DNA from: Morinoia aosen
Taxonomy: Eukaryota > Arthropoda > Malacostraca > Amphipoda > Talitridae
Direction: 5' to 3'
Assembly (NCBI GenBank): GCA_030386875.1
Contig: CM059559.1
Span: forward strand, 64,866,392-64,930,391
Length of the DNA stretch: 64,000 bases
Part shown: piece by piece, positions 1 through 64,000 of the stretch
Layout of the letters: every line of letters begins with the position of its first letter
Numbering within the stretch: position 1 is the stretch's first letter
Notes under the pieces: generated by a model
What the model was told of the DNA's origin: nothing
What the model saw: only the letters and a program-made list of their open reading frames with translations
Databases searched by the model: none
Position numbers and translations under genes: made by a program

Positions 1-560
1 AGTTCGCCAATATTTTAATTTATGTCGTCATTTTTAAATTTATGTACGTAGTCATACGAACCCATTCATTTTGCGGCGTTAGATGTATTTCGATTGAACT
101 GACCTGGGTTATCTTTCAACCAATATGTGTATGAGCAATTATAACCGAATAATTTGTTCAAGTTGTTAAGTATATGTTCTCCCGTGACAGTGATCGTGTC
201 ACGGTGGTGGAAGTGCGCTAAGGGTGTCCTGGTTTCACAGTCTCTTCCTTCTTCCGACCCATTCGCGCGACATGGCATTCATTAAATCCAATGAAATAAA
301 CTCGTATTCGTTTTGACTGTTTCCCATCCCTGCGTCAGTGTCACGATTCGTTTATGCCAACTGGTTAATTTTATTACGTAGATCAGAGTGCTGTTAGAAC
401 ACGGGAAATGAGAGTGCTGTCAAAAGTGAGTGCGCCAGTAATCTCTTGCCTGAAATTTCGCCAATTAAGTTGCTCACAGTAGGAGATGTACATCCAGTGT
501 ATTCAGGTACACTACGTTTAGCATAAAACTTGCTAGTTAGAGTATCGATTATATTTTCGT
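1..560. other. Unassigned leading sequence
   Basis: I see no supportable gene here. A 70-codon open frame on the minus strand (66-278) has no recognisable domain or splice context and is not called. The sequence is mixed in composition and could be the edge of a dispersed repeat. Confidence 0.3.
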
Positions 561-564
561 ACTT

Positions 565-600
565 ACCCAATTGAAAATCAAGGACGTGTCGCCGGTGGGT
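565..600 (+). repeat. 36-bp segment repeated inverted at 17,328-17,363
   Basis: These 36 bases recur exactly in inverse orientation at 17,328-17,363. The core contains GGCGACACGTCCTTGATTTT on the other strand. Both copies sit beside CpG-rich sequence. This suggests two copies of one dispersed repeat in opposite orientation, or the two ends of a large element. I cannot tell which. Confidence 0.6.
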
Positions 601-850
601 ACGCGCGGGTTCCTAGGCGTTTTTTAGTTGCATTACGCGCGGTTTACGGGTCAAATGTCCACTTTTTCGGACACAAAACTTCACGCGAATCGCCGTTGTT
701 CCACCCTACCCTAACGGCTGTTTACCGCCTCAGAACCGCGCGTATCTACTCCATTCGCCTCTAACCCAATTTCAACCCAATTTCGAATCGCGGCTAGCCG
801 TCCGTGGATTATGGGTAAAAAAATTGCTCCCGGTTGCGCGTGGTTCGCCT
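590..850. other. CpG-rich block
   Basis: This block stands out from the AT-rich surroundings by many CG dinucleotides (for example around 640-660 and 720-800). No coding frame or splice signal was recognised. It could be a repeat or an unmethylated regulatory island. Confidence 0.3.
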
Positions 851-1609
851 CACGGGTTGTACAATATCGCACTGGAAGTTTTGGATCTTACAATACATTC
901 ACACTTTAATGCATAGTGAATGTGTTGACCCAATAAACTCAGTACAATATTGTACATCCAGTGAGACCAAACCACGTGCAACCGGGAGTTTACAAGCACA
1001 TGAGTTATATATATACAATACATTAAAAAGGATAAGGAATCACTCTCAGTTAGTAATTTTTAATGCAAAAATTAAACATACTCTAGATCACAGCCCTCCA
1101 TCACTGGAACACCAGAATAATACTGGAATTTAAGATGCAATCACAGTCCGACTAGAATACTTCCTGTTCCAAATATATTCACTACATAAAAATAGGCACG
1201 AGAATTTAATTCTCTATCACAGAGCGCTTATAAAGATCATATATGTACAAAGTGTGTTGTGTAATTCGATGCACATATTTTAACCATCTACATAGTAAAA
1301 TGGAAAATAAAACGATTTTCACGAGTACCAAATAACTTGAAAACTCGGTTTCCGAGAAATTGTGACTTGAAATAATTTAAGTCCCGTTAAAATAGGCTTA
1401 CCATGCAGAACAAGTAAAACTTAATTTCTTGGGCTGGCTGTTGGCGCGCGTTTTAGGCTATTCCGTTGGGAATCTATAACTATTTTAGGTCATCATTTCT
1501 CGGAAACGAAGGAGTTTTCAAAGTTTGCTCATGAAAATCTTTTTATTTAGCGTTTTTCTGTATGGGGGTTAAATAAGTGCATCAAATTACCAAACACCCT
1601 GTACAAATA

Positions 1610-2155
1610 TATTTTCCTTGGTATATCTATATATCAAGAAATAATATATGATAAACCAATAAAATATGGTTCATTTCTTGATATATAGATACACAGAGTT
1701 ACGTTTCAACGCTCATCTACATTACATATATACATTTCATTGGTTTATGGTATACTTTTGTTACTTGATATATCTATATTTCAAGAAATAAAAGTTAACC
1801 ATAAACCAATAAAATCAATCATGTTTTTTTTCTAGACATATAGGTATACCAAGGCAAGTATACGGAGTTCCCTTTTAAACATCGTCTACATTATATTCCT
1901 GTATAAATAATTATTGATATATTTATATATCAAGAATTAAAAATAAACCTTAAACCAATATGTTATGGTTCAGTTTTATTTCATGAAACAGATATATCAA
2001 ATCAAGTTTACAGAGTTATCTTTCAACGCTCATCTACATATTATTCTTGATATCTATATCTATACTTCAAAAACTAAAAAAAAAACAAAGCAATAAAATA
2101 TATGGTGAATGTATATTTTTTGTATATTGATATTCAAGAAAAATTAATTAACAGT
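1610..2155 (+). repeat. Degenerate AT-rich tandem repeat, about 4 units of 130-160 bp
   Basis: Four successive blocks share the same order of sub-motifs: a TTGATATATCTATATATCAAG-like palindrome, then an AACCAATAAAAT-like stretch, then CGCTCATCTACAT. Block starts fall near 1,616, 1,760, 1,912 and 2,044. Divergence between units is high, so this is an old satellite-like array. It ends just before the terminal exon of the minus-strand DUF4806-like gene. Confidence 0.55.
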
Positions 2156-2180
2156 TATGCGTAACTGTAAACAATTTCGA

Positions 2181-2344
2181 CTAAAAGTCGTCTAAATAGA
2201 GCATTACTTCAGACAGTTGGGGGTGGGGGAATGGTACTCCCGGTTTTTGCACAGTATGGCCCTCGTCTTCTGCCGGTTCAGTGGTGTGCGCTTCCGATGG
2301 CGGTTTCACACGAGTCCCTCTGTGACCATCTCAGTCGCCTGCAC
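2181..2344 (-). pseudogene. DUF4806-type gene, terminal exon 6
   Basis: The acceptor is a T-rich tract ending GTGCAG before 2,344. The exon starts with two bases completing a Gly codon, then Ala-Gly-Asp, then TGA, then stays open for 48 more codons to TAG. A downstream open frame of this length after the TGA argues that the TGA is a mutated Trp codon rather than the natural end. The tail is rich in Pro, Glu and His and ends in an acidic VMLYLDDF-like stretch. Confidence 0.6.
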
Positions 2345-2511
2345 CTGCACAGACAAAAAAAATAGCTAAAAACCTGACTCCTATTAATGCATATATTGGT
2401 CTGTCGTCTTTCGCGTCTTCAATACTCTTAACTGCGCGCTCCCTTTATTACCACAATCCATTATTTCAACAAATTTTCAAACCATCTCAAACTATTGAGA
2501 TTCCCCGGAAA

Positions 2512-3982
2512 TACAGCGTGCGCGAAAATAGATGATACCCGTCTGTGTAAACGCTGATGCGCGGAAACAGATGATACCCTCTATCTATTTCTCTATATGT
2601 AAATGTATCAAGTATTTTCGTGTTCTTAAGCGATAAATAGCATCGTATGTCATGAGGGCTAACATTTTGAAAGAGAATTGAGAAGCATAAGAACTCAGTG
2701 TGTTTCGAGCTGCCGTTGAATGCTCATTTATGCTCCAGTGTTACTCGAAGAATTGTCATATTTTGCATAACTTGCCATTTTTTCCATGTCATTTTCAAGT
2801 TATGCATTTTCAAGTTATTGCATTATTAAACCTAGGAGAGTACTCACAGAAGTAGAAAAGGCTACTGCATTAGCCCTGATAAGTGAAAAAGTGTTCTTTA
2901 AAGAAATAGCGGCCCGAATTGGATGAGGAATTGGTACTGCGAAACGTTCGAAAAGCGTTGTCGCCCAGCCCATCCTCCCCCTTCAACCGGGTGAGATTCT
3001 TACCTACTAGCTTCGAAAAGGTAGGCCAAGATAAACCTCAAAAGCTACAGACCATCTTTTAGAGAGAGAAGTGTTGAAACCCTTTTGAATGAGTGCCTCT
3101 AAACTCAGAAAAAGTCATCCTGTGCTTCTTGGAGCTGTCTCGGTGAGGACTATTCAAGAAAGGCTCCAAAAAGACTTGAAATACCCTTGCGTTCTCCAGC
3201 CAAAAAGCTATTCTCAACGGCAAAAAACATTGAATTTTGCTAAAGAAAATTCATCAAATGAACACCTGAGATGTGAGAGAATATTATGTGGAGCAATGAG
3301 TCGACATTTAGGTGCATTGCCGAACGTCAAGGGAGGGTGAGCCCCTTGGTTAAGATATGACCCAAGGTATACCAGCCGGACTGTAAAACACCCGATTATG
3401 TCACGATATGGGGATGGTTTAGTGAAAAAATGGGCAGAAGTGGCTTATACTTCTTACCTAAAAATCAAACAAAAAATGAAGATTATTACGTACAAGTTTT
3501 AGACGATCATTTGCTTTGTTTTCTTGTGATCCATGCATGTCAGTTTTATGCAAGATTCGGCTCGTTGTCACCAATCAAAAGAGGTCTTAAAATTCCTCAT
3601 TTAAAAGAAGATAGAAGTGTTTGAATGGCCAGGCAATTGACCGGACTTCAACCCATTGAGAATTTCTAGTCATACATGAAGAGTCAGCTCCATGACCAAG
3701 ATACTACATCAGTCCTAAAATTGAAAGAAGCCCTACTTAATCTCTGGAAGATGGACATGGATGCCTCTAACTAAAAAAACCTTGCTTATTTCATGCCCAA
3801 GCGTCTCAAAGGCGGAATTGCAGCTCGAGGGCATTTGACTGAATATTAAATTGTAAAAATTTGGCTATTTTGTAAACTCTGCCACTCAAAATTACAGTCA
3901 CTCTGCTATTTTGAAATAAATATTAATTTTTATTGAAATTGCCTAAAAATAGAAACAGTATGAACTTTTCGCGCACACTGTA
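2512..3982 (+). mobile_element. Tc1/mariner-type transposon, degenerate
   Basis: Inverted ends TACAGCGTGCGCGAAAA (2,512-2,528) and its near-complement (3,966-3,982, 16 of 17 matching) begin at TA, as expected for Tc1/mariner, which duplicates TA on insertion. Length is about 1.47 kb, near that of a full Tc1 element. It lies in the last intron of the DUF4806-type gene, in the opposite orientation. Confidence 0.85.
2840..3850 (+). pseudogene. Tc1-type transposase, broken
   Basis: The frame runs in pieces. A degraded helix-turn-helix region lies near 2,860-3,000 (ATALALISEK, then KEIAARIG before a stop). The segment 3,089-3,340 has VSVRTIQERL and a RQKTLNFAKE motif, then a WSNEST-like stretch corresponding to the first catalytic Asp region (WSDES) just after a frameshift. 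The segment 3,430-3,624 carries the Y-x-Q-VLDDHL region. A QDSARCH remnant around 3,550 matches the second catalytic Asp, followed by a PDFNPIEN-like signature near 3,640. A family transposase is about 340 residues. Several stops and frameshifts make this copy inactive. Confidence 0.8.
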
Positions 3983-4258
3983 CACCATGCAAACCTGCCT
4001 TCTCCTTAACTTTACACTTCGAAACTACAGTTAAGTTTTTCACCTCTAGAAAATATACATAAATGCATCTAACTTTCATGTTTTGTGGTATTAACTGAAC
4101 CGGATCTAAGGCATTCGTGACATGTCCTACAATGTGATATTGTATCCGTAGAATCGTGTGGAACTTATAAATTCCAGTGAAAAATCCATATTCTAATATA
4201 GAAAATAGTTACTACACATATTGAATTTCATTCTTAAACGTTGGCCTGAGAAGCTCAC

Positions 4259-4336
4259 CTTTGAGAGCTTTTTGAATAGCTGCTTTCACTTTGCAGCGAG
4301 GTTCCGCAGCATATTCCGGCATGCTGGAGAGAATGC
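4259..4336 (-). pseudogene. DUF4806-type gene, exon 5
   Basis: A 78-bp exon between acceptor TCTTTACAG and donor GTGAGC. It is open in phase 1 in and phase 1 out, encoding about 26 residues including MPEYAAEPR and VKAAIQKALK. This is the last part of the DUF4806-like helical region. No stop is present within this exon. Confidence 0.65.
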
Positions 4337-4483
4337 CTGTAAAGAGTTATTCAGAATATAATTCATCTATGGAAAGATTGCCTTAGAAAGTTAACAGTTA
4401 TACTATATGCACCCCTGTAATGAAAAAACAAGCCAACATAGAAAAAAAACTTAGATCTCAACAGAGAAGACTACTACACCCAT

Positions 4484-6640
4484 CAGGGTGCGTACAGGCT
4501 CTGAGGTTCAAAATTCCACTACTTTTTCATGACTTTTTATGCCAACCAAATCACATTTTCACTACCTCTCTCTGCCCAAAATAATGTCACACAAAGTGAA
4601 ATTGCAGCACAATAAATGTATTTCAGTCATAAACTTCACAGAACATTCATCGTTACTTGCAGGTCTTGTTTTCATAAATGTGTAAATGATCATCACAACA
4701 CCAAACAGTCATGCTGGACAGTTCAATAGCATCTGCTATGCATTTGCCAGTGCATTAAGTTTGTCATTAATTTCCGCATTCAGCCCCTTGAGTTGTTCTT
4801 GCTTGTCTTTGGCTAATTTCCTCAATGCATTTGACTTTGCCAGTAGGCGCAAATCATTCTTGTCCTCTGCCTTCCGTGCAAAGCTGTCAGCATCCTCCAC
4901 CAGCGCTTGCAGACTCTCCTCCATCCTCTTCCGTTTTGTCTTCAGGTTCTCCACTTCATCCAGTTCTCTCTTCCTCTTCTCTCCCTTCTTCTGCTTCTCT
5001 GCCTCTTCCTTCTTTTGATCCAGGTAGTGTTGATAGCGCTGTCTGCCCTGTGAAGCTGAAAAGAGGAGTTTCTTGGAAATGTCAACCTTGGAGATACCTC
5101 CTACATGTTTGATGTGGTCCATGGCCACTCTCTGCGCCACGATGGTGTTCTCACCCATGTTGACTTCCATGAGCTGCTTGCTCACAGAAAAGCCCCTTTC
5201 CACTGAAGCCTGGCCATGTGACAGGACCAGTAGCATCTTCACAACCAGCCACAGTTTCTTGAGGGAGGATGTGGCCAGCTGGCTGCTCCAGAAGACATCT
5301 AGCCAATCAGTGTCTTGCTGAAAACTGTTGAAAGTGCTGATCTTCCTCTGTGCCTCATCAAAGAACTCTGAAAACTGGCTCATCACCTCATCGATGTCAC
5401 CCTGTGGTAGCCTCTTAGCATCGCTGAGCAGCTGCAGACAGTTTTTCAGCATGGACTTGGTCTTCTCTCTCTTTGTGCGATCCACAAAGACACTTGGCAC
5501 CAGCTCCTCATTCAATGCCTCATCGAAGAGGAGGACAAAACCGTCTGCAGTTTTGGCCCTCTCCTTCAGCACACTTGAGAAATGAGGGGCCAGTCTAAAT
5601 GTTGTCAGATAGGCGCATTTCTTTTCACTCATGGTGAACTTGCTGGCTGTGGGGGAATCCTCAAACATTGAGGCGAAAAGCCAAGGAGTCTGGTTTGAGC
5701 ACTTGAAGGACAGGTGCGATGCTACGGTCTTCAACGCCCAAAGCGTCTCGGTCTTCAGGACTTTGTCCCTTTGCACAAAGTCAGTTAGAGCCATTTTCTT
5801 GCGACAGCACTGACAGGTGCAAGTTTTGACTGATGGCGATGAAGTAGAGGTACTAGCAGACTCTGGTACTGCTGGCACGGTCTCACTGCTCTCAGTCTGA
5901 GCCTCCGAACTGCCCTCAGCAGGCGTCGGAGGATCGGTCGATGGTTGGGAAGTCACGAAAAAATCCCCGATCTTCGGGTTGGCAAGTCTCGTCGTCTGAG
6001 CTTTCACGTTCTTGGCATGCTTTGTTCCTTTTGCATGACTCCTCACCGCCGCTATTCTATTGTTGGCGATGTCGAACTCCGACTCGCACGCGGTGCAAAC
6101 TGCCATTGTTTTCAGTTTGGGATGCGGTGCTATCCATTGTTGAAAGTCTTTGTCTCGCAACCACAAGTTGTTGAAAGAACAACTGCCTGGCATGACGATA
6201 ATTCCTCAGCTCAGTCTCGGCACCGTAACTCTAGTCACACACACACGGGATGGTCAAGACCGATGATAAAAACTCAGCTCGAAAATGTTCAAGAGTGGCG
6301 ACAGGTCAACAATGGTCCGAGCGAGCGCGTGTCTTCAGTCACACTGAGCGCGTTTGGTTTCACGTGACGCCTGAGAACCAATCAAAATCGCGGACACTAA
6401 AGACGTAGCTGTATCAACCAATCAGAGCCCAAGTAACACTCGAAGGTTACTGACAACGCCTCGCTCAACGCGGACCAAACGGAACGAAAATTTTCAACAG
6501 TAAAATTTTCTTTTCACGAAAATCCTAAAATTTCATGACTTTCAATGACCATTTTTAAAATTCCACTACTTTCGAGGCCTTGAATTTTATTTTCGAAATT
6601 CAACTACTTTCCATGCTTCTCCATGCCTGTACGCACCCTG
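4484..6640 (-). mobile_element. BED-finger DNA transposon with 16-bp ends and 6-bp target duplication
   Basis: The perfect terminal inverted repeat CAGGGTGCGTACAGGC is at 4,484-4,499 and inverted at 6,625-6,640. Direct copies of ACCCAT flank it at 4,478-4,483 and 6,641-6,646. Inside each end, motifs like AAATTCCACTACTTT and CATGACTTT recur as subterminal repeats. A 6-bp duplication does not fit hAT (8 bp) but fits superfamilies such as IS3EU; this assignment is an inference. It is inserted in an intron of the DUF4806-type gene. Confidence 0.85.
4736..6193 (-). CDS. Transposase-derived protein, BED-like finger plus C-terminal dimerisation-like region, 485 aa
   Basis: Open from ATG 6,193 to its stop at 4,736. 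The N-terminus MPGSCSFNNLWL is typical of a repeated animal transposase family. A zinc-finger-like CTAC...H-x5-H cluster lies at about residues 33-59. A second CQCC cluster is near 125. A SHGQASVERGFS motif around 330, like the hAT-type C-terminal signature, is followed by an acidic-basic coiled coil (residues 385-485, many Lys/Glu). Compared with family members I recall, the central catalytic half appears missing: the frame jumps from a VLLFDEALN motif (about 222) to LVPSVFVDR. The frame is still intact. I infer an internal deletion that kept phase, so the product could bind DNA but probably not transpose. Confidence 0.75.
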   Translation of the reverse strand: MPGSCSFNNLWLRDKDFQQWIAPHPKLKTMAVCTACESEFDIANNRIAAVRSHAKGTKHAKNVKAQTTRLANPKIGDFFVTSQPSTDPPTPAEGSSEAQTESSETVPAVPESASTSTSSPSVKTCTCQCCRKKMALTDFVQRDKVLKTETLWALKTVASHLSFKCSNQTPWLFASMFEDSPTASKFTMSEKKCAYLTTFRLAPHFSSVLKERAKTADGFVLLFDEALNEELVPSVFVDRTKREKTKSMLKNCLQLLSDAKRLPQGDIDEVMSQFSEFFDEAQRKISTFNSFQQDTDWLDVFWSSQLATSSLKKLWLVVKMLLVLSHGQASVERGFSVSKQLMEVNMGENTIVAQRVAMDHIKHVGGISKVDISKKLLFSASQGRQRYQHYLDQKKEEAEKQKKGEKRKRELDEVENLKTKRKRMEESLQALVEDADSFARKAEDKNDLRLLAKSNALRKLAKDKQEQLKGLNAEINDKLNALANA

Positions 6641-7047
6641 ACCCATAAACAAATCGACACTTTCTCCTTCAGGATTTATTCTTAAAGTACAAGAGTTCCA
6701 TAATCATTCTGAAGCCTACATGCACAGCCTGTGATTGGCCTACAATAATATTTTTTACGACAGCCTGAAGCTTGCTACAAAAATGTGTAGCTTTCATTCA
6801 TGTCGAAATATAATGTACATAGTTACAGCCACTCTGCTTTCCATTATTTGCAAAATTTAGGTGAAAACCGAATGAATACACTTAACTGAAGGTACAATGT
6901 AGCCGATCTAGTAAACTTATTTGAAGATTTATTTGCTAAGAAAATGTAATTTATATTTTATGTAAGCCACAATTCTGCCACAATAATACGGCATGACGTA
7001 CAAGCCTCTAAGCAATAAATGAGTAACCTGCCTAACCAATATCATAC

Positions 7048-7222
7048 CTTCAATCAAGCAGCAAGCCGGCGAGTTGTCGAATTTCAACTTCGACTTCTGT
7101 CGCTTGAGACCCAAACCCGTCATGCTGAACTGGACAGCAAGGTTTCGGGTCATAAGGATCCTCAGCATGCTGCTAACCGTCTCTCCGAGCGACGATTGTC
7201 TCGAATTCACCAGCATGGATTT
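7048..7222 (-). pseudogene. DUF4806-type gene, exon 4
   Basis: Open from a weak acceptor (ATCACCAG, little pyrimidine tract) to donor GAAG|GTATGA. It encodes 58 residues with ETVSSMLRILMTRNLAVQF, then a Lys-rich GLKRQKSK segment and a CCLIEG end. It is the core of the DUF4806-like region. A SINE copy ends about 24 bp upstream of the acceptor and may have replaced the original pyrimidine tract. Phase 0 in, phase 1 out, matching exons 3 and 5. Confidence 0.65.
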
Positions 7223-7245
7223 CTGGTGATTATAGGTTAGATTGT

Positions 7246-7580
7246 TAGTTTAAGCCTCCCTATCCGCAACAAAGGCTATCCAAAGAGCGGAAGGAAGAAG
7301 GCACCATTTAGTATGGAGTTAAAGAAACGTGGAATCTATGCAGAAAGGGCACAGAAACAGAAAGCTAAGAAAGAAGATCATGAAGCAAGAAAAAGTTGAA
7401 GAAGAAGTAGTAGGTGCTGAAAAACAGGATAGCAGTGAACCGAAAATAGATGGTCCATAACAAAACAAAACCTATGATATTTCAACAAAAAGAAAGCCTA
7501 CCTAACCTTTAGCTCGGGCCCTTAAATAGTCCCCCTGGGAGCGCTAATTCGCATAGATACAATAGTTGTATCCCTCAGAG
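7246..7580 (-). mobile_element. SINE-like repeat, copy 1
   Basis: Full-length copy, 5' end at right (GGGATACAACTATTGTATC on the minus strand) and 3' end at left (GGGAGGCTTAAACTAAC). See copy 13 for the family description. It lies directly upstream of exon 4 of the DUF4806-type gene. No clear target duplication. Confidence 0.8.
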
Positions 7581-8083
7581 CGGTTTATCATTTCCAAATT
7601 TAACTTCTTTTTACTTTTTACTACCCTCAACAGCAAAAAATTACTACCTATTTTTACATAATGAATGTTGCCCAAATGTCAACATGTAAGTAACCGGCCT
7701 ATAATGAGCAGTTTGAGTCAATAATACATGCAATACCTAAGGCTCAAAAAAAGATCCAAGTTTCTTGATACTCGAAATACTTAATACTAAATGGAGCAAC
7801 CAAAGCAGTATTGCAAAAAAGTTGCCCGAGTTCCTTAAGTACCCCGTCCTAAATGGACTGTTTACTACTTTACTCCTTGGTGGACACCCGTCCGTAGAAT
7901 TGACGTTCCTACCGAATTTAGTAAAAAAATTCAAAGATTTTTTCGTGGTTTCAAAAAACTCGTTACCTAAAGACACCCAAGATGAACATGGGGCAAAAAT
8001 TGAAAGGGGCATTCCAGGTACGTAGCATAGTAAATTTCATTTTTGGTATGCCTAGTACCACTACCAGAGACAGATTATAAGGT

Positions 8084-8418
8084 AGTTTAAGCCTCCCTAT
8101 CCGTAACAAATGCGATCCAAAGAGAGGAAGGAGGAAGGCACCATTTAGCATGGAGTTAAGGAAACGCGGAATCTACGCAGAAAGGCATAGAAACAGTAAC
8201 TTGTGAAAGAAGATTATGAAACAAGATCAAAGTTGAAGAAGAAAGTAGTAGGGGCTGAACAACAGGAGAGCAGTGAACCGAAAAAAGGTGGTCCTTGACC
8301 TAACACACAACATTTTATTTCAACAAAAAGATGGCCTACCTAACTCTCAGCTCGGGCCCTCACATTGTTCCCCTTGGAGCGCTAATTCCCATAGATACAA
8401 TAATTGTATCCCCCTGAA
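8084..8418 (-). mobile_element. SINE-like repeat, copy 2
   Basis: Closely matches copy 1 over its whole length, including the GGGGATACAATTATTGTATC head and the GGAGGCTTAAACTACC tail. No clear flanking duplication was seen. Confidence 0.8.
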
Positions 8419-8518
8419 CGGGAAGTTTTATTATATATTTAAATTAGCAAACTGTTGCATATTGGACAGAACATATCAACTGGCTAGTATAACAAAGCAA
8501 TGCTTCAGAAAAGCTTAC

Positions 8519-8759
8519 AACATCTAGTTCTATTGTATTTACGAAAACATCTTTGAGAAGGGACTTCAATTCATCAGGCGTATCAGCTGGCACTGGTAAG
8601 CACTGGGGAACTGAAGTTGCACTGGGCGCCCTCTTCTCATCCTCACGTACTATGTCTTCGCGGAGGTTATTTCCTTTTACATCTTCCAGAATTTATTTCA
8701 ACTTGAGACGCAAGTACTTTTCTTTCTCTTGACCCGTTGTTGTTTCTTTCGGCGTCCCA
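8519..8759 (-). pseudogene. DUF4806-type gene, exon 3
   Basis: 241 bp between acceptor TTTTGATTTCAG and donor GTAAGC. It starts with one base completing an Arg codon from exon 2 and encodes about 80 residues, mostly charged and low-complexity linker (EKEKYLRLKLK, then a TAA at 8,695-8,693, then ILEDVKGNNLRED and a Pro-rich VPQCLPVPADTPDELKSLL). An alternative donor GTAAAT sits about 20 bases earlier, also in phase 0. Confidence 0.6.
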
Positions 8760-8954
8760 CTGAAATCAAAACAATAGTTGTATAATTGTTTTTACATGTA
8801 AAGAATATGGAAAAAATAGGACTATTGAAATCAAAGACTTATAGCTATTGAACGTGCAGCAAATGCATAGTATTCGAAGTAAAATCAAATTGCAGATACT
8901 GCTCCCAAACCATCACTAGGAGATTTTCATTAGTATCAGAACCTTCCATGGGTT

Positions 8955-9307
8955 GATTGATTGATTATAAGAAAGTTTTAGCCTCCATTTACCACAAAAA
9001 AAGTTGTTCAAAGAGACAAAGTATGAAGCACAATTAGTATGGAATTAAGAGAAGGCAGAATCTATGCACAATGGATACAGTATGCTAAAAAAGAAGTTCA
9101 TGAAACAAGAATAAAGTAGAAAAAGAAAGTAGTAGGTGCTGAAAACCAGGACAGCATTGAACCGAAAAAAGAGGTCCTTAACATAACAATAAACATTTCA
9201 CATAAACAAAAAAGGAAGCCTACCTAACTCTCAGCTTGGGCCCACTCATTTTCCCCCTGGGAGCGCATAATTCCCATAGATACAATAGTTGTATCCCCAT
9301 GAGGAGT
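8955..9307 (-). mobile_element. SINE-like repeat, copy 3, with 12-bp target duplication
   Basis: Flanked by CTTCCATGGGTT (8,943-8,954) and CTTCCATGGATT (9,308-9,319), one mismatch in 12. The 3' end carries a simple GATT repeat tail (GATTGATTGATTATAAG at the left on the plus strand). This supports LINE-driven insertion. Confidence 0.8.
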
Positions 9308-9802
9308 CTTCCATGGATTATGTGAGGCTGTTCTCTATTTGTGGGCGCATATATAAAAATTTTATGGAGTACTAGCAGTAACATGCAATCGTCAAGCAAA
9401 ATACAGTAGGAACTTCATAGAGGGTAAAACTTTCAAGTTTAGGAGAGCCATATTAGCTCACACATCCTAATTGTCACTACTAGAAGCAAAAGCTAATGAA
9501 CAGCAGCCCTCCTCTATCGGAACACTCTTAATATAGAACTCCATATGTAACTTTGGATGGGAGCTATTCGCATCTAGCAAAAAAGGAAAACTATCAACTT
9601 TTAGTTAATGTTTACTTTTAAATTCAATATTCTCAAACTTATCCCCCCCCCAGCTGCCTAGAGCTTTCACAATAATAAGCTAAAAATATTTAGTTAGGCG
9701 ATATTCAATTACAGTCAAAGCTATGAACAGTGTGTGACACATACAAACTGACTCATTGGAAGTGGAATTCAATGTGGCTGGTTTTACTGACAAATCTTAC
9801 TA

Positions 9803-9852
9803 CACTACCATTATTATTATTGTTATTAATACTATTAATATTATAATTCCCT
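9803..9852 (+). repeat. ATT microsatellite
   Basis: A run of imperfect ATT/TTA triplets directly beside a diverged SINE-like copy. It may be that SINE's old 3' tail on the minus strand. Confidence 0.5.
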
Positions 9853-10128
9853 GCTCAGGGCTCCCTAGCAACCAAAATGCCTCAAGATAGGAAAGAAAAA
9901 AACAACTACTATAAAGAGAAGGGTATGATAAATCTACCCACAAATTTGCACGTACATAGGAACAACGAATTAAGGGAGCTTACGAAACACGGTAAATGCT
10001 GAATAAGAAACTAATGGTGCACATGACAACTGTCTATCGAGGAAAAAGATGGTCAGTGAATAAAAAACTTATTCTATTTAATTCCCATCCCATATATGCA
10101 ATAGTTATATCCCTTGAGGGAGACTGAG
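9853..10128 (-). mobile_element. SINE-like repeat, copy 4 (diverged)
   Basis: Recognisable by a GGGATATAACTATTGCATA-like head at its right end and AAAGATGGTC...GTGAA inside. Many substitutions and gaps compared with copies 1-3, so it is older. Confidence 0.6.
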
Positions 10129-10594
10129 AAATCTATAGAGAGTGAAACTAATCTAGAATGCTAACGGCATTTGGATGAACTCTTTCGTTGCCTTGAAGGT
10201 CAGAGTATGTAGAGTTGATTGCTATTCTTCAGAGCTGCTCTCGTGCACTGTGAACAAAAAACAGGGCCCATAGAATTTGTTGAAAACGTTCAAGAGAAAC
10301 ATGACAAAGAAAACTGAGAATTACTCCAAATACTTTTTTTAATTCTCTCAACAAAATAAATTGGAAACAAGAAACCGATCTCATAATTCATGTCATGAAA
10401 ATGTACTATACAGCATAATTACATCACCTACATGAATCCAAGACTTGTGTCCATTATGTGAGCAGAGAATCAGGGTTCAAATTCATTTTCATTCTATAGA
10501 TTCAACATAAGTGTTGCTAGAAGTAAAATTGCTTATTATTCTTGTTCAAGACTCCATAGCCACAACAAATACTATCTAAATAATTTATTATTCA

Positions 10595-10930
10595 TGTTCA
10601 AGACTCGCTAGTCACAACAAATACTATCTCAAGAGAGGAACAATGAAGGGATCATTTAGTATGGACACATTCACAGGCAATCTATCCATGAGGTGTGTTC
10701 CCAGATTGGACAACCAAATGCATAGACACAGCACAGCAAGTCAGGAAAGAAGCTCAAACAAGAAAACAGTTTGAAAATCAAGCAGTCAGAGCTGAAAAAA
10801 GTATTCTTGTTTCCAAAAAAAGTATGTCTTGATTGAAAATAAACAAATTAAATTCAGGTAAAGAAAGGGCTACCTAATCATGGGCTCAATAATTCACTTC
10901 CCATAATACGGTAAGTGTCCCCCTGAGGGA
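10595..10930 (-). mobile_element. SINE-like repeat, copy 5, with duplicated 3' end
   Basis: Full-length but diverged copy. Its 3' terminal part (GTTCAAGACT...CACAACAAATACTATCT) is present twice in tandem at about 10,543-10,577 and 10,594-10,629. Confidence 0.65.
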
Positions 10931-11671
10931 ACTAAGCATTTAAGTAGTTTTTCAAATTCAATGAATATTTGTTATCAGGTGAAATGAATATGAAATCTAC
11001 ACTTCAGTTCAATATTATTCTTGGTTACCCTATCTGTACTATGTAATTAATTACAGCATTGGTCCACAAAATTATAATTCCTGTTATGCAGAGATACTGC
11101 AGCAACCTTCAAACCTCTTGCAAATGAATGAATTATGAAGAGGGTTGAAGAAATTTGTAGGCTCAAGTATATTTAGATCTCTATGAAATTGCAAGAATGA
11201 GATCTTATTTTAACAATAAAAATGATAACCAATGATGTGTATTTTCTAAAATTTTACTGTGAAAAACACTGACTCTTCAAAAACAGAACTACTACCTCAA
11301 TACTGTGGTTTAAAAATTTTTAATTTGTACTGTGATCTTAAATTTTTTAAATTGACTCTCTCTTTGAAATGTTTAATCCTAGTTGAGGATCTCATAAAAA
11401 TTACAAATCATGTATATCACTAACTATAGAATACTTGTATTCAGCACAGATCACTAGTCAAGATTGTCAATCATACAGTTAAAGTCACACGTCATCTGTT
11501 CGTATAATAAATATATGCACACTAAGAACAAAAAATAAATGCCTAAGTTCATGAGTAGGTAATTGTCATATCTCAAATGACAAATTGGTGCACTCACCTA
11601 ATATTATGTGAACTAATGGATTATAACCAAACAATAGACAAACTGCAAAGCGATGGAAAGAAGTCACGTAC

Positions 11672-11825
11672 CGGAAGATGCTACAACTTCCCGGACTTGA
11701 CCAGGTAGTTTCTATTTCATTTTAATTTTTTGCACGCACTGTGACATCTCTCGCATTTTGCCAAGCCACACATATGCCTTCTTTTTTTGATAACCATTTA
11801 GTTGGCACTACTTTCCAAGAGTCAT
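11672..11825 (-). pseudogene. DUF4806-type gene, exon 2
   Basis: 154 bp between acceptor TTTCTTTGCAG and donor CCG|GTACGT. It encodes DSWKVVPTKWL and a C-x-x-W continuation, the N-terminal signature that precedes DUF4806 in many insect proteins. A single TAA at 11,724-11,722 interrupts it; the frame continues after it with an NEIETTW stretch to the donor. Phase 1 in and phase 2 out. Confidence 0.65.
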
Positions 11826-12436
11826 CTGCAAAGAAAATTACACAAACGATTTTAAACATTATAAAAATGATTTGCCTGCAGGGAACATGTTGAATATCAC
11901 AAAAGAACAAAACAAAAGAATTTAGATTTGCAATACAGGGTATAAGTTTGCAAAACCCCTCCCTTGGCTGGGTGACCAATGAATAATCACCAATAAAAAA
12001 TTTCATTCCAACACAAATGCATCATTCATAAACTACATTAGTTAGACACTTAAAATGGACTGAATATACTTGTTCATTTGCTGGATGGGGAAAAGCTTTT
12101 TTTATTACAACTTCAAACAGAGAAAAATATTCCATTAGAAAACACAAAGCAAAATAACAGCAGAAAAAAGTACTAAAGAATTTCTTTACATTACTGATGG
12201 TGTTCAGAAAAAACCTCAAGTATTTTTAGTTGGTGTCATCATCTACCAAAAAAGTGTTTACAATGAACTATATCCTCAAATGAAACCAAAAGGGTGTACT
12301 GTTACACAGGACTCAATGCACAGAAATAGAAATTGTGAAAAACATTTCAACATGAGGGTAGTTGAAAACAGTTAGACAAGCCAACATCAAGAGCAAAAAA
12401 AAAGAATAAAAAATATCCATCATGATATGACAAAAT

Positions 12437-12915
12437 AATAGGGATCTTTCCACTTTTTCAACTTTTTTCATCAGATTCGTTTGAAAATTGGCCAGTATAT
12501 GTATTTTACGAAAGTAAACCTTTTTTACTTGTCACTTTTTCAATTTAGGCCTTAGTTTTTTTTACAAAAAATTAGTTTTTAGGTGTTTTTTTATGGATAT
12601 TTCAAAACGTGACTCGTCATCGAGTTTTGATGCTAGAACAAAACCAAAGACAGTTTTAGAATCCTTGGAACATTTCTAACAAAATCATATAGTTTATTTT
12701 TCATATTCCTATTTTTTTCTAATTTTCTAAAACTTCTAAACCCAACAATAATTTTTTGCGTTAAGAGCTTTATATTTTTTTGGAAAATTTGAATTTGAAA
12801 AAAAGTTCATTTGATTTTGTTAGAAACCTTTCAAGGATTCTAAAACTGTCTTTGGTTTTGTTTTAGCATCAAAACTCAATGAGGAGTCATGTTTTGAATG
12901 TTGAAAGTTAGAGGT
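12437..12915. mobile_element. Foldback element, old copy
   Basis: Two inverted arms, about 12,612-12,690 and 12,818-12,892, both containing GTTTTGATGCTAGAACAAAA-like sequence and its complement. Same family as 35,574-36,248. Outer sequence at 12,440-12,600 matches 36,076-36,245 in reverse. The ends are eroded. Confidence 0.7.
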
Positions 12916-13149
12916 GTTGGGTGTACACCATAAACAAATTTTTTCTTGAGGTGTAACATAATGGAAAATTTATGTAATTGAATGCCGTTTTCATTTTTAT
13001 TTCGATAATTTCCATACATAACTTCATATTCACACTGTGAATTGTGATTTCCATATACAAGAAAAAAAATTTCTTTTCATATATGAATTTTTTTATTTTC
13101 AGTCTGATTATTATGAAATTTGATATTCAATGTAACTTTGGAAAAGAAA

Positions 13150-13395
13150 CACAATTTCTTCTATTCATTTTTTTTATTTAGGCCTTAGTTTTTGGAAAAA
13201 TTTGACATATTGGTATTAGGTATATTTCCCTGGTATTGATATTTCAAGATGCATCTCCTCATTCAGTTTTGATGCTAGAACAAAAACAATTAACAAAGGC
13301 AGTTTTAAAATTCGTGAAACATTTCTAACCAAATCAAATAGCCAAATTTTCCATTTCCCGTTTTGTTGTCTTTTTATATGGGGCTGAAATGGGCT
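13150..13395. mobile_element. Foldback element fragment, single arm
   Basis: Contains the TTTAGGCCTTAGTTTTTGG and CAGTTTTGATGCTAGAACAA blocks of the same family but only one arm. Truncated. Confidence 0.55.
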
Positions 13396-13419
13396 CAAAA
13401 ATTAAAGATTCTGGTCCCC

Positions 13420-13570
13420 TAAGTGAACCAAAAAAAGATGGTCCCGAACAAAACGAAAACCTATTCTATTTTAAAACACAAAGAAAGCCTACCTAACCTT
13501 GAGCTCGGGCCCTTGCATAATCCCACTGGGAGTGCTAATTCCCATAGATACAATAGTTGTATCCCCCTGA
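13420..13570 (-). mobile_element. SINE-like repeat, copy 6 (5' half only)
   Basis: Holds the head (GGGGATACAACTATTGTATC, minus strand) through the GACCATCTTTTTTTGGTTC block, and lacks the 3' half. Confidence 0.7.
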
Positions 13571-13621
13571 TATACACAAATGGCAATTTATATTCATTTA
13601 AATGGGGTATCCACAAATGAA

Positions 13622-13980
13622 AATTTAAGCCTCTCTATCTACAAGTTATTTTCAGGATAGAGGATAATGAAGGGACCATTTAGAACAGACACATACATGA
13701 GAAATCTATACACAAAGTGTGTTGGCGCAAAAGACATGCGTCACCACACACGATACCAAGTGCATCATAAAACAGAAAGTCAGGAAGGAAGTTCAATCTA
13801 GAAAAAGGTTGAAGAAGGAAGTGGTCTGTGCCTAATGCAACAATAGCAGTGAGCTGAAAAAGATGGTCCTTAACATAATAAAAACTTATATTTTAGCAAA
13901 TAGAAGGCCTACCTAACCATTAGCTCCGGCCCTCTCCTGGGTGCGCAACCTATTGATAAAATTATTGCTTTCTCCTGAGG
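13622..13980 (-). mobile_element. SINE-like repeat, copy 7
   Basis: Complete but diverged copy about 50 bp to the right of copy 6. An extra segment of about 40 bp (around 13,720-13,765) separates two conserved blocks. Confidence 0.7.
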
Positions 13981-14919
13981 AGATCTGACAAAAAAAATCA
14001 AGAAGTATGCAATAAAGTAATTGCAACAAAAAAAGTTGCATTTGGGTATCATCATTTCCATTTGAATTTCATTGGGTGCTACTTCTTTGCAAATTTCCAG
14101 ACTCGTGATGTTATAAATACCTACCAGGTGAGAAATCAACTGGAATTGTAATAAGCGGTTTATGTCAAGGGTTTAATCTGTAATAAAAAAATCTAATGAA
14201 TCTCAAGGCCATACACCTAGCCATAAAGAATGCAATGATGGCAATTAAACCTGGAAACACTACAGCTTAATACTCATATATTTAAAAACTTGCAAATCTG
14301 TGAATAGCATGTAGGGCCTAGTACACTAATTGGTTTAAAAAAGTCAAGCTGTAGAGGATGAATCATTTCAATGAGCAAAACTTCCTAGATTATCAGCCTT
14401 TTATAAAAAAAAATTTTGCAATTAACTGCAGAAAGAGTGTAGAATGAACTCTAATTCCTCTTGTATTAATACATGTACATCATTTACTATACCTATAAAT
14501 ACTATGGAAATAAACTCTCTTCTAGGTTCAACTTTTCTAATTGCATTAACAGCATGCAGTAAAACAGAATACATTGCAGCAGGATTGAGTACTGTGCATT
14601 TAGAGATAACACTTGAATAAATGAGACAGAGCCTCCCGTTTCTTACAAGACTCATGGAATAAATCATAACAAGCAGTTTACCCTATACAATGCTTACAGT
14701 CTACGTAAGGAATCAGGTAAAAATACAAAGAAGAAAAAATTTCGAACTCCAAATTATCTCAACTCAAAACAGATAATAAAAACAATGAAGCTCATTCACT
14801 TCCGGGTTAAAATTGAATTTAGCGCATCAACGATTGTGAAACTTTTTATTTTATATTTAGGTAATAAATGACACTTTAAAATGTTAAACTTGAATGACAT
14901 TTTCCTCGCAAATACTTAC
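13981..14919. other. Unassigned intronic sequence
   Basis: AT-rich sequence in the first intron of the DUF4806-type gene. The open frames seen (for example 14,422-14,667 minus) have no domain or splice support. Confidence 0.4.
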
Positions 14920-14947
14920 CTTTTGAAATATTTAACTTTAAAGTCAT
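14920..14947 (-). pseudogene. DUF4806-type gene, first coding exon (tentative)
   Basis: ATG at 14,947, nine codons (MTLKLNISK) and one base, then a strong donor G|GTAAGT. Joined to exon 2 this gives ISKDDSWKVVPTKWL, which fits the usual hydrophobic-strand start of these proteins. Its phase matches exon 2. The exon is short, so chance cannot be excluded. Confidence 0.45.
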
Positions 14948-15639
14948 AGAAATGTCATATATAAAATTCAACAAACGGACATGTAAATAAGTTTAAATAG
15001 AAAAACTACTATTGATGCAGCAATAGGTGAGGTTAGGTAAAGTTAGGTTATTTTAATGGAATAACCTAAATAAACCTAAAAAAACTTGAATTCATATGAA
15101 GATCGATTTTTTGCACAAAAAACCTGCGCGTGTTTCGCAACCACCTTTCACCGGAGGAGCCATTTCAAAATTGCCGTTAATGCTATTGTTATTCGAACGT
15201 TATTAATGTTATCTTGAAAACTAAGCATTTGCAAATACAATATCATTCATGTAAAACGTTGTAAAATGTCCCCCTTACCTAAACATACGGAAATAAATTC
15301 GAAATCGCTGACGCGCTAATTAAACTCAACACTTGACTGAATTCTGTTTATAAACCAAAAATATTTGCCCCAGAATAATTGTTTCAATCATTCAACCAAA
15401 TGTAAATAATCGTGAGGAAAAAGATATTACACATCAAATAAACAAATTTTCAACTTGTATAGCGTAAAACATCTGGAACACCCTTCATATAACTAAATAC
15501 AAAAATTTGAAATGAGCTTGAGCCCGCCTACCGCCTACGGATGAGGAAGATTAAAATGAATTACTGCCAACACAAAATGCTCAATATTCCACAGAACGCA
15601 ATTAAAATAAAAGAATAATTACCACAAGTTCATTACATT

Positions 15640-15790
15640 ATATGTTAAGTTCACAACTTATCAAATATAAAGAGAAAGAAATCACAACAAAAATCACGGC
15701 CTGGCAAGCCAGCACTGCCTTAAGACTACGCCGCCGGCAGCCAGCCCGCTCACGCTATGCGGTGACTCAGAGATCGAGAGTCACCAACGA
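15640..15790 (-). promoter_or_regulatory. CpG-rich block, possible promoter or 5' exon of the DUF4806-type gene
   Basis: This is a short GC-rich island (centre around 15,720, with GCCGCCGGC) about 0.7 kb upstream of the tentative start codon. Its position fits a promoter or non-coding first exon on the minus strand. No core promoter motif was identified. Confidence 0.25.
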
Positions 15791-16003
15791 GTGCTTTTAG
15801 TAAATTTTTAGGGTAATTTGAATTACGGACAATAAAAGTCACATATTAGAAACAGTTTTTTGGAAGAGTTCATAATACTAAGTGAAAAAATATGGCATAT
15901 ATTTCACATGTGTATTCAAAAATGTAAGAGTGTATTATATTATGCCTTTATGTTCTTCGATTCTTATTCAAACTGGTAAGACTAGGGTAATTTATAGATG
16001 AAC

Positions 16004-16061
16004 TTCGATTGGTCTCCGATGATCCTCGATTGGTCTCCGATGATCCTCGATTGGTCTCCGA
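16004..16061 (+). repeat. 21-bp tandem repeat, 3 copies
   Basis: TCGATTGGTCTCCGATGATCC-type units repeat nearly perfectly three times. Confidence 0.8.
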
Positions 16062-16681
16062 CTTATACGGGCAAGCCACAACCTCATTGAATGCCTTCTC
16101 GGTATTTTCAACACATTTCGTTGACGATGAAGTTTTCGTTTTAAATTAAATTTGAATAAAAATTGATCTTTAGTTCTTTTTTGAAGGGTGCTGAGATATG
16201 AGACGTGAGTCTAAAACAAACGCAACGACTCAATTCATTTTTATTGTTACCGTTTGATGACTGATAAAATATACTACTTCTGAAAGTCAATTTATAAAAA
16301 AAATCAAACGAACAACCTTTTATGACAGTTAGGAAAGACCTAGTTATAACATTGATCGTAAAATAAAGTAAATTTACCGTTTTAACACCTGCTTGATTAG
16401 TCAAACTAATTCAGCTGATTTGTAGCATTTAGTTGAAGAATGATGCAAAACCATACCCATTATAATGGTAAGCTCATAAATAAACGTAAGTGAATGTCCC
16501 AATCTTTTTCATTCTACAGCAAAGTAACGCGTTCATTAACTATGTTGTGAACACTTTTGGAGAAGAATAAATATTAAGTAAAATAATCTACTTATTGCTT
16601 CAAGCTTGATGCAGTGTACGTAACAATATCACAATAAACGATTGATGGGTCACGTCCGTCCATTATACGCACGGCGATCAT

Positions 16682-17115
16682 TCACTGCAGCACACTACCT
16701 GCAGCACGCCACCTGCAGCACACCACCTGCAGTACTCCACATGCAGCGCACCACCTGCAGCTGACCACCTGCAGCTGACCACCTGCAACTGACCACCTGC
16801 AACTGACCACCTGCAACTGACCACCTGCAACTGACCACCTGCAACTGACCGCCTGCAGGCAGCTGACCACCTGTAGCACATCACCTGCAGCTGACCACCT
16901 GCAGCTGACCACCTGCAGCTGACCGCCTGCAGCTGACCGCCTGCAGCTGACCACCTGCAGCTGACCACCTGCAGCTGACCTCCTGCAGCTAACTACCTGC
17001 AGCAGACCACCAGCAGGACACCAACGGCAGCAAACTACTTACAGCACACCACCTGCAGCACACCACCTGCAGCACACTACCTGCAGCACGTCACTGCAGC
17101 ACCTCAAGTGCAGCA
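16682..17115 (+). repeat. 14-bp minisatellite, about 30 copies
   Basis: The unit GACCACCTGCAGCT (variants with AACT, GCCTGC or GCAGCAC) repeats with a 14-bp period. Because 3 x 14 bases is 14 codons, long spurious open frames arise on the minus strand. Each unit contains CTGCAG and many contain CAGCTG. Confidence 0.95.
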
Positions 17116-17327
17116 AACATTTGTGAGGCTGTAAACCACGGATGGCCGTTTTTAAATATTACGGCCATTAACCAACCGAAAATTTTGCGCCCTCAAACCT
17201 TCCATGGCCAACTATGAATTTCACGTCCGAGCTCGACCGTGCGTAGTTATGAGCGCGGAGAGTTAGTTTAAGGGCAGAGCCGGCCAACTTCCCAACAAAT
17301 CATCCTTGATCTACTGCCGCGTCCTTA

Positions 17328-17363
17328 ACCCACCGGCGACACGTCCTTGATTTTCAATTGGGT
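17328..17363 (-). repeat. 36-bp segment, inverse partner of 565-600
   Basis: Exact inverse copy of the segment at 565-600, lying next to moderately CpG-rich sequence (17,140-17,330). Confidence 0.6.
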
Positions 17364-17959
17364 AGTTCATCTTTATAATTTAGGGAAGTTTGATTAAATT
17401 GAAACCTTTCCTTGATGTGCAGTTCAGAGATTATTCTAATGATATAATTCAAAAAAAGTGACTTGTAGCTAATGATATGAACGGTAAAAACCGTAGTCCC
17501 TTGCAAAATGAAGATATTCAAGCCACCTTAAGTGATTATATAATTAAGAGCCATTTTGGAAGACTTTTTTTCGGTCAATATTTTGTGTCATTATGGTGAG
17601 CGTCAACACATGACTCATCTTTTGAATTTATGCATTGCTTCATTATGCAGGCATAGAAATAAAAAAACCATCTAAGATTCTATTTCAAGAATTAAAAGCT
17701 TCTCAAGTCAAAACAAACGATGACTAAAATTACACTGTTCATTGCCAGCGCCGTTAACGCCTACGCTGGAGAGGACACCTGTACCACATGCTGTACGACT
17801 GCAAAGGATTGACCAGTGCTCTGCTGGCTGCGCTGGACACCTTGTTGTTTTCGTGACTTTCTTGGTTCACATCGTGTTGGTGACGCTATAGGTACATCAG
17901 AGTCTTCGCAACGTACCAAGTTAGTGAATGATATTGTGAATTCTAGGGGCATCGGTGAG

Positions 17960-18180
17960 TTTGGCACGTACCAGGTACTTCAAGGCGTTTGAAACTTACC
18001 ATGTTTCAAATGCTTGAAATGTGTGTGACGTACTAGGTACGTCAATGGCTTGCGTTCACTACGAACGTTAACTGTTGTGACCAGCTTGATACCATATTTT
18101 TGAAATTTACTAGGTACGTCAGTGTGTTTGTGACGTGTTAGGCACGCCAATCATTCATGTTCGGCCAAGTATGTCAATAC
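17960..18180 (+). repeat. Repeated GACGTAC..GTACGTC palindromes
   Basis: At least five related palindromic blocks lie near 17,964, 18,025, 18,107, 18,130 and 18,163. The clearest is TGACGTACTAGGTACGTCA at about 18,026-18,044. Spacing is irregular (25-80 bp). Confidence 0.6.
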
Positions 18181-18399
18181 ATGTGTGTATCTGTTTATCG
18201 ATTTATGCATACATTTGCACACACATAAACGTCTCCTATTCGTGAAGTGGTCGTCATTTTATTGACAATTTCGAATATGTTCTGTACCTGATAACTTTAG
18301 CTCAATCAAGGGAACGTGACCAGGAATTTTGTTTTTTACTTCTGTTTGATTCGTAAAGTAAGGCTCCCACTTCCAGATCCGTGTCCAAGTCCGATTTGG

Positions 18400-18562
18400 C
18401 ATTATGTATGATCACAAGAAACTACGGTCATACATTATGTATGATCACAAGGAACTATGATCATGCATTATGTATGATCACAAGAAACTACGATCATACA
18501 TTATGTATGATCACAAGAACTATGATCATGCATTATGTTTGGTGACAAGGAACTACGACGAT
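18400..18562 (+). repeat. 33-bp tandem repeat, about 5 copies
   Basis: The unit begins CATACATTATGTATGATCAC and continues AAGAAACTACGAT. Successive units differ by 1-4 bases. Each unit holds the palindrome CATACATTATGTATG and a TGATCA site. Confidence 0.9.
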
Positions 18563-18950
18563 AAAATATACAAGATCACATGGAGCACGTGGTGGGAATA
18601 CAGTGTGTTATCGAGGAGTTGAATTCTATCGACAGCTATTTTTCAGGGTTGAACGTTTCAATTTTTCCACTCTGCTCTCAGGATTTAGAACATTAGTTGT
18701 GTGAGATTTTCCGCACTTCAAAGTAATGAGGCAACCGGTTAGATATTCACGTTTAATAGAATGTCACTAAAATAGCTTAAGTTCCCATTCAAAGCGGCAT
18801 GTTGACATGCGAGTGCTCAAAGGCCAGCTAAACGTAACTTAACGCAACAATAGCAGTCGAAATTATTCAGAGTCTTGTAGAAACAGAAAACTGCAGTGCT
18901 GAAATAGAGCGATCAGCACCCTGGAAAAGTAAAAGAATTTTAAATAGTTA

Positions 18951-19718
18951 ATCACCTGAAATAAAAATATCATGTATCATGTATGACCAAACGCACCCTG
19001 CAGTAGCATCAGCAACTTCAGAAGTTACAAGAGAGCCCTAGCAACACCTCCCAAGCAGCGTCACTCGCGTAAGACGCTGAACACAGCCCGTTGAGCGCAG
19101 GACTACAGCTACGCCAGCGGAGGCAAGTTGAGGGTCGAAGGCGATACGGCGGCAACAACGCACCCACAGGAATTACTAGAGATCACAACACGGAGGAGTC
19201 TTAACAATCAAAAAAATATCATAACACCCAAATCTATATAATCAAAAAGAGAAACTTTCTCACCCAAGTTAGATTCTAAACTCAACGTGTCACTAAGCCA
19301 CGTTAAAAAAAGATGAAAACAGTGGTAGAAAGGCGCTCAGGCTGGGTCAACAAGGAAAGTAGGGAGATGTATTAACAGAGGATAAATTTGGCCCATTGGA
19401 TAATATTCCATTTTGAAGCCCAACTCTGGGAGAGATGATTGCAGTCTCTTCAAATTTTTAGTAGGTTTGCCGTTTACATGTATTTCATTCTAAAAACTTA
19501 GTAATAAACGATTCAATTTTAAACTGGCCCAATCATCCGCCAAGAAATTATATTGGCCATTAGTTATTATCTCAGTCATTTTATCGGTTTACGTACTTGC
19601 AACAAGCTGGAAACTTTTAAGGACTGAATAATAACCCAAAAATCAAAATAAATCAACTCACAGACTCAAGCACACTAAATTCCATGGCTGCAAATGCGAC
19701 TCCGCAAAGCAATAAACC
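18951..19718 (+). repeat. 768-bp tandem duplication, copy 1
   Basis: Begins ATCACCTGAAATAAAAATAT and is repeated directly at 19,719-20,486 with an offset of exactly 768 bp. I counted about four single-base differences. The unit includes a GC-rich block (about 19,020-19,190) without a recognised gene. Confidence 0.95.
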
Positions 19719-20486
19719 ATCACCTGAAATAAAAATATCATGTATCATGTATGACCAAACGCACCCTGCAGTAGCATCAGCAACTTCAGAAGTTACAAGA
19801 GAGCCCTAGCAACACCTCCCAAGCAGCGTCACTCGGGTAAGACGCTGAACACAGCCCGTTGAGCGCAGGACTACAGCTACGCCAGCGGAGGCAAGTTGAG
19901 GGTCGAAGGCGATACGGCGGCAACAACGCACCCACAGGAATTACTAGAGATCACAACACGGAGGAGTCTTAACAATCAAAAAAATATCATAACACCCAAA
20001 TCAATATAATCAAAAAGAGAAACTTTCTCACCCAAGTTAGATTCTACACTCAACGTGTCACTAAGCCACGTTAAAAAAAGATGAAAACAGTGGTAGAAAG
20101 GCGCTCAGGCTGGGTCAACAAGGAAAGTAGGGAGATGTATTAACAGAGGATAAATTTGGCCCATTGGATAATATTCCATTTTGAAGCCCAACTCTGGGAG
20201 AGATGATTGCAGTCTCTTCAAATTTTTAGTAGGTTTGCCGTTTACATGTATTTCATTCTAAAAACTTAGTAATAAACGATTCAATTTTAAACTGGCCAAA
20301 TCATCCGCCAAGAAATTATATTGGCCATTAGTTATTATCTCAGTCATTTTATCGGTTTACGTACTTGCAACAAGCTGGAAACTTTTAAGGACTGAATAAT
20401 AACCCAAAAATCAAAATAAATCAACTCACAGACTCAAGCACACTAAATTCCATGGCTGCAAATGCGACTCCGCAAAGCAATAAACC
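19719..20486 (+). repeat. 768-bp tandem duplication, copy 2
   Basis: Second copy of the unit starting at 18,951. Differences include CTCGGGTAAG for CTCGCGTAAG and ACTGGCCAAATC for ACTGGCCCAATC. Near identity means a recent duplication or an assembly artefact. Confidence 0.95.
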
Positions 20487-20627
20487 ATCTTACCGCAGCA
20501 AATCTACAAATCGGTATCCCCCAAATGCTGCACCAACCACGCATTTGTGAAATGTTTTCAGCCTATATAAAACATTCAAAATTTTCTCACCACCATACCT
20601 TCTTACCTTCAATTTTCTCACCTTCTT

Positions 20628-20965
20628 TAAGGGGAAACACCTGTGATATTTATGGGGATAAGTATTCACTAATGAAAGATGTGAATTCCTGAGCTGAATG
20701 TTAGCTCGGTCGGTGTTCTTTTCATTGAAATTAATTTTTTCATTTTATTTATACTCTCCTGATTTTCGGATTCACTGATGTCCTTTTTCAGCATTTATCA
20801 TTTTCTTCCCCCACTTTTAGCTTGTTTCATGAACTTCTCTCAATCATGTTGTTTCTATGCGAAGGATGAGGGACACACTTTGTGCAAAGATTCCTCGATC
20901 CTCAAGATTACACCAAATAGTGCATTCCTTCTTCTTTTCTTGAGAGCACCTTGCTATGGATGGAA
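20628..20965 (+). mobile_element. SINE-like repeat, copy 8 (diverged)
   Basis: Same block order as the family, in plus orientation: a TTAGCTCGG remnant, TTTCAGCATTTATCATTTTC, CTTGTTTCATGAACTTCT and AAATAGTGCATTCCTTCTTC. Confidence 0.65.
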
Positions 20966-21419
20966 GCGTTTAAATCAACTCTCAATCTCATCTAATTTCC
21001 TAACATCTATGCTGAATCAATAATCGGCTGTGAGGAGAATTTCGAACCTATACCAATGGCGATTTACTGCTCTGCTCTCCAACTCGTTGCATAAGGTGAA
21101 GATAGTCATTATTTTGTGAAAAAATTGTTGTCCCTTTATCTGGAGAGTCTTTGGTTTATCTTTATCCATACGTTCTGAGTAAACGAAATTAGAGCGAAAT
21201 TTTTTCGTCAGACGTTGAAAATGTCGAAAACACTCTTTTTGATCAGTTTTATGCTCCGCCGTCAAAGCGTTTTGTTCCGACGCTCATAAAATATTACTCT
21301 GCACATAAGAGAATTAGTGCAGGTGAGAATTAGTGATTTTCGTCTTTAATGCCTTACTATAAAAAACATTACAAATAAAAGAGCACAGAAAGTCGCTTTT
21401 AAATTCAAAATTCTTATTA

Positions 21420-22370
21420 TTACAGTCTGATACTAAAAGAAGAACGTTTCGACCTGTTAGGTCATTTTCAACTTCTGTCGATAGAAAATCACAAAATCCA
21501 ATAAAATTGCAGACAATGAGGAAAAATAAAAATAAAATACATCATACTAAAAAACAACACATACAACCTAAACTAGCTGAAGGAGGAATTCAGAATGACT
21601 ATCATTCAAAACCGGTTCAAAATATACAAAGATTCTAAAATACGAAGTTTAATAATAACAGATGTGGATGCAATTATTTTAAAATCGTTTAAGCGCACTG
21701 GAAGATCGCATTTCTCTGCATGAGAACGAATGGCAGAATGAAATGGCGTAGAGAGAAGGAGGCCTGTTCTAAAACTCCTACCAGCATGCTCAGCAACGCG
21801 AATACTAAGGGCCCGTTTAGTTGAGCCCACGTACTCAGACGCACAACGTGCGCAACAATATTTTGTAGATAACAGATGAGAGCATGCCTTTGGGAGTTTT
21901 TTTCCTTAAAATTGAAATATGACCCTATTTTGAACGTATTGACCAATATAATTTTGAAATCTATATACATGAAATGTTTATATAATAGTAAATGCAATTC
22001 CTTTTTTAGTTTTTCCGATTTGTACCCAAAATAAGGTAATGTCAGGTAAAACGGCTTTTTATTGACTAAGCATGAATTTGGCTTGCTGTAAAATTTATTA
22101 TTCAAGAAATTTTTAATAGCTGAATCAATGAGTTGGCAGGGAAAACCGTTGCATCTAAAAAAACATTTCAAAATATCAAATTCTTCATGAAGAGAGGAAA
22201 ATGATGAACATATACTATATGCCCTGGAAAGTAAAGTCTTAATGCTGTTCATTTTGAATCTGAACGTGCAAAAACTAGAAAAACTGATCCCAAGCCCTGT
22301 GAAAGTAGGTTTACGAAAGACTGAACTGTGAAATCTGCCATTGTTGCGAGTAATAAGGCGAATTTGCAAG
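21420..22370 (-). mobile_element. Penelope-like retroelement, 3' part
   Basis: Contains the end of a reverse transcriptase-type open frame and a GIY-YIG endonuclease domain, the architecture of Penelope-like elements. Downstream (21,430-21,480) is a GAACGTTTCGACCTGTTAGG block typical of such 3' regions. The element is 5' truncated at about 22,370. Confidence 0.8.
21606..22369 (-). pseudogene. Penelope-like RT linker and GIY-YIG endonuclease, frameshifted
   Basis: The first frame (22,369 to about 21,880) has the conserved SVFRKPTFTGLGISF and a long helical linker seen just after the RT palm of these elements. After one frameshift near 21,850 the second frame carries YVGSTKRALSIRVAEHAG-like residues with RTG, HSAIRSHAEKC and a LRILESLYI end. 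The VGST segment is the catalytic half of GIY-YIG and the Cys/His residues form the family's zinc-binding signature. Upstream RT motifs are absent. Role in the intact element: cDNA synthesis and target nicking. Confidence 0.8.
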
Positions 22371-23940
22371 ACGCAAACATAAACATTTATTTATAAAAAC
22401 ATTTTACGCTCATCATGACACAGGGCTAATTGACCTTGCATCTGAAAATATTGCATTCAACTATCAAGTTCCAGTAACATTTAAATTACTCTTATATCAT
22501 TTTTTATCATTACCCTTGATGTCTCACCAAGTTCAAGTGTGCTTTGTAAAATGGATAATTTGTTCTACACAGCAAGTGTTGGTATTATGAGCTAGAATGG
22601 GCTCGAGGGTTCTGTCCATGAGGATGCTCTTTAAAATCAAATCCATGTTGGAGGCCTTAATAGACGCCAGTAAAGCAGTAAAAACATGTGCGCCACTCAT
22701 CTACAGTCCCCTTTTGTGCGCGCTGCCTTACGTGCGATGCCGCCTTAAATGTGCGACGCCGCCTTACGCAGGGCGGCGACCGATGGGGCGCAACGCCATT
22801 ACAGTCGCCAAAGCGGACATTAACGGAGAAGATGGGGAGACGAAAAAGTGCCTGTTGCGAGAGCGCGTCATCCTATTTGTGTTACCAATACGTGAATTTT
22901 TGCTCATGATGATTTAGATAATTCTTGTTCATGATTTTTCTTGCGTGTGATTCATGGTAACGCAAATAGTATGGTAGTGGTATTTTGTTCCATATTTATT
23001 GACTCACTTGTGTCACTTTTTTCTAGTTATGTTACGCTTTTGTTATTTGAAAGCATTTTAAGCCAATTTATGAATGTTAGGTATTGATGGGGCTTTATAA
23101 ATGTGGCCACGTGTGGAATTCAAATATTTGATTCCGAAAAACATGTTAGCACTCGTATTTTGAGATTTGTCTTGTGAGCAAGGCGAGACTCTCGCTTTAT
23201 TTTTTCTCATCAAACATTTAGGGTGTCAATTCGTGCTTGAATTTGTAGTCAAGGGTCAGAATTCACGTTCATTTTAATCATTTTGTGAATGAATTTCCTG
23301 AGAAAGTTGACAGACGCCGAACATTTCTATAGTTTTTACCTTGTGGAAGCAAACACTAGTTTGTGAATTTCATTCTAAGCTGGAAATATCTTGAATAGTT
23401 TTGAAAACATGAACAGTTCAGCAGTTTTACTTACATTAGTGGTACCCCGGATTTCAATGCCATAATAAACGAACGAATGATGCCACATTCTGATTGTAAC
23501 ATGTTTCCAGCGCTTCGTTTTGTAGAACTTGATTGACTTCGCACGAGATTCGCGAGGGCAGGGGTAGTTTCATGATTATAGGATTGTTATGGTTTATGAT
23601 AGTTAATTTTTTATTTAAAATAATTCTCACAAATTAGGAGTTGTCAATATTTCAAAATTTCCATTGCTAGTTATGTGTAAGGGGGTAAAGTTTTCTTCTA
23701 ACGAAAGAATATGCAGAATACATATATTAGGGTGTCCCGAGAAACCGAAGTGAATCGGACACACTCTGGCACTTGTTGCCTTTGTTTCCTGTCGTGAAAA
23801 ACTTGAACAGGAAAATTGTCAGCTTCCTATCTTGTCATTTCCTGGTCGCACATTTCATTTAGTTTTCCGCTGGGCGTCAGGTTGTGCAGCGGTCACTGGC
23901 ATAGCGTGCAGCGGTCAATTGTGTAAGGGCATTAGGTGAG
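22371..23940. other. Unassigned sequence with a small CpG-rich block
   Basis: Mostly AT-rich with nothing recognisable. A GC-rich piece at about 22,690-22,880 has a short internal repetition (TGCGACGCCGCCTTA-like) and overlapping open frames without a known domain. Confidence 0.35.
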
Positions 23941-23959
23941 CTCTATTTCACAATAAAAA

Positions 23960-24125
23960 ATTTTTTCTTGTTTCATGAACATCTTTCTTAGCTTACTGTT
24001 TCTATGCGCCTTGTGCAATGTGCATAGATTCCGTGTTACCTCAACTACATAATAAATGGTGCCTTCCTCCTTCTTCCCTTTAAACACCTTTGTCTTGGTA
24101 AAGGGATGCTAACACTTTCTTATAT
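23960..24125 (+). mobile_element. SINE-like repeat, copy 9 (3' half)
   Basis: Covers TTCTTGTTTCATGAACATC to the AAAGGGATGCTAACACTTTC tail followed by TTATATAAAC. 5' truncated. Confidence 0.7.
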
Positions 24126-24859
24126 AAACATAATGCTCCCATAGGATAAACTGAGCTCGCGTATCGTAGATACTTGCGAATCAGACTTCTGTCACGATTT
24201 TCAAATTCTCGTTAGCTTGTTTGCTCTTTGCTTTTTCACCTGACTTTTCATCTTTTTCATCGCAGAAATTTAGCATTCACTCATCTTATGGTGCGTTATA
24301 GCGTGAGTAGAGGTGTGAGTGGGGCCTTATGGTGCCCCTCACCCCTCTACAGCAAGGCACCACTCACTCCAAATACCTCTCACCCCTCTACAGCAAATAC
24401 ACTTTGTTTTCTGCATCTGAAATCGATGCATCAGTTACATTACTGATAAAAATTGAATTGTCCTGAGACGTAATTGTTGAGAAGGTATAATATCTTGCCT
24501 TACGATGATTACATTATCAATATATTGAAAAGTGAAATTTGATTGAGTTTATATTTATTTCCTTTCAATGGTATTTTATAATCACACATACATATACCAG
24601 GCTTCTCCTCCCTATGGGAGGGTAGCCGACAGCAGGCCACAATCATCACTCTTAGTCACTAGGAGGCGAGAGAGGCAGCACTGGCCGCACCAGAATTGCC
24701 AGGATCAGCAGCAGCCCAGCACAACAACCTTCCACAGTCACGTCCGACAGCCATAGCTGGTTTACCCCGACCGCTTCATTGAGTGCAGCCCCTCCCCCCG
24801 CACAGGACAGGTCAACCCCATCACACGCGTTCAGGTTTCCAGTACGGCGTCAAAAATAA

Positions 24860-26360
24860 AATTACCTTCTTATGCACTGCCCCCACTCACGTCTGTCCGC
24901 AGTCATCCCTCTCGCCACGTCCACAGTCAGACCCCTCTCATACAAAGCACGTTTCACCCCATCCATCCAACTCATCCGAAGTCTACCTCGCGCTCTAATA
25001 CCACTCACTTCCGGCATCTAAATCTTTTTCACCAGCAGCTCAACATTCGTTCTTTCAACATGCCCAAACCATCCAAGCACTCTTTCATCCACTCGCTGGC
25101 TCAACTTTTTGTTAACACCCGTCTGTCCTTTAACCAACTCATTCCTGATCCTATCTCTTCTTGTTACTCCATACATGCTCCTCAAACACTTCATCTCAAA
25201 CACATCCAACTTCCTCCTATCATCTGCTCTCAAACCCCAAGACTCTGCTCCATAAAACAAAACTGACACGATCAAGCTTTCATATAGTCCCCTCTTAGCA
25301 TTCATACTCAAACTCCTGTATTCAAAAACTTTCCTCAGTGCATTCAATGTCTTACAGCCTTCCCACACTCGATGCCTCACTTCTACTTCCATACTATCCT
25401 TATCAGCCACATCCGACCCGAGGTACCTAAAATGCTCTACCTCCTCTAACACTTCACCATTCATCCTCACACCCAAAGTTCCAAACACTCCACCTCTTGA
25501 ACATCTCATCACCTTACTTTTAATCACATTTACCCTCAATTTACGCCTTTCGCACGCTCTACCAAACTCTGCAACCAGTCTCCTCAGTTTTTCCTCTGAA
25601 TCAGCTACAAGCGCTGTATCATCTGCAAACAACAGCTGACACACTTCCCAATACATACCATTCTGTCCCACCAACTGCGCACCTTTTCTCAATACTCTGG
25701 CATTCACTTCTCTCACCATACCATCCATAAACAAATTAAACAACCACGGCGACATCACACATCCCTGTCTCACACCTGTCACAACTGAGAACCACTCACT
25801 CACCTCATTCCTTACTCTCACACATGCTCTGCTATCATTGTAGAAACTTTTTTCTAAAAAAAGGCATTCAGTCTAGCGCTAGTTTCGGCACTTCATCATC
25901 AATGAATGCTCTGAAAATACGATCAACAATATACATATAAAAAATTGATATTACAATAGTTGCTATAGATACAGATATTTTCAGAGCATTCATTGATAAT
26001 GAAGTGTCGTAACTATCGCTAGTCTGAATGCCCCTTTTTAGAAAAATGAATTTTATTCCGTTGTTTGTGGTTTTATTCTTGGTTTAATTTAGATTTCCAA
26101 GACATGTACCCATCTCAGAGTAGAAACTCTTGATCGCATTCAACAGTCTCCCACCCACCGCACACAAGCTTACAACTTGCCATAGAACCTCACAATCCTC
26201 TCTGTCATACGCTTTCTCTAGATCCATAAATGCCCTATATACATCTTTCCCTTTGCTAAGTATTTCTCATTTACCTGCCTCACAGCAAACATTTAATCCA
26301 CACAACCTCTACCACTTCTAAAACCACATTGTTCTTCAGCAAGCACAAGATCCGCAAGCA
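24860..26360 (-). pseudogene. LINE reverse transcriptase, interrupted
   Basis: The upstream part (26,360-26,129) reads CGFRSGRGCVD, an in-frame stop, then FMDLEKAYD, holding the first catalytic Asp block. The frame is cut by a nested insertion within an SFY-DS junction and resumes at 25,839 with VRQGCVMSPWLFN and LLFADDTALVADS, the catalytic FADD box. Then come the thumb and a conserved WFGHVER tail at about 25,060. A stop at 25,018 precedes a further conserved PEVSG...RMSWMDGV stretch at about 24,950-25,015. This RT class is widespread in arthropods; the clade cannot be fixed by eye. Confidence 0.85.
25849..26119. mobile_element. Foldback insertion nested in the LINE, 9-bp target duplication
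   Basis: GTAGAAACT flanks it at 25,840-25,848 and 26,120-26,128, exactly at the point where the LINE reading frame breaks. Two inverted arms (about 25,853-25,930 and 25,975-26,042) share GGCATTCAGTCTAGCGCTAG and CAATGAATGCTCTGAAAAT. About 75 bp of unrelated sequence lies between the right arm and the right junction. Confidence 0.8.
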
Positions 26361-26363
26361 CAC

Positions 26364-27454
26364 GTATTTATAATAGTTTCAATAAATATTCAATTTCTGC
26401 AGTCATTAGTTGTCGGTCTATATGCAATAGAAGAAAATGCCAGATTTTTTTTATTTGATGGAAATTCAGCTCGAATTTCACAGCAGCTATAAAAAACGTT
26501 CGTTTTAGGCGATCATTAAATATTGCACAATGTTCATGAAAATTTGGTGGAATTATTCTCATTTGACAAGGAACCAGAGCAGCATGTGCCGGATCTAGAT
26601 TTCATATCATTACTCTGAATTTCTACCTATATACGCTTGGGGCACCCTAATATATATGTAGCTTTGTTAATATATATGCGGATTCAATTTTCTTCAAGCG
26701 GGAGCAAAACCCTTCAAAGCAAAAACTATTTCTGGGTCCTGAAATGTTATTATCTCTGTGTTGGTAAACACGCGCGCTCTACAGCTAGCGGGTGCCCACG
26801 CTGACTGCCCCAGCCACGCTCTGCAGTCCATCCTCGTGCTGGAAGCTGCGACCTGGCCTTAAGATAAGGACATTAGCAGCGAGTCGTTACTGCCTCCAGC
26901 GTCCTAGAGATGCTCATTCTAGAATTTTGTTTCATGTTATGCATGGGACTGACCCGTTCTAACTTATTGGTCATCCTCATCCTCAACAAATAGAAAATTG
27001 TTATTTATATTTTTTTCTGGATACTCGGAAATCGAATGTTTCCTTAAAATTCCTTAAAATAAAGATTTTCTAGATTTTAACAACTACAATCAAGGTTGTC
27101 TTATCCAATTTTTTCAGATACATGTTCGCCAACGTATCTCTCTCCTTCCCTTGTGTTTTCTAATTTCAATGAATGAAGAAGACAACAAGTCAAGCGATCT
27201 TTTTCGTTTTTTTATAATTGTTTAAGCTGACGAAAAACGTGATACAGGTTTTGTAATGTACTGTGTATATTTCTAAGTACTATAGCAGATGTTTCAAAAT
27301 GTATTTCATTTATACAGATTATAATTAGTAAATAAAATCATATATAATCTTCATGTAATATTTTTTCTGTCAATGGTTCATTTTCAGCGAAAAAAGACTT
27401 CCAAAAAATTAATGTAACTTTTCGGATTAAGTGTCTCCTTTTCCTTTTTCCTAG
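26364..27454. other. Unassigned sequence
   Basis: AT-rich apart from a GC-richer patch at about 26,765-26,910 without a recognised gene. Confidence 0.35.
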
Positions 27455-27483
27455 TATTAAAAGAAATTGAAAATATCAAATAG

Positions 27484-27865
27484 TATTCAGCTTTTGAAGC
27501 ATCGCAATCCAACTCTCATTCTTCAAGTATGTGAAGCTCAAGTTGAACCTCATCGCACATTATTTTCCCCAACACTTCAATTGAATGTCGTAAGAACAAT
27601 TGAGATCGCTACAATGAACGACTGTTCCAAACAACTTAGTTGGACTTATATTGAATTGAATAATACGTAAGATTTTTTTGTAATTTGATTTAACCTCATG
27701 AAAAAATGAAAAGAATATTTGAAGACAAGTTCAACTCACTAATTCTGAAATTGATCATTTTTTCGGGGTTTCCACAGCAATGCAAGCCTGCTATGCGATA
27801 CGAAGAAATTGTGTGTTGAAGTTTGGCTATGGGAAAACATATTTATTTCTAAGAAAAATAAATAA
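27484..27865 (+). CDS. Two phase-matched exons of an unrecognised gene (possibly decayed)
   Basis: The first segment is open to donor AAT AC|GTAAGA at 27,667. The second starts after TTTCCACAG at 27,778 and joins in phase to give SWTYIELNNTNASLLCD and then CVEVWLW, ending at TAA 27,863-27,865. The spliced text looks like an extracellular beta-sandwich segment (Cys, Trp, N-glycosylation-like NNT and NAS), but I do not recognise the family. The best acceptor (CCTTTTTCCTAG, exon from 27,455) is followed by in-frame stops, so the true start lies later or the exon is damaged. Confidence 0.35.
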
Positions 27866-28271
27866 ATTTCAGCACCTGGATTATGAAGAATTTCTTTTTT
27901 CATTAATTATTATTCAATTTTTACAATATTAAATATATGCGAAGCATAGCAATCATTCGTAAACCGTTTGATAAAGAACACCTCAGTTTAAACAGCAGGC
28001 TAGCATTGCATTATAGAAATTTGGTGAACACAATTTATGATATTCGTGCAGAACAGTGTCCTGGCTTGAAATGTTTCACCCTCATTTACTTTTCATTACA
28101 CACACTCAAGAAAAATAAACTTCCATGAAAATTGAGTCTTTTTTTCGGGTTATGCAGCACATTATAGCACTGGAGTCCTCTAGACTAGAGAACATTACAA
28201 AAAATGTAAACATTTCGTGAGCACCATGAGGCTTTAATCATCAATGCGACCACTAATATAGCTTCAAAGCT

Positions 28272-28493
28272 GTGATGCTGTACAATGGCAACAAAAAACC
28301 TTTGATTCCTGTCGCACATATTGTTGGTATGAGAGAGAAAGATGACTCCTTGATATTTATTTTGACAGGTGTTCATTTCACGCATTGTGAGTGGAAATAT
28401 GTGACGAGATCTCAAAGTAATTTCTTTCCTTCTTGGAAAACAGCTCGGGTATACAAACAGTACGTGTATTTTATGTCGATGGAAAAGCCGTAA
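28272..28493 (+). CDS. Unrecognised open segment, 73 codons
   Basis: ATG-led frame with mixed composition (KPLIPVAHIVGMREKDDSLIF) and an internal ACAG|GTGTTC that could act as a donor. No domain recognised. It lies between other spliced-looking segments on the same strand. It could be an exon of the same unit or chance. Confidence 0.2.
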   Translation: MMLYNGNKKPLIPVAHIVGMREKDDSLIFILTGVHFTHCEWKYVTRSQSNFFPSWKTARVYKQYVYFMSMEKP

Positions 28494-29230
28494 CAACATG
28501 AATCATTACATTGTCGGAAAGTACCTCGAATGAGATGAAAAAACAATTGTCGATACATTGTGTTGCACATACCTTTGGTACATCCTCAGCCAAAGAAGAT
28601 CTATCTTCTATCTATAATATTTAACTTGCATGGCTATTGAACAACTTTCTAAAACAATGGTCCATGATTCTGATCAATTTTAGAATCGCAAAGATAAATT
28701 TAGAATAAAGAAGTTTTGCTTAACTTTAACCAGCCGTTTTTGAAAAACCGTAGTACAGAGAATTGATTCATGGTAGGGAGCTCAGCAGTAAACGAACTCC
28801 GTGCGAGTTGGCAGCATAGGACTTATTTGTCCGTGTAGTGCAGAACATCAAAGGTGATCTTGGAGCCCATGAAACTATGGAGCGTGGGAGGTCTGTTAAG
28901 ATGCATTTCTTGTATTTCCATGTATATGTCTTTTTATTCAAAACGAGTGATAGCAGTGACGAACATGGTGAAAGGTAACATTAAGGAATGAAAGCAGGTA
29001 TCAAGTACTTTGAAATTAAAACATAATAGGTGACTATTTCTGCGACCTACAGCGGGAGGACTATATATCCACGCAAAAACTCCCGAGCAAAAGTCCAACA
29101 TATTTGAAGACATAGGTAGGTGAGTACTTCTCCAATACATAATGAATATTTTGTCTGCATGGGACAGCAACATTAGTAGCATAATGCCTAGTGGAGTGCC
29201 CCTATTCCAAACCTATGCCCAGAAAGTTTT

Positions 29231-29411
29231 CAGTCATTTTGTATTTTCCTAATAAATATGATTTATTATTATATAAATAAACAAATATTTGAAAATATAT
29301 ATTTAAAATACAAATCAAAACCCCTACGTGCTAAGTCAAATCTGAGTACAGATTTGGAATCAGTGCACCAAAATTCGATAATTGCACCGTGGCTTCTTCA
29401 GGCAAATGAGA
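29231..29411 (+). CDS. Candidate exon with a membrane-spanning segment
   Basis: Opens after GTTTTCAG in phase 0 and ends at a strong donor GAGA|GTAAGT (phase 1). The start is hydrophobic and aromatic (FCIFLINMIYYYI), followed by a basic KYKSKPLRAKSN stretch, as at the cytoplasmic side of a membrane helix. The family is not recognised. Confidence 0.3.
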
Positions 29412-30359
29412 GTAAGTTAAAGTTTGTTGGCTGGTTTCATTTACTATTGCATTGTAACAAACTCTGCTAAAATTCTTCCCCACCGATGGAATACTCTCTG
29501 CTTCCCAAACATAGAAAAAATGTTTGCCCAGTGAGAGGTAGTAGAGAATAGCTTCCTAAGGCCGTGGTGAAAATTTACTGGCTTCTAATTTTTATTGGTG
29601 TAATATTGTAATCAGAAAACACGAAGAAATAAGTTATGGAATTCTTGAGGAAAAATTCACAGAATGGGGTAATGAAGAGGAAATTCACAATTTTAGGAGC
29701 TAATTTTTTCCTAATGAAGATGAATCAAATTTTTGTGTGAACATTTTATTCATGAAATAAACAAGACGACCTATTCTCCGAAGACCAATCTTATCCGACT
29801 TTGTTGCTCATCTGCGAAGTAAACGTAAAAACGTTTGTAAAGCAGTAGGATAAATTTGTGGAAGTTGATGCCATAAAACGAGCCGGTTAGGATTTTACAA
29901 GCTCGTAAAACGGTCGGAAACACTGTTGGTATCTGTCCCCACTTACGAGAAATTCAGCCGCGCTCCGTAAGAGGTTCAAGCTACTAAAAACCGTTCATGA
30001 GAATTTTTGAGGAATTACCTTGGAAATCGATGATACCAGCGAATTTTGTCACGTAGTGAGTAGAGGATTCTAAAGAGATTTGAGGGTTTGGCAACTTAGA
30101 ATTACAAAATAGAATTTTTTTTGCAAATGCGAAGGAAAAACTTCTAATAAAACTAATGAGATAGCCTGATGAGAAGATGAGTAATCAATAAAAAAAAGTT
30201 GAGAAGCCATCATTGTGAAGCTCGCAGCCTCATGTGGTCTAAACGGGTGAGAAATGGAAGTGATTCTTTATGAATAAATTATCAGCTTTTTTTTTGGGGT
30301 AGGAAAAATTGCCAAAAAAAATCTAAACTGTACTAAACCAACTTCTATTATAATTTTAG

Positions 30360-30459
30360 CATGCGTGACATGAGGTTAATGACAATTTTCATTCGCAATT
30401 TAAACTCATTTGGGGCTTTCTTTGTAAGAACATTCAATCTAGTTGTAGAGAGTGGTCAA
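30360..30459 (+). CDS. Candidate exon, 100 bp
   Basis: Acceptor ATAATTTTAG and donor CAA|GTAAGA bracket an open segment encoding RDMRLMTIFIRN and FFVRTFNLVVESGQ. The phase does not join directly to the 29.4 kb exon, so at least one exon would be missing between them. Confidence 0.3.
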
Positions 30460-30605
30460 GTAAGATATATTCATCCATATTGTCTTGCAGGAATTAGAAA
30501 ATTTTTATTTCCCTCTAAACTTTTTTCATTCTTAAGACCACGTTCGACTTAAGACAACTTTCGAATGTGTGTTTCACATAACAAGACTAGTAAATATAAC
30601 AATTG

Positions 30606-32119
30606 CAGTGTTGGGCAGTTGCGCCGCAACAAGTTGCGGCCGCAATTTCGATCGCAACTTTTTCTGTTGCGGTTGCGGTTACGCCCCAACAATTTTTAGA
30701 AAGTTGCGAATCTGTTGCGATCTCGAAAATTTTCGACGTGTCAAGCCGCAACTCGCAACCGCAACATCACGATGGTAATTTACTTTTTAAAATAACTTCA
30801 ATTAGGTTTAATACGCTTTTCACTCACGTTTGACTAAACCGTACAGGGTACAGCCCATCTGGCAACTGTTTATTATCAGCATTAGGCGATACAGTGATAC
30901 ACATACACTTTTCTTACAGTATATAAGTGTATTTAATGTAACACATTATGCAACATATGTTATTAGGAGTAATGTGAGTTGTAAGTGTAAAATTATGTGT
31001 TGTACGGCAAATCTACATAGCTAGATGTTGCGATTTGCCAATGTACTTCACAACGACGATTTTATTTTGCCGACCTCTCTGTATCCACATTTTAAGCTAA
31101 AATAGCTAAACGAAGTACAAAAAGTGGAGGTAACAACAAAAAGACAAATCGCCCATCTTAATAACAGGTCGGTAAATGGTATTTCAGCTGAGGGGAGCAA
31201 TGCCTATGGCAAAGTGACGAAGATGACTTCTTCAACGTTGTAATGATATCGGATTATGAGGAAAACACGAAGAAAAGTTCGTTGAAACAAGTCAATGATT
31301 GGCTGAAACAGGCAGTAATCAGCAGAACTAGCCACCCTGATGTTTCTATGAGCGATGTTTCCTTCAAGTGAATTTGTCGCTTCGTTCATCCAATTTAACA
31401 CGCCAATACCATCGAGCGCTTCGGTCGAACGACTGTTCTCCTTGGGCAAAGAAATTTTGAGACCACGACGTGCTCGGCTTCCAGACAAACATTTCGAAAT
31501 GTCAACATTTTTGAAAGGCAACATTGACTGTCATTACAGTGCACTGACATTGTCACATTGAGATCATGAACCAGTATCAAATCATAACAGAGGAACAATA
31601 GAAAGCAGAAGAATATCATATATTACAGGAGCATATGCATGGTTTTTCTTTATGCGTCATATAGGCTGTACATTGTGTACAAATGTTCTGTTCTTTGCTG
31701 TTTTCTAATTTCTTTGCTATATGTACGGAAATCCTGTGAAAATATACCTACGAGCTAGGTACCTTTTAGACCTTAGTATTTTTAGAAAATAGAATTAATT
31801 TTATTTTTCATGCTATATTTACAAATGAAACATTTCTTTCTGTATCTTGATATTTCAATCAATTCTAGTACACACATGTACTTGATCTATAAATTTTTGT
31901 AGTAAAAAAATACACTATTTTGAATAACTTTATATTATTTTTATTAATAGCAATGTATACGTAAAAGTAATTGAATAATATTTAATAATTAAAAAGCTGT
32001 GTTTGCGGTCGCAACTTTGGTTTTTTCAAAGTTGCTGTTGCGATTGCGTCGCAACATTTTTTGTGGTGTTGCAGTTGCGGTTGCGCTGCAACATTTTAAA
32101 AGTTGCGGGCCCAACACTG
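30606..32119 (+). mobile_element. hAT transposon, internally deleted
   Basis: Ends CAGTGTTGGGC and GCCCAACACTG with near-identical 8-bp flanks AACAATTG (30,598-30,605) and AACAAATG (32,120-32,127), the hAT hallmark. Both ends carry many GTTGCG/CGCAAC subterminal repeats. At 1.5 kb it is shorter than an autonomous hAT. Confidence 0.9.
31025..31561 (+). pseudogene. hAT transposase remnant with C-terminal dimerisation motif
   Basis: The 31,355-31,561 frame has PIPSSASVERLFSLGKEIL and RPRRARLPDKHFEM, the conserved hAT C-terminal dimerisation region. Upstream, at about 31,025-31,110, a FANVLHNDDF...YPHFKLK fragment matches the preceding region and ends at a stop. The BED finger and catalytic residues are missing. 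Confidence 0.85.
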
Positions 32120-33239
32120 AACAAATGTTTATGGCAGGTTGCCCATTGAATGCAGCCGCAGTGAATACCTAAAAGCACTAGGGCACTGGTGTGTCTTGAA
32201 ATTGCGATATAGCAAAGACTATCTTATATTTTTCATTCAAGTGATTACTGTGTTATTCTCATTCAGCTGAGTTCATTTAAGTTCCTCTTCTTTCTCCAGA
32301 TCTTACAGAATTTTTATTGATGAAATTATTTCGCTATACACAGCTGAGCCACCGAATTTTTTTTTCTCCCAACAGAAACTCATCATAATAATGATAATAA
32401 CACCCCTATTAATAATAAATTCGTAGTTTTTGGAATACGGATGAGCCCAAGCTTTCCAAGTATCATGAACAACAAATAAAGTGATAAAAACCTGAATGAA
32501 AAAGTATTCAATTGAAAGGACATAAATAAGAAATAATTAGAAATATGTGAAGACTAATGTTATTATTTGTGCTGCATGAAAATCAGTGTATGATAACAAT
32601 ATTAATAATGAGTAGTGTAACCATTATTTTTACAATATTCAGTACCCGTTCTTCACAGTTTTTGATAATCATACAAGTTTCCAATGCAACTTTCCTTCCT
32701 TCTGACGCTACCAGAGCTAATCCCAATTTTGTTAACGATGCTTTTTAACTTAAATTTTTAATTTTGTTTTAGATTTTTCATTATTTTGTAAAGTGGATTC
32801 ACGTAAGAAATCGAACGCCAAACCATAACTGTAATTTCGTTCGCATGAAGTCAGTTTATCGGCAAGTGCATCTCCCTCGGAGGTGAACTGCCGGCCAGAC
32901 CAACACTTTATATTGATAACGCTATTTTTCACCGAAAATGTTGATACAGTTCTCAACATCGTATTTCCTTCAATTAAACTTATTTTTCAAGGGAAAATTC
33001 TAAAAACCTAGGTGGTTCACCAACAAGGGTGGTTCGCCTAACGTGAGAACTGTGTTTTTAGAAATATGGCTAGCAATATGCTAGCCATATTTTTAAAGAC
33101 TTCAATATTTTTCATCACTCTATAAAACTCACATGTTAGAAATAACTAGAAATTCTTAGGAGAGACGATCGCTTCATTTCAGCGAAGAATTTCATAATCT
33201 CTCAACATAATTCGTGAATTTGTCTCCAGATCTTGAATT

Positions 33240-34620
33240 GTTATTTTTGTACGTGAAAGTTAATAGATGAATTGTCATTTTTAGATGTGAAAGTTACAAG
33301 ATCTGGAGGCAAATTCACGACTTCAGTGTTTCGAAAAGCAACTTCCACGGGATTGGGCACCAACTTTTTCAGTAATATATTCTCAAAATGGAAATTGTCA
33401 GGGATAGTTACGTTAATTCGCAGAGCTTTTGAAATTTTATCGTCCCACAAGTTGTTCCATTTAGAGATGAATTATTTGCAAAATTATTTCTGTTCGAATA
33501 ATTACCCAAAGAATATTTTTACTTGTGAATTACAGAAATTTTTGGGTAGAAAGTTCACTGCAAAGCCGATAATTCTTACTGTGCCGAAGCTAAGGTTGTA
33601 TATCCAGTTACCTTTTATAGGATCCCGCACAGAGAAAATGAAAATGGAAGTTGTGTCAACAGTTAAGAGTTTTTTTCCACAAATAAACCCATGCTCATAT
33701 TTTAAAAATGATTGGAAACTCTGATCATATTTTATGCGAAGGGATACTCCGGATGTGATGTTGATGTGACCGCTGCGAGCGCTCTCACATTGGTAGCACT
33801 GGGCTCCAATTGTTTGTGAGGTATGCACAACACCGTGGAGTCTTCTTTCGCACCGGCTGTAACCTCACCAAACCATCCAACTCATCTATAAGAGAACACT
33901 GTTTGAAGAAAGACCATATTTTTATAAATACAAATTTAACAATTTTGGATTCAACATCAAATTTGTTCGATCTCTGCATTTTATAATCGTTGTAAATTAA
34001 AAAAAACCGTCCGTCAATAAATGAGTGTGATACGGCGGTGAAACATTCCATTGTTTGTTGAAATTTTGTATAGTTTTTATTTTATCATGGCTTTTATATT
34101 TCATTATCTTACATCCGATTCATTCAGAAGATTTATAGTTACAAACTTTTAATACTTCGATTTATTGTATTCCAGAACACTGATGGATTTTTTATAATCC
34201 GTAAAGTTTGTTTTTTATCATGATATGCTTAGCACGTTGGTTTAACTTTTTATCCTAATAATGATAATGATTTTAATTCCAGTATTGCGATTTGGTTATA
34301 TCGCTATACACTTTTTAAAGTCAAATTACTGCATGTTATGAATCGTGAAAAATGTACTACATCACTTGGTTAGATCAAGATAAGTCAGAATGGCAAAACA
34401 CTACTAAAAGAAAATAACTGAATATAATATCAACGACATTCCACGATTTCAGTTCACATATGGCTTTATGACATAATTACTTCTCACATGTGACATGTTG
34501 TAAGAGAGCACTTTCACACAACAGATCTCGAAGAGGAGACCTGATGAAACGCGTCTAATCTTTAATTTTGAGACGGCTACGTTGCTATTTGACATCGTCT
34601 GATAGTTCTATGTTGAGGCG
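33240..34620 (+). mobile_element. Penelope-like retroelement, degenerate 3' part
   Basis: The plus-strand frame 33,272-33,724 has FLDVKVTRSGGKF, TSVFRKATSTGLGTNF and the same helical linker as the element at 21.4-22.4 kb. A GIY-YIG remnant follows at about 33,764-33,960. A CCTGATGAAACGCGTC block at 34,541-34,556 resembles 3' sequences of such elements. The two copies are distant relatives, not recent duplicates. Confidence 0.75.
33272..33960 (+). pseudogene. Penelope-like RT linker and GIY-YIG remnant
   Basis: After the stop at 33,722 the frame shifts, and 33,764 onward reads CDRCERSHIGSTGLQLF, then FFRTGCNL, SNSSIREHC and a LILDST-like end. Cys-x2-Cys, GST, RTG and the IR-x-H-C signature are kept. 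The expected Tyr before IGST is His. Non-functional. Confidence 0.75.
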
Positions 34621-34769
34621 TTTAATTTATTTAAAGAACATATTACCTAAAATTATTTTTTTTGTGGAGTTCAGTACTAAGTTTTTCGGGCACGAAATTC
34701 CATGGCTGAAATACAAATTATTTCTTTTGAAATAAAGCGATCCGCTAATTACACGGTATTTACTCCAAA

Positions 34770-35110
34770 TATTCCGCCCTCAGTAACACTCTAGCATTGT
34801 TTCTATAAACGAGTCCTGTACGTCTACTTGGGCCCGTATCAGAATAGAGTGAAGCCGCTCTAACAGCTCCTCTGTAAAGGATCACCAATCCTTCGGCCGG
34901 CGCATTATGGAAACCAAGTAGGTTGGCTATATGGAGCCGGCGTCATCGCTTTTAAAGTGAAACCAATTTGCCGCAGCTGGAGGCGGATACCCATCATACC
35001 CCAGAAACGGAGATGGCGCGCAGTTAGTCCCCAGCAATCAGAGAGGTAGGGTGCTGCTTATCTATGCTGCGTTCAAGGACTACATTTCCAATCTGCCGCT
35101 CTCATGCATC
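34770..35110. other. Unassigned GC-richer block
   Basis: GC content and CpG density rise here (for example around 34,895-34,940 and 35,010-35,030). No frame, splice site or repeat match within the window was found. It could be part of an unrecognised repeat. Confidence 0.3.
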
Positions 35111-35573
35111 ATGCACAAGTGTAGTAGTACTTCCCAAAAAGATTCAGACATAAGTTTTCACATGTGAGTACAAAAATTTTATGAATACCAAACTTCAACA
35201 CGAATACATTTAGATATTAAGTTAAAATTGAAGCACATAAATTATTTTGAAAACGATGAATGCCAAACTTGCTGCTCAACTTTCAAATGATTCCATTGCA
35301 GATAAAATTCACTTCTGTCTAAATAATAGTAAGAGTTACGGTTTTAGCGAAAGTGTAGCTCAAAGAAAATGTATTTGTGATTTTGACATATTAAATTTCA
35401 AAAAAATTTTTTATATGGATATGAGAAACTTGTTTACTCAAATAATACCGCCAATGTATTTTCTACCCTTGATAAAGACACTTCCTATATACAATCACTT
35501 AGTTGCCCAACATCTGGCAAACTAGGGTGCGAGTCTGTCAGGAAAACAGGATTTATTGAAGTTTAAATTGGTA

Positions 35574-36248
35574 TTAAGAAGATCATTCCAGGCCCCTGCC
35601 AGGCCCCTGTCGGTCCGGTAAGCTTTTTTGTTTTGTTGTTGGAAAAGGACCCTTAGGTGATGGACTATTCGGTCCTAAAATTTTATGGCGCTACGGGCAC
35701 TAGGTACTCTTAAGGGGGGGGGGCATGGTATTGCAAATCAATTGTATATTCTTGTTTTGGGCTCTCCTGAAAAATCATACATTTTACCATTCAAAAGATA
35801 ATTAGTCATTGAGTTTTGATGCTAGAACAAAATTAAAGACAGTTTTAGAATTCTTGGAACATTTCTAACAAACGTATGTTGATAAACTTCCAAATTTGAG
35901 CAAATAAAAATTATAAAGCTCAAAACAATAAATAAAGTATCACTGATGTGAAAAAATCTCACAAAAATTTGATTTCCAAATGTTCCAATTTTTGAACATA
36001 CATTTGTTAGAAATGCTTGAAGGATTCTAAAACTTTGACTAGCTTTGTTCTAGCATCAAAACTCAATGGCGAATTATCTTTTGAAATATCTATAGAAATG
36101 TACCAAAAAACTAATTTTTCGTAAAAAATAAGGCCTAAATCGAAAAAGTTACACGAGTAAAAAAGTTTACTTTCAACAAATACATATACTGTCCAAATTT
36201 CAGACGAATCGGATGAAAATCGTCAAAATCTTGAGACGATCCCCTTAA
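35574..36248. mobile_element. MITE with TTAA flanks and internal foldback arms
   Basis: Bounded by TTAAGAAGATCATTC and GACGATCCCCTTAA, so TTAA is present at both ends, as for piggyBac or Kolobok insertions. Long internal arms (about 35,810-35,876 and 36,003-36,073) hold GAGTTTTGATGCTAGAACAA in inverse orientation. Related copies lie at 12.4, 13.2 and 42.3 kb. It has no coding capacity. Confidence 0.8.
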
Positions 36249-38036
36249 AAAAGCATAAAATCGTATTTTACAAAATTTTAAGACTGGGCATGAGTTTTTT
36301 ACTTATGTATAAAATAAGTCATAGTCATTTAGAATTAATTTTCGAAAAAATTGGAAGCAGAGGTGGATGCAATAACAACCCAACAGCAAAACAACAGCTT
36401 GATCCTATGAATATCTATTTATTCACAACGAAATAAAAGATTTTCTTAATAGTTGCTGCACGTCTTTTGAAGATGTAACAATTATAGCAGCATCTGGTAA
36501 AACCAACTCATTTTCATTAATCTCATCTTTAGCTATAACAGAGTTTAATAATTCGTGTTCTAAGAAACGAATAATGTCTGACAATGTTCAATGTAAAGAG
36601 GCATGCCAAGACGATACATGTACCAAAATTGTTCTAAATAGAAGACTGTTCTAATTTTTTATATATCAGTGTATTTTCATAACGTTGTTCCTCAAATAGG
36701 AGAATACATAGTATGAAAATTAAAAAAAGTTCTTTGTAGCGAATCATGTGATATTTCTCTTTGGCAAAATACTGGTAAAAAAATCCTTATAATTCATTGA
36801 TCTCAAAGAGAGAGTGCTATTGACATATCCATCAAAGAATATTATCAGCTCATGTTTAATTACTGAAAAGGAATGACAGCAAGAGCTTGCTATGTATATG
36901 AATCCTAATACTTACATCTTAAAAAAATGTTTAATTTTACACTTCGTATTTGTATTTAAAAGAAACTATTCACTTCACTTCACAACCACTCTTTCGAAGT
37001 TGATCCTTTACATAATCATGCTTATTTATTCATAAAATGTGTTGTATCTCAATACAATACATAAAGATGTCATCACTCTACTAAGCTATTTAACAAAGCC
37101 ATTCATAAACAGGAAAACTTTGGCCGTCAGATTTCGGATAAATTAATATTATTTTTAGGTATGTAAATATAATGCCTCTATCGTTTAAAACTTGCTCTGT
37201 ACAGCAAAATTAAATTATTTTATGGGTTGAAAAAATGTTCTTTATTAACTTAGAGCACACAGAAAAAAATCATGTTTATATAGGGTATGTAATTATTCAT
37301 TTCTTTGCATAACTGGATGTAAGTTGCCTAATAAATGTTCTTATGTAAGTGTTGTTGTTCTTTATCATTCAACGAGGACACAATTGAAAAATACGCCTAA
37401 GAAAACAGCACGTATGGCACAGAGTAGTACAAGCTTGCCATCTCACAGCGCGGTGTTCAGTCCCTGATGTTGGAGGTGGTGGTGCCCCTCCACTGCAACA
37501 CAACCTCCACAACTCTGTACAAATGCCGGGTGGGCGAGGCTTGGGACGGAAGAAGTAGCTTCACTCGCTTGACTGACAAAAGATAGCGATGCCGCCTCCC
37601 CCCATTCAACCTCCTTGATGGAAACAGGGTTAGCTGCGAGTATGATCTACTCGGCGCTGAGATACTCAAATTGAACGCGAACATGAGGAAGGCTGTTGCT
37701 TAGCCGTAAGAAACATAAGTTTAAGGTAATATAGCTGAAAAATTCACTGCGTTGTTTTGCCAAAAGTAGGTCATTATTGCCGAGAAACAATGCTATGTAA
37801 ATAAATTCTAGATCTGAACAATTTAATATCATGTTATGGCAGTATCTTGCCAAACCGCAGGCCTTGGCGAGAGGATCAACAAGTTTCGTGTGCGTTGATT
37901 CCCTTTCCCTTGTGTAGGCATACAGGGTGAACTTATTATGGAATAGTTACAGTCAGGGATTCCGAAAATAAACATTCCCTATCACTATCGACACTAAAAT
38001 TCTAATTCTTCGGCTCATGCAATGGGACCTCCTGCT
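36249..38036. other. Unassigned sequence
   Basis: AT-rich with one GC-rich patch at about 37,440-37,680. The minus-strand open frame over that patch (37,457-37,684) has no recognised domain. Confidence 0.35.
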
Positions 38037-38580
38037 ACCGGCTGCACAGATCCCAATCTTGCAGGATATCTACCCCACCCAGCCCTCTCCCTCCACCTCC
38101 GGGCAGCTACAGCACAACTTTCGAGCAGCAACAGCAATGTTAGGTTAGGGTAATTTAGGTTAGCTCAAGTTAACTTAAGTTAGGTAAGTAGGTTAGGTTA
38201 AGTTAGGTTAGGTTGGGTAAGGTTAGGCCAAGTTCAGTTCGTTTAAGGTTAAGTTAAAAAAGTTTGAAAATGCCTCTTCTTCAGTGCTGAGATGGAGGGT
38301 CGAATGGCCAAACACCAGCGGTCGTTGTCTTAACTTATTATAATGATTTAATGCAGGTTAAATTTGGTATTCCGCTGTACTATCTACTTACTAAGTACTT
38401 GTGTTTATAATGCAGTAATTAATAATAACTGTATAACAAACAGATAGGTTGTTAAACCTCAGAATTACTACATAGTTAAATAATTGGCGCGAATGGCAAC
38501 TTGATGTAGCAACACGGAGGTGGAGGGAGAGGGCTGGGCGGGGTAGAAATCCTGCGAGATTGAAGTCTGTGCGTACCGGC
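38037..38580. mobile_element. Foldback element with 66-bp inverted arms
   Basis: Arms at 38,037-38,101 and 38,515-38,580 are inverse copies differing at about 8-10 positions. They share CCCAGCCCTCTCCCTCCACC. The loop of about 410 bp begins with a TTAGG-like stretch. Target duplication not clear. Confidence 0.8.
38140..38260 (+). repeat. TTAGG-like interspersed telomere-type repeats
   Basis: Imperfect TTAGG units (GGTTAGGTTAAGTTAGGTTA and neighbours) fill about 120 bp inside the loop of the foldback element. TTAGG is the ancestral insect telomere unit. A short similar patch occurs at about 15,026-15,050. Confidence 0.65.
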
Positions 38581-41397
38581 TCCTATAATCTTCACTCTCT
38601 CGATGGATTTTTCTGACCCAGGTCACCATAAAGTTCGTACTGCGCTGTTCATTTCTTGTTAATGATTGTGAAACAAGATTTAGTCCCCGTTTGTCGCGTA
38701 TATGATTTAGTTCCCGTTTAGGGTCTTATTAGTCTGTTCTTTGTAGGCGGCACTGTGGCCGAAATCTCAAGGAGCTTGTTCTGTAGCCGATGCCTGATCG
38801 CTGTGAGTCCTACGCGCTTCTTCTCCGAGCTTCCGTCGTGCAACCCAATAGGGTGTAAAATCTTATTGTTCTGGAGACGGGTTCTAACTTTAATGAATGC
38901 GACTTATATGTCAGAAACTTGGTGAACTCAATTGTTTACATGCGAACGTGTCATATTTCTGTTTGCAATAATAAATGTCTGAAAATGTAATGTGTATAAA
39001 ATCCTGAGTAGTTTGGAAGTATTAGGGTTGGCTGGAATTGTAGTGGAGGTTACAGAAATGCAGAAAATGTAATTTGGTAAGTTCTTGTATTGAACAAGCG
39101 ACCTAATCCCAAAAAATTACCAAAAGGTGATCCAGATGGAGCATATTATAACTGTACAACTCAGGACGTAGTTTTGCCTCTCTACTTAGCGAGAATATAA
39201 GTAAGACACAATATTCGTGAACAAAGATTTCGCCAGCAGTTCCTAAAGCAGGCTCTCTTGCTGTCATTCAGAAACTCCTAAATGAGTAATGGCCGTTTCA
39301 TACCCAATTATTCTGCAGCATGCTAGTAAAAACTTGTAAGCCTAAGACCATCTTCAGTCTTAATCTGGAAAGAATTTGGCAAAGAGCATAATAAATTTCA
39401 ATTGTTATTTGGCGAGGATTAAGATTGGGGTCTAACAAAATCATGTCATCAAATAAAACACTAAACTATTTCTACTTCTAGTTACAGTACTACAGAATAC
39501 AGTAAAATTTAAAACATTTGATTATACTCCAAATTCTAACAAGATTCACAAAAGAGCAGTCAATGTACATGCGAAATTTGTACTGACCTTGAGTGATTTG
39601 CAGTTCTTACTGTTTAAAAATCATAAGTACGGTACTCGTGTGGATCCTCTAAGGGCATTCTATTTCGTATGTTAGTTGTTTTTCGGTGTAATATTTTACG
39701 CTTTAGCACACAATTGTTTCACTGTCTTGTATAGTATCCAAAAGTGTAATTTACTTAGTAATTTGTAACGTCTTCATTTTATTTAGGCCCTAAGTTGAAT
39801 ATTCGCAAAACAATTTCGTAAATTAATCTCGTTTTTTTTTGTATATTATGGCTGATGTCGAGCTGAGGCTTGAAACGTCTCACAAAAATGTTTTTAAAGT
39901 AATAACACAAAAATTTCCTATTTTGAGTTGGTTTCCTCGTACTGATACAGGAAATTCAGACTCAGGAAAATACTTCCTTTAACTAGCAAACAAACAAGTA
40001 ATTTTTAAACTGTTGCCATTCCCGAAATTATAAAACAAGGCAAATTGTTTGAACTCTTTTCAAAGTGAAATGAAATAAATGTAGTAAGAGCAACCGTTAA
40101 AATTGGTCTTGACAACGGTGCAACGAAAAGCGAAATATGAACGTTCTCCGGAACTTTCATATTTTTTAAGCGATCCTACCTGACACTAATTGGTATATAG
40201 AATAGTAAATCTTTTCTTATCCCCAACATGCTGCACCCACAACCATTGATACCATTTTAGTTTTCACTTATCAGGCCCCATGCTGAAAGATTAATCGAAT
40301 TTACCGGTCTTCCACATGAATGTAACCTTTCTTAATTGTTGTAAGCTTCCTGATTTCAAATAAATTTGAAATTCATCATGATTCATCAGTAATGGTGCTG
40401 TATTTCAGTTTTTCACGAAAAAATTTGAAAATGTTCAAGCCATCAAGACTCTGAATCGAATATGACTCATGTATTAGTTCAATTTTTACAAGATTCCCCT
40501 GAAAGAAATACTATGGGTATACATGAGCAGTTCATGTCAGGTTCGGGTGATGGTACAAGCGTTTATGATCAAGAAAGATAGCCTTCGCATGTAAACGTCA
40601 ACGACCGAACATAACGTGCCTCGGGCTAGGCTTACCAGGACACTTCTCTGGAGCTCGGGAATGTTTTAATGAGCTCGTTGATTACGTACAAGCTCAGTCC
40701 AATATTCGGGCGGCTCGATGAAGTTTTACGAGTAAAGAAAGGCGATGCAAGCTTCATCAAAATGTTTGAATTGACTTGGGAGATCAGATGCGCTTACGAA
40801 TATTCTGTATGAATAACTAAAAAATCTTTTCCTCATTAAAATTTTTGGTTCGAAGTTAGATGGCTTTCAATGAATCATTGATACACGCAGATTTTATCGG
40901 ATTTATGGGCAGAAATCATCAGAGGAGTTTAGTCTGACGTGTATAAAGACATATAACACATACATTTTTATTTCCAATAGTTAAAAGCGAGGTGACGATA
41001 TGATTATGCAATCCTGTAGCAATAACCCTTCGACGAAGTTCAGTACCCATATTTTGAAAAATGCAGCCTAAACCTTCTATACAAGCTCGTGAATATACTA
41101 CTAACTTTGCCTTCAGCAATAAGTAAAATACGGTCAATTAATGAGGGCATGAGTTTTAGAAGTTGTTATTCTGAGATTATCAATCGACCTCTTTAAAAAG
41201 GTGGATATAAAAGTTGCGCAGTTGGAGAGAAGGTTTTCCCAACAATGCACGACTAAAGTTTACAATTTTTGGCATTATATTTTCATGTCGAAGAGAGATA
41301 ATATCTATTCTAACTTTTAGCCTTACGAAATAGTCCAATATTTTCACGTGTAAGTTGATTCAGGAAGACTCCTAGCATTTTTGTACCAAAACACAGC
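38581..41397. other. Unassigned sequence with a Penelope-like 3' fragment
   Basis: No gene recognised. Around 39,848-39,880 a CTGATGTCGAGC...TTGAAACGTC block resembles Penelope-like 3' ends. The rest is unstructured to the eye. Confidence 0.3.
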
Positions 41398-41520
41398 AGT
41401 TCAAAAAAATATATGTATATTCCAGTCTAATTATAAATGCAACGTACCGACGTATCTAACATCATCTTCAGGCTGAAAAAAAAAAATTTGGAAAACGCAC
41501 ATTGGAAAAACGCATCAACT
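41398..41520 (+). mobile_element. Possible Penelope-like 3' fragment
   Basis: CAACGTACCGACGTATCTAA followed by CATCATCTTCAGGCTG resembles the untranslated ends of Penelope-like elements. No protein homology is attached. The 83-codon frame at 41,546-41,797 is not recognised. Confidence 0.3.
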
Positions 41521-41904
41521 ACAACTTAAGCAATATAGACTAGATATGTGGATCACAAAAGCCGAAAGCGACCAGATAAAGGTTCAAATTTTTATAACAG
41601 AAATAGTAGCGGGACTAGATATATTGTGCAAAAACCTCGATGTTCACCACACGAGAGACAAGAGCAAAATGGTCGAACAGTTTCGTCATGCCTCGCAAGT
41701 TGAAGTTCTGCTAAGCAGTTTAGGAGCGAGAAAATCATTTGAGTTTTCTTTAGGGGAAGGCTCAAGTTCATGGATGTCTAATGCTTCAATTACATGATTA
41801 TGATCTTTTTTAATCATTTTGGTGTTAGGCAAAAGATATTCATTGGATTGTTTTCGACTGTGGTCAACACGAAAATGATAGAAGATGGAACCTTGATGAG
41901 CTGC

Positions 41905-42035
41905 AGTACTGTAAAAATGCCCGAGAAATTCACGGTTAAACACCGTATAAATCAGAGTATTTTACTGTGAGGCATATTTTACAGTAAAACACTGGGTCTC
42001 AATCCAATAACGGTAGAACACCGTTATTGGCTATT
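41905..42035. repeat. Inverted and direct TTTTACAGTAAAA-type motifs, possible transposon end
   Basis: TACTGTAAAAATGCC, TTTTACTGTGAGGC and TTTTACAGTAAAACACTG occur within 130 bp together with paired CGGT...ACCG motifs. This resembles the subterminal region of CACTGTAAA-type DNA transposons. The partner end was not found. Confidence 0.4.
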
Positions 42036-42310
42036 GCAAGTGGATTTCATATCAATGTATTAAATGAAAGTAATTTAGCTCAATTTGAGCTTAAATGATT
42101 TGAACAAATTTTGCCTAGTTAGTAGTTACTATAAACTCTATGAGCTATGTATTGTTCATGCAATAAAAATCATGTGAGAAATGATTGAATAATCAATATC
42201 TAAGAACTTATCTTCCCATAACGGAAATACGAATGATTATTGCAATTATTGATTGATTGAATTTATTGTGTTTTATTCCTACATCAGTTTTATAAGTGTT
42301 TTTTTATGCT

Positions 42311-42423
42311 TTAAGGGGATCATTCAGGCCTCTGCCAGTCCCCTGTCCAAAAATTTTACGGCGCTACGGACAATTCAAACGAACCGGACGAAAAAAGTTG
42401 AAAAATCCGGATGATCCACTTAA
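42311..42423. mobile_element. Short TTAA-flanked MITE, deletion derivative
   Basis: Begins TTAAGGGGATCATTC and ends GGATGATCCACTTAA. It shares the AGGCCxCTGCCAG and TTACGGCGCTACGG blocks with 35,574-36,248 but lacks the foldback arms. Confidence 0.8.
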
Positions 42424-43133
42424 AACGTTGAAGATTGAACTATTTTTCGAAAATATTGGTTCTCTGTTTTATTTTATCACTGCGCTATTTCATAATTTAT
42501 GAAGCTTTAATAAAACTCATCGAACAAGAAATACGAATTTTCTTCAAATGTTTTGTCACAAGAAATGTATTGGTAAATTAATCATTGAGAAGCTGACATC
42601 GTGTCAATAGTATTGGAACTACTTTCCCCAAGGGAATTGTGTTTGCGCGGCAAGTAAAAAGCATTTGGAAATGTGCGAGAGAGGAGTCAATTTTAAAGTC
42701 TCAGTTATTGCTTTCCAGTAAATGTGTTTTGTTCTCACCACCAGGGTATAATAATTTGACAGTGCTTCTCTCACATTGACAAACATCATGTAGAGTTCAT
42801 GATTGGGTGTTTTAATTCAAGCGGACGTTTACCGTTGATTATCGTGAAGTACATGCAGTGTTCGTGTTGATCTACTCACACATATGGTATAACTGTTGGA
42901 ATTAAAGCCGTGCTAGAATGTTGTTGAGCGATATTATCGTCCCTAAATTCTCCCCACTTATTTTGTGCATTCCCAATTCGGACAAATTTAGTTGTAAAAA
43001 GACTTGTGGTCGTGTATTTCAACTATACTCTTTTTTTATACTAGGGCTTCTTTCAGTTTAAATGTAGGTTGTCAACTCAAATTGGAAAAGAGAAGTAGAC
43101 TTACTGCCAATGCCATTTATTGTTAACATATAG

Positions 43134-43516
43134 ATCTTATTGAGTGTGTTAATTGTGAGTTTATTAGAGAGTTCTCAAATTCCTAATAATATATATCTCG
43201 AAAATGCAGAACTAAAATGCGTTGGAATTGAGGGCAGTCTGAGGCCCCATTATAATTGTCCATTCTGTGGTAAAGTATCTAAATCATTGGCAGGGTGTGT
43301 AAGCCATTTTGCATTCCATAAAAACTTATGCAATGTTGCATTTCCATGTTCATATGAAAAATGTCCTAGGAAATTTAAATCATATGCTGGATTCCGAGCG
43401 CATATTTTGTGGGAACATGGAAAAAAAGTTGTCAAATTGCATCAAAAACGAGCATCAAAGATCTCCAGATACTCTTCTGCAGTGTAATTTACAACATTGC
43501 AATCAAATTTGTCCCT
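43134..43516 (+). pseudogene. C2H2 zinc-finger/transposase-like gene, 5' part
   Basis: The frame up to 43,486 contains two C2H2 fingers: CPFCGK with HFAFH, then CSYEKCPRKF with HILWEH. A frameshift near 43,430-43,490 leads into CNLQHCNQICP, the start of a third finger, cut at 43,517 by the 10.6 kb insertion. The second half of that finger (LNALLQHLSDH) is at 54,127. This order of fingers heads a large family of repeated animal proteins with a GDNLGSH motif that behave like transposase genes. The start codon is not determined. Confidence 0.75.
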
Positions 43517-43794
43517 ACACTCAGAGAAATCTTGACACACCTGGATGTGTCATCATGACACACTTAAGTGTGTCACCATGACAATCCTTCAAGTTGGTCG
43601 AGAACGTAGACTAGCTTCCACCGATGGAACGTTGCCAAGGTTGCCGTTGCTGAGTGTTTCTTCTCTAATCAATGTCAATTAATCTTTTTAACGGCCACAT
43701 TGAGTTCAAATGTTGTAATTATTGAATTTATGCTTATTTTATGAAAGTTTTACTTCTTCCAACTTAGAATTGTGTAAACGGAAGAATTTTAAAC

Positions 43795-44154
43795 CCCCTC
43801 ATAGGTACAGCTGTTGTATCTATGAGAATCAAGGCTCCCGGGGGGATCTGTGAGGTCCCGAGCAAATGGTTAGATAGGCCTTCTTTCAGTTGAAATAAGG
43901 TAATTTTTATTTGGTTGCGAGTCATTTTTTTCGGTTACTACTGAGCGGTTTTTCAGTACCCACAACTGTCCTCTTCACTCGTTATCTGGTTTAATGAATT
44001 TCCTTCTCAACTTCCCATTTCCATAAGACTCGTGTATAGATTTGGCATCCCTTCAAGTCCATACTCATTAATGCATTCCTCTTTCCTCTCTTTGGAACGC
44101 CTGTATTGCGGTTAAGGAGGCTTAAAAACATAATTCAATCTACTCTAATCTAAT
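43795..44154 (+). mobile_element. SINE-like repeat, copy 10
   Basis: Full-length, diverged copy with the head GGTACAGCTGTTGTATCTAT and a CTAATCTAAT tail. It lies directly before the 12-bp minisatellite. Confidence 0.75.
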
Positions 44155-44159
44155 TTTGT

Positions 44160-44935
44160 CTGATTATCCCCGTTCCGGTCTCTGGTCCGGTCTCTGGTCA
44201 GGTCTCTGGTCCGGTCTCTGGTCCGGTCTCTGGTCCGGTCTCTGGTCAGGTCTCTGGTCAGGTCTCTGGTCAGGTCTCTGGTCAGGTCTCTGGTCCGGTC
44301 TCTGGTCCGGTCTCTGGTCCGGTCTCTGGTCAGGTCTCTGGTCAGGTCTCTGGTCAGGTCTCTGGTCAGGTCTCTGGTACGGTCTCTGGTCAGGTCTCTG
44401 GTCAGGTCTCTGGTCAGGTCTCTGGTCAGGTCTCTGGTTAGGTCTCTGCTCAGGTCTCTGGTCAGGTCTCTGGTCGGGCTTCTGGTCATGTCTCTGGTTA
44501 GGTCTCTGGTCCGGTCTCTGGTCAGGTTTCTGGTCGGGTCTCTGGTCGGACTTCTGGTCATGTCTCTGGTCATGTCTCTGGTTAGTTCTCTAGTCCGGTC
44601 TCTGGCCAGGTCTCTGGTCGGGTCTCTGGTCGGGTCTCCGGTCGGGCTTCTGGTCGGGTCTCTGGTCGGGTCTCTGGTCAGGTCTCTGGTCAGGTCTCTG
44701 GTCAGGTTTCTGGTCAGGTCTCTGGTCAGGTCTCTGGTCGGGTTTCTGGTCGGCCTTCTGGTCGGGCTTCTGGTCAGGTTTCTGGTCAGGTCTCTGGTCG
44801 GGTCTCTGGTCAGGTCTCTGATCGGGTCTCTGGTCAGGTCTCTGATCGGGTCTCTGGTCAGGTCTCTGGTCGGGTCTCTGGTCAGGTCTCTGGTCGGGTC
44901 TCTGGTCAGGTCTTTGGTCTGGATTGGTCACGTCT
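44160..44935 (+). repeat. 12-bp minisatellite, about 63 copies
   Basis: The unit GGTCTCTGGTCA varies mainly at one position (TCA, TCC, TCG) and more rarely in CTTCTGGTC. Because the period is a multiple of three, several frames on both strands stay open (GLWS, SLVR, TRDL and PDQR repeats); these are not genes. The left part mixes CA and CC variants, the right part CA and CG, so the array grew by block amplification. Confidence 0.95.
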
Positions 44936-45559
44936 AATATGTTCTGAGCACAGAATATTGAAGAATCATTAATTTTTCTGTCTATTTAACGTTATCTTTT
45001 GTTCGTCCTGAATTATGAAACCTTAATTTTCGTAATATATGCTACAAAAATGAACACTATTTTCAGATGATAGCCTAATTTTCTAATTAGCACAGAACCT
45101 AGTCGATGGAAGATGATAAAAAATAGCTACCAATCATAAGAAAATATGTTATAAAAATTAATCATTCGTTCGGAAAAATTGATCAATCGCCCTTTCGATT
45201 AAATTAAAGTTGACGTACAATGTACTACAATTCTTCCATTCAGTTGGTCATCAAACTTATCGTTATGCACAGATAGAAAGCTCATAATATGCTGGTTGGT
45301 GCTCAAGGAAAAGGTATTCCATCACTATTGAGATTAAGTTGATTGCATGATTTAGTCCTCTGATTCCTCGTGGAATGCATATATGGCTTATGACGATTCT
45401 CTTCTTTTAGTCGTTTAAATTTGTAAGATATGTATTTATCTTATATTTTGTTTTTATTCATAGAAGGAGCATTCTTTTAACATGTCTTATTTTAATGCTT
45501 TTAATTGCTAATAGTCTTGTATATATTTTTATTTCGCAAAAAAATTGGTGCATCTGTTG

Positions 45560-45901
45560 GAGGGAGTGTATGACAGTTTGGAAACATTTTATTTTCAAGC
45601 ACTAGATGGCAGCCGACTAAATTTTTGGTTTCCATGCCTAGTGATAGCTTCAGTGGGATTTATATGCGCTGATTAGACTGATTTCAATAGGCTGGTGCCT
45701 TCGAAAAAACAGTCGGTTAAAGAAGTTTGAGGATTCGATGAATTACTCATTCAATGGTGCTTTGTGTCGTACGTCAGACATGAGCCCAACCCAACATCTG
45801 CCAGTCACAGACTACTGCGAAAATTATTAAGAGTGCCTCGGCTGCCGCCCGGAATACCTCAGTCTCATTTGTTCTGAAAAACAGTTAGTGCCTTTCACGG
45901 T
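45560..45901 (+). promoter_or_regulatory. GC-richer block with a possible donor, candidate 5' region
   Basis: This block has balanced composition in AT-rich surroundings and ends at GTG|GTACGT (45,902). GCACTAGATGGCAG at 45,599-45,612 matches most of the CTCF consensus. It may be a promoter or first exon of the unit with exons at 48.2-50.1 kb. Weak. Confidence 0.2.
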
Positions 45902-48240
45902 GGTACGTGTGCTTCTTGTGTGTGATAATTGCTTGTTCATAATTGTTAAAGAAAGGAAATTTAATTAGGCTTAGGAAGCATGCGTTTTTATGGTGTTAAA
46001 TGTGGCTAGAGCCAGTTTGTGTGTAGAACTGCAAAACCGTTCGAGGTTGAGAAGTGAGAATGGAATGTCAACTAGAGCACAAATATGTGACTGAAGCTAA
46101 CATGAGATTTGGAAGTGATGAACAATGTTCTATCGAATAATTCTTCAAAGAATTCTACTTAGGAATTTGTTACTTTTTGCGCTAGAATATTGTTACTGGA
46201 TATATTTAAAATGTTATGTGGCTGTTTGTTAGTGACAGTTTGGATTGTGGTAGATGATTGATAAAATATATTCCAAACACAATTTAGCTTTGAGCAAACA
46301 TTTATATTGTTCATCATGAAATGATTCTATTAAAATTTAAAATTTTTATCATATTTTATCAAATATTTTTCCCTCTTGAGTGCAAAATAGTTTACATTAT
46401 TCTGACAGAAATGAAATTTGGTAATTTAGATACCTATATGTATTCTTTGAAACATTATGGATGAAGCTAAATATTGCGTACTATAGCTGTTTACAACATA
46501 ATCTCAGCATTTCATAATTGATGCATGTAGGTTTCAGCATAGTTTATGTATAATTTCCACTGATCCTTGAAGAAAAAAGTGTAACTGGTTAAATGTCTGG
46601 TTTTATTAGCAAGATTCCATACTCAACTTAGTAAAAATGTAAGGATATGCTTCTGATTCATTATCAACAATGGTAATTTGTAGCACATACAAATTAAAAA
46701 CTTGAGCATTGTGATTTTGCCAAACACAAATGGCTAACTAAATGAAACTGTGCTAGTAGTTTTGCACTATCAATTAATGGAAAGTATTTTTTTTTATACA
46801 ACTTTTTCTCTTGTTCTACCACTGGCCTTCTATAACACGTGAACTTTATCATCCTCTAATTTGACTTTGTCAAAGTGGTACCTTAAATCTAAGTTTTTTT
46901 TAACTTTGATTGTTGGAAAAAATAAATACTTTCTGAATAACATATGTCATTTTTCTAAAATTCGATATGTGGTTAATATGATTACTTTATTTTGTTTCCA
47001 TGTCATCTGATATTTTCAAACCAGTTCTAGAATCCATCATAGATTGCCTATAATATCTCTCAAGCTGTTGTTGATTTAATGGGAAGGGTGGGTCATAAGA
47101 CTTATTTTAAAGCCTTTTGCTAGATCATTTAATATGACTACAATACTTAAGTTGCTGACGATTTCAAATGTTTCAATGTTACAATATTGGTAATTATTTT
47201 TGTTTTTTACTTCCAGAATTGTTGAAGCCTTGGTATACTTGCACACCAAATATGATCTGATTTTCTGCAGGGTTGCTATAAAGATATTTTGTTAATATCA
47301 TTATGCTCCTGAAATTTTTGTGTCTTGCACAAAGTGAGTATGCTTTTAATGTGATATGCATAAATCTGCTTGAGATTCATGTTAAAAAGAAGTGGTCTAC
47401 ACTTTCTGTACCAAGAAAACCCTTTCAGCACATGGTGTGTATATTACCTGTTTTATGGGCATGTTAAAATGATTATATCACAATCAAGTGCTGTTCTGAA
47501 AATAGTTAAAGCACTTAATGAAATAAATAAATTGAAAGTTATCTAATTACTTTGCCATTTCAGTATTTCTGTGTTGTTTTTCATAATTACCAGTATTAAT
47601 ATCCCTTTTTGCTGGGAATAATTTGGTTGTATTTGTTTTTTTTTAATCAATTTTGGAAACATTGCAATGGATTAGTATGTGACCATGTGTGCTTTTCAAA
47701 CGAATATCTTTATGTTCACAAATTTCATAAACAAATATGGATTTTGTATCAACTTCGTAGAAATGAATTTATTTTTCCAATTTTCCAGTAACAAACTAAA
47801 ATTATTTTATTGCTGTATTTCCTTTCATAACATACTGGGATATTTTAGGAAACTTTCATTTTTAATTCTGTCCTAATCAAGAACACTAACAAAACAAAAA
47901 TATTATATCACTATCTTTTTTCATAGCACATACAGAGATAATTTGGGAAGCCTTCATTTTTAATTCTTCCCTAATCAAGAACATTAGCAATTGAAAATTG
48001 TTAACAATTTTTAATTCATTCATGTCCATGTATTCTCATTCTCCTCCACTTTGTAGGAGTTTTGGAAAATCAGGCTGACTACCTAGGCTCATTCTTTCAT
48101 TAATACTGAAAACAAAAAGGGTGGATGGTGATAAGCAACCCACTTAGCACATTGCTAACTAAACAAAAAAGGCAAACAAGCAGAATTATTAGTGTTTTTA
48201 ATATGTTATCCACATTCTCACCTCTTTTTTGTTTGTTCAG

Positions 48241-48439
48241 GTACCGTTACAAGTGATCATCTGTGACAGCCTTATTTACTGCCAACTGCGTCTGTGTCAC
48301 TGGCATGTTGGGAAGAGGTCTGCATCATTGAGGGACATCAGTCATGATGGTCTGGCTAATTTGCTTTTGCTGCTTGTCAACCTTTTCTGCGAGGAGCAAC
48401 GCTTGGTTTGAAATATTTCAAGGAACTCTTTTCAGGAAG
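48241..48439 (+). CDS. Candidate exon between strong splice sites
   Basis: Acceptor CTCTTTTTTGTTTGTTCAG and donor GGAAG|GTAAGG. An ATG at 48,344 opens 32 codons to the donor, beginning MMVWLICFCCLSTFSA, which has the look of a signal peptide. An overlapping frame is closed. A SINE is inserted 18 bp after the exon end. The family is not recognised. Confidence 0.3.
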
Positions 48440-48457
48440 GTAAGGAACCTCTAGGTG

Positions 48458-48789
48458 TATCTATGGGAATTAGCGCTCCCAGGGGGACTATGTGAGGGCC
48501 TTAGCTAAAGGTTAGGTAAGCTTCCTTTTGTTGAAATATAATAGGTTTCTGTTTTGTTACGGACCATCTTTTTTCGGTTCACTGCTGTCCTGTTTTTCAG
48601 CACCTACTACTTTCTTCTTCTACTTTTTCTTGTTTTATGAACTTCTTTCTTAGCTTCTTGTTTCTGTACACCTTGTGCATAGATTCCGCGTTCCCTAAAC
48701 TCCATACTAAATGGTGCATTCCTCCTTCCTCTCTTAGAACATCTTTGTCGTGCAATTGAGGGAGGCTAAAACTTTCTTATATAATAATA
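48458..48789 (+). mobile_element. SINE-like repeat, copy 11, with 16-bp target duplication
   Basis: Perfect flanks AAGGAACCTCTAGGTG at 48,442-48,457 and 48,790-48,805. About 20 bp are missing from the 5' end. The tail is TATATAATAATA. This is among the youngest copies. Confidence 0.9.
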
Positions 48790-48875
48790 AAGGAACCTCT
48801 AGGTGCTTCACAAATGTTGTTTGAATATTCAGACATCTTACTGGTGCTGATTGGTTCATTTTTATCCTTTGTAGC

Positions 48876-48984
48876 ACAAAAATGGTAGACTTGTTGTTAA
48901 ATAGTAGAATTCAGCAAACATGAACGAAGCCGCTGCTGAAAGGGCAGCTAGGATGTTTCTCCACATTCATTCTGCAGTTAAATG
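48876..48984 (+). CDS. Candidate exon with ATG at 48,921
   Basis: Acceptor TTTTATCCTTTGTAG and donor AAAT|GTGAGT. ATG with an acceptable context (CAAACATGA) starts MNEAAAERAARMFLHIHSAVK and leaves one base over. This phase joins the exon at 49,788 in a frame that stays open to 50,062. Confidence 0.35.
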
Positions 48985-49027
48985 TGAGTTCATCCTGTTT
49001 TGCCTCAATTGAACAGATGTTTCACAA

Positions 49028-49358
49028 TTGGTGAGGTCGCCAACTAAAGCTTAGGAAGTCTTCGTACAAATGAATTAGGACTTTTGTATGGTTGAGGAAC
49101 ATCGTTTCTCGGTATACTGTTGATGTGTTTAATTGTTACTCATTGCTATTTTCTTCCACTCTTAGTTGGTTTCTAAAGCTTCTTTCAATATAAGTGGTTT
49201 TAATGAAATTAATATCTTGTTATCATGAAGCCCTTTTCAATATTATTATTGTATGGTTTTCATGCACAAGTTGTTGGGACACTTCATGTGCACAGATTCC
49301 CCGTTCCCTTCATTTCATTTTGAACAGCACCTTCTTTCATAATTGTTGAAACTTTGTT
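49028..49358 (+). mobile_element. SINE-like repeat, copy 12 (diverged, with insert)
   Basis: Block order is preserved (CTAAAGCTTAGGAAG, GGTATACTG, CACAGATTCCCCGTTCCC, GAACAGCACCTTCTTTC), with about 80 extra bases in the middle. Confidence 0.6.
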
Positions 49359-49787
49359 TTAGTTTGAGAGGTTCAGATCAACTTGCATCCAAATTCATAT
49401 AATATTTTGTTATGTGCAGAGCAGAGTATAAAATATACAGTGGACTGATGAAGCTCGATAATTTTTGAAAATTCATCTTCACTTGAGGCCAGGAAATTAT
49501 TCGTAGCCTTATCACACATGGCCGAGTAAATTAGCAATATTTGGTACTTGATGGTTGTTTTAGATTACACATTATGGATTCAAGTTTGAGTAAAATAATT
49601 AGTGAATCTATGCAGGGTTTTTAACGGCGTTTAAGAGTATTTTTAAACTCAACCCTGGTTACATTGCTACGCAGTTCAGTAGGCACCTTTAATGAATAGA
49701 TTCTTCACAAAACCACTGCTCAATAAAACTTGCCTAGGTGTGAGCGCATTATATTTCAGAATGAAAACCTTATCTCATTTGTTTCAG

Positions 49788-50062
49788 CACAACACCCATG
49801 TCAGGGCGCTCAGTGGTCTCAACCTGTAGTTCCGACAACCTCGGCAGTTGTCGTCCTCATCCTACCTCGTCTCAGTCTGTTTTGGATACTCGCCCCAACA
49901 GTTCGTTCGACTTGCAAGTTACAGCCAAGTTCTCCAACATACTGTTTCTATACACAGAGGATATATTGTGGCGACACCTCTTTACAGTGCATTGAACCGC
50001 GTTCTCGCTTAACGCGTTTCCTACGAAGAACCCACCGGTGGTCACTCAAGGGATTTTCATAA
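49788..50062 (+). CDS. Candidate terminal exon
   Basis: Acceptor CATTTGTTTCAG at 49,787. Spliced to 48,984 it stays open for 90 codons to TAA at 50,060-50,062, giving a predicted product of about 112 residues. A second frame from ATG 49,798 (65 codons, SGRSVVSTCSSDNLGS) also looks coding by composition, so the true frame is unclear. GC content is higher than in the flanks. Confidence 0.3.
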
Positions 50063-50499
50063 TGCTGCAGACCAACCTCCGGTCACTCACTTAATTTTTA
50101 TAAATAGTTAATAGTAGCTAAAAACCAGTAAGATCGAGTTAATGATTGATATTTTCAATGTTTGTTACTGCAATTGACTTAAAATTTGCATTGAATAGTG
50201 AACTGCAGTTTAACTCGGAGCAGAGTACGTGTTGAACGAATATATAATTTTTTTAATGGTAGCCAAGAACTTCTAGTGTGATTGCCTATAGCGATTATTG
50301 TATTCATGTATATGAAAATGGAATTATTCCTTGATAAGAGTGGGTTATTTAATGCGGATTTGACAACTTGATGAGAAATAATGCGTATGGATAAATTGAT
50401 GTGGAAATTTTTTTCAGTATCAAATAGAATGAATATTTTTATTAGTGTGGTAGACTTGTTTAACTTTGCAAAGTTTCGGTTTCCTTTTTTTTTGCTCAA

Positions 50500-53400
50500 A
50501 TGTGTGAAACAAATTTCATTGCATTTGTTTGCAAGTTTCTAGATTTACATAGAGACGTCCAAACTGGTGATAAACAGCTTTAGTTTTTACTTCTGGTAGT
50601 TCCTTTGCTACCTGATAAGAATATGAGTCCTCTCAGGGGGATGCAGCTATTGTATCTATGGGAATTAGCGCTCCCAGGAGGACAATGTGAGGGCCGAGCT
50701 AAAGGTTAATTAAGTAGGCTTTTTTGTTGTTGAAATAGAATAGGTTTTGGTTTTGTTGCGGACCATTCTTTTCGGTTCACTGTTGTGCTGTTTTTTTCAG
50801 TCCCTACTACTTTCTTCTTCAACTTTGATCTTGTTTCATGAACTTCTTTCTCATCTTACTGTTTCTGTGCCTTTTCTGCATAGATTCCGCGTTCCCTTTA
50901 CTCCATACTAAATGGTGCCTTCTTCCTTCCTCTCTTTGGATCGCATTTGTTGCTGCGGGTAGGGAGGCTAAAACTAACGACTAATCTAATCTGCTAAGAA
51001 TATGAGTTCTAAAAACAAAAATATGTGCTATATTTCTATGCATAAATCAATTTTTATTTGTGTGCTGCTACTGAATATAAAATCAGAACATGTAGGATAA
51101 AATCGTGAATTTTTTTGCGTTTTCGAAATGAAATTGAGTTTTTTCAAGATATAATAACCACCGTGTTATTTCTATGCGGAATATAAGTGATACTTTTACA
51201 GCTAATGTAATTATTTCAGACCTTGGTGGACGTGGTCGTGCCTGTTTTTGATAAGTTCACAATTTTGTCCATAAACTGGAACAAAACTTTCTTAGTTTCA
51301 CATGTGAATGGGGATTCTAATTTTTACAACTATTGAATTTGGATAAACTAATTAAATATTATAAATTATGTGAAAGTATTTGAAATTTGATTAATTTAAA
51401 TGCCGTCGATTGAGTCGAGAATGAAATTTTGATTGGTTTCTTTCCTGGAATATCAGATGTTTTAAAACCATTAAGATAGAGGTGTTATTAACATGAACTT
51501 CTTTAGTGCTGAGTTTTGTACTTATTTAGTACTGAACTTTGTTTTGTTAATTTCACAATCAATTTATTACCATAACAAAACTTTCCAAGGAGACTTAAAC
51601 TTATTCATTAGATCCTCGTAAATTTATTATTGATGCAAGTTTATATGCAAGTCAGAGTATCTTCACCGATCGACCTCGCTATCGTTACCAAAGGCGGTCA
51701 ACACATCACGAATGACGGCCTTATGACTCAGTGAAACCAATGAACATCGTTAAAAGCGACGTTATGGAATTCCAGTTTTGCATGGAAATTTTTTTATTTT
51801 ATATAATTCAAAAGGAACACGATTGCTTTCATTTTTTGTTCACATGAAATTTGAGATTCCAAGTTCTAAATACAAGCTTCAATGTTTTCACTGTATCAAA
51901 ACGTAAATTCTTCCTTGAGGTATTGTTAACTTAGCAAGAATATGAGCTCAGTATGAAACTAAAAGTGATTATTAAAATTATTTTCGTTTGTTTGAACATT
52001 TCTGACTTATAGAAATATGCATGCAAATAATAAGTAATTTTATTTTCCATTTAATTTCTATATATGAATATGTTATTAATTAACTTAGTTGCTTGAGCTG
52101 TGATCTGAGTCACAAACGTACAAACCTTTCAGTACACTACTTTAAAATGAATATTGCTGAAAATTTCTTCGAGTGCAAATGAAACTCTCACATTGTATGT
52201 GCGTAGTAGTATGTAAATGAAAATTTCATTTTTCAGATTACAAGTGTTAAAAAATTATTCCACAGTTTCAGAATAGAGAGAATGTTTCCAAGCGTTGTAT
52301 GAGACCTTAACTTTACGTAAAATAGAAGTAAGATACTATTTCTTCTGTTCTAATATTTTTTGATTTTTGTAGAAAATTAGGTACAGTTGTTTAATAAATT
52401 CAAGTCACTAGAATTATCTGATTTTATAGCGTCCATTGCCTTGAACTGCAATTAGTAATATATAATGTTCTATTTGTCATACATAAAAATAGTGTTATTA
52501 AGCTGTATTGCCATTGTAATTTAATTAGAATTCTTACCTGCGATAATTATGGTAGAATTCTTTTGGCTGATACAACTCCAGAAAATATTTTGTTTATTCT
52601 AAAGTAAGACTTTCTCTAACTTTGTGAGAACTCGTTATTTATGACCTCAAAAATGATGAATAAAATATTTCCATTTATTCGAAAGTTCCTGGATTTATTT
52701 GTGAACGTTCAAACAGTCCTTGCAATATTTTATTCTTCACCTTCAATTTGTTACTTGTGTTAAAGTGAAAAACTAAATAAGCATTTTTAGGTTATTTCTT
52801 GAATTAAAATGAAATCTTTCTGTATACAGATAAACCAGGATTTCATTTGTGCGAGATAAGTGTGAAAATTTATTTTCTTTCTCCAAATGAAATTATTTTC
52901 GTCACAGTGAAAGACATGCTTAATTTTACGAGAAATTGATTATGAAACTTAACGCAGAACTAAATTATTTTCGTCCGTTTGAGTATTTCTAGACTTACAT
53001 GGAAATGTGCATACAGTTGTAAATATTTTTTTTATAAATGAATTTTTTTATTTTATTCGTGTGAAAAATGAGATTTAAAATTTCTAAGGTATTGTGATAA
53101 ACTAGAATTTCATTTGTGCGTGATAACAGGTGTTGGAATTTTTTGTTTCAAAATGGAGAATTCTTGTGCTGAAGCGTGAGAACTTTACTTTCTAAGTTAA
53201 ATGGAACTGAAAGGGGAAAATAAGATTGATTCTGATTGTAAGAATATTTCTTGATTATACGGAAATGTGCTCACAAACGTAGAATAATTTTGATCACTTC
53301 CAGTTCTAAGTAGATAAACATTCAGTGCTGAATTTTTTTCCACGTTTTTTATTGCTTTGAATCCAACTATAAATTTTCCGAGAATGAAAATGCAGGGAAA

Positions 53401-53850
53401 ATGTGTCATTTCAGTGTTGAATAAAATGAGCAAACTAAACTGATGCTGTTTTTATTTGAACAGATGAATGTAAGATGTGGTTATGCTGAAGCCTATGTTT
53501 AATTCGTGGAAAATTGTTAGTTATCTAAAACGCAATTTAGCTTGAAATCAGTGCTTTCTTCTTTTGATAAACGTTAAGGCATTGAAACCGTCACAATTAA
53601 TCGAATTCATGTGTCATGTTAAAATACATTTAACGCTGTTGTGAGGAAGATCTTGTAGACGCTCTTAATTTATTCACAGATTTCAATTAATCTGTTCATT
53701 TCTGCATAAATTCTTGAAGTTTCTCTACACGACGGCATGAATTATTTTATATGTTTTTTGTAAAATTGCAGAATACGCTGATTTTAGAAGTAGTGCATTT
53801 TTCCTGTTGAAATATTGTGATAATTTAAAATTTAATGGTCAATGTGGTAC
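50500..53850 (+). repeat. Ancient divergent tandem blocks
   Basis: Similar sub-motifs recur through this AT-rich stretch: GAATTTCATTTGTGCG with GATAAACTAG near 52,830 and 53,100; TTTGAGTATTTCTAGACTTACATGG-like blocks near 50,540, 51,990, 52,980 and 53,240; GAAATGTGCATACA-like blocks after them. Unit length appears to be several hundred bases with strong divergence. Confidence 0.35.
50629..50994 (+). mobile_element. SINE-like repeat, copy 13, full length with 13-bp target duplication
   Basis: Perfect flanks TAAGAATATGAGT at 50,616-50,628 and 50,995-51,007. The 366-bp body runs from CCTCTCAGGGGGATGCAGC through ATTAGCGCTCCCAGGAGGAC, CTAAAGGTTAATTAAGTAGG, TTTTCGGTTCACTGTTGTGC, CTTGTTTCATGAACTTC and GGTGCCTTCTTCCTTCC to GGGAGGCTAAAACTAACGAC, then a CTAATCTAAT tail. 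Long variable target duplications, simple-repeat tails and no coding frame fit a SINE. TTCGGTTCACTGTTG could be a weak pol III B box; no clear A box was found, so a tRNA origin is not shown. Confidence 0.9.
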
Positions 53851-54123
53851 AAAATAAGCCTCGAATGATTCATTGATTCTGCAAATATATACTCATTTTT
53901 TCTAAATCCAGAGGCAAGACAGAGGGGTATGGTAGGAGTAAGTTAAATCTATGTTTTAGGTTCCGTAGATTTCCCCTAAGTGTGTCATGACTGCCCCAAG
54001 TGTGTCATGTAACACACTAAAGTGTGTCATGGCACCTCCATGACACACAATTGTGTGCCGGTTTTGCGAAAAACGTATGACACACTTAAGTGTGTCAAAA
54101 TGACCCTATATTTTTTCTCAGTG

Positions 54124-55682
54124 TAGTTGAATGCTTTGCTCCAACACCTGAGTGATCATATTAAAAATGGGAAAATCATTAGGTGCCCTATGAAAGGCTG
54201 TGATAAATTATTTTCAAAAATTTCTAGCTATATAAGTCATCGTAGAAGAAACCATCGTGGATGTTCTCATAATCAGGCTGCTTTAAAGCATATAATATCA
54301 CCCAGTGTACATGAAGGCAGTGTTGATATTCATTCAGTAGCACTTTCAGCTCATGAAGGTTGCTCCGGTGTATCTGATGCTAGTGATAAACCTGACACTA
54401 GAGAGATAGATGAGAGAATAGAAAATAGTGATGAAAATTTAGGTGAAAATGATGTAAAAGCCTTTTATTTGAAAAATCTTGCACTGTTTTATCTCAAATT
54501 CCAGGCAAAATTACTACTTCCATCATCTACCATCCAGCATATCATTGAAGAATTTCATGGAATTCACCAACAAGAACAGACATTTTTGTACCCAAAAGGA
54601 ATCATAAAATTGAAAAATGAAACTGACATTCCTGATGACAAGTTAAAAGAAATTGAAGAATTATTTACCAATGCAGATCTGTTTCAATGTACATCAGAAA
54701 GTTTTAAAACTGACTCAAAACGGAAAAAAAACGTTTAAAGAATTATTCAACTATGTTCAACCAATTGAAATTAATTTAGGAAATAATGTTCAGTGTAAAA
54801 AACGTACTTTTCAATATATTCCTGTGTGTAGAAGCCCAGAAAGCTCAGGGAATAATAAATCTGTCCAAGATGAATTAGCTTCTTCCATGGTATGTAACTT
54901 GCCTAATGTGGATGACATTCCAGAGTGTATGAGTGACGTGTGTGATGGTAGAGTGTTTAGGGCAAATCCTTTATTAAGGCATGATCCTAATTCTCTTAAA
55001 CTCATTCTCTATCAGGACGCCTTTGAGGTTTGCAATCTGCTTGGCTCAAGTAAAAAGAAGCACAAAGTACGGGTTGTTTACCAAACTCTTGGTAATATCA
55101 GGCCGCATTTAAGATCTAATGCTGGTCATACCATTTTGGTTTTGCAATGCACAGAAAAATATTTCAACTATTTTGGCTGGGAGGTATTTGTGAATATTTG
55201 ATTAAAGACCTACAAGATATAGAAAAAATGGAATTTAATTTGGCAAAAATAGGATCAGAGGCACTTTGTGCTGTGTTACTGGAGATAACCTTGGCTCTCA
55301 TTGTGTTGGATGATTTACAGAAAACTTCAGTACAGTTGAGTACTTCTGTAGGTATTGCTTGGTTCGAAAACAAGATTTTAAACCAAATCCATTAACTATT
55401 GGACAATTTAGAACAGCTGTAAGCCACAAATTAGTCATTGTTGGGCTTTCAAATGGAGTGAACAATATCAGAGGTGTTAAATTTAATTCTGTATTTAAGA
55501 CATGGGTTAACTCCATGTCTTGGTCATGACCTATTAGAGGGTATTGTAAACTATGACTGTGCTCTTTTCATAAAAGATTTGGGCCAAGTGAAGAAATGGT
55601 TGACTTATGATGAATTAAATACATTAATAGTAACCTTTAAATACCTTGGCGCAGATGCTAGTTATAAGCCCAGTGAAGTAAA
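54124..55682 (+). pseudogene. C2H2 zinc-finger/transposase-like gene, middle part
   Basis: Resumes with LNALLQHLSDH, a further finger CPMKGCDKLF with HRRRNH, an acidic linker and a helical region. A frameshift in the A-run at about 54,724-54,731 leads to the FKELFNYVQP frame. Conserved blocks follow: FRANPLLRHDP, LILYQDAFEV, LGNIRPHLRSN, then after another shift GDNLGSHCVG (stop at the next codon) and FCRYCLVRKQDF, then PCLGHDLLEGIV and KKWLTYDELN. The GDN and CRYC blocks are diagnostic of the family. Resemblance of GDNLGSH...C-x2-C to Tnp2-type CACTA transposases is an inference. The gene is cut at 55,682 by a CACTA insertion. Confidence 0.8.
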
Positions 55683-56995
55683 CACTATAGACCGACCGGG
55701 GCCCCGGCCGCGCTCGTGTCAAAAGCTTGCCTCTGCCCCCCTTCTATCATGATTACCTGTGCTGCATGCCAGATACCGCAAGATCTTGCATACACCTGCG
55801 ATGCATGCCAGATACCGCCAATAACTACCGTATTGTGTACTCTTTTTTCCCTTATACTGTACATTTTATATAAAAAGTGTTAACAATAGTCGGATATTAG
55901 GAAACACGTCTGGCATTTCAGAAATCTCACCAGCAGCCTCTGAAATTTTGGCCACGAGATCTTCCTTACATTTCCGTTGAAAACGTTTTTGCTGAAACCT
56001 TTTAATCGAACGTCACTAAAAGGAAATTTCATCTTAGTACACCCTCGTACATTAGAAGTGCTTATAACGTAATTTCAAACTAACTATTGGGAGTAATTGT
56101 ATCGTAAAATGTCATACTTTAAAACAATTAACTGCTAATATCTCGAAAACCGAAAAGTGTTCCGAAAATTTCATAGAAAAAATTGTTCATCTGGCCATAT
56201 TCTGCTGGTGAAATTGTGTACCTCTTGTCGTAAAACATCCTGCACAAACTAGCATTATCTCCGTACAGTTAGCCAGCAGGTTGTAATTATATTAACTTGA
56301 TATATCTGAACACGTCAGTGGTTTGCTTTAATCGCAACCTTATCAGAAACTTAAAAACGAAGGAAATTCCGAAGAAATTTATTATCTTCACTATGAAAAC
56401 GTTTCGGAGTCCAATTCCATCATCAGTTCAAACGAAAAACAAAAGAATTACGTCTGAGATTCCGAAACGTTTGCCATTAAAAGACTGTTCCCTTTTATAT
56501 TGGTTCTTCTTTTCATTTTACGTATTAGAATTCCCAAAAATGGCCCTTTTAATTCTAATAAATTATTCGAAAAGGAAACAAGATTTACCACATTGTGAAA
56601 AAAAGACAATTCAAAAATGTTAATTTAAAGTGGAGATAGAATCAATTAAAAAGTCGGAGACATTTGTGTGGAACACTCGGTACATTTAATTACTATAATT
56701 GTTTCTGTATTAATTAATTCAAAAAGCACTGCAACTGCAAGTCTACAAACTTTATTGACTTAACATAAATATACACCCAACCGCAACCGTAATTCAACAT
56801 GCATTGAGCCACTAACCGGCGTTATGCAATACATCGTCGTGATACGTCCTGACACGGTCTGAACCCCGGCCCCGGCCCCGGCCGTGGTAAATTTGATAAC
56901 CCCGGCCCCGGCCCGGCCCCGGCCATGACAAATTTGTTGACCCCGGCCCCGGCCCCGGCCCCGGCCAAATTTTCAACCCCGGTCGGTCTATAGTG
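55683..56995. mobile_element. CACTA transposon, non-autonomous, 1.3 kb
   Basis: Perfect 19-bp ends CACTATAGACCGACCGGGG (55,683-55,701 and inverse 56,977-56,995), bordered by AA on both sides. The right end has CCCCGG/GGCCCC-rich tandem subterminal repeats (56,863-56,975), interrupted by AAATTTG-like spacers. No transposase frame: the open frame 56,297-56,623 is not recognised. Inserted in the zinc-finger gene between its DASYKPSEV and AAENSCLLRLLP blocks. Confidence 0.9.
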
Positions 56996-57245
56996 AACAC
57001 ACCTGGAGAGCAGTTAGGAGGGCAAGCTGCTGAAAACTCGTGCTTACTTAGGTTGCTGCCGCTCATACTACGCAACAAAATTATGAATTCAGAACATCTA
57101 CTTGGTGCTACTTTCTAATTTTATGGGATATTGTTGAGTTAATATGTGCTCCAAAGATAAATAAAAGTGATGTTGCTTACTTGAATACTTTAATTGAAGA
57201 CTATCTTGAACTAAGAAAAAGTAATTTCCTTCAAATGATTTGAAG
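56996..57245 (+). pseudogene. C2H2 zinc-finger/transposase-like gene, 3' part
   Basis: After the CACTA element the homologous frame resumes as GGQAAENSCLLRLLPLILR, then with two frameshifts NFMGYC..., a CAPKINKSDVAYLN block and LIEDYLELRKSNF. These correspond to the conserved segment following the KKWLTYDELN region in the family. No similarity is recognised beyond about 57,245, so the end of the gene is lost. Confidence 0.7.
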
Positions 57246-57344
57246 CCCATGTGGAGAATCCACACAAATAGGTTCAATGGTAAACAGGGAATGACCGCAA
57301 AAAAGTTTATTGAACGCTGCAAGTAGCAGTAAATTTAGATGATG

Positions 57345-58755
57345 CGAACCATTAATAGGTCGAACATCAGGATCGTAGGTTCACGAGCCAGGAACAAGAA
57401 TTAATCAACTAGGTCAAATCTTGAGACTAATGCCTGCTCGGCGTTTAAGATTACAAAACTACATTAACTCTAATTAACAACAACAAAATTCAGGAACGAA
57501 AGGATCTAGGGTTAACCTAGATAAATGAAAGAAAGGCGATCCCTATAAATTAACAAAAATGGCGACTTCTAGCATGGTGGCTAAAAACGCAGCAGCACTG
57601 TTTCCTCTACGAAGGCGCGAAACCTTGCATTCTTCAGCGGCGATCCTAATCAGCTTGCGGCGTGGCCCTCCAGAGGACTGGCCGTTCGCCCAGCTGGCAA
57701 AATTCAAGCCGCACGGCCCCGAGAATCCCCAGTAGTTTAACGCAGCTCAGTAGGCCGATAATCAGCCAGGGTAGCCAGCACCGCACAACTAAAATGACAG
57801 CCTCCTCTGAGATCGCAGCGTAGAATTAAAACCAGCTGTCCCGCAACGTTCCCGGTAGAGCAGCCTCAAGCTGGGCTTTTGGAGCCCGAAGACGCAGATA
57901 CTAGAAAAATGAAACAAATGAATTAGTGCAATGAAGAAGTCAATGGAGTAAGAAGTTATTCATAATGATTTTGCAGCACACAGGAACATTATAGCAGGAC
58001 TATTTCATATGCTAACCTGAGTTTAATTATGCCTCAGTGTGGAAGCCACTCGTAGAGTTAGAAAGATGGTAAACGTGAAGAAAAAGGCTCAAGCTAAGAG
58101 CAAAGTTAGGGAATAGAATTAGGTTTAAGAGTCAATAGCACTACCCGGAGAGTTAGACAGCTGGTAAGCCGTCTTTCAGTTAGGCTCCAGGTAGGATAAT
58201 TTAAGTTAAGGAAAAAGGTTAAGGGCCCATTCCAAGCAAGCTCGAAATAGATTTAGGTTACATTTAAGATATCATAGTATTAAGATATCGAAGATATTAA
58301 GGTTTAAGGATTTAATAAATCAAGAAATTTAAGGTAGCTTTAACAAGATCACGCACACTCACAGTCATACAATTAACAAAGGCAAGGTTATCTATCAGAG
58401 CAATAGGACAAAGGTGATTAATTCATAAGAAATAGAAGCAAAGATGGCTTTAGGAAATAGAGAGAATAAGTGAAGAAGCGATCCACCGGGACACGCGCTT
58501 GAGGACGTGCCACGGCTGAACACCGAGCGTCGGCACCCACGACTGCGGAACGCCTTTACTCTCGGGATTGATAAAAAAACCGCTGAGATCGTGACTAAAG
58601 GTCACCACCATAGCTAGGAAGTCGCAACTTAAATAAAGGAACAAAAAAGCAAGAGATACCAAACGGGTACCACTGCAACAAAAGGGATCAACCCAAAGTA
58701 TCAACAGGCAGAAATGAAGCTGTCTGACTCGCCGTAAAGCAGCTCCCACCTCACC
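57345..58755. other. Unclassified GC-richer block
   Basis: It begins where the zinc-finger gene ends and stops where CACTGTAAA begins at 58,756. The part 57,590-57,880 is strongly CpG-rich. The minus-strand frame 58,450-58,749 is hydrophobic in the middle but has no recognised family. A retroelement untranslated region is possible. Confidence 0.3.
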
Positions 58756-59170
58756 TCACTGTAAAAAAAACTGCAAAAAACAGACAAAAACAGACGAATT
58801 ATCTGTTAAAATGACACAAACTTTTACTTCTAGTCCGTTTTCTGAATATTATCTGTTAAATCAACAAATTCATCCGTAATTCGTTTCGATACCGGACAAT
58901 TTTTCTAATTTCCGTTGTTTTCACGGGTCAATTAAAAATTACGTGAGTAAATTGAATTCTTCGTTGTTGTAACGGAATCTTGAAAGTTGTCCGTTGTTCC
59001 AACGGCTCTTCTTTACATTAGGAGTAGTTTTCACAGACAAACTGAATATTGCAGATTCGACTGACTCCTCAGGGGATTATACAGAATTCGATTAAATTCC
59101 CATTGTTTCAATGGTCCGTAACAGTAAAAAGATGATCAAATATCTGTCACAATTGCTGTTAATGTTGCAG
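58756..59170. mobile_element. Possible end of a CACTGTAAA-type DNA transposon
   Basis: Starts CACTGTAAAAAAAACTG. Within 400 bp, CCGTTGTTxxAACGG-like inverted motifs occur near 58,913, 58,961 and 58,996, and ATCTGTTAAA occurs twice. This resembles a terminal and subterminal region. No opposite end found. Confidence 0.4.
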
Positions 59171-59624
59171 TATGTCTTGTATTACTCTGTCGTCGTTTTA
59201 CTTTTTGTTCAACCAACACATTAAAGATTTGCGTTTGCCAAGTATGAGATATAAAATTTATAATTCTGGCGGAACATCTGCATTTAAAAAATTAATAATA
59301 CTCTCAGAATATTATATATAGTATTAGCGCTGCGTAAAGAGTTTCAAGTTGCAAATACATCAATTTGCCAACTAGAAATATATGATGGCCATGACAGAAA
59401 GCGAAACGTTAATAAAAGGCCTGTGAAAATTTATTCAGAAAATGTGTCCATTCTCTCTCATATAACATACAGACAACGCAGCGTAAAGATGGTATACAAG
59501 TTGACGTATTCTGCACCAGAATTGGATAGCCCGTATATAAGTTGGCAAATAACCGTACTTAAACGTGTATATTTTCATTCTCTATGGATGTGAGGAACAT
59601 AATGCAATTAGGGGCTTGTGCGTT

Positions 59625-59705
59625 TATACGTACATACATATATTGTCTATTCACTTGTGTGTATATATACGTAAGTACATACGCGTAAACATACATACGA
59701 ATAAG
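59625..59705. repeat. TACATACG/TATATACG simple repeat
   Basis: Alternating ACATAC, TATATA and ACGTA units without a strict period. Confidence 0.5.
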
Positions 59706-60812
59706 TGAAAAATACTATAAAAGTGTTCATTGAGATCAATATGAATTTTCAAGTAAGCCTGTGTCAGGGAGGAAGTTCATTTTTTTATTCACACATGAAC
59801 TGTGCTCTGTGAAAAGAAAAACAGGATAACATGCAGCGTTTTTATCCCATTTTTAAACTTATTCAAACACTACACAGTCTAATAATGCATGGCATACAGT
59901 AATGGCATCACATACTGTATTATCGAACAAGTTAATGCGGTATTTAAATTTACGCAAATAAAAGTTACAAAGTTGAAAAAGTTAAATGAAGCACGAGCCG
60001 TTTTCATAGCCTAATATATACATAAATAAGTTATGCTAATAATTTGTAAGTGATCAACGGACAAATTCGATCACACGACTTTATTTACACTCAACGCTAA
60101 TATAACTTATAGCAGGGGTACTAAAACTTTTCTGCTGTGACTGAAACTGGAACAGGTAGTGACTGGAACCGCCCTCGCCCATACTTGATTAGTTCATTTG
60201 GTGCTTCACTGAAATAATATTTTCTTTGAGAAACTTTGGTTTCTCGTGAACAATATACCAAATAATATAGAGCCACGTTATATAGTTTTAATATAGAGCA
60301 CACTTGTTGACCTCATTTATTATAGATTTTTAAATTTCTCTACTTCTTCGGAAAAGAATAAAAGGATAAAGAAAAATGAAGCTGTTTATTAAATGAAAGA
60401 CACGCTGTCGTTGCCGTATTGAATTTATTAGTGGTAATAAATTCCACTATAAACTAATTGTTTTAAATGTGAAAATGAATGTTAGAAAATGTTTATCAAC
60501 CTTATTTGAGTCGTTTATGCTCTCTAAAACGCTAGAAATATCTTCAATTCATGTCCTGTCATGCGTCGAGTTGAATATATTTTCAACAATAGAAAGGACT
60601 CGTTACTCGTGTCCACTTTCGAACGTCTGTCGCAAACTAGTCCCTGTTCCTGGGCCCGGAGTGAAATTCATCGTAGTGGAATTCAGGACAGTGGAGGGCA
60701 TATAATCCATAACCTAAGTGTATATTACATTTTTATATCATTGATACTAAATTTCAAAGGAATTGAACGTTCAGCTGGTTAAAAACCATATAATAGAAGA
60801 TCGTGAGCGATG

Positions 60813-60887
60813 CCAATTGGCCAATGACGGAGCCCAAAAAACGTCACGTGACGAAAAATCGTCACGTGACTTTGTTTACAACTGGTT
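60813..60887 (+). promoter_or_regulatory. Promoter with CCAAT boxes and two GTCACGTGAC elements
   Basis: Overlapping CCAATTGG and CCAAT (60,813-60,825) are followed by two identical palindromes GTCACGTGAC at 60,843-60,852 and 60,861-60,870, spaced 18 bp start to start, each with the CACGTG E-box core bound by USF, Max or MITF/TFEB-type factors. An ATG follows at 60,888. This layout resembles NF-Y/E-box promoters of constitutive genes. No TATA box is evident. Confidence 0.55.
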
Positions 60888-60968
60888 ATGGCGGCCGTAA
60901 GTGATGCGAAGTAGATAACAGGAGTTAAAATGGCTCCTTGCGTACGCTTGAAAAAATGTTTTCGATAA
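60888..60968 (+). other. Two short upstream open frames
   Basis: ATG 60,888 gives eight codons (MAAVSDAK) and contains GCC|GTAAGT, a possible donor. ATG 60,930 in a good context (AAAATGG) gives twelve codons ending at 60,968. Either could be a regulatory upstream frame of the exon at 61,013, or the first could be the true start if the GTAAGT is spliced to an exon outside this window. Confidence 0.35.
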
Positions 60969-61012
60969 TTGATGAAACTAAACTATGTTAAATGCAATAT
61001 TGAAGATGCATT

Positions 61013-61114
61013 ATGTATCCAAAATGCCGGAGAAGTCTTGTGTGGAGTGAAGTGCTAGCATTTCTGTCCCTCGAACACCAAATCCAGTTTCAGAATGAGC
61101 TGTGCAAGACCAAG
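61013..61114 (+). CDS. Candidate first coding exon of a host gene
   Basis: ATG 61,013 opens exactly 34 codons to donor AAG|GTAATG (phase 0). The text (MYPKCRRSLVWSEVLAF, then SLEHQIQFQNELCKTK) has protein-like composition with a short amphipathic segment. I do not recognise the family. It lies about 140 bp after the E-box/CCAAT promoter. An alternative frame is closed. Later exons were not found up to the end of the window, so a first intron of more than 2.8 kb is implied. Confidence 0.4.
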
Positions 61115-64000
61115 GTAATGTAAAACTTAGAGTTACATCATATATCCCGATTAACTCACAGAATCAAAGCTTCATAAATTAATTATGAGTTTCTTATTAC
61201 CCATTGTTTGAAAAAAGAGTAGATTTTTAATTCACCCTTAAAAGCATGACTTTATGAAGAAAAAAATTTGTATGTGCTTTAACTTATGTTGTCATTGATG
61301 GAGGCCTAGCAAAATTAAATATTTTTTGTGGAAACTAAATAAAAAACAGACAACCCCAAAATTTAATTGACATTAAAATTAATATATGGTTGCCTTTTTC
61401 TACAAAATTTAATAACAAATGCATTCTAAAAGTAATTTTTTAAATAATTATTTATAATGAGATGTCTTGAATTGGCTGTATTGCCTATTTATTTTGTATC
61501 TGAAGTAACTGTCTTGTATTAAATTGCAATCACAATCTCTCATTAAAAGTTTTATGTTTGAATGAGTGACTTACTTTAGATGTGCATCCATCGTTTATTA
61601 CACGGTTCTTTCAGTTTGCTTGCGAACGAACAATTTTTAAATTTCTACATTTAATAAATATAGCTCAGTAAAAATAATATGATTAGTTATAGCATTTTAA
61701 AAATGATTAATATAAATCTATTATGTAGAGTATTCACAATGCCATCTAGATTTCACTAGATAACCATGCATGATCCATTTCTAAAATTCTTTTGCTTTTA
61801 ACACGTTCACTGCGTATTGGGCCTCATGTGTATACTATTCGGTAAATTGCTTATTCAAGTACCGGTGTAAGTAAACGGCATCTTATCTGTTTTACAAGCT
61901 TTTCAAAATATAACTGTTATCATACATTGGGAAATGTTATCATGCAATTGTATTTTCATATTTCTTAGAGGAAGGATGAAATTGTATTCGAGCACTAAAG
62001 TCATTTTCCCAATTGTACTAGTTACAACCTAACCAAACCCACCGGTAACAACTGTGGAAATGCAGTGAACATGTTTAATTTTAGTTGTTTTTCCTTTACT
62101 CGTGGCTTGAATTTCAATTGAAAATATAACATCATGCAGGCTTCTGCACTTATGAAGCCTTGTAGAGAAATATAGTGTATCTACTCTTGCTTTACTTAGT
62201 TGTAAAATGAATGATTAGGCTTTGAGAATACCAGCTTTCTATATTACATCTGGTCACTGGTAAATGTTGAGGAGAGGACCATAATTGATTTTGCACTTTT
62301 CGGTGCCTAAACATAGTTAATTAGATCTAAATAAAAATTTTTTCTTCTATGCACTTTCCGTCGCAAATGAGTATTTAACAAGTCATAGCAGTAAATTACT
62401 GACCGCAACTCTTGTTTTTCAAGCGGAAAGAAATTGGGCAGAGGGGAAGACTATAATGGACTCTCCCTTCCGAGCCGCTGAAAGGATGAGCGCAAAGATG
62501 AAAGTTGACATACCACTTTAACTCGTTATTTTATGGATGATAACCTTTATTGTGTTAATAACTGAAAGATCTTAGAAGTGGATTCAGGCTCTGCGGGGTA
62601 GGCTAATAATAAATTACAAAGTACCCAAACCTACTCTACCCAAACCAATCCTACCGCTATAACTCGGTTAAATACTAATTTTCGACAGAATTTGCATGGA
62701 TGGAAAGTTGTTTATTTTGACCTAATTAACTATGTTTAGGCAGCAAAAATTAGAAAATCGATTATGGTCCTCTCCTTTACAAATACACTGGTCACTTTCA
62801 AAAGTGGCCTTTAATGCAATGAAAAGTGATCAAAGTTGTTCACGATAGGCAGCCATACAGAGTTGGCCACCAAAGGTGACCATGCAAAGTGTACATAGAA
62901 TTTGTTTTAGTTATTTCAAGGTAAACATAATCACGGGATCTTTCTGCAAAGTTTTGTTCAGGGTGAACGGAATTTCCATTTTCATGAACTTGAGTCCCAA
63001 ATTGAAATTTGACTATAATTGAATGAATTGAAATCCAGTTAGAATGAAAAAAGATTGTGATAAGAATGTTCTCACTGAAAATGGTGATTGACATATTGGA
63101 AAAGTGAAATGAATTTTAAAATCAGATAATGTAAAAATTGAAAATCACATTAATTTATCATGCACCACTCTAAATAATTAAGAAATGTCACTCCAAAAAA
63201 TGTTAAGTTGGCGGTGATGGGTAGTTTTTAATGCATTTATACCTAAACATTTGTGTATTTCAGTGCATTGAACCCTGAACGGCATTTTTTAAGGAAATCC
63301 TAAATGTACTATTATAATGTTGCCTAAAGAGACACAACAGATATTTTGTTTCAAAACACGGATGAACATTACACATAATAGCATAATACGGCGTGCAATT
63401 CAATGACTGGTTATTCAATTTGTGTTTTCTGCATAACTAAATTGTTAATGTTTTCAATTGTCAGCTGTGAAAAATTCATTAAGATCTGTACAATGGTTCT
63501 CAAGATACAGAGGTTAGCAGCTGGGGAATAGGGTGGCTTACTTGAATTATTAGGTATCTTATGGGATTAATTTACATGTGAAGTCATAAAAATAACTTGT
63601 TTCTGGTATCTCAAAGAGATGTGTTTCAAAATGGTGTGGGCACTAATGAGGAGCTAACACACCCTGAGCCATACATTGTGTATGCATTCATTCAATAATT
63701 CACGAGCATTGCAAGATTATTTTTGAAATTATCAAATAACCCTTCTCTGCTATTGTAGGTTATTGACAATAAGATCAACAAAAGCTCTGTCCCTCTTTGT
63801 AGGAACTTGATTCTACTCTCATTTGATGCAGAAATGATCTGTTTACAAAAATGGATAAAAATTGAAGTTCTACTCTAAACTTGAGTGCTGCCAGAAATAT
63901 GTGTTCCTTCAAAATTATGATTTTGAATACGTATCTTTTTTCAATTCAATATTGATATTTGTGTTTCCATTTGTTATATATTGTTTATTTTTGGGTTTAA
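61115..64000. other. Unassigned sequence, possibly first intron
   Basis: AT-rich with no recognised gene or repeat. The minus-strand frame at 62,840-63,094 has no support. The stretch 62,425-62,510 is slightly GC-richer and purine-rich but has no confirmed exon. Confidence 0.35.

Follow-up and report, generated by a model that had tools for sequence, protein, structure and literature searches.

DNA transposons of the CMCT clade have CA..TG termini and target duplications of 2-5 bp, with TA in the ESTA lineage, according to the portion of the source available (PMC12730594), and an excerpt on the fungal CMC element CNIRT6 gives CACTG ends (PMC12810828). For plant CACTA elements, the excerpted account describes 3-bp duplications and an anatomy that includes closely spaced direct and inverted subterminal repeats (PMC8978399). 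In animals, the accessible part of a Pack-TIR survey counts 370 such elements in 55 of 100 genomes and reports none in its insects (PMC8277862).

We compared with these systems the segment 43518-54123 of a 64-kb window, the window being the whole stretch of DNA that was analyzed. CA..TG ends and TA duplications are common to this segment and the ESTA lineage of CMCT as excerpted, but the latter elements are classified by their transposase and were described there from fungi, whereas 43518-54123 is without a recognised one (PMC12730594). Animal Pack-TIRs, in the part of the survey cited, are alike in having terminal inverted repeat (TIR) ends around internal sequence foreign to the transposon; however, the parental copy of the captured sequence was identified there, while none is identified for 43518-54123 (PMC8277862). 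Tgm-Express1, a soybean CACTA element with captured gene fragments, is likewise a CACTA-type element with exon-looking segments; as described in the excerpt, it differs in being from a plant and about 5.7 kb long, with five captured fragments identified and seen in spliced transcripts, whereas no such fragment is identified in 43518-54123, which is not known to be transcribed (PMC1947982). We conclude that this segment is probably a single large DNA transposon of non-autonomous type, bounded by short, imperfectly inverted ends and carrying TGACACAC motifs clustered in its subterminal regions. The element is a known kind of thing and, taken whole, is best read as a large non-autonomous TIR element, possibly CACTA/Mirage-like and possibly with captured host sequence.

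Ends, target site and subterminal repeats

43134..43515, + strand: 5′ portion of the target, a decayed C2H2 zinc-finger coding sequence whose frame changes somewhere from about 43420 to 43486; finger matches below Pfam cut-offs
43516..43517, no strand: TA, left target-site duplication, from the sequence
43518..43529, + strand: left terminal inverted repeat CACTCAGAGAAA, agreeing with the right one in 10 of 12 bases
43533..43583, + strand: left subterminal repeats, comprising a pair of palindrome-like TGACACAC units with a spacing of 23 bp, of which one is the exact palindrome 43556-43575
53978..54104, + strand: right subterminal repeats, including the exact 20-bp palindrome 54078-54097
54112..54123, - strand: right terminal inverted repeat CACTGAGAAAAA, read from 54123; 10 of 12 bases as in the left end
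54124..54125, no strand: TA, right target-site duplication, from the sequence
54126..55700, + strand: 3′ portion of the target, continuing that decayed zinc-finger coding sequence; the frame changes close to 54735 and again beyond; end approximate; finger matches below Pfam cut-offs

The 10.6-kb element runs from CACTCAGAGAAA on the left to TTTTTCTCAGTG on the right, with TA on either flank, and its short imperfect inverted ends can be written CACTSAGARAAA. TACACT[CG]AG occurs once per strand in the window, exactly at the two element ends. The looser pair TACACTnAG...CTnAGTGTA, allowed up to 20 kb apart, was found twice (43516-54125 and 43516-60722), against 0.235 pairs per shuffle and at least one pair in 32 of 200 shuffles. 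This loose pattern is not rare, and the case is therefore made by the ends, the palindromes, the subterminal motif and the reading frame in combination. The element is known from one copy only, the one in this window.

The 20-bp palindrome TGACACACTTAAGTGTGTCA is present in exact copies at 43556-43575 and 54078-54097, the only exact 20-bp palindromes within the window. Allowing up to three mismatches added one site, 54010-54029, and none of 100 shuffles contained any. Of the ten TGACACAC sites, nine are no more than about 150 bp away from an element end, and both orientations occur at both ends. Neither the palindrome nor the element end pattern had a match in the viral contig collection, and the literature searched yielded none for CACTGAGA combined with 'terminal inverted repeat' or for ACACTTAAGTGT. 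The palindrome occurred in one contig of the genome collection (WQYT01000091.1, a Coriobacteriia MAG), at two sites; we rejected this contig as a relative, as its DNA is GC-rich and bacterial-looking, the palindrome there is part of a 64-67 bp repeat belonging to that contig, and the match to the window extends over just 20-21 bases.

When the flanks are joined with one TA, the C2H2 finger spacing C-x4-C-x12-H-x3-H comes back in frame (CNLQHCNQICP*LNALLQHLSDH). Among net offsets from -30 to +30, the finger pattern, which was allowed to contain a stop, spanned the join only at 0 (the single TA) and at -12; both include a stop, and the latter draws on element bases. The junction codon is TAG, which counts against the insertion reading and implies that the target was either broken beforehand or decayed afterwards. 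An allele without the 10.6 kb would be expected to read TGTCCCTAGTTGAATGC. Pattern matching for zinc-finger protein relatives returned 8 and 3 stretches in the viral contig collection, none of them confirmed. The original prediction had proposed a single 10.6-kb insertion on the grounds of inverse CACT...AGTG ends with TA on both sides, a shared palindrome near both, and a zinc-finger coding sequence that stops at one end and resumes at the other; each of these was borne out, the last with a TAG in the restored frame, and together with the TGACACAC clustering they support the single insertion and its TA duplication well.

Two other origins for this arrangement were weighed against them. The ends could be separate short elements (MITEs) of one family flanking ordinary host DNA, and a CTGAGTG at 43650-43656 would allow CACTCAG...CTGAGTG to bound a 139-bp left element; however, the flanks of such an element would be unequal (left TA, right TT), the right end is without a nearby partner (the window has just one further + strand CACT[CG]AG, at 6342), and zinc-finger spacing is restored over the whole 10.6 kb with one TA, so that we regard this arrangement as improbable. 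That the 10.6 kb form an intron of the zinc-finger gene is very hard to credit. The right end, TTTTTTCTCAG/TGTAG, does resemble a 3′ splice site, but the left end has no good donor by eye, the exact finger spacing is kept by joining at TA rather than at a GT donor, and frameshifts break the zinc-finger gene on both sides.

Transposase and superfamily

A six-frame Pfam search that covered 44920-54123 of the element, with E up to 1 and stops read as X, gave no match. The same method found RVT_1 in a control stretch (E 7.7e-19), although its sensitivity is limited, as the fingers of that stretch were seen only below cut-offs (E 0.024 and 0.073). No significant Pfam family was assigned to a 489-aa ORF at 4739-6205 or to two ORFs at 21.7-22.4 and 33.3-33.7 kb, all three of which we take, by eye, to be transposon-like. 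Listings of Herpes_U34 (E 0.049) and DUF3181 (E 0.074) for interior ORFs were far below cut-off and taken as chance, and searches of the window with Rfam (gathering threshold) and for tRNAs found none. The predicted lack of transposase motifs thus held in the six frames of 44920-54123, and within the reach of Pfam and ORF length the non-autonomous reading is supported. As the element has no recognisable transposase of its own, mobilisation in trans, by an enzyme from another source, is probable. A transposase made elsewhere in the genome would bind the subterminal motifs and ends and, most likely by cut and paste, the element would be joined into a TA dinucleotide within a zinc-finger gene copy, duplicating the TA.

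With no transposase found in 44920-54123, we attribute the element only tentatively to a CACTA/Mirage-like (CMC) kind of enzyme. The CACT...AGTG termini and TA agree with the ends, CA..TG in most cases, and the 2-5 bp target duplications of the CMC/CMCT group. The transposase of that group, defined by DDE and C(2)C, H(3-4)H motifs, had no Pfam match in 44920-54123, and a non-autonomous member would lack it. Of the traits of plant CACTA elements proper, closely spaced direct and inverted subterminal repeats are present, whereas the flanks share TA only and not 3 bp. Regarding the Pack-TIR trait of non-transposon DNA between TIRs, no transposase was found in 44920-54123, and the interior is at most a candidate for such DNA.

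Tc1/mariner elements duplicate a TA target, and TA is what flanks this insertion, so that the same non-autonomous insertion could be of Tc1/mariner rather than CACTA/Mirage type. A Tc1/mariner transposase had no Pfam match in 44920-54123 either, which is uninformative for a non-autonomous element. In the accessible part of the animal survey, TcMariner accounts for 115 of the 370 Pack-TIRs (PMC8277862), but the clustered direct and inverted subterminal repeats look like CACTA anatomy as excerpted (PMC8978399), a likeness and not a test, and we consider a Tc1/mariner type rather unlikely. An autonomous element whose transposase decayed past recognition, or is spread over exons foreign to Pfam, would agree with the old degenerate sequence and nested insertions within the element, and Pfam also left other transposon-like ORFs in the window unnamed; we nevertheless judge it unlikely, as the six-frame search of 44920-54123 found nothing even with stops as X, and no interior ORF is longer than chance.

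Composition and possible origin of the interior

43797..44151, + strand: SINE-like copy 1, limits approximate, target duplication not evident; 68-77% match to other copies in the window
44177..44919, no strand: 12-bp minisatellite, about 62 copies
44920..46100, no strand: segment of ordinary CpG (o/e 1.06 and 0.73) with a promoter-like look, judged by eye only
46100..49787, no strand: CpG-depleted block, with segment o/e values of 0.18 to 0.48
48241..48439, + strand: exon-like segment 1, candidate; TTCAG before, AAG/GTAAGG after
48458..48789, + strand: SINE-like copy 2, 5′ end shorter than in copy 3; 16-bp duplication AAGGAACCTCTAGGTG at 48442-48457 and 48790-48805
48915..48983, + strand: exon-like segment 2, candidate; donor AAT/GTGAGT
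49788..50062, + strand: exon-like segment 3, candidate; contains the end of a 111-aa ORF
50408..53346, no strand: old degenerate repeat array of five or more copies, unit roughly 230 bp, from a similarity search within the window
50632..50995, + strand: SINE-like copy 3; 15-bp duplication AAGAATATGAGTYCT starting at 50617 and at 50996, the two agreeing in 14 of 15 bases

The interior is a patchwork of SINE-like copies, minisatellite, CpG-depleted block and old repeat array. The three SINE-like copies (about 1.05 kb) and the minisatellite (743 bp) make up about 1.8 kb, ~17% of the element length. The SINE pattern had no match in the viral contig collection, and no SINE was found in phages.

The interior at 45-50 kb shows a compositional break, CpG being depleted between about 46.1 and 49.8 kb. 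Comparable CpG depletion was also found elsewhere in the window. Splice sites were counted by simple rules in 45400-50200 and compared with shuffles: the + strand had 3 donors and 5 acceptors, the - strand no donor and 1 acceptor, against shuffle means of 1.28 (maximum 4) and 0.84 (maximum 5). Two of the exon-like segments have their donors (48440 and 48984) among those counted on the + strand, but none of the five + strand acceptors belongs to these segments, and one sits in a SINE. An ORF equal to or longer than the 111-aa one arose in 42 of 100 interior shuffles and in 50 of 500 shuffles of its own surroundings, and its length was rejected as exon evidence. The original prediction had noted spliced-looking segments at 48.2-50.1 kb.

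The CpG break and some + strand splice-like sites fit a captured transcription unit at 45-50 kb without proving it, and part of this interior possibly came from a host transcription unit. As to the choice originally offered between captured host sequence and a small element inflated by later insertions, neither branch is proved; the SINE-like copies and the minisatellite cover only the fraction given above. A bolder version, which we consider doubtful, is that a CACTA/Mirage-like animal element captured a whole transcription unit from promoter to last exon (about 45.4-50.1 kb), the CpG-depleted block being a footprint that methylation left on a transcribed gene body beginning just after the promoter-like segment of ordinary CpG, and the right half an element-specific array amplified inside. 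If the interior is captured host sequence, this would be a large animal case of a DNA transposon capturing a gene, and the CpG footprint would inform on the locus of origin; otherwise it merely adds to the large non-autonomous elements whose interior is a patchwork.

The repeat array (about 3 kb) was seen inside the element only, its unit having no match at E below 0.1 outside the element in the window. Copies lie at 50408-50586, 51880-52108, 52616-52784, 52867-53098 and 53140-53295; two of these served as search seeds, and the remaining three were recovered with E values of 3e-7 to 2e-5.

Element ends and zinc-finger target

The element (43518-54123), a putative large non-autonomous TIR transposon, spans 10,606 bp and is flanked by TA at both its left and right ends. 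Its terminal sequences, CACTCAGAGAAA on the left and CACTGAGAAAAA on the right (opposite strand), are identical at 10 of 12 bases, and TACACT[CG]AG has one match per strand in the whole window, both being the element ends. A looser end pattern alone is not decisive, as at least one pair occurred in 32 of 200 shuffles and 43516-60722 is a second such pair in the window itself. Near each end is a perfect 20-bp palindrome, TGACACACTTAAGTGTGTCA, at a distance of 38 bp on the left and 26 bp on the right. The 64 kb contain no other perfect palindrome of this length, and no palindrome match with up to 3 mismatches appeared across 100 shuffles. Both strands taken together, the window has 10 sites of the half motif TGACACAC, and 9 of these are within ~150 bp of the element ends. 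These counts bear out the original prediction of inverse ends, TA on both sides and a common palindrome. The palindrome search also matched a Coriobacteriia MAG contig (WQYT01000091.1, 1376-1442 and 4956-5022), where the same 20 bp belong to that contig's own 64-67 bp palindromic repeat; we took this as coincidence.

The flanks (43134-43515 and 54126-~55700) look like a decayed C2H2 zinc-finger gene, their Pfam finger matches all falling below cut-offs (best E 7e-5). When they were joined with a single TA, one frame read CNLQHCNQICP*LNALLQHLSDH, with canonical C-x4-C-x12-H-x3-H spacing. When the join was shifted from -30 to +30, the finger pattern was otherwise found only at -12, there using element bases. 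The finger spacing regained on the TA join agrees with the claim that zinc-finger coding sequence halts at one end and resumes at the other, and supports a single insertion. Since the join falls in a TAG codon, the target copy was dead before insertion or else mutated later. Further frame changes, between ~43420 and 43486, near 54735 and further on, fit a dead gene copy. Multi-finger genes of a similar kind are probably common, transposon-like repeats in animals.

Nested insertions and degenerate array

Three SINE-like copies lie inside the element, two of them with clear target duplications (16 and 15 bp), and relatives occur elsewhere in the window.

SINE-like copies inside the element, and relatives or parts outside it
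43797-44151 (approximate limits), + strand: copy 1, inside
48458-48789, + strand: copy 2, inside
50632-50995, + strand: copy 3, inside
7233-9304 (~7.2-7.6, 8.1-8.4, 9.0-9.3 kb), - strand: relatives or parts, outside
13422-13979, - strand: relative or part, outside
20763-20952, + strand: relative or part, outside
23958-24133, + strand: relative or part, outside

Together with a 12-bp minisatellite at 44177-44919, the SINE-like copies sum to ~1.8 kb, or 17% of the element. Elsewhere in the window, 16685-17087 is a minisatellite with a 14-bp unit (~28 copies), and a 300-bp direct repeat (18951-19250 and 19719-20018; 99% identity, spacing 768 bp) is probably a recent duplication.

Self-comparison of 50996-53900 gave 8 matches versus a shuffle mean of 2.15 (maximum 6, 40 shuffles), with a best score of 47.3 bits versus a shuffle maximum of 33.7. 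A profile built from two units (51880-52110 and 52867-53100) found three further copies, every one in 50.4-53.3 kb, at E-values of 3e-7 to 2e-5 that are loose owing to AT-rich sequence and large profile bias corrections. Beyond the element, the profile and two extensions of it gave single matches only (E 0.22, 0.39 and 0.84). We read the array as old, degenerate and, within this window, peculiar to the element.

Transposase search and affinities

Translated in six frames, with X in place of stops, 44920-54123 matched no Pfam family at E up to 1. In a control by the same method, covering 8 frames of the flanks and 24-27 kb, RVT_1 was recovered at E 7.7e-19, with fingers no better than E 0.024 to 0.16. 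Eleven of the 38 open pieces with 50 aa or more were also searched singly, giving two sub-threshold listings. A 489-aa ORF at 4739-6205 (-), which we take to be hAT-transposase-like by eye, had no significant Pfam family, and Pfam likewise assigned no family to two others, at 21.7-22.4 kb and 33.3-33.7 kb; all three look transposon-like by eye, and Pfam silence on the element is therefore weaker evidence than it appears. With that reservation, the predicted lack of transposase motifs held for 44920-54123. A reverse transcriptase fragment (RVT_1, E 2e-18) lies at 25021-25872 (-).

With no transposase recognised in the element to set its superfamily, a Tc1/mariner type is still in play. According to PMC12730594, members of the CMCT clade mostly carry CA..TG termini and make duplications of 2-5 bp; in ESTA the duplication is TA. 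The CACTA anatomy outlined in PMC8978399 comprises direct and inverted subterminal repeats and a 3-bp duplication, the last of which differs from what the element shows; PMC4298943 reports duplications of 2 bp for one animal CACTA family. Captured interiors of the kind considered here are exemplified by animal Pack-TIRs (PMC8277862) and soybean Tgm-Express1 (PMC1947982).

Composition and exon-like segments

CpG observed/expected ratios within the element are low at 46100-48240 (0.18), 48241-48443 (0.40) and 48793-49787 (0.45). They are 1.06 and 0.73 in two parts of 44920-46100, and 0.98, 0.76 and 0.97 at 49788-50113, 50114-50630 and 50996-53900. Germline cytosine methylation leaves CpG depletion of this kind. 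The depletion is not unique to the 46.1-49.8 kb block within the window: the right end (0.41, 53900-54123), the minisatellite (0.41), the target gene (0.30, 54124-55700) and a second block at 9-15 kb (0.27-0.42 per kb) are depleted too, and the lowest 3.3-kb stretch, beginning at 46201 (0.277), has a near runner-up beginning at 8901 (0.294). In two-kb steps across 44-54 kb, the + strand is T-rich in five of five and G-rich in four of five; the preceding 42-44 kb step leans the same way.

Three exon-like segments lie in this interior.

48241-48439, + strand: exon-like segment 1
48915-48983, + strand: exon-like segment 2
49788-50062, + strand: exon-like segment 3

The original description of spliced-looking segments stands in part: donors at 48440 and 48984 directly follow two segments and CAG precedes all three, yet site counts and ORF length lie within shuffle range. 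Splice-like sites are commoner on the + strand, where 3 donors (shuffle maximum 4) and 5 acceptors (shuffle maximum 5) were predicted, none of the 5 acceptors belonging to the segments. The 111-aa ORF of segment 3 was equalled or exceeded in 42 of 100 interior shuffles and 50 of 500 shuffles of its own surroundings. Composition, strand lean and splice-like sites would all fit capture of a transcription unit on the + strand, without proving it. At ~45600-45630, GCACTAGATGGCAGC resembles a CTCF-type site.
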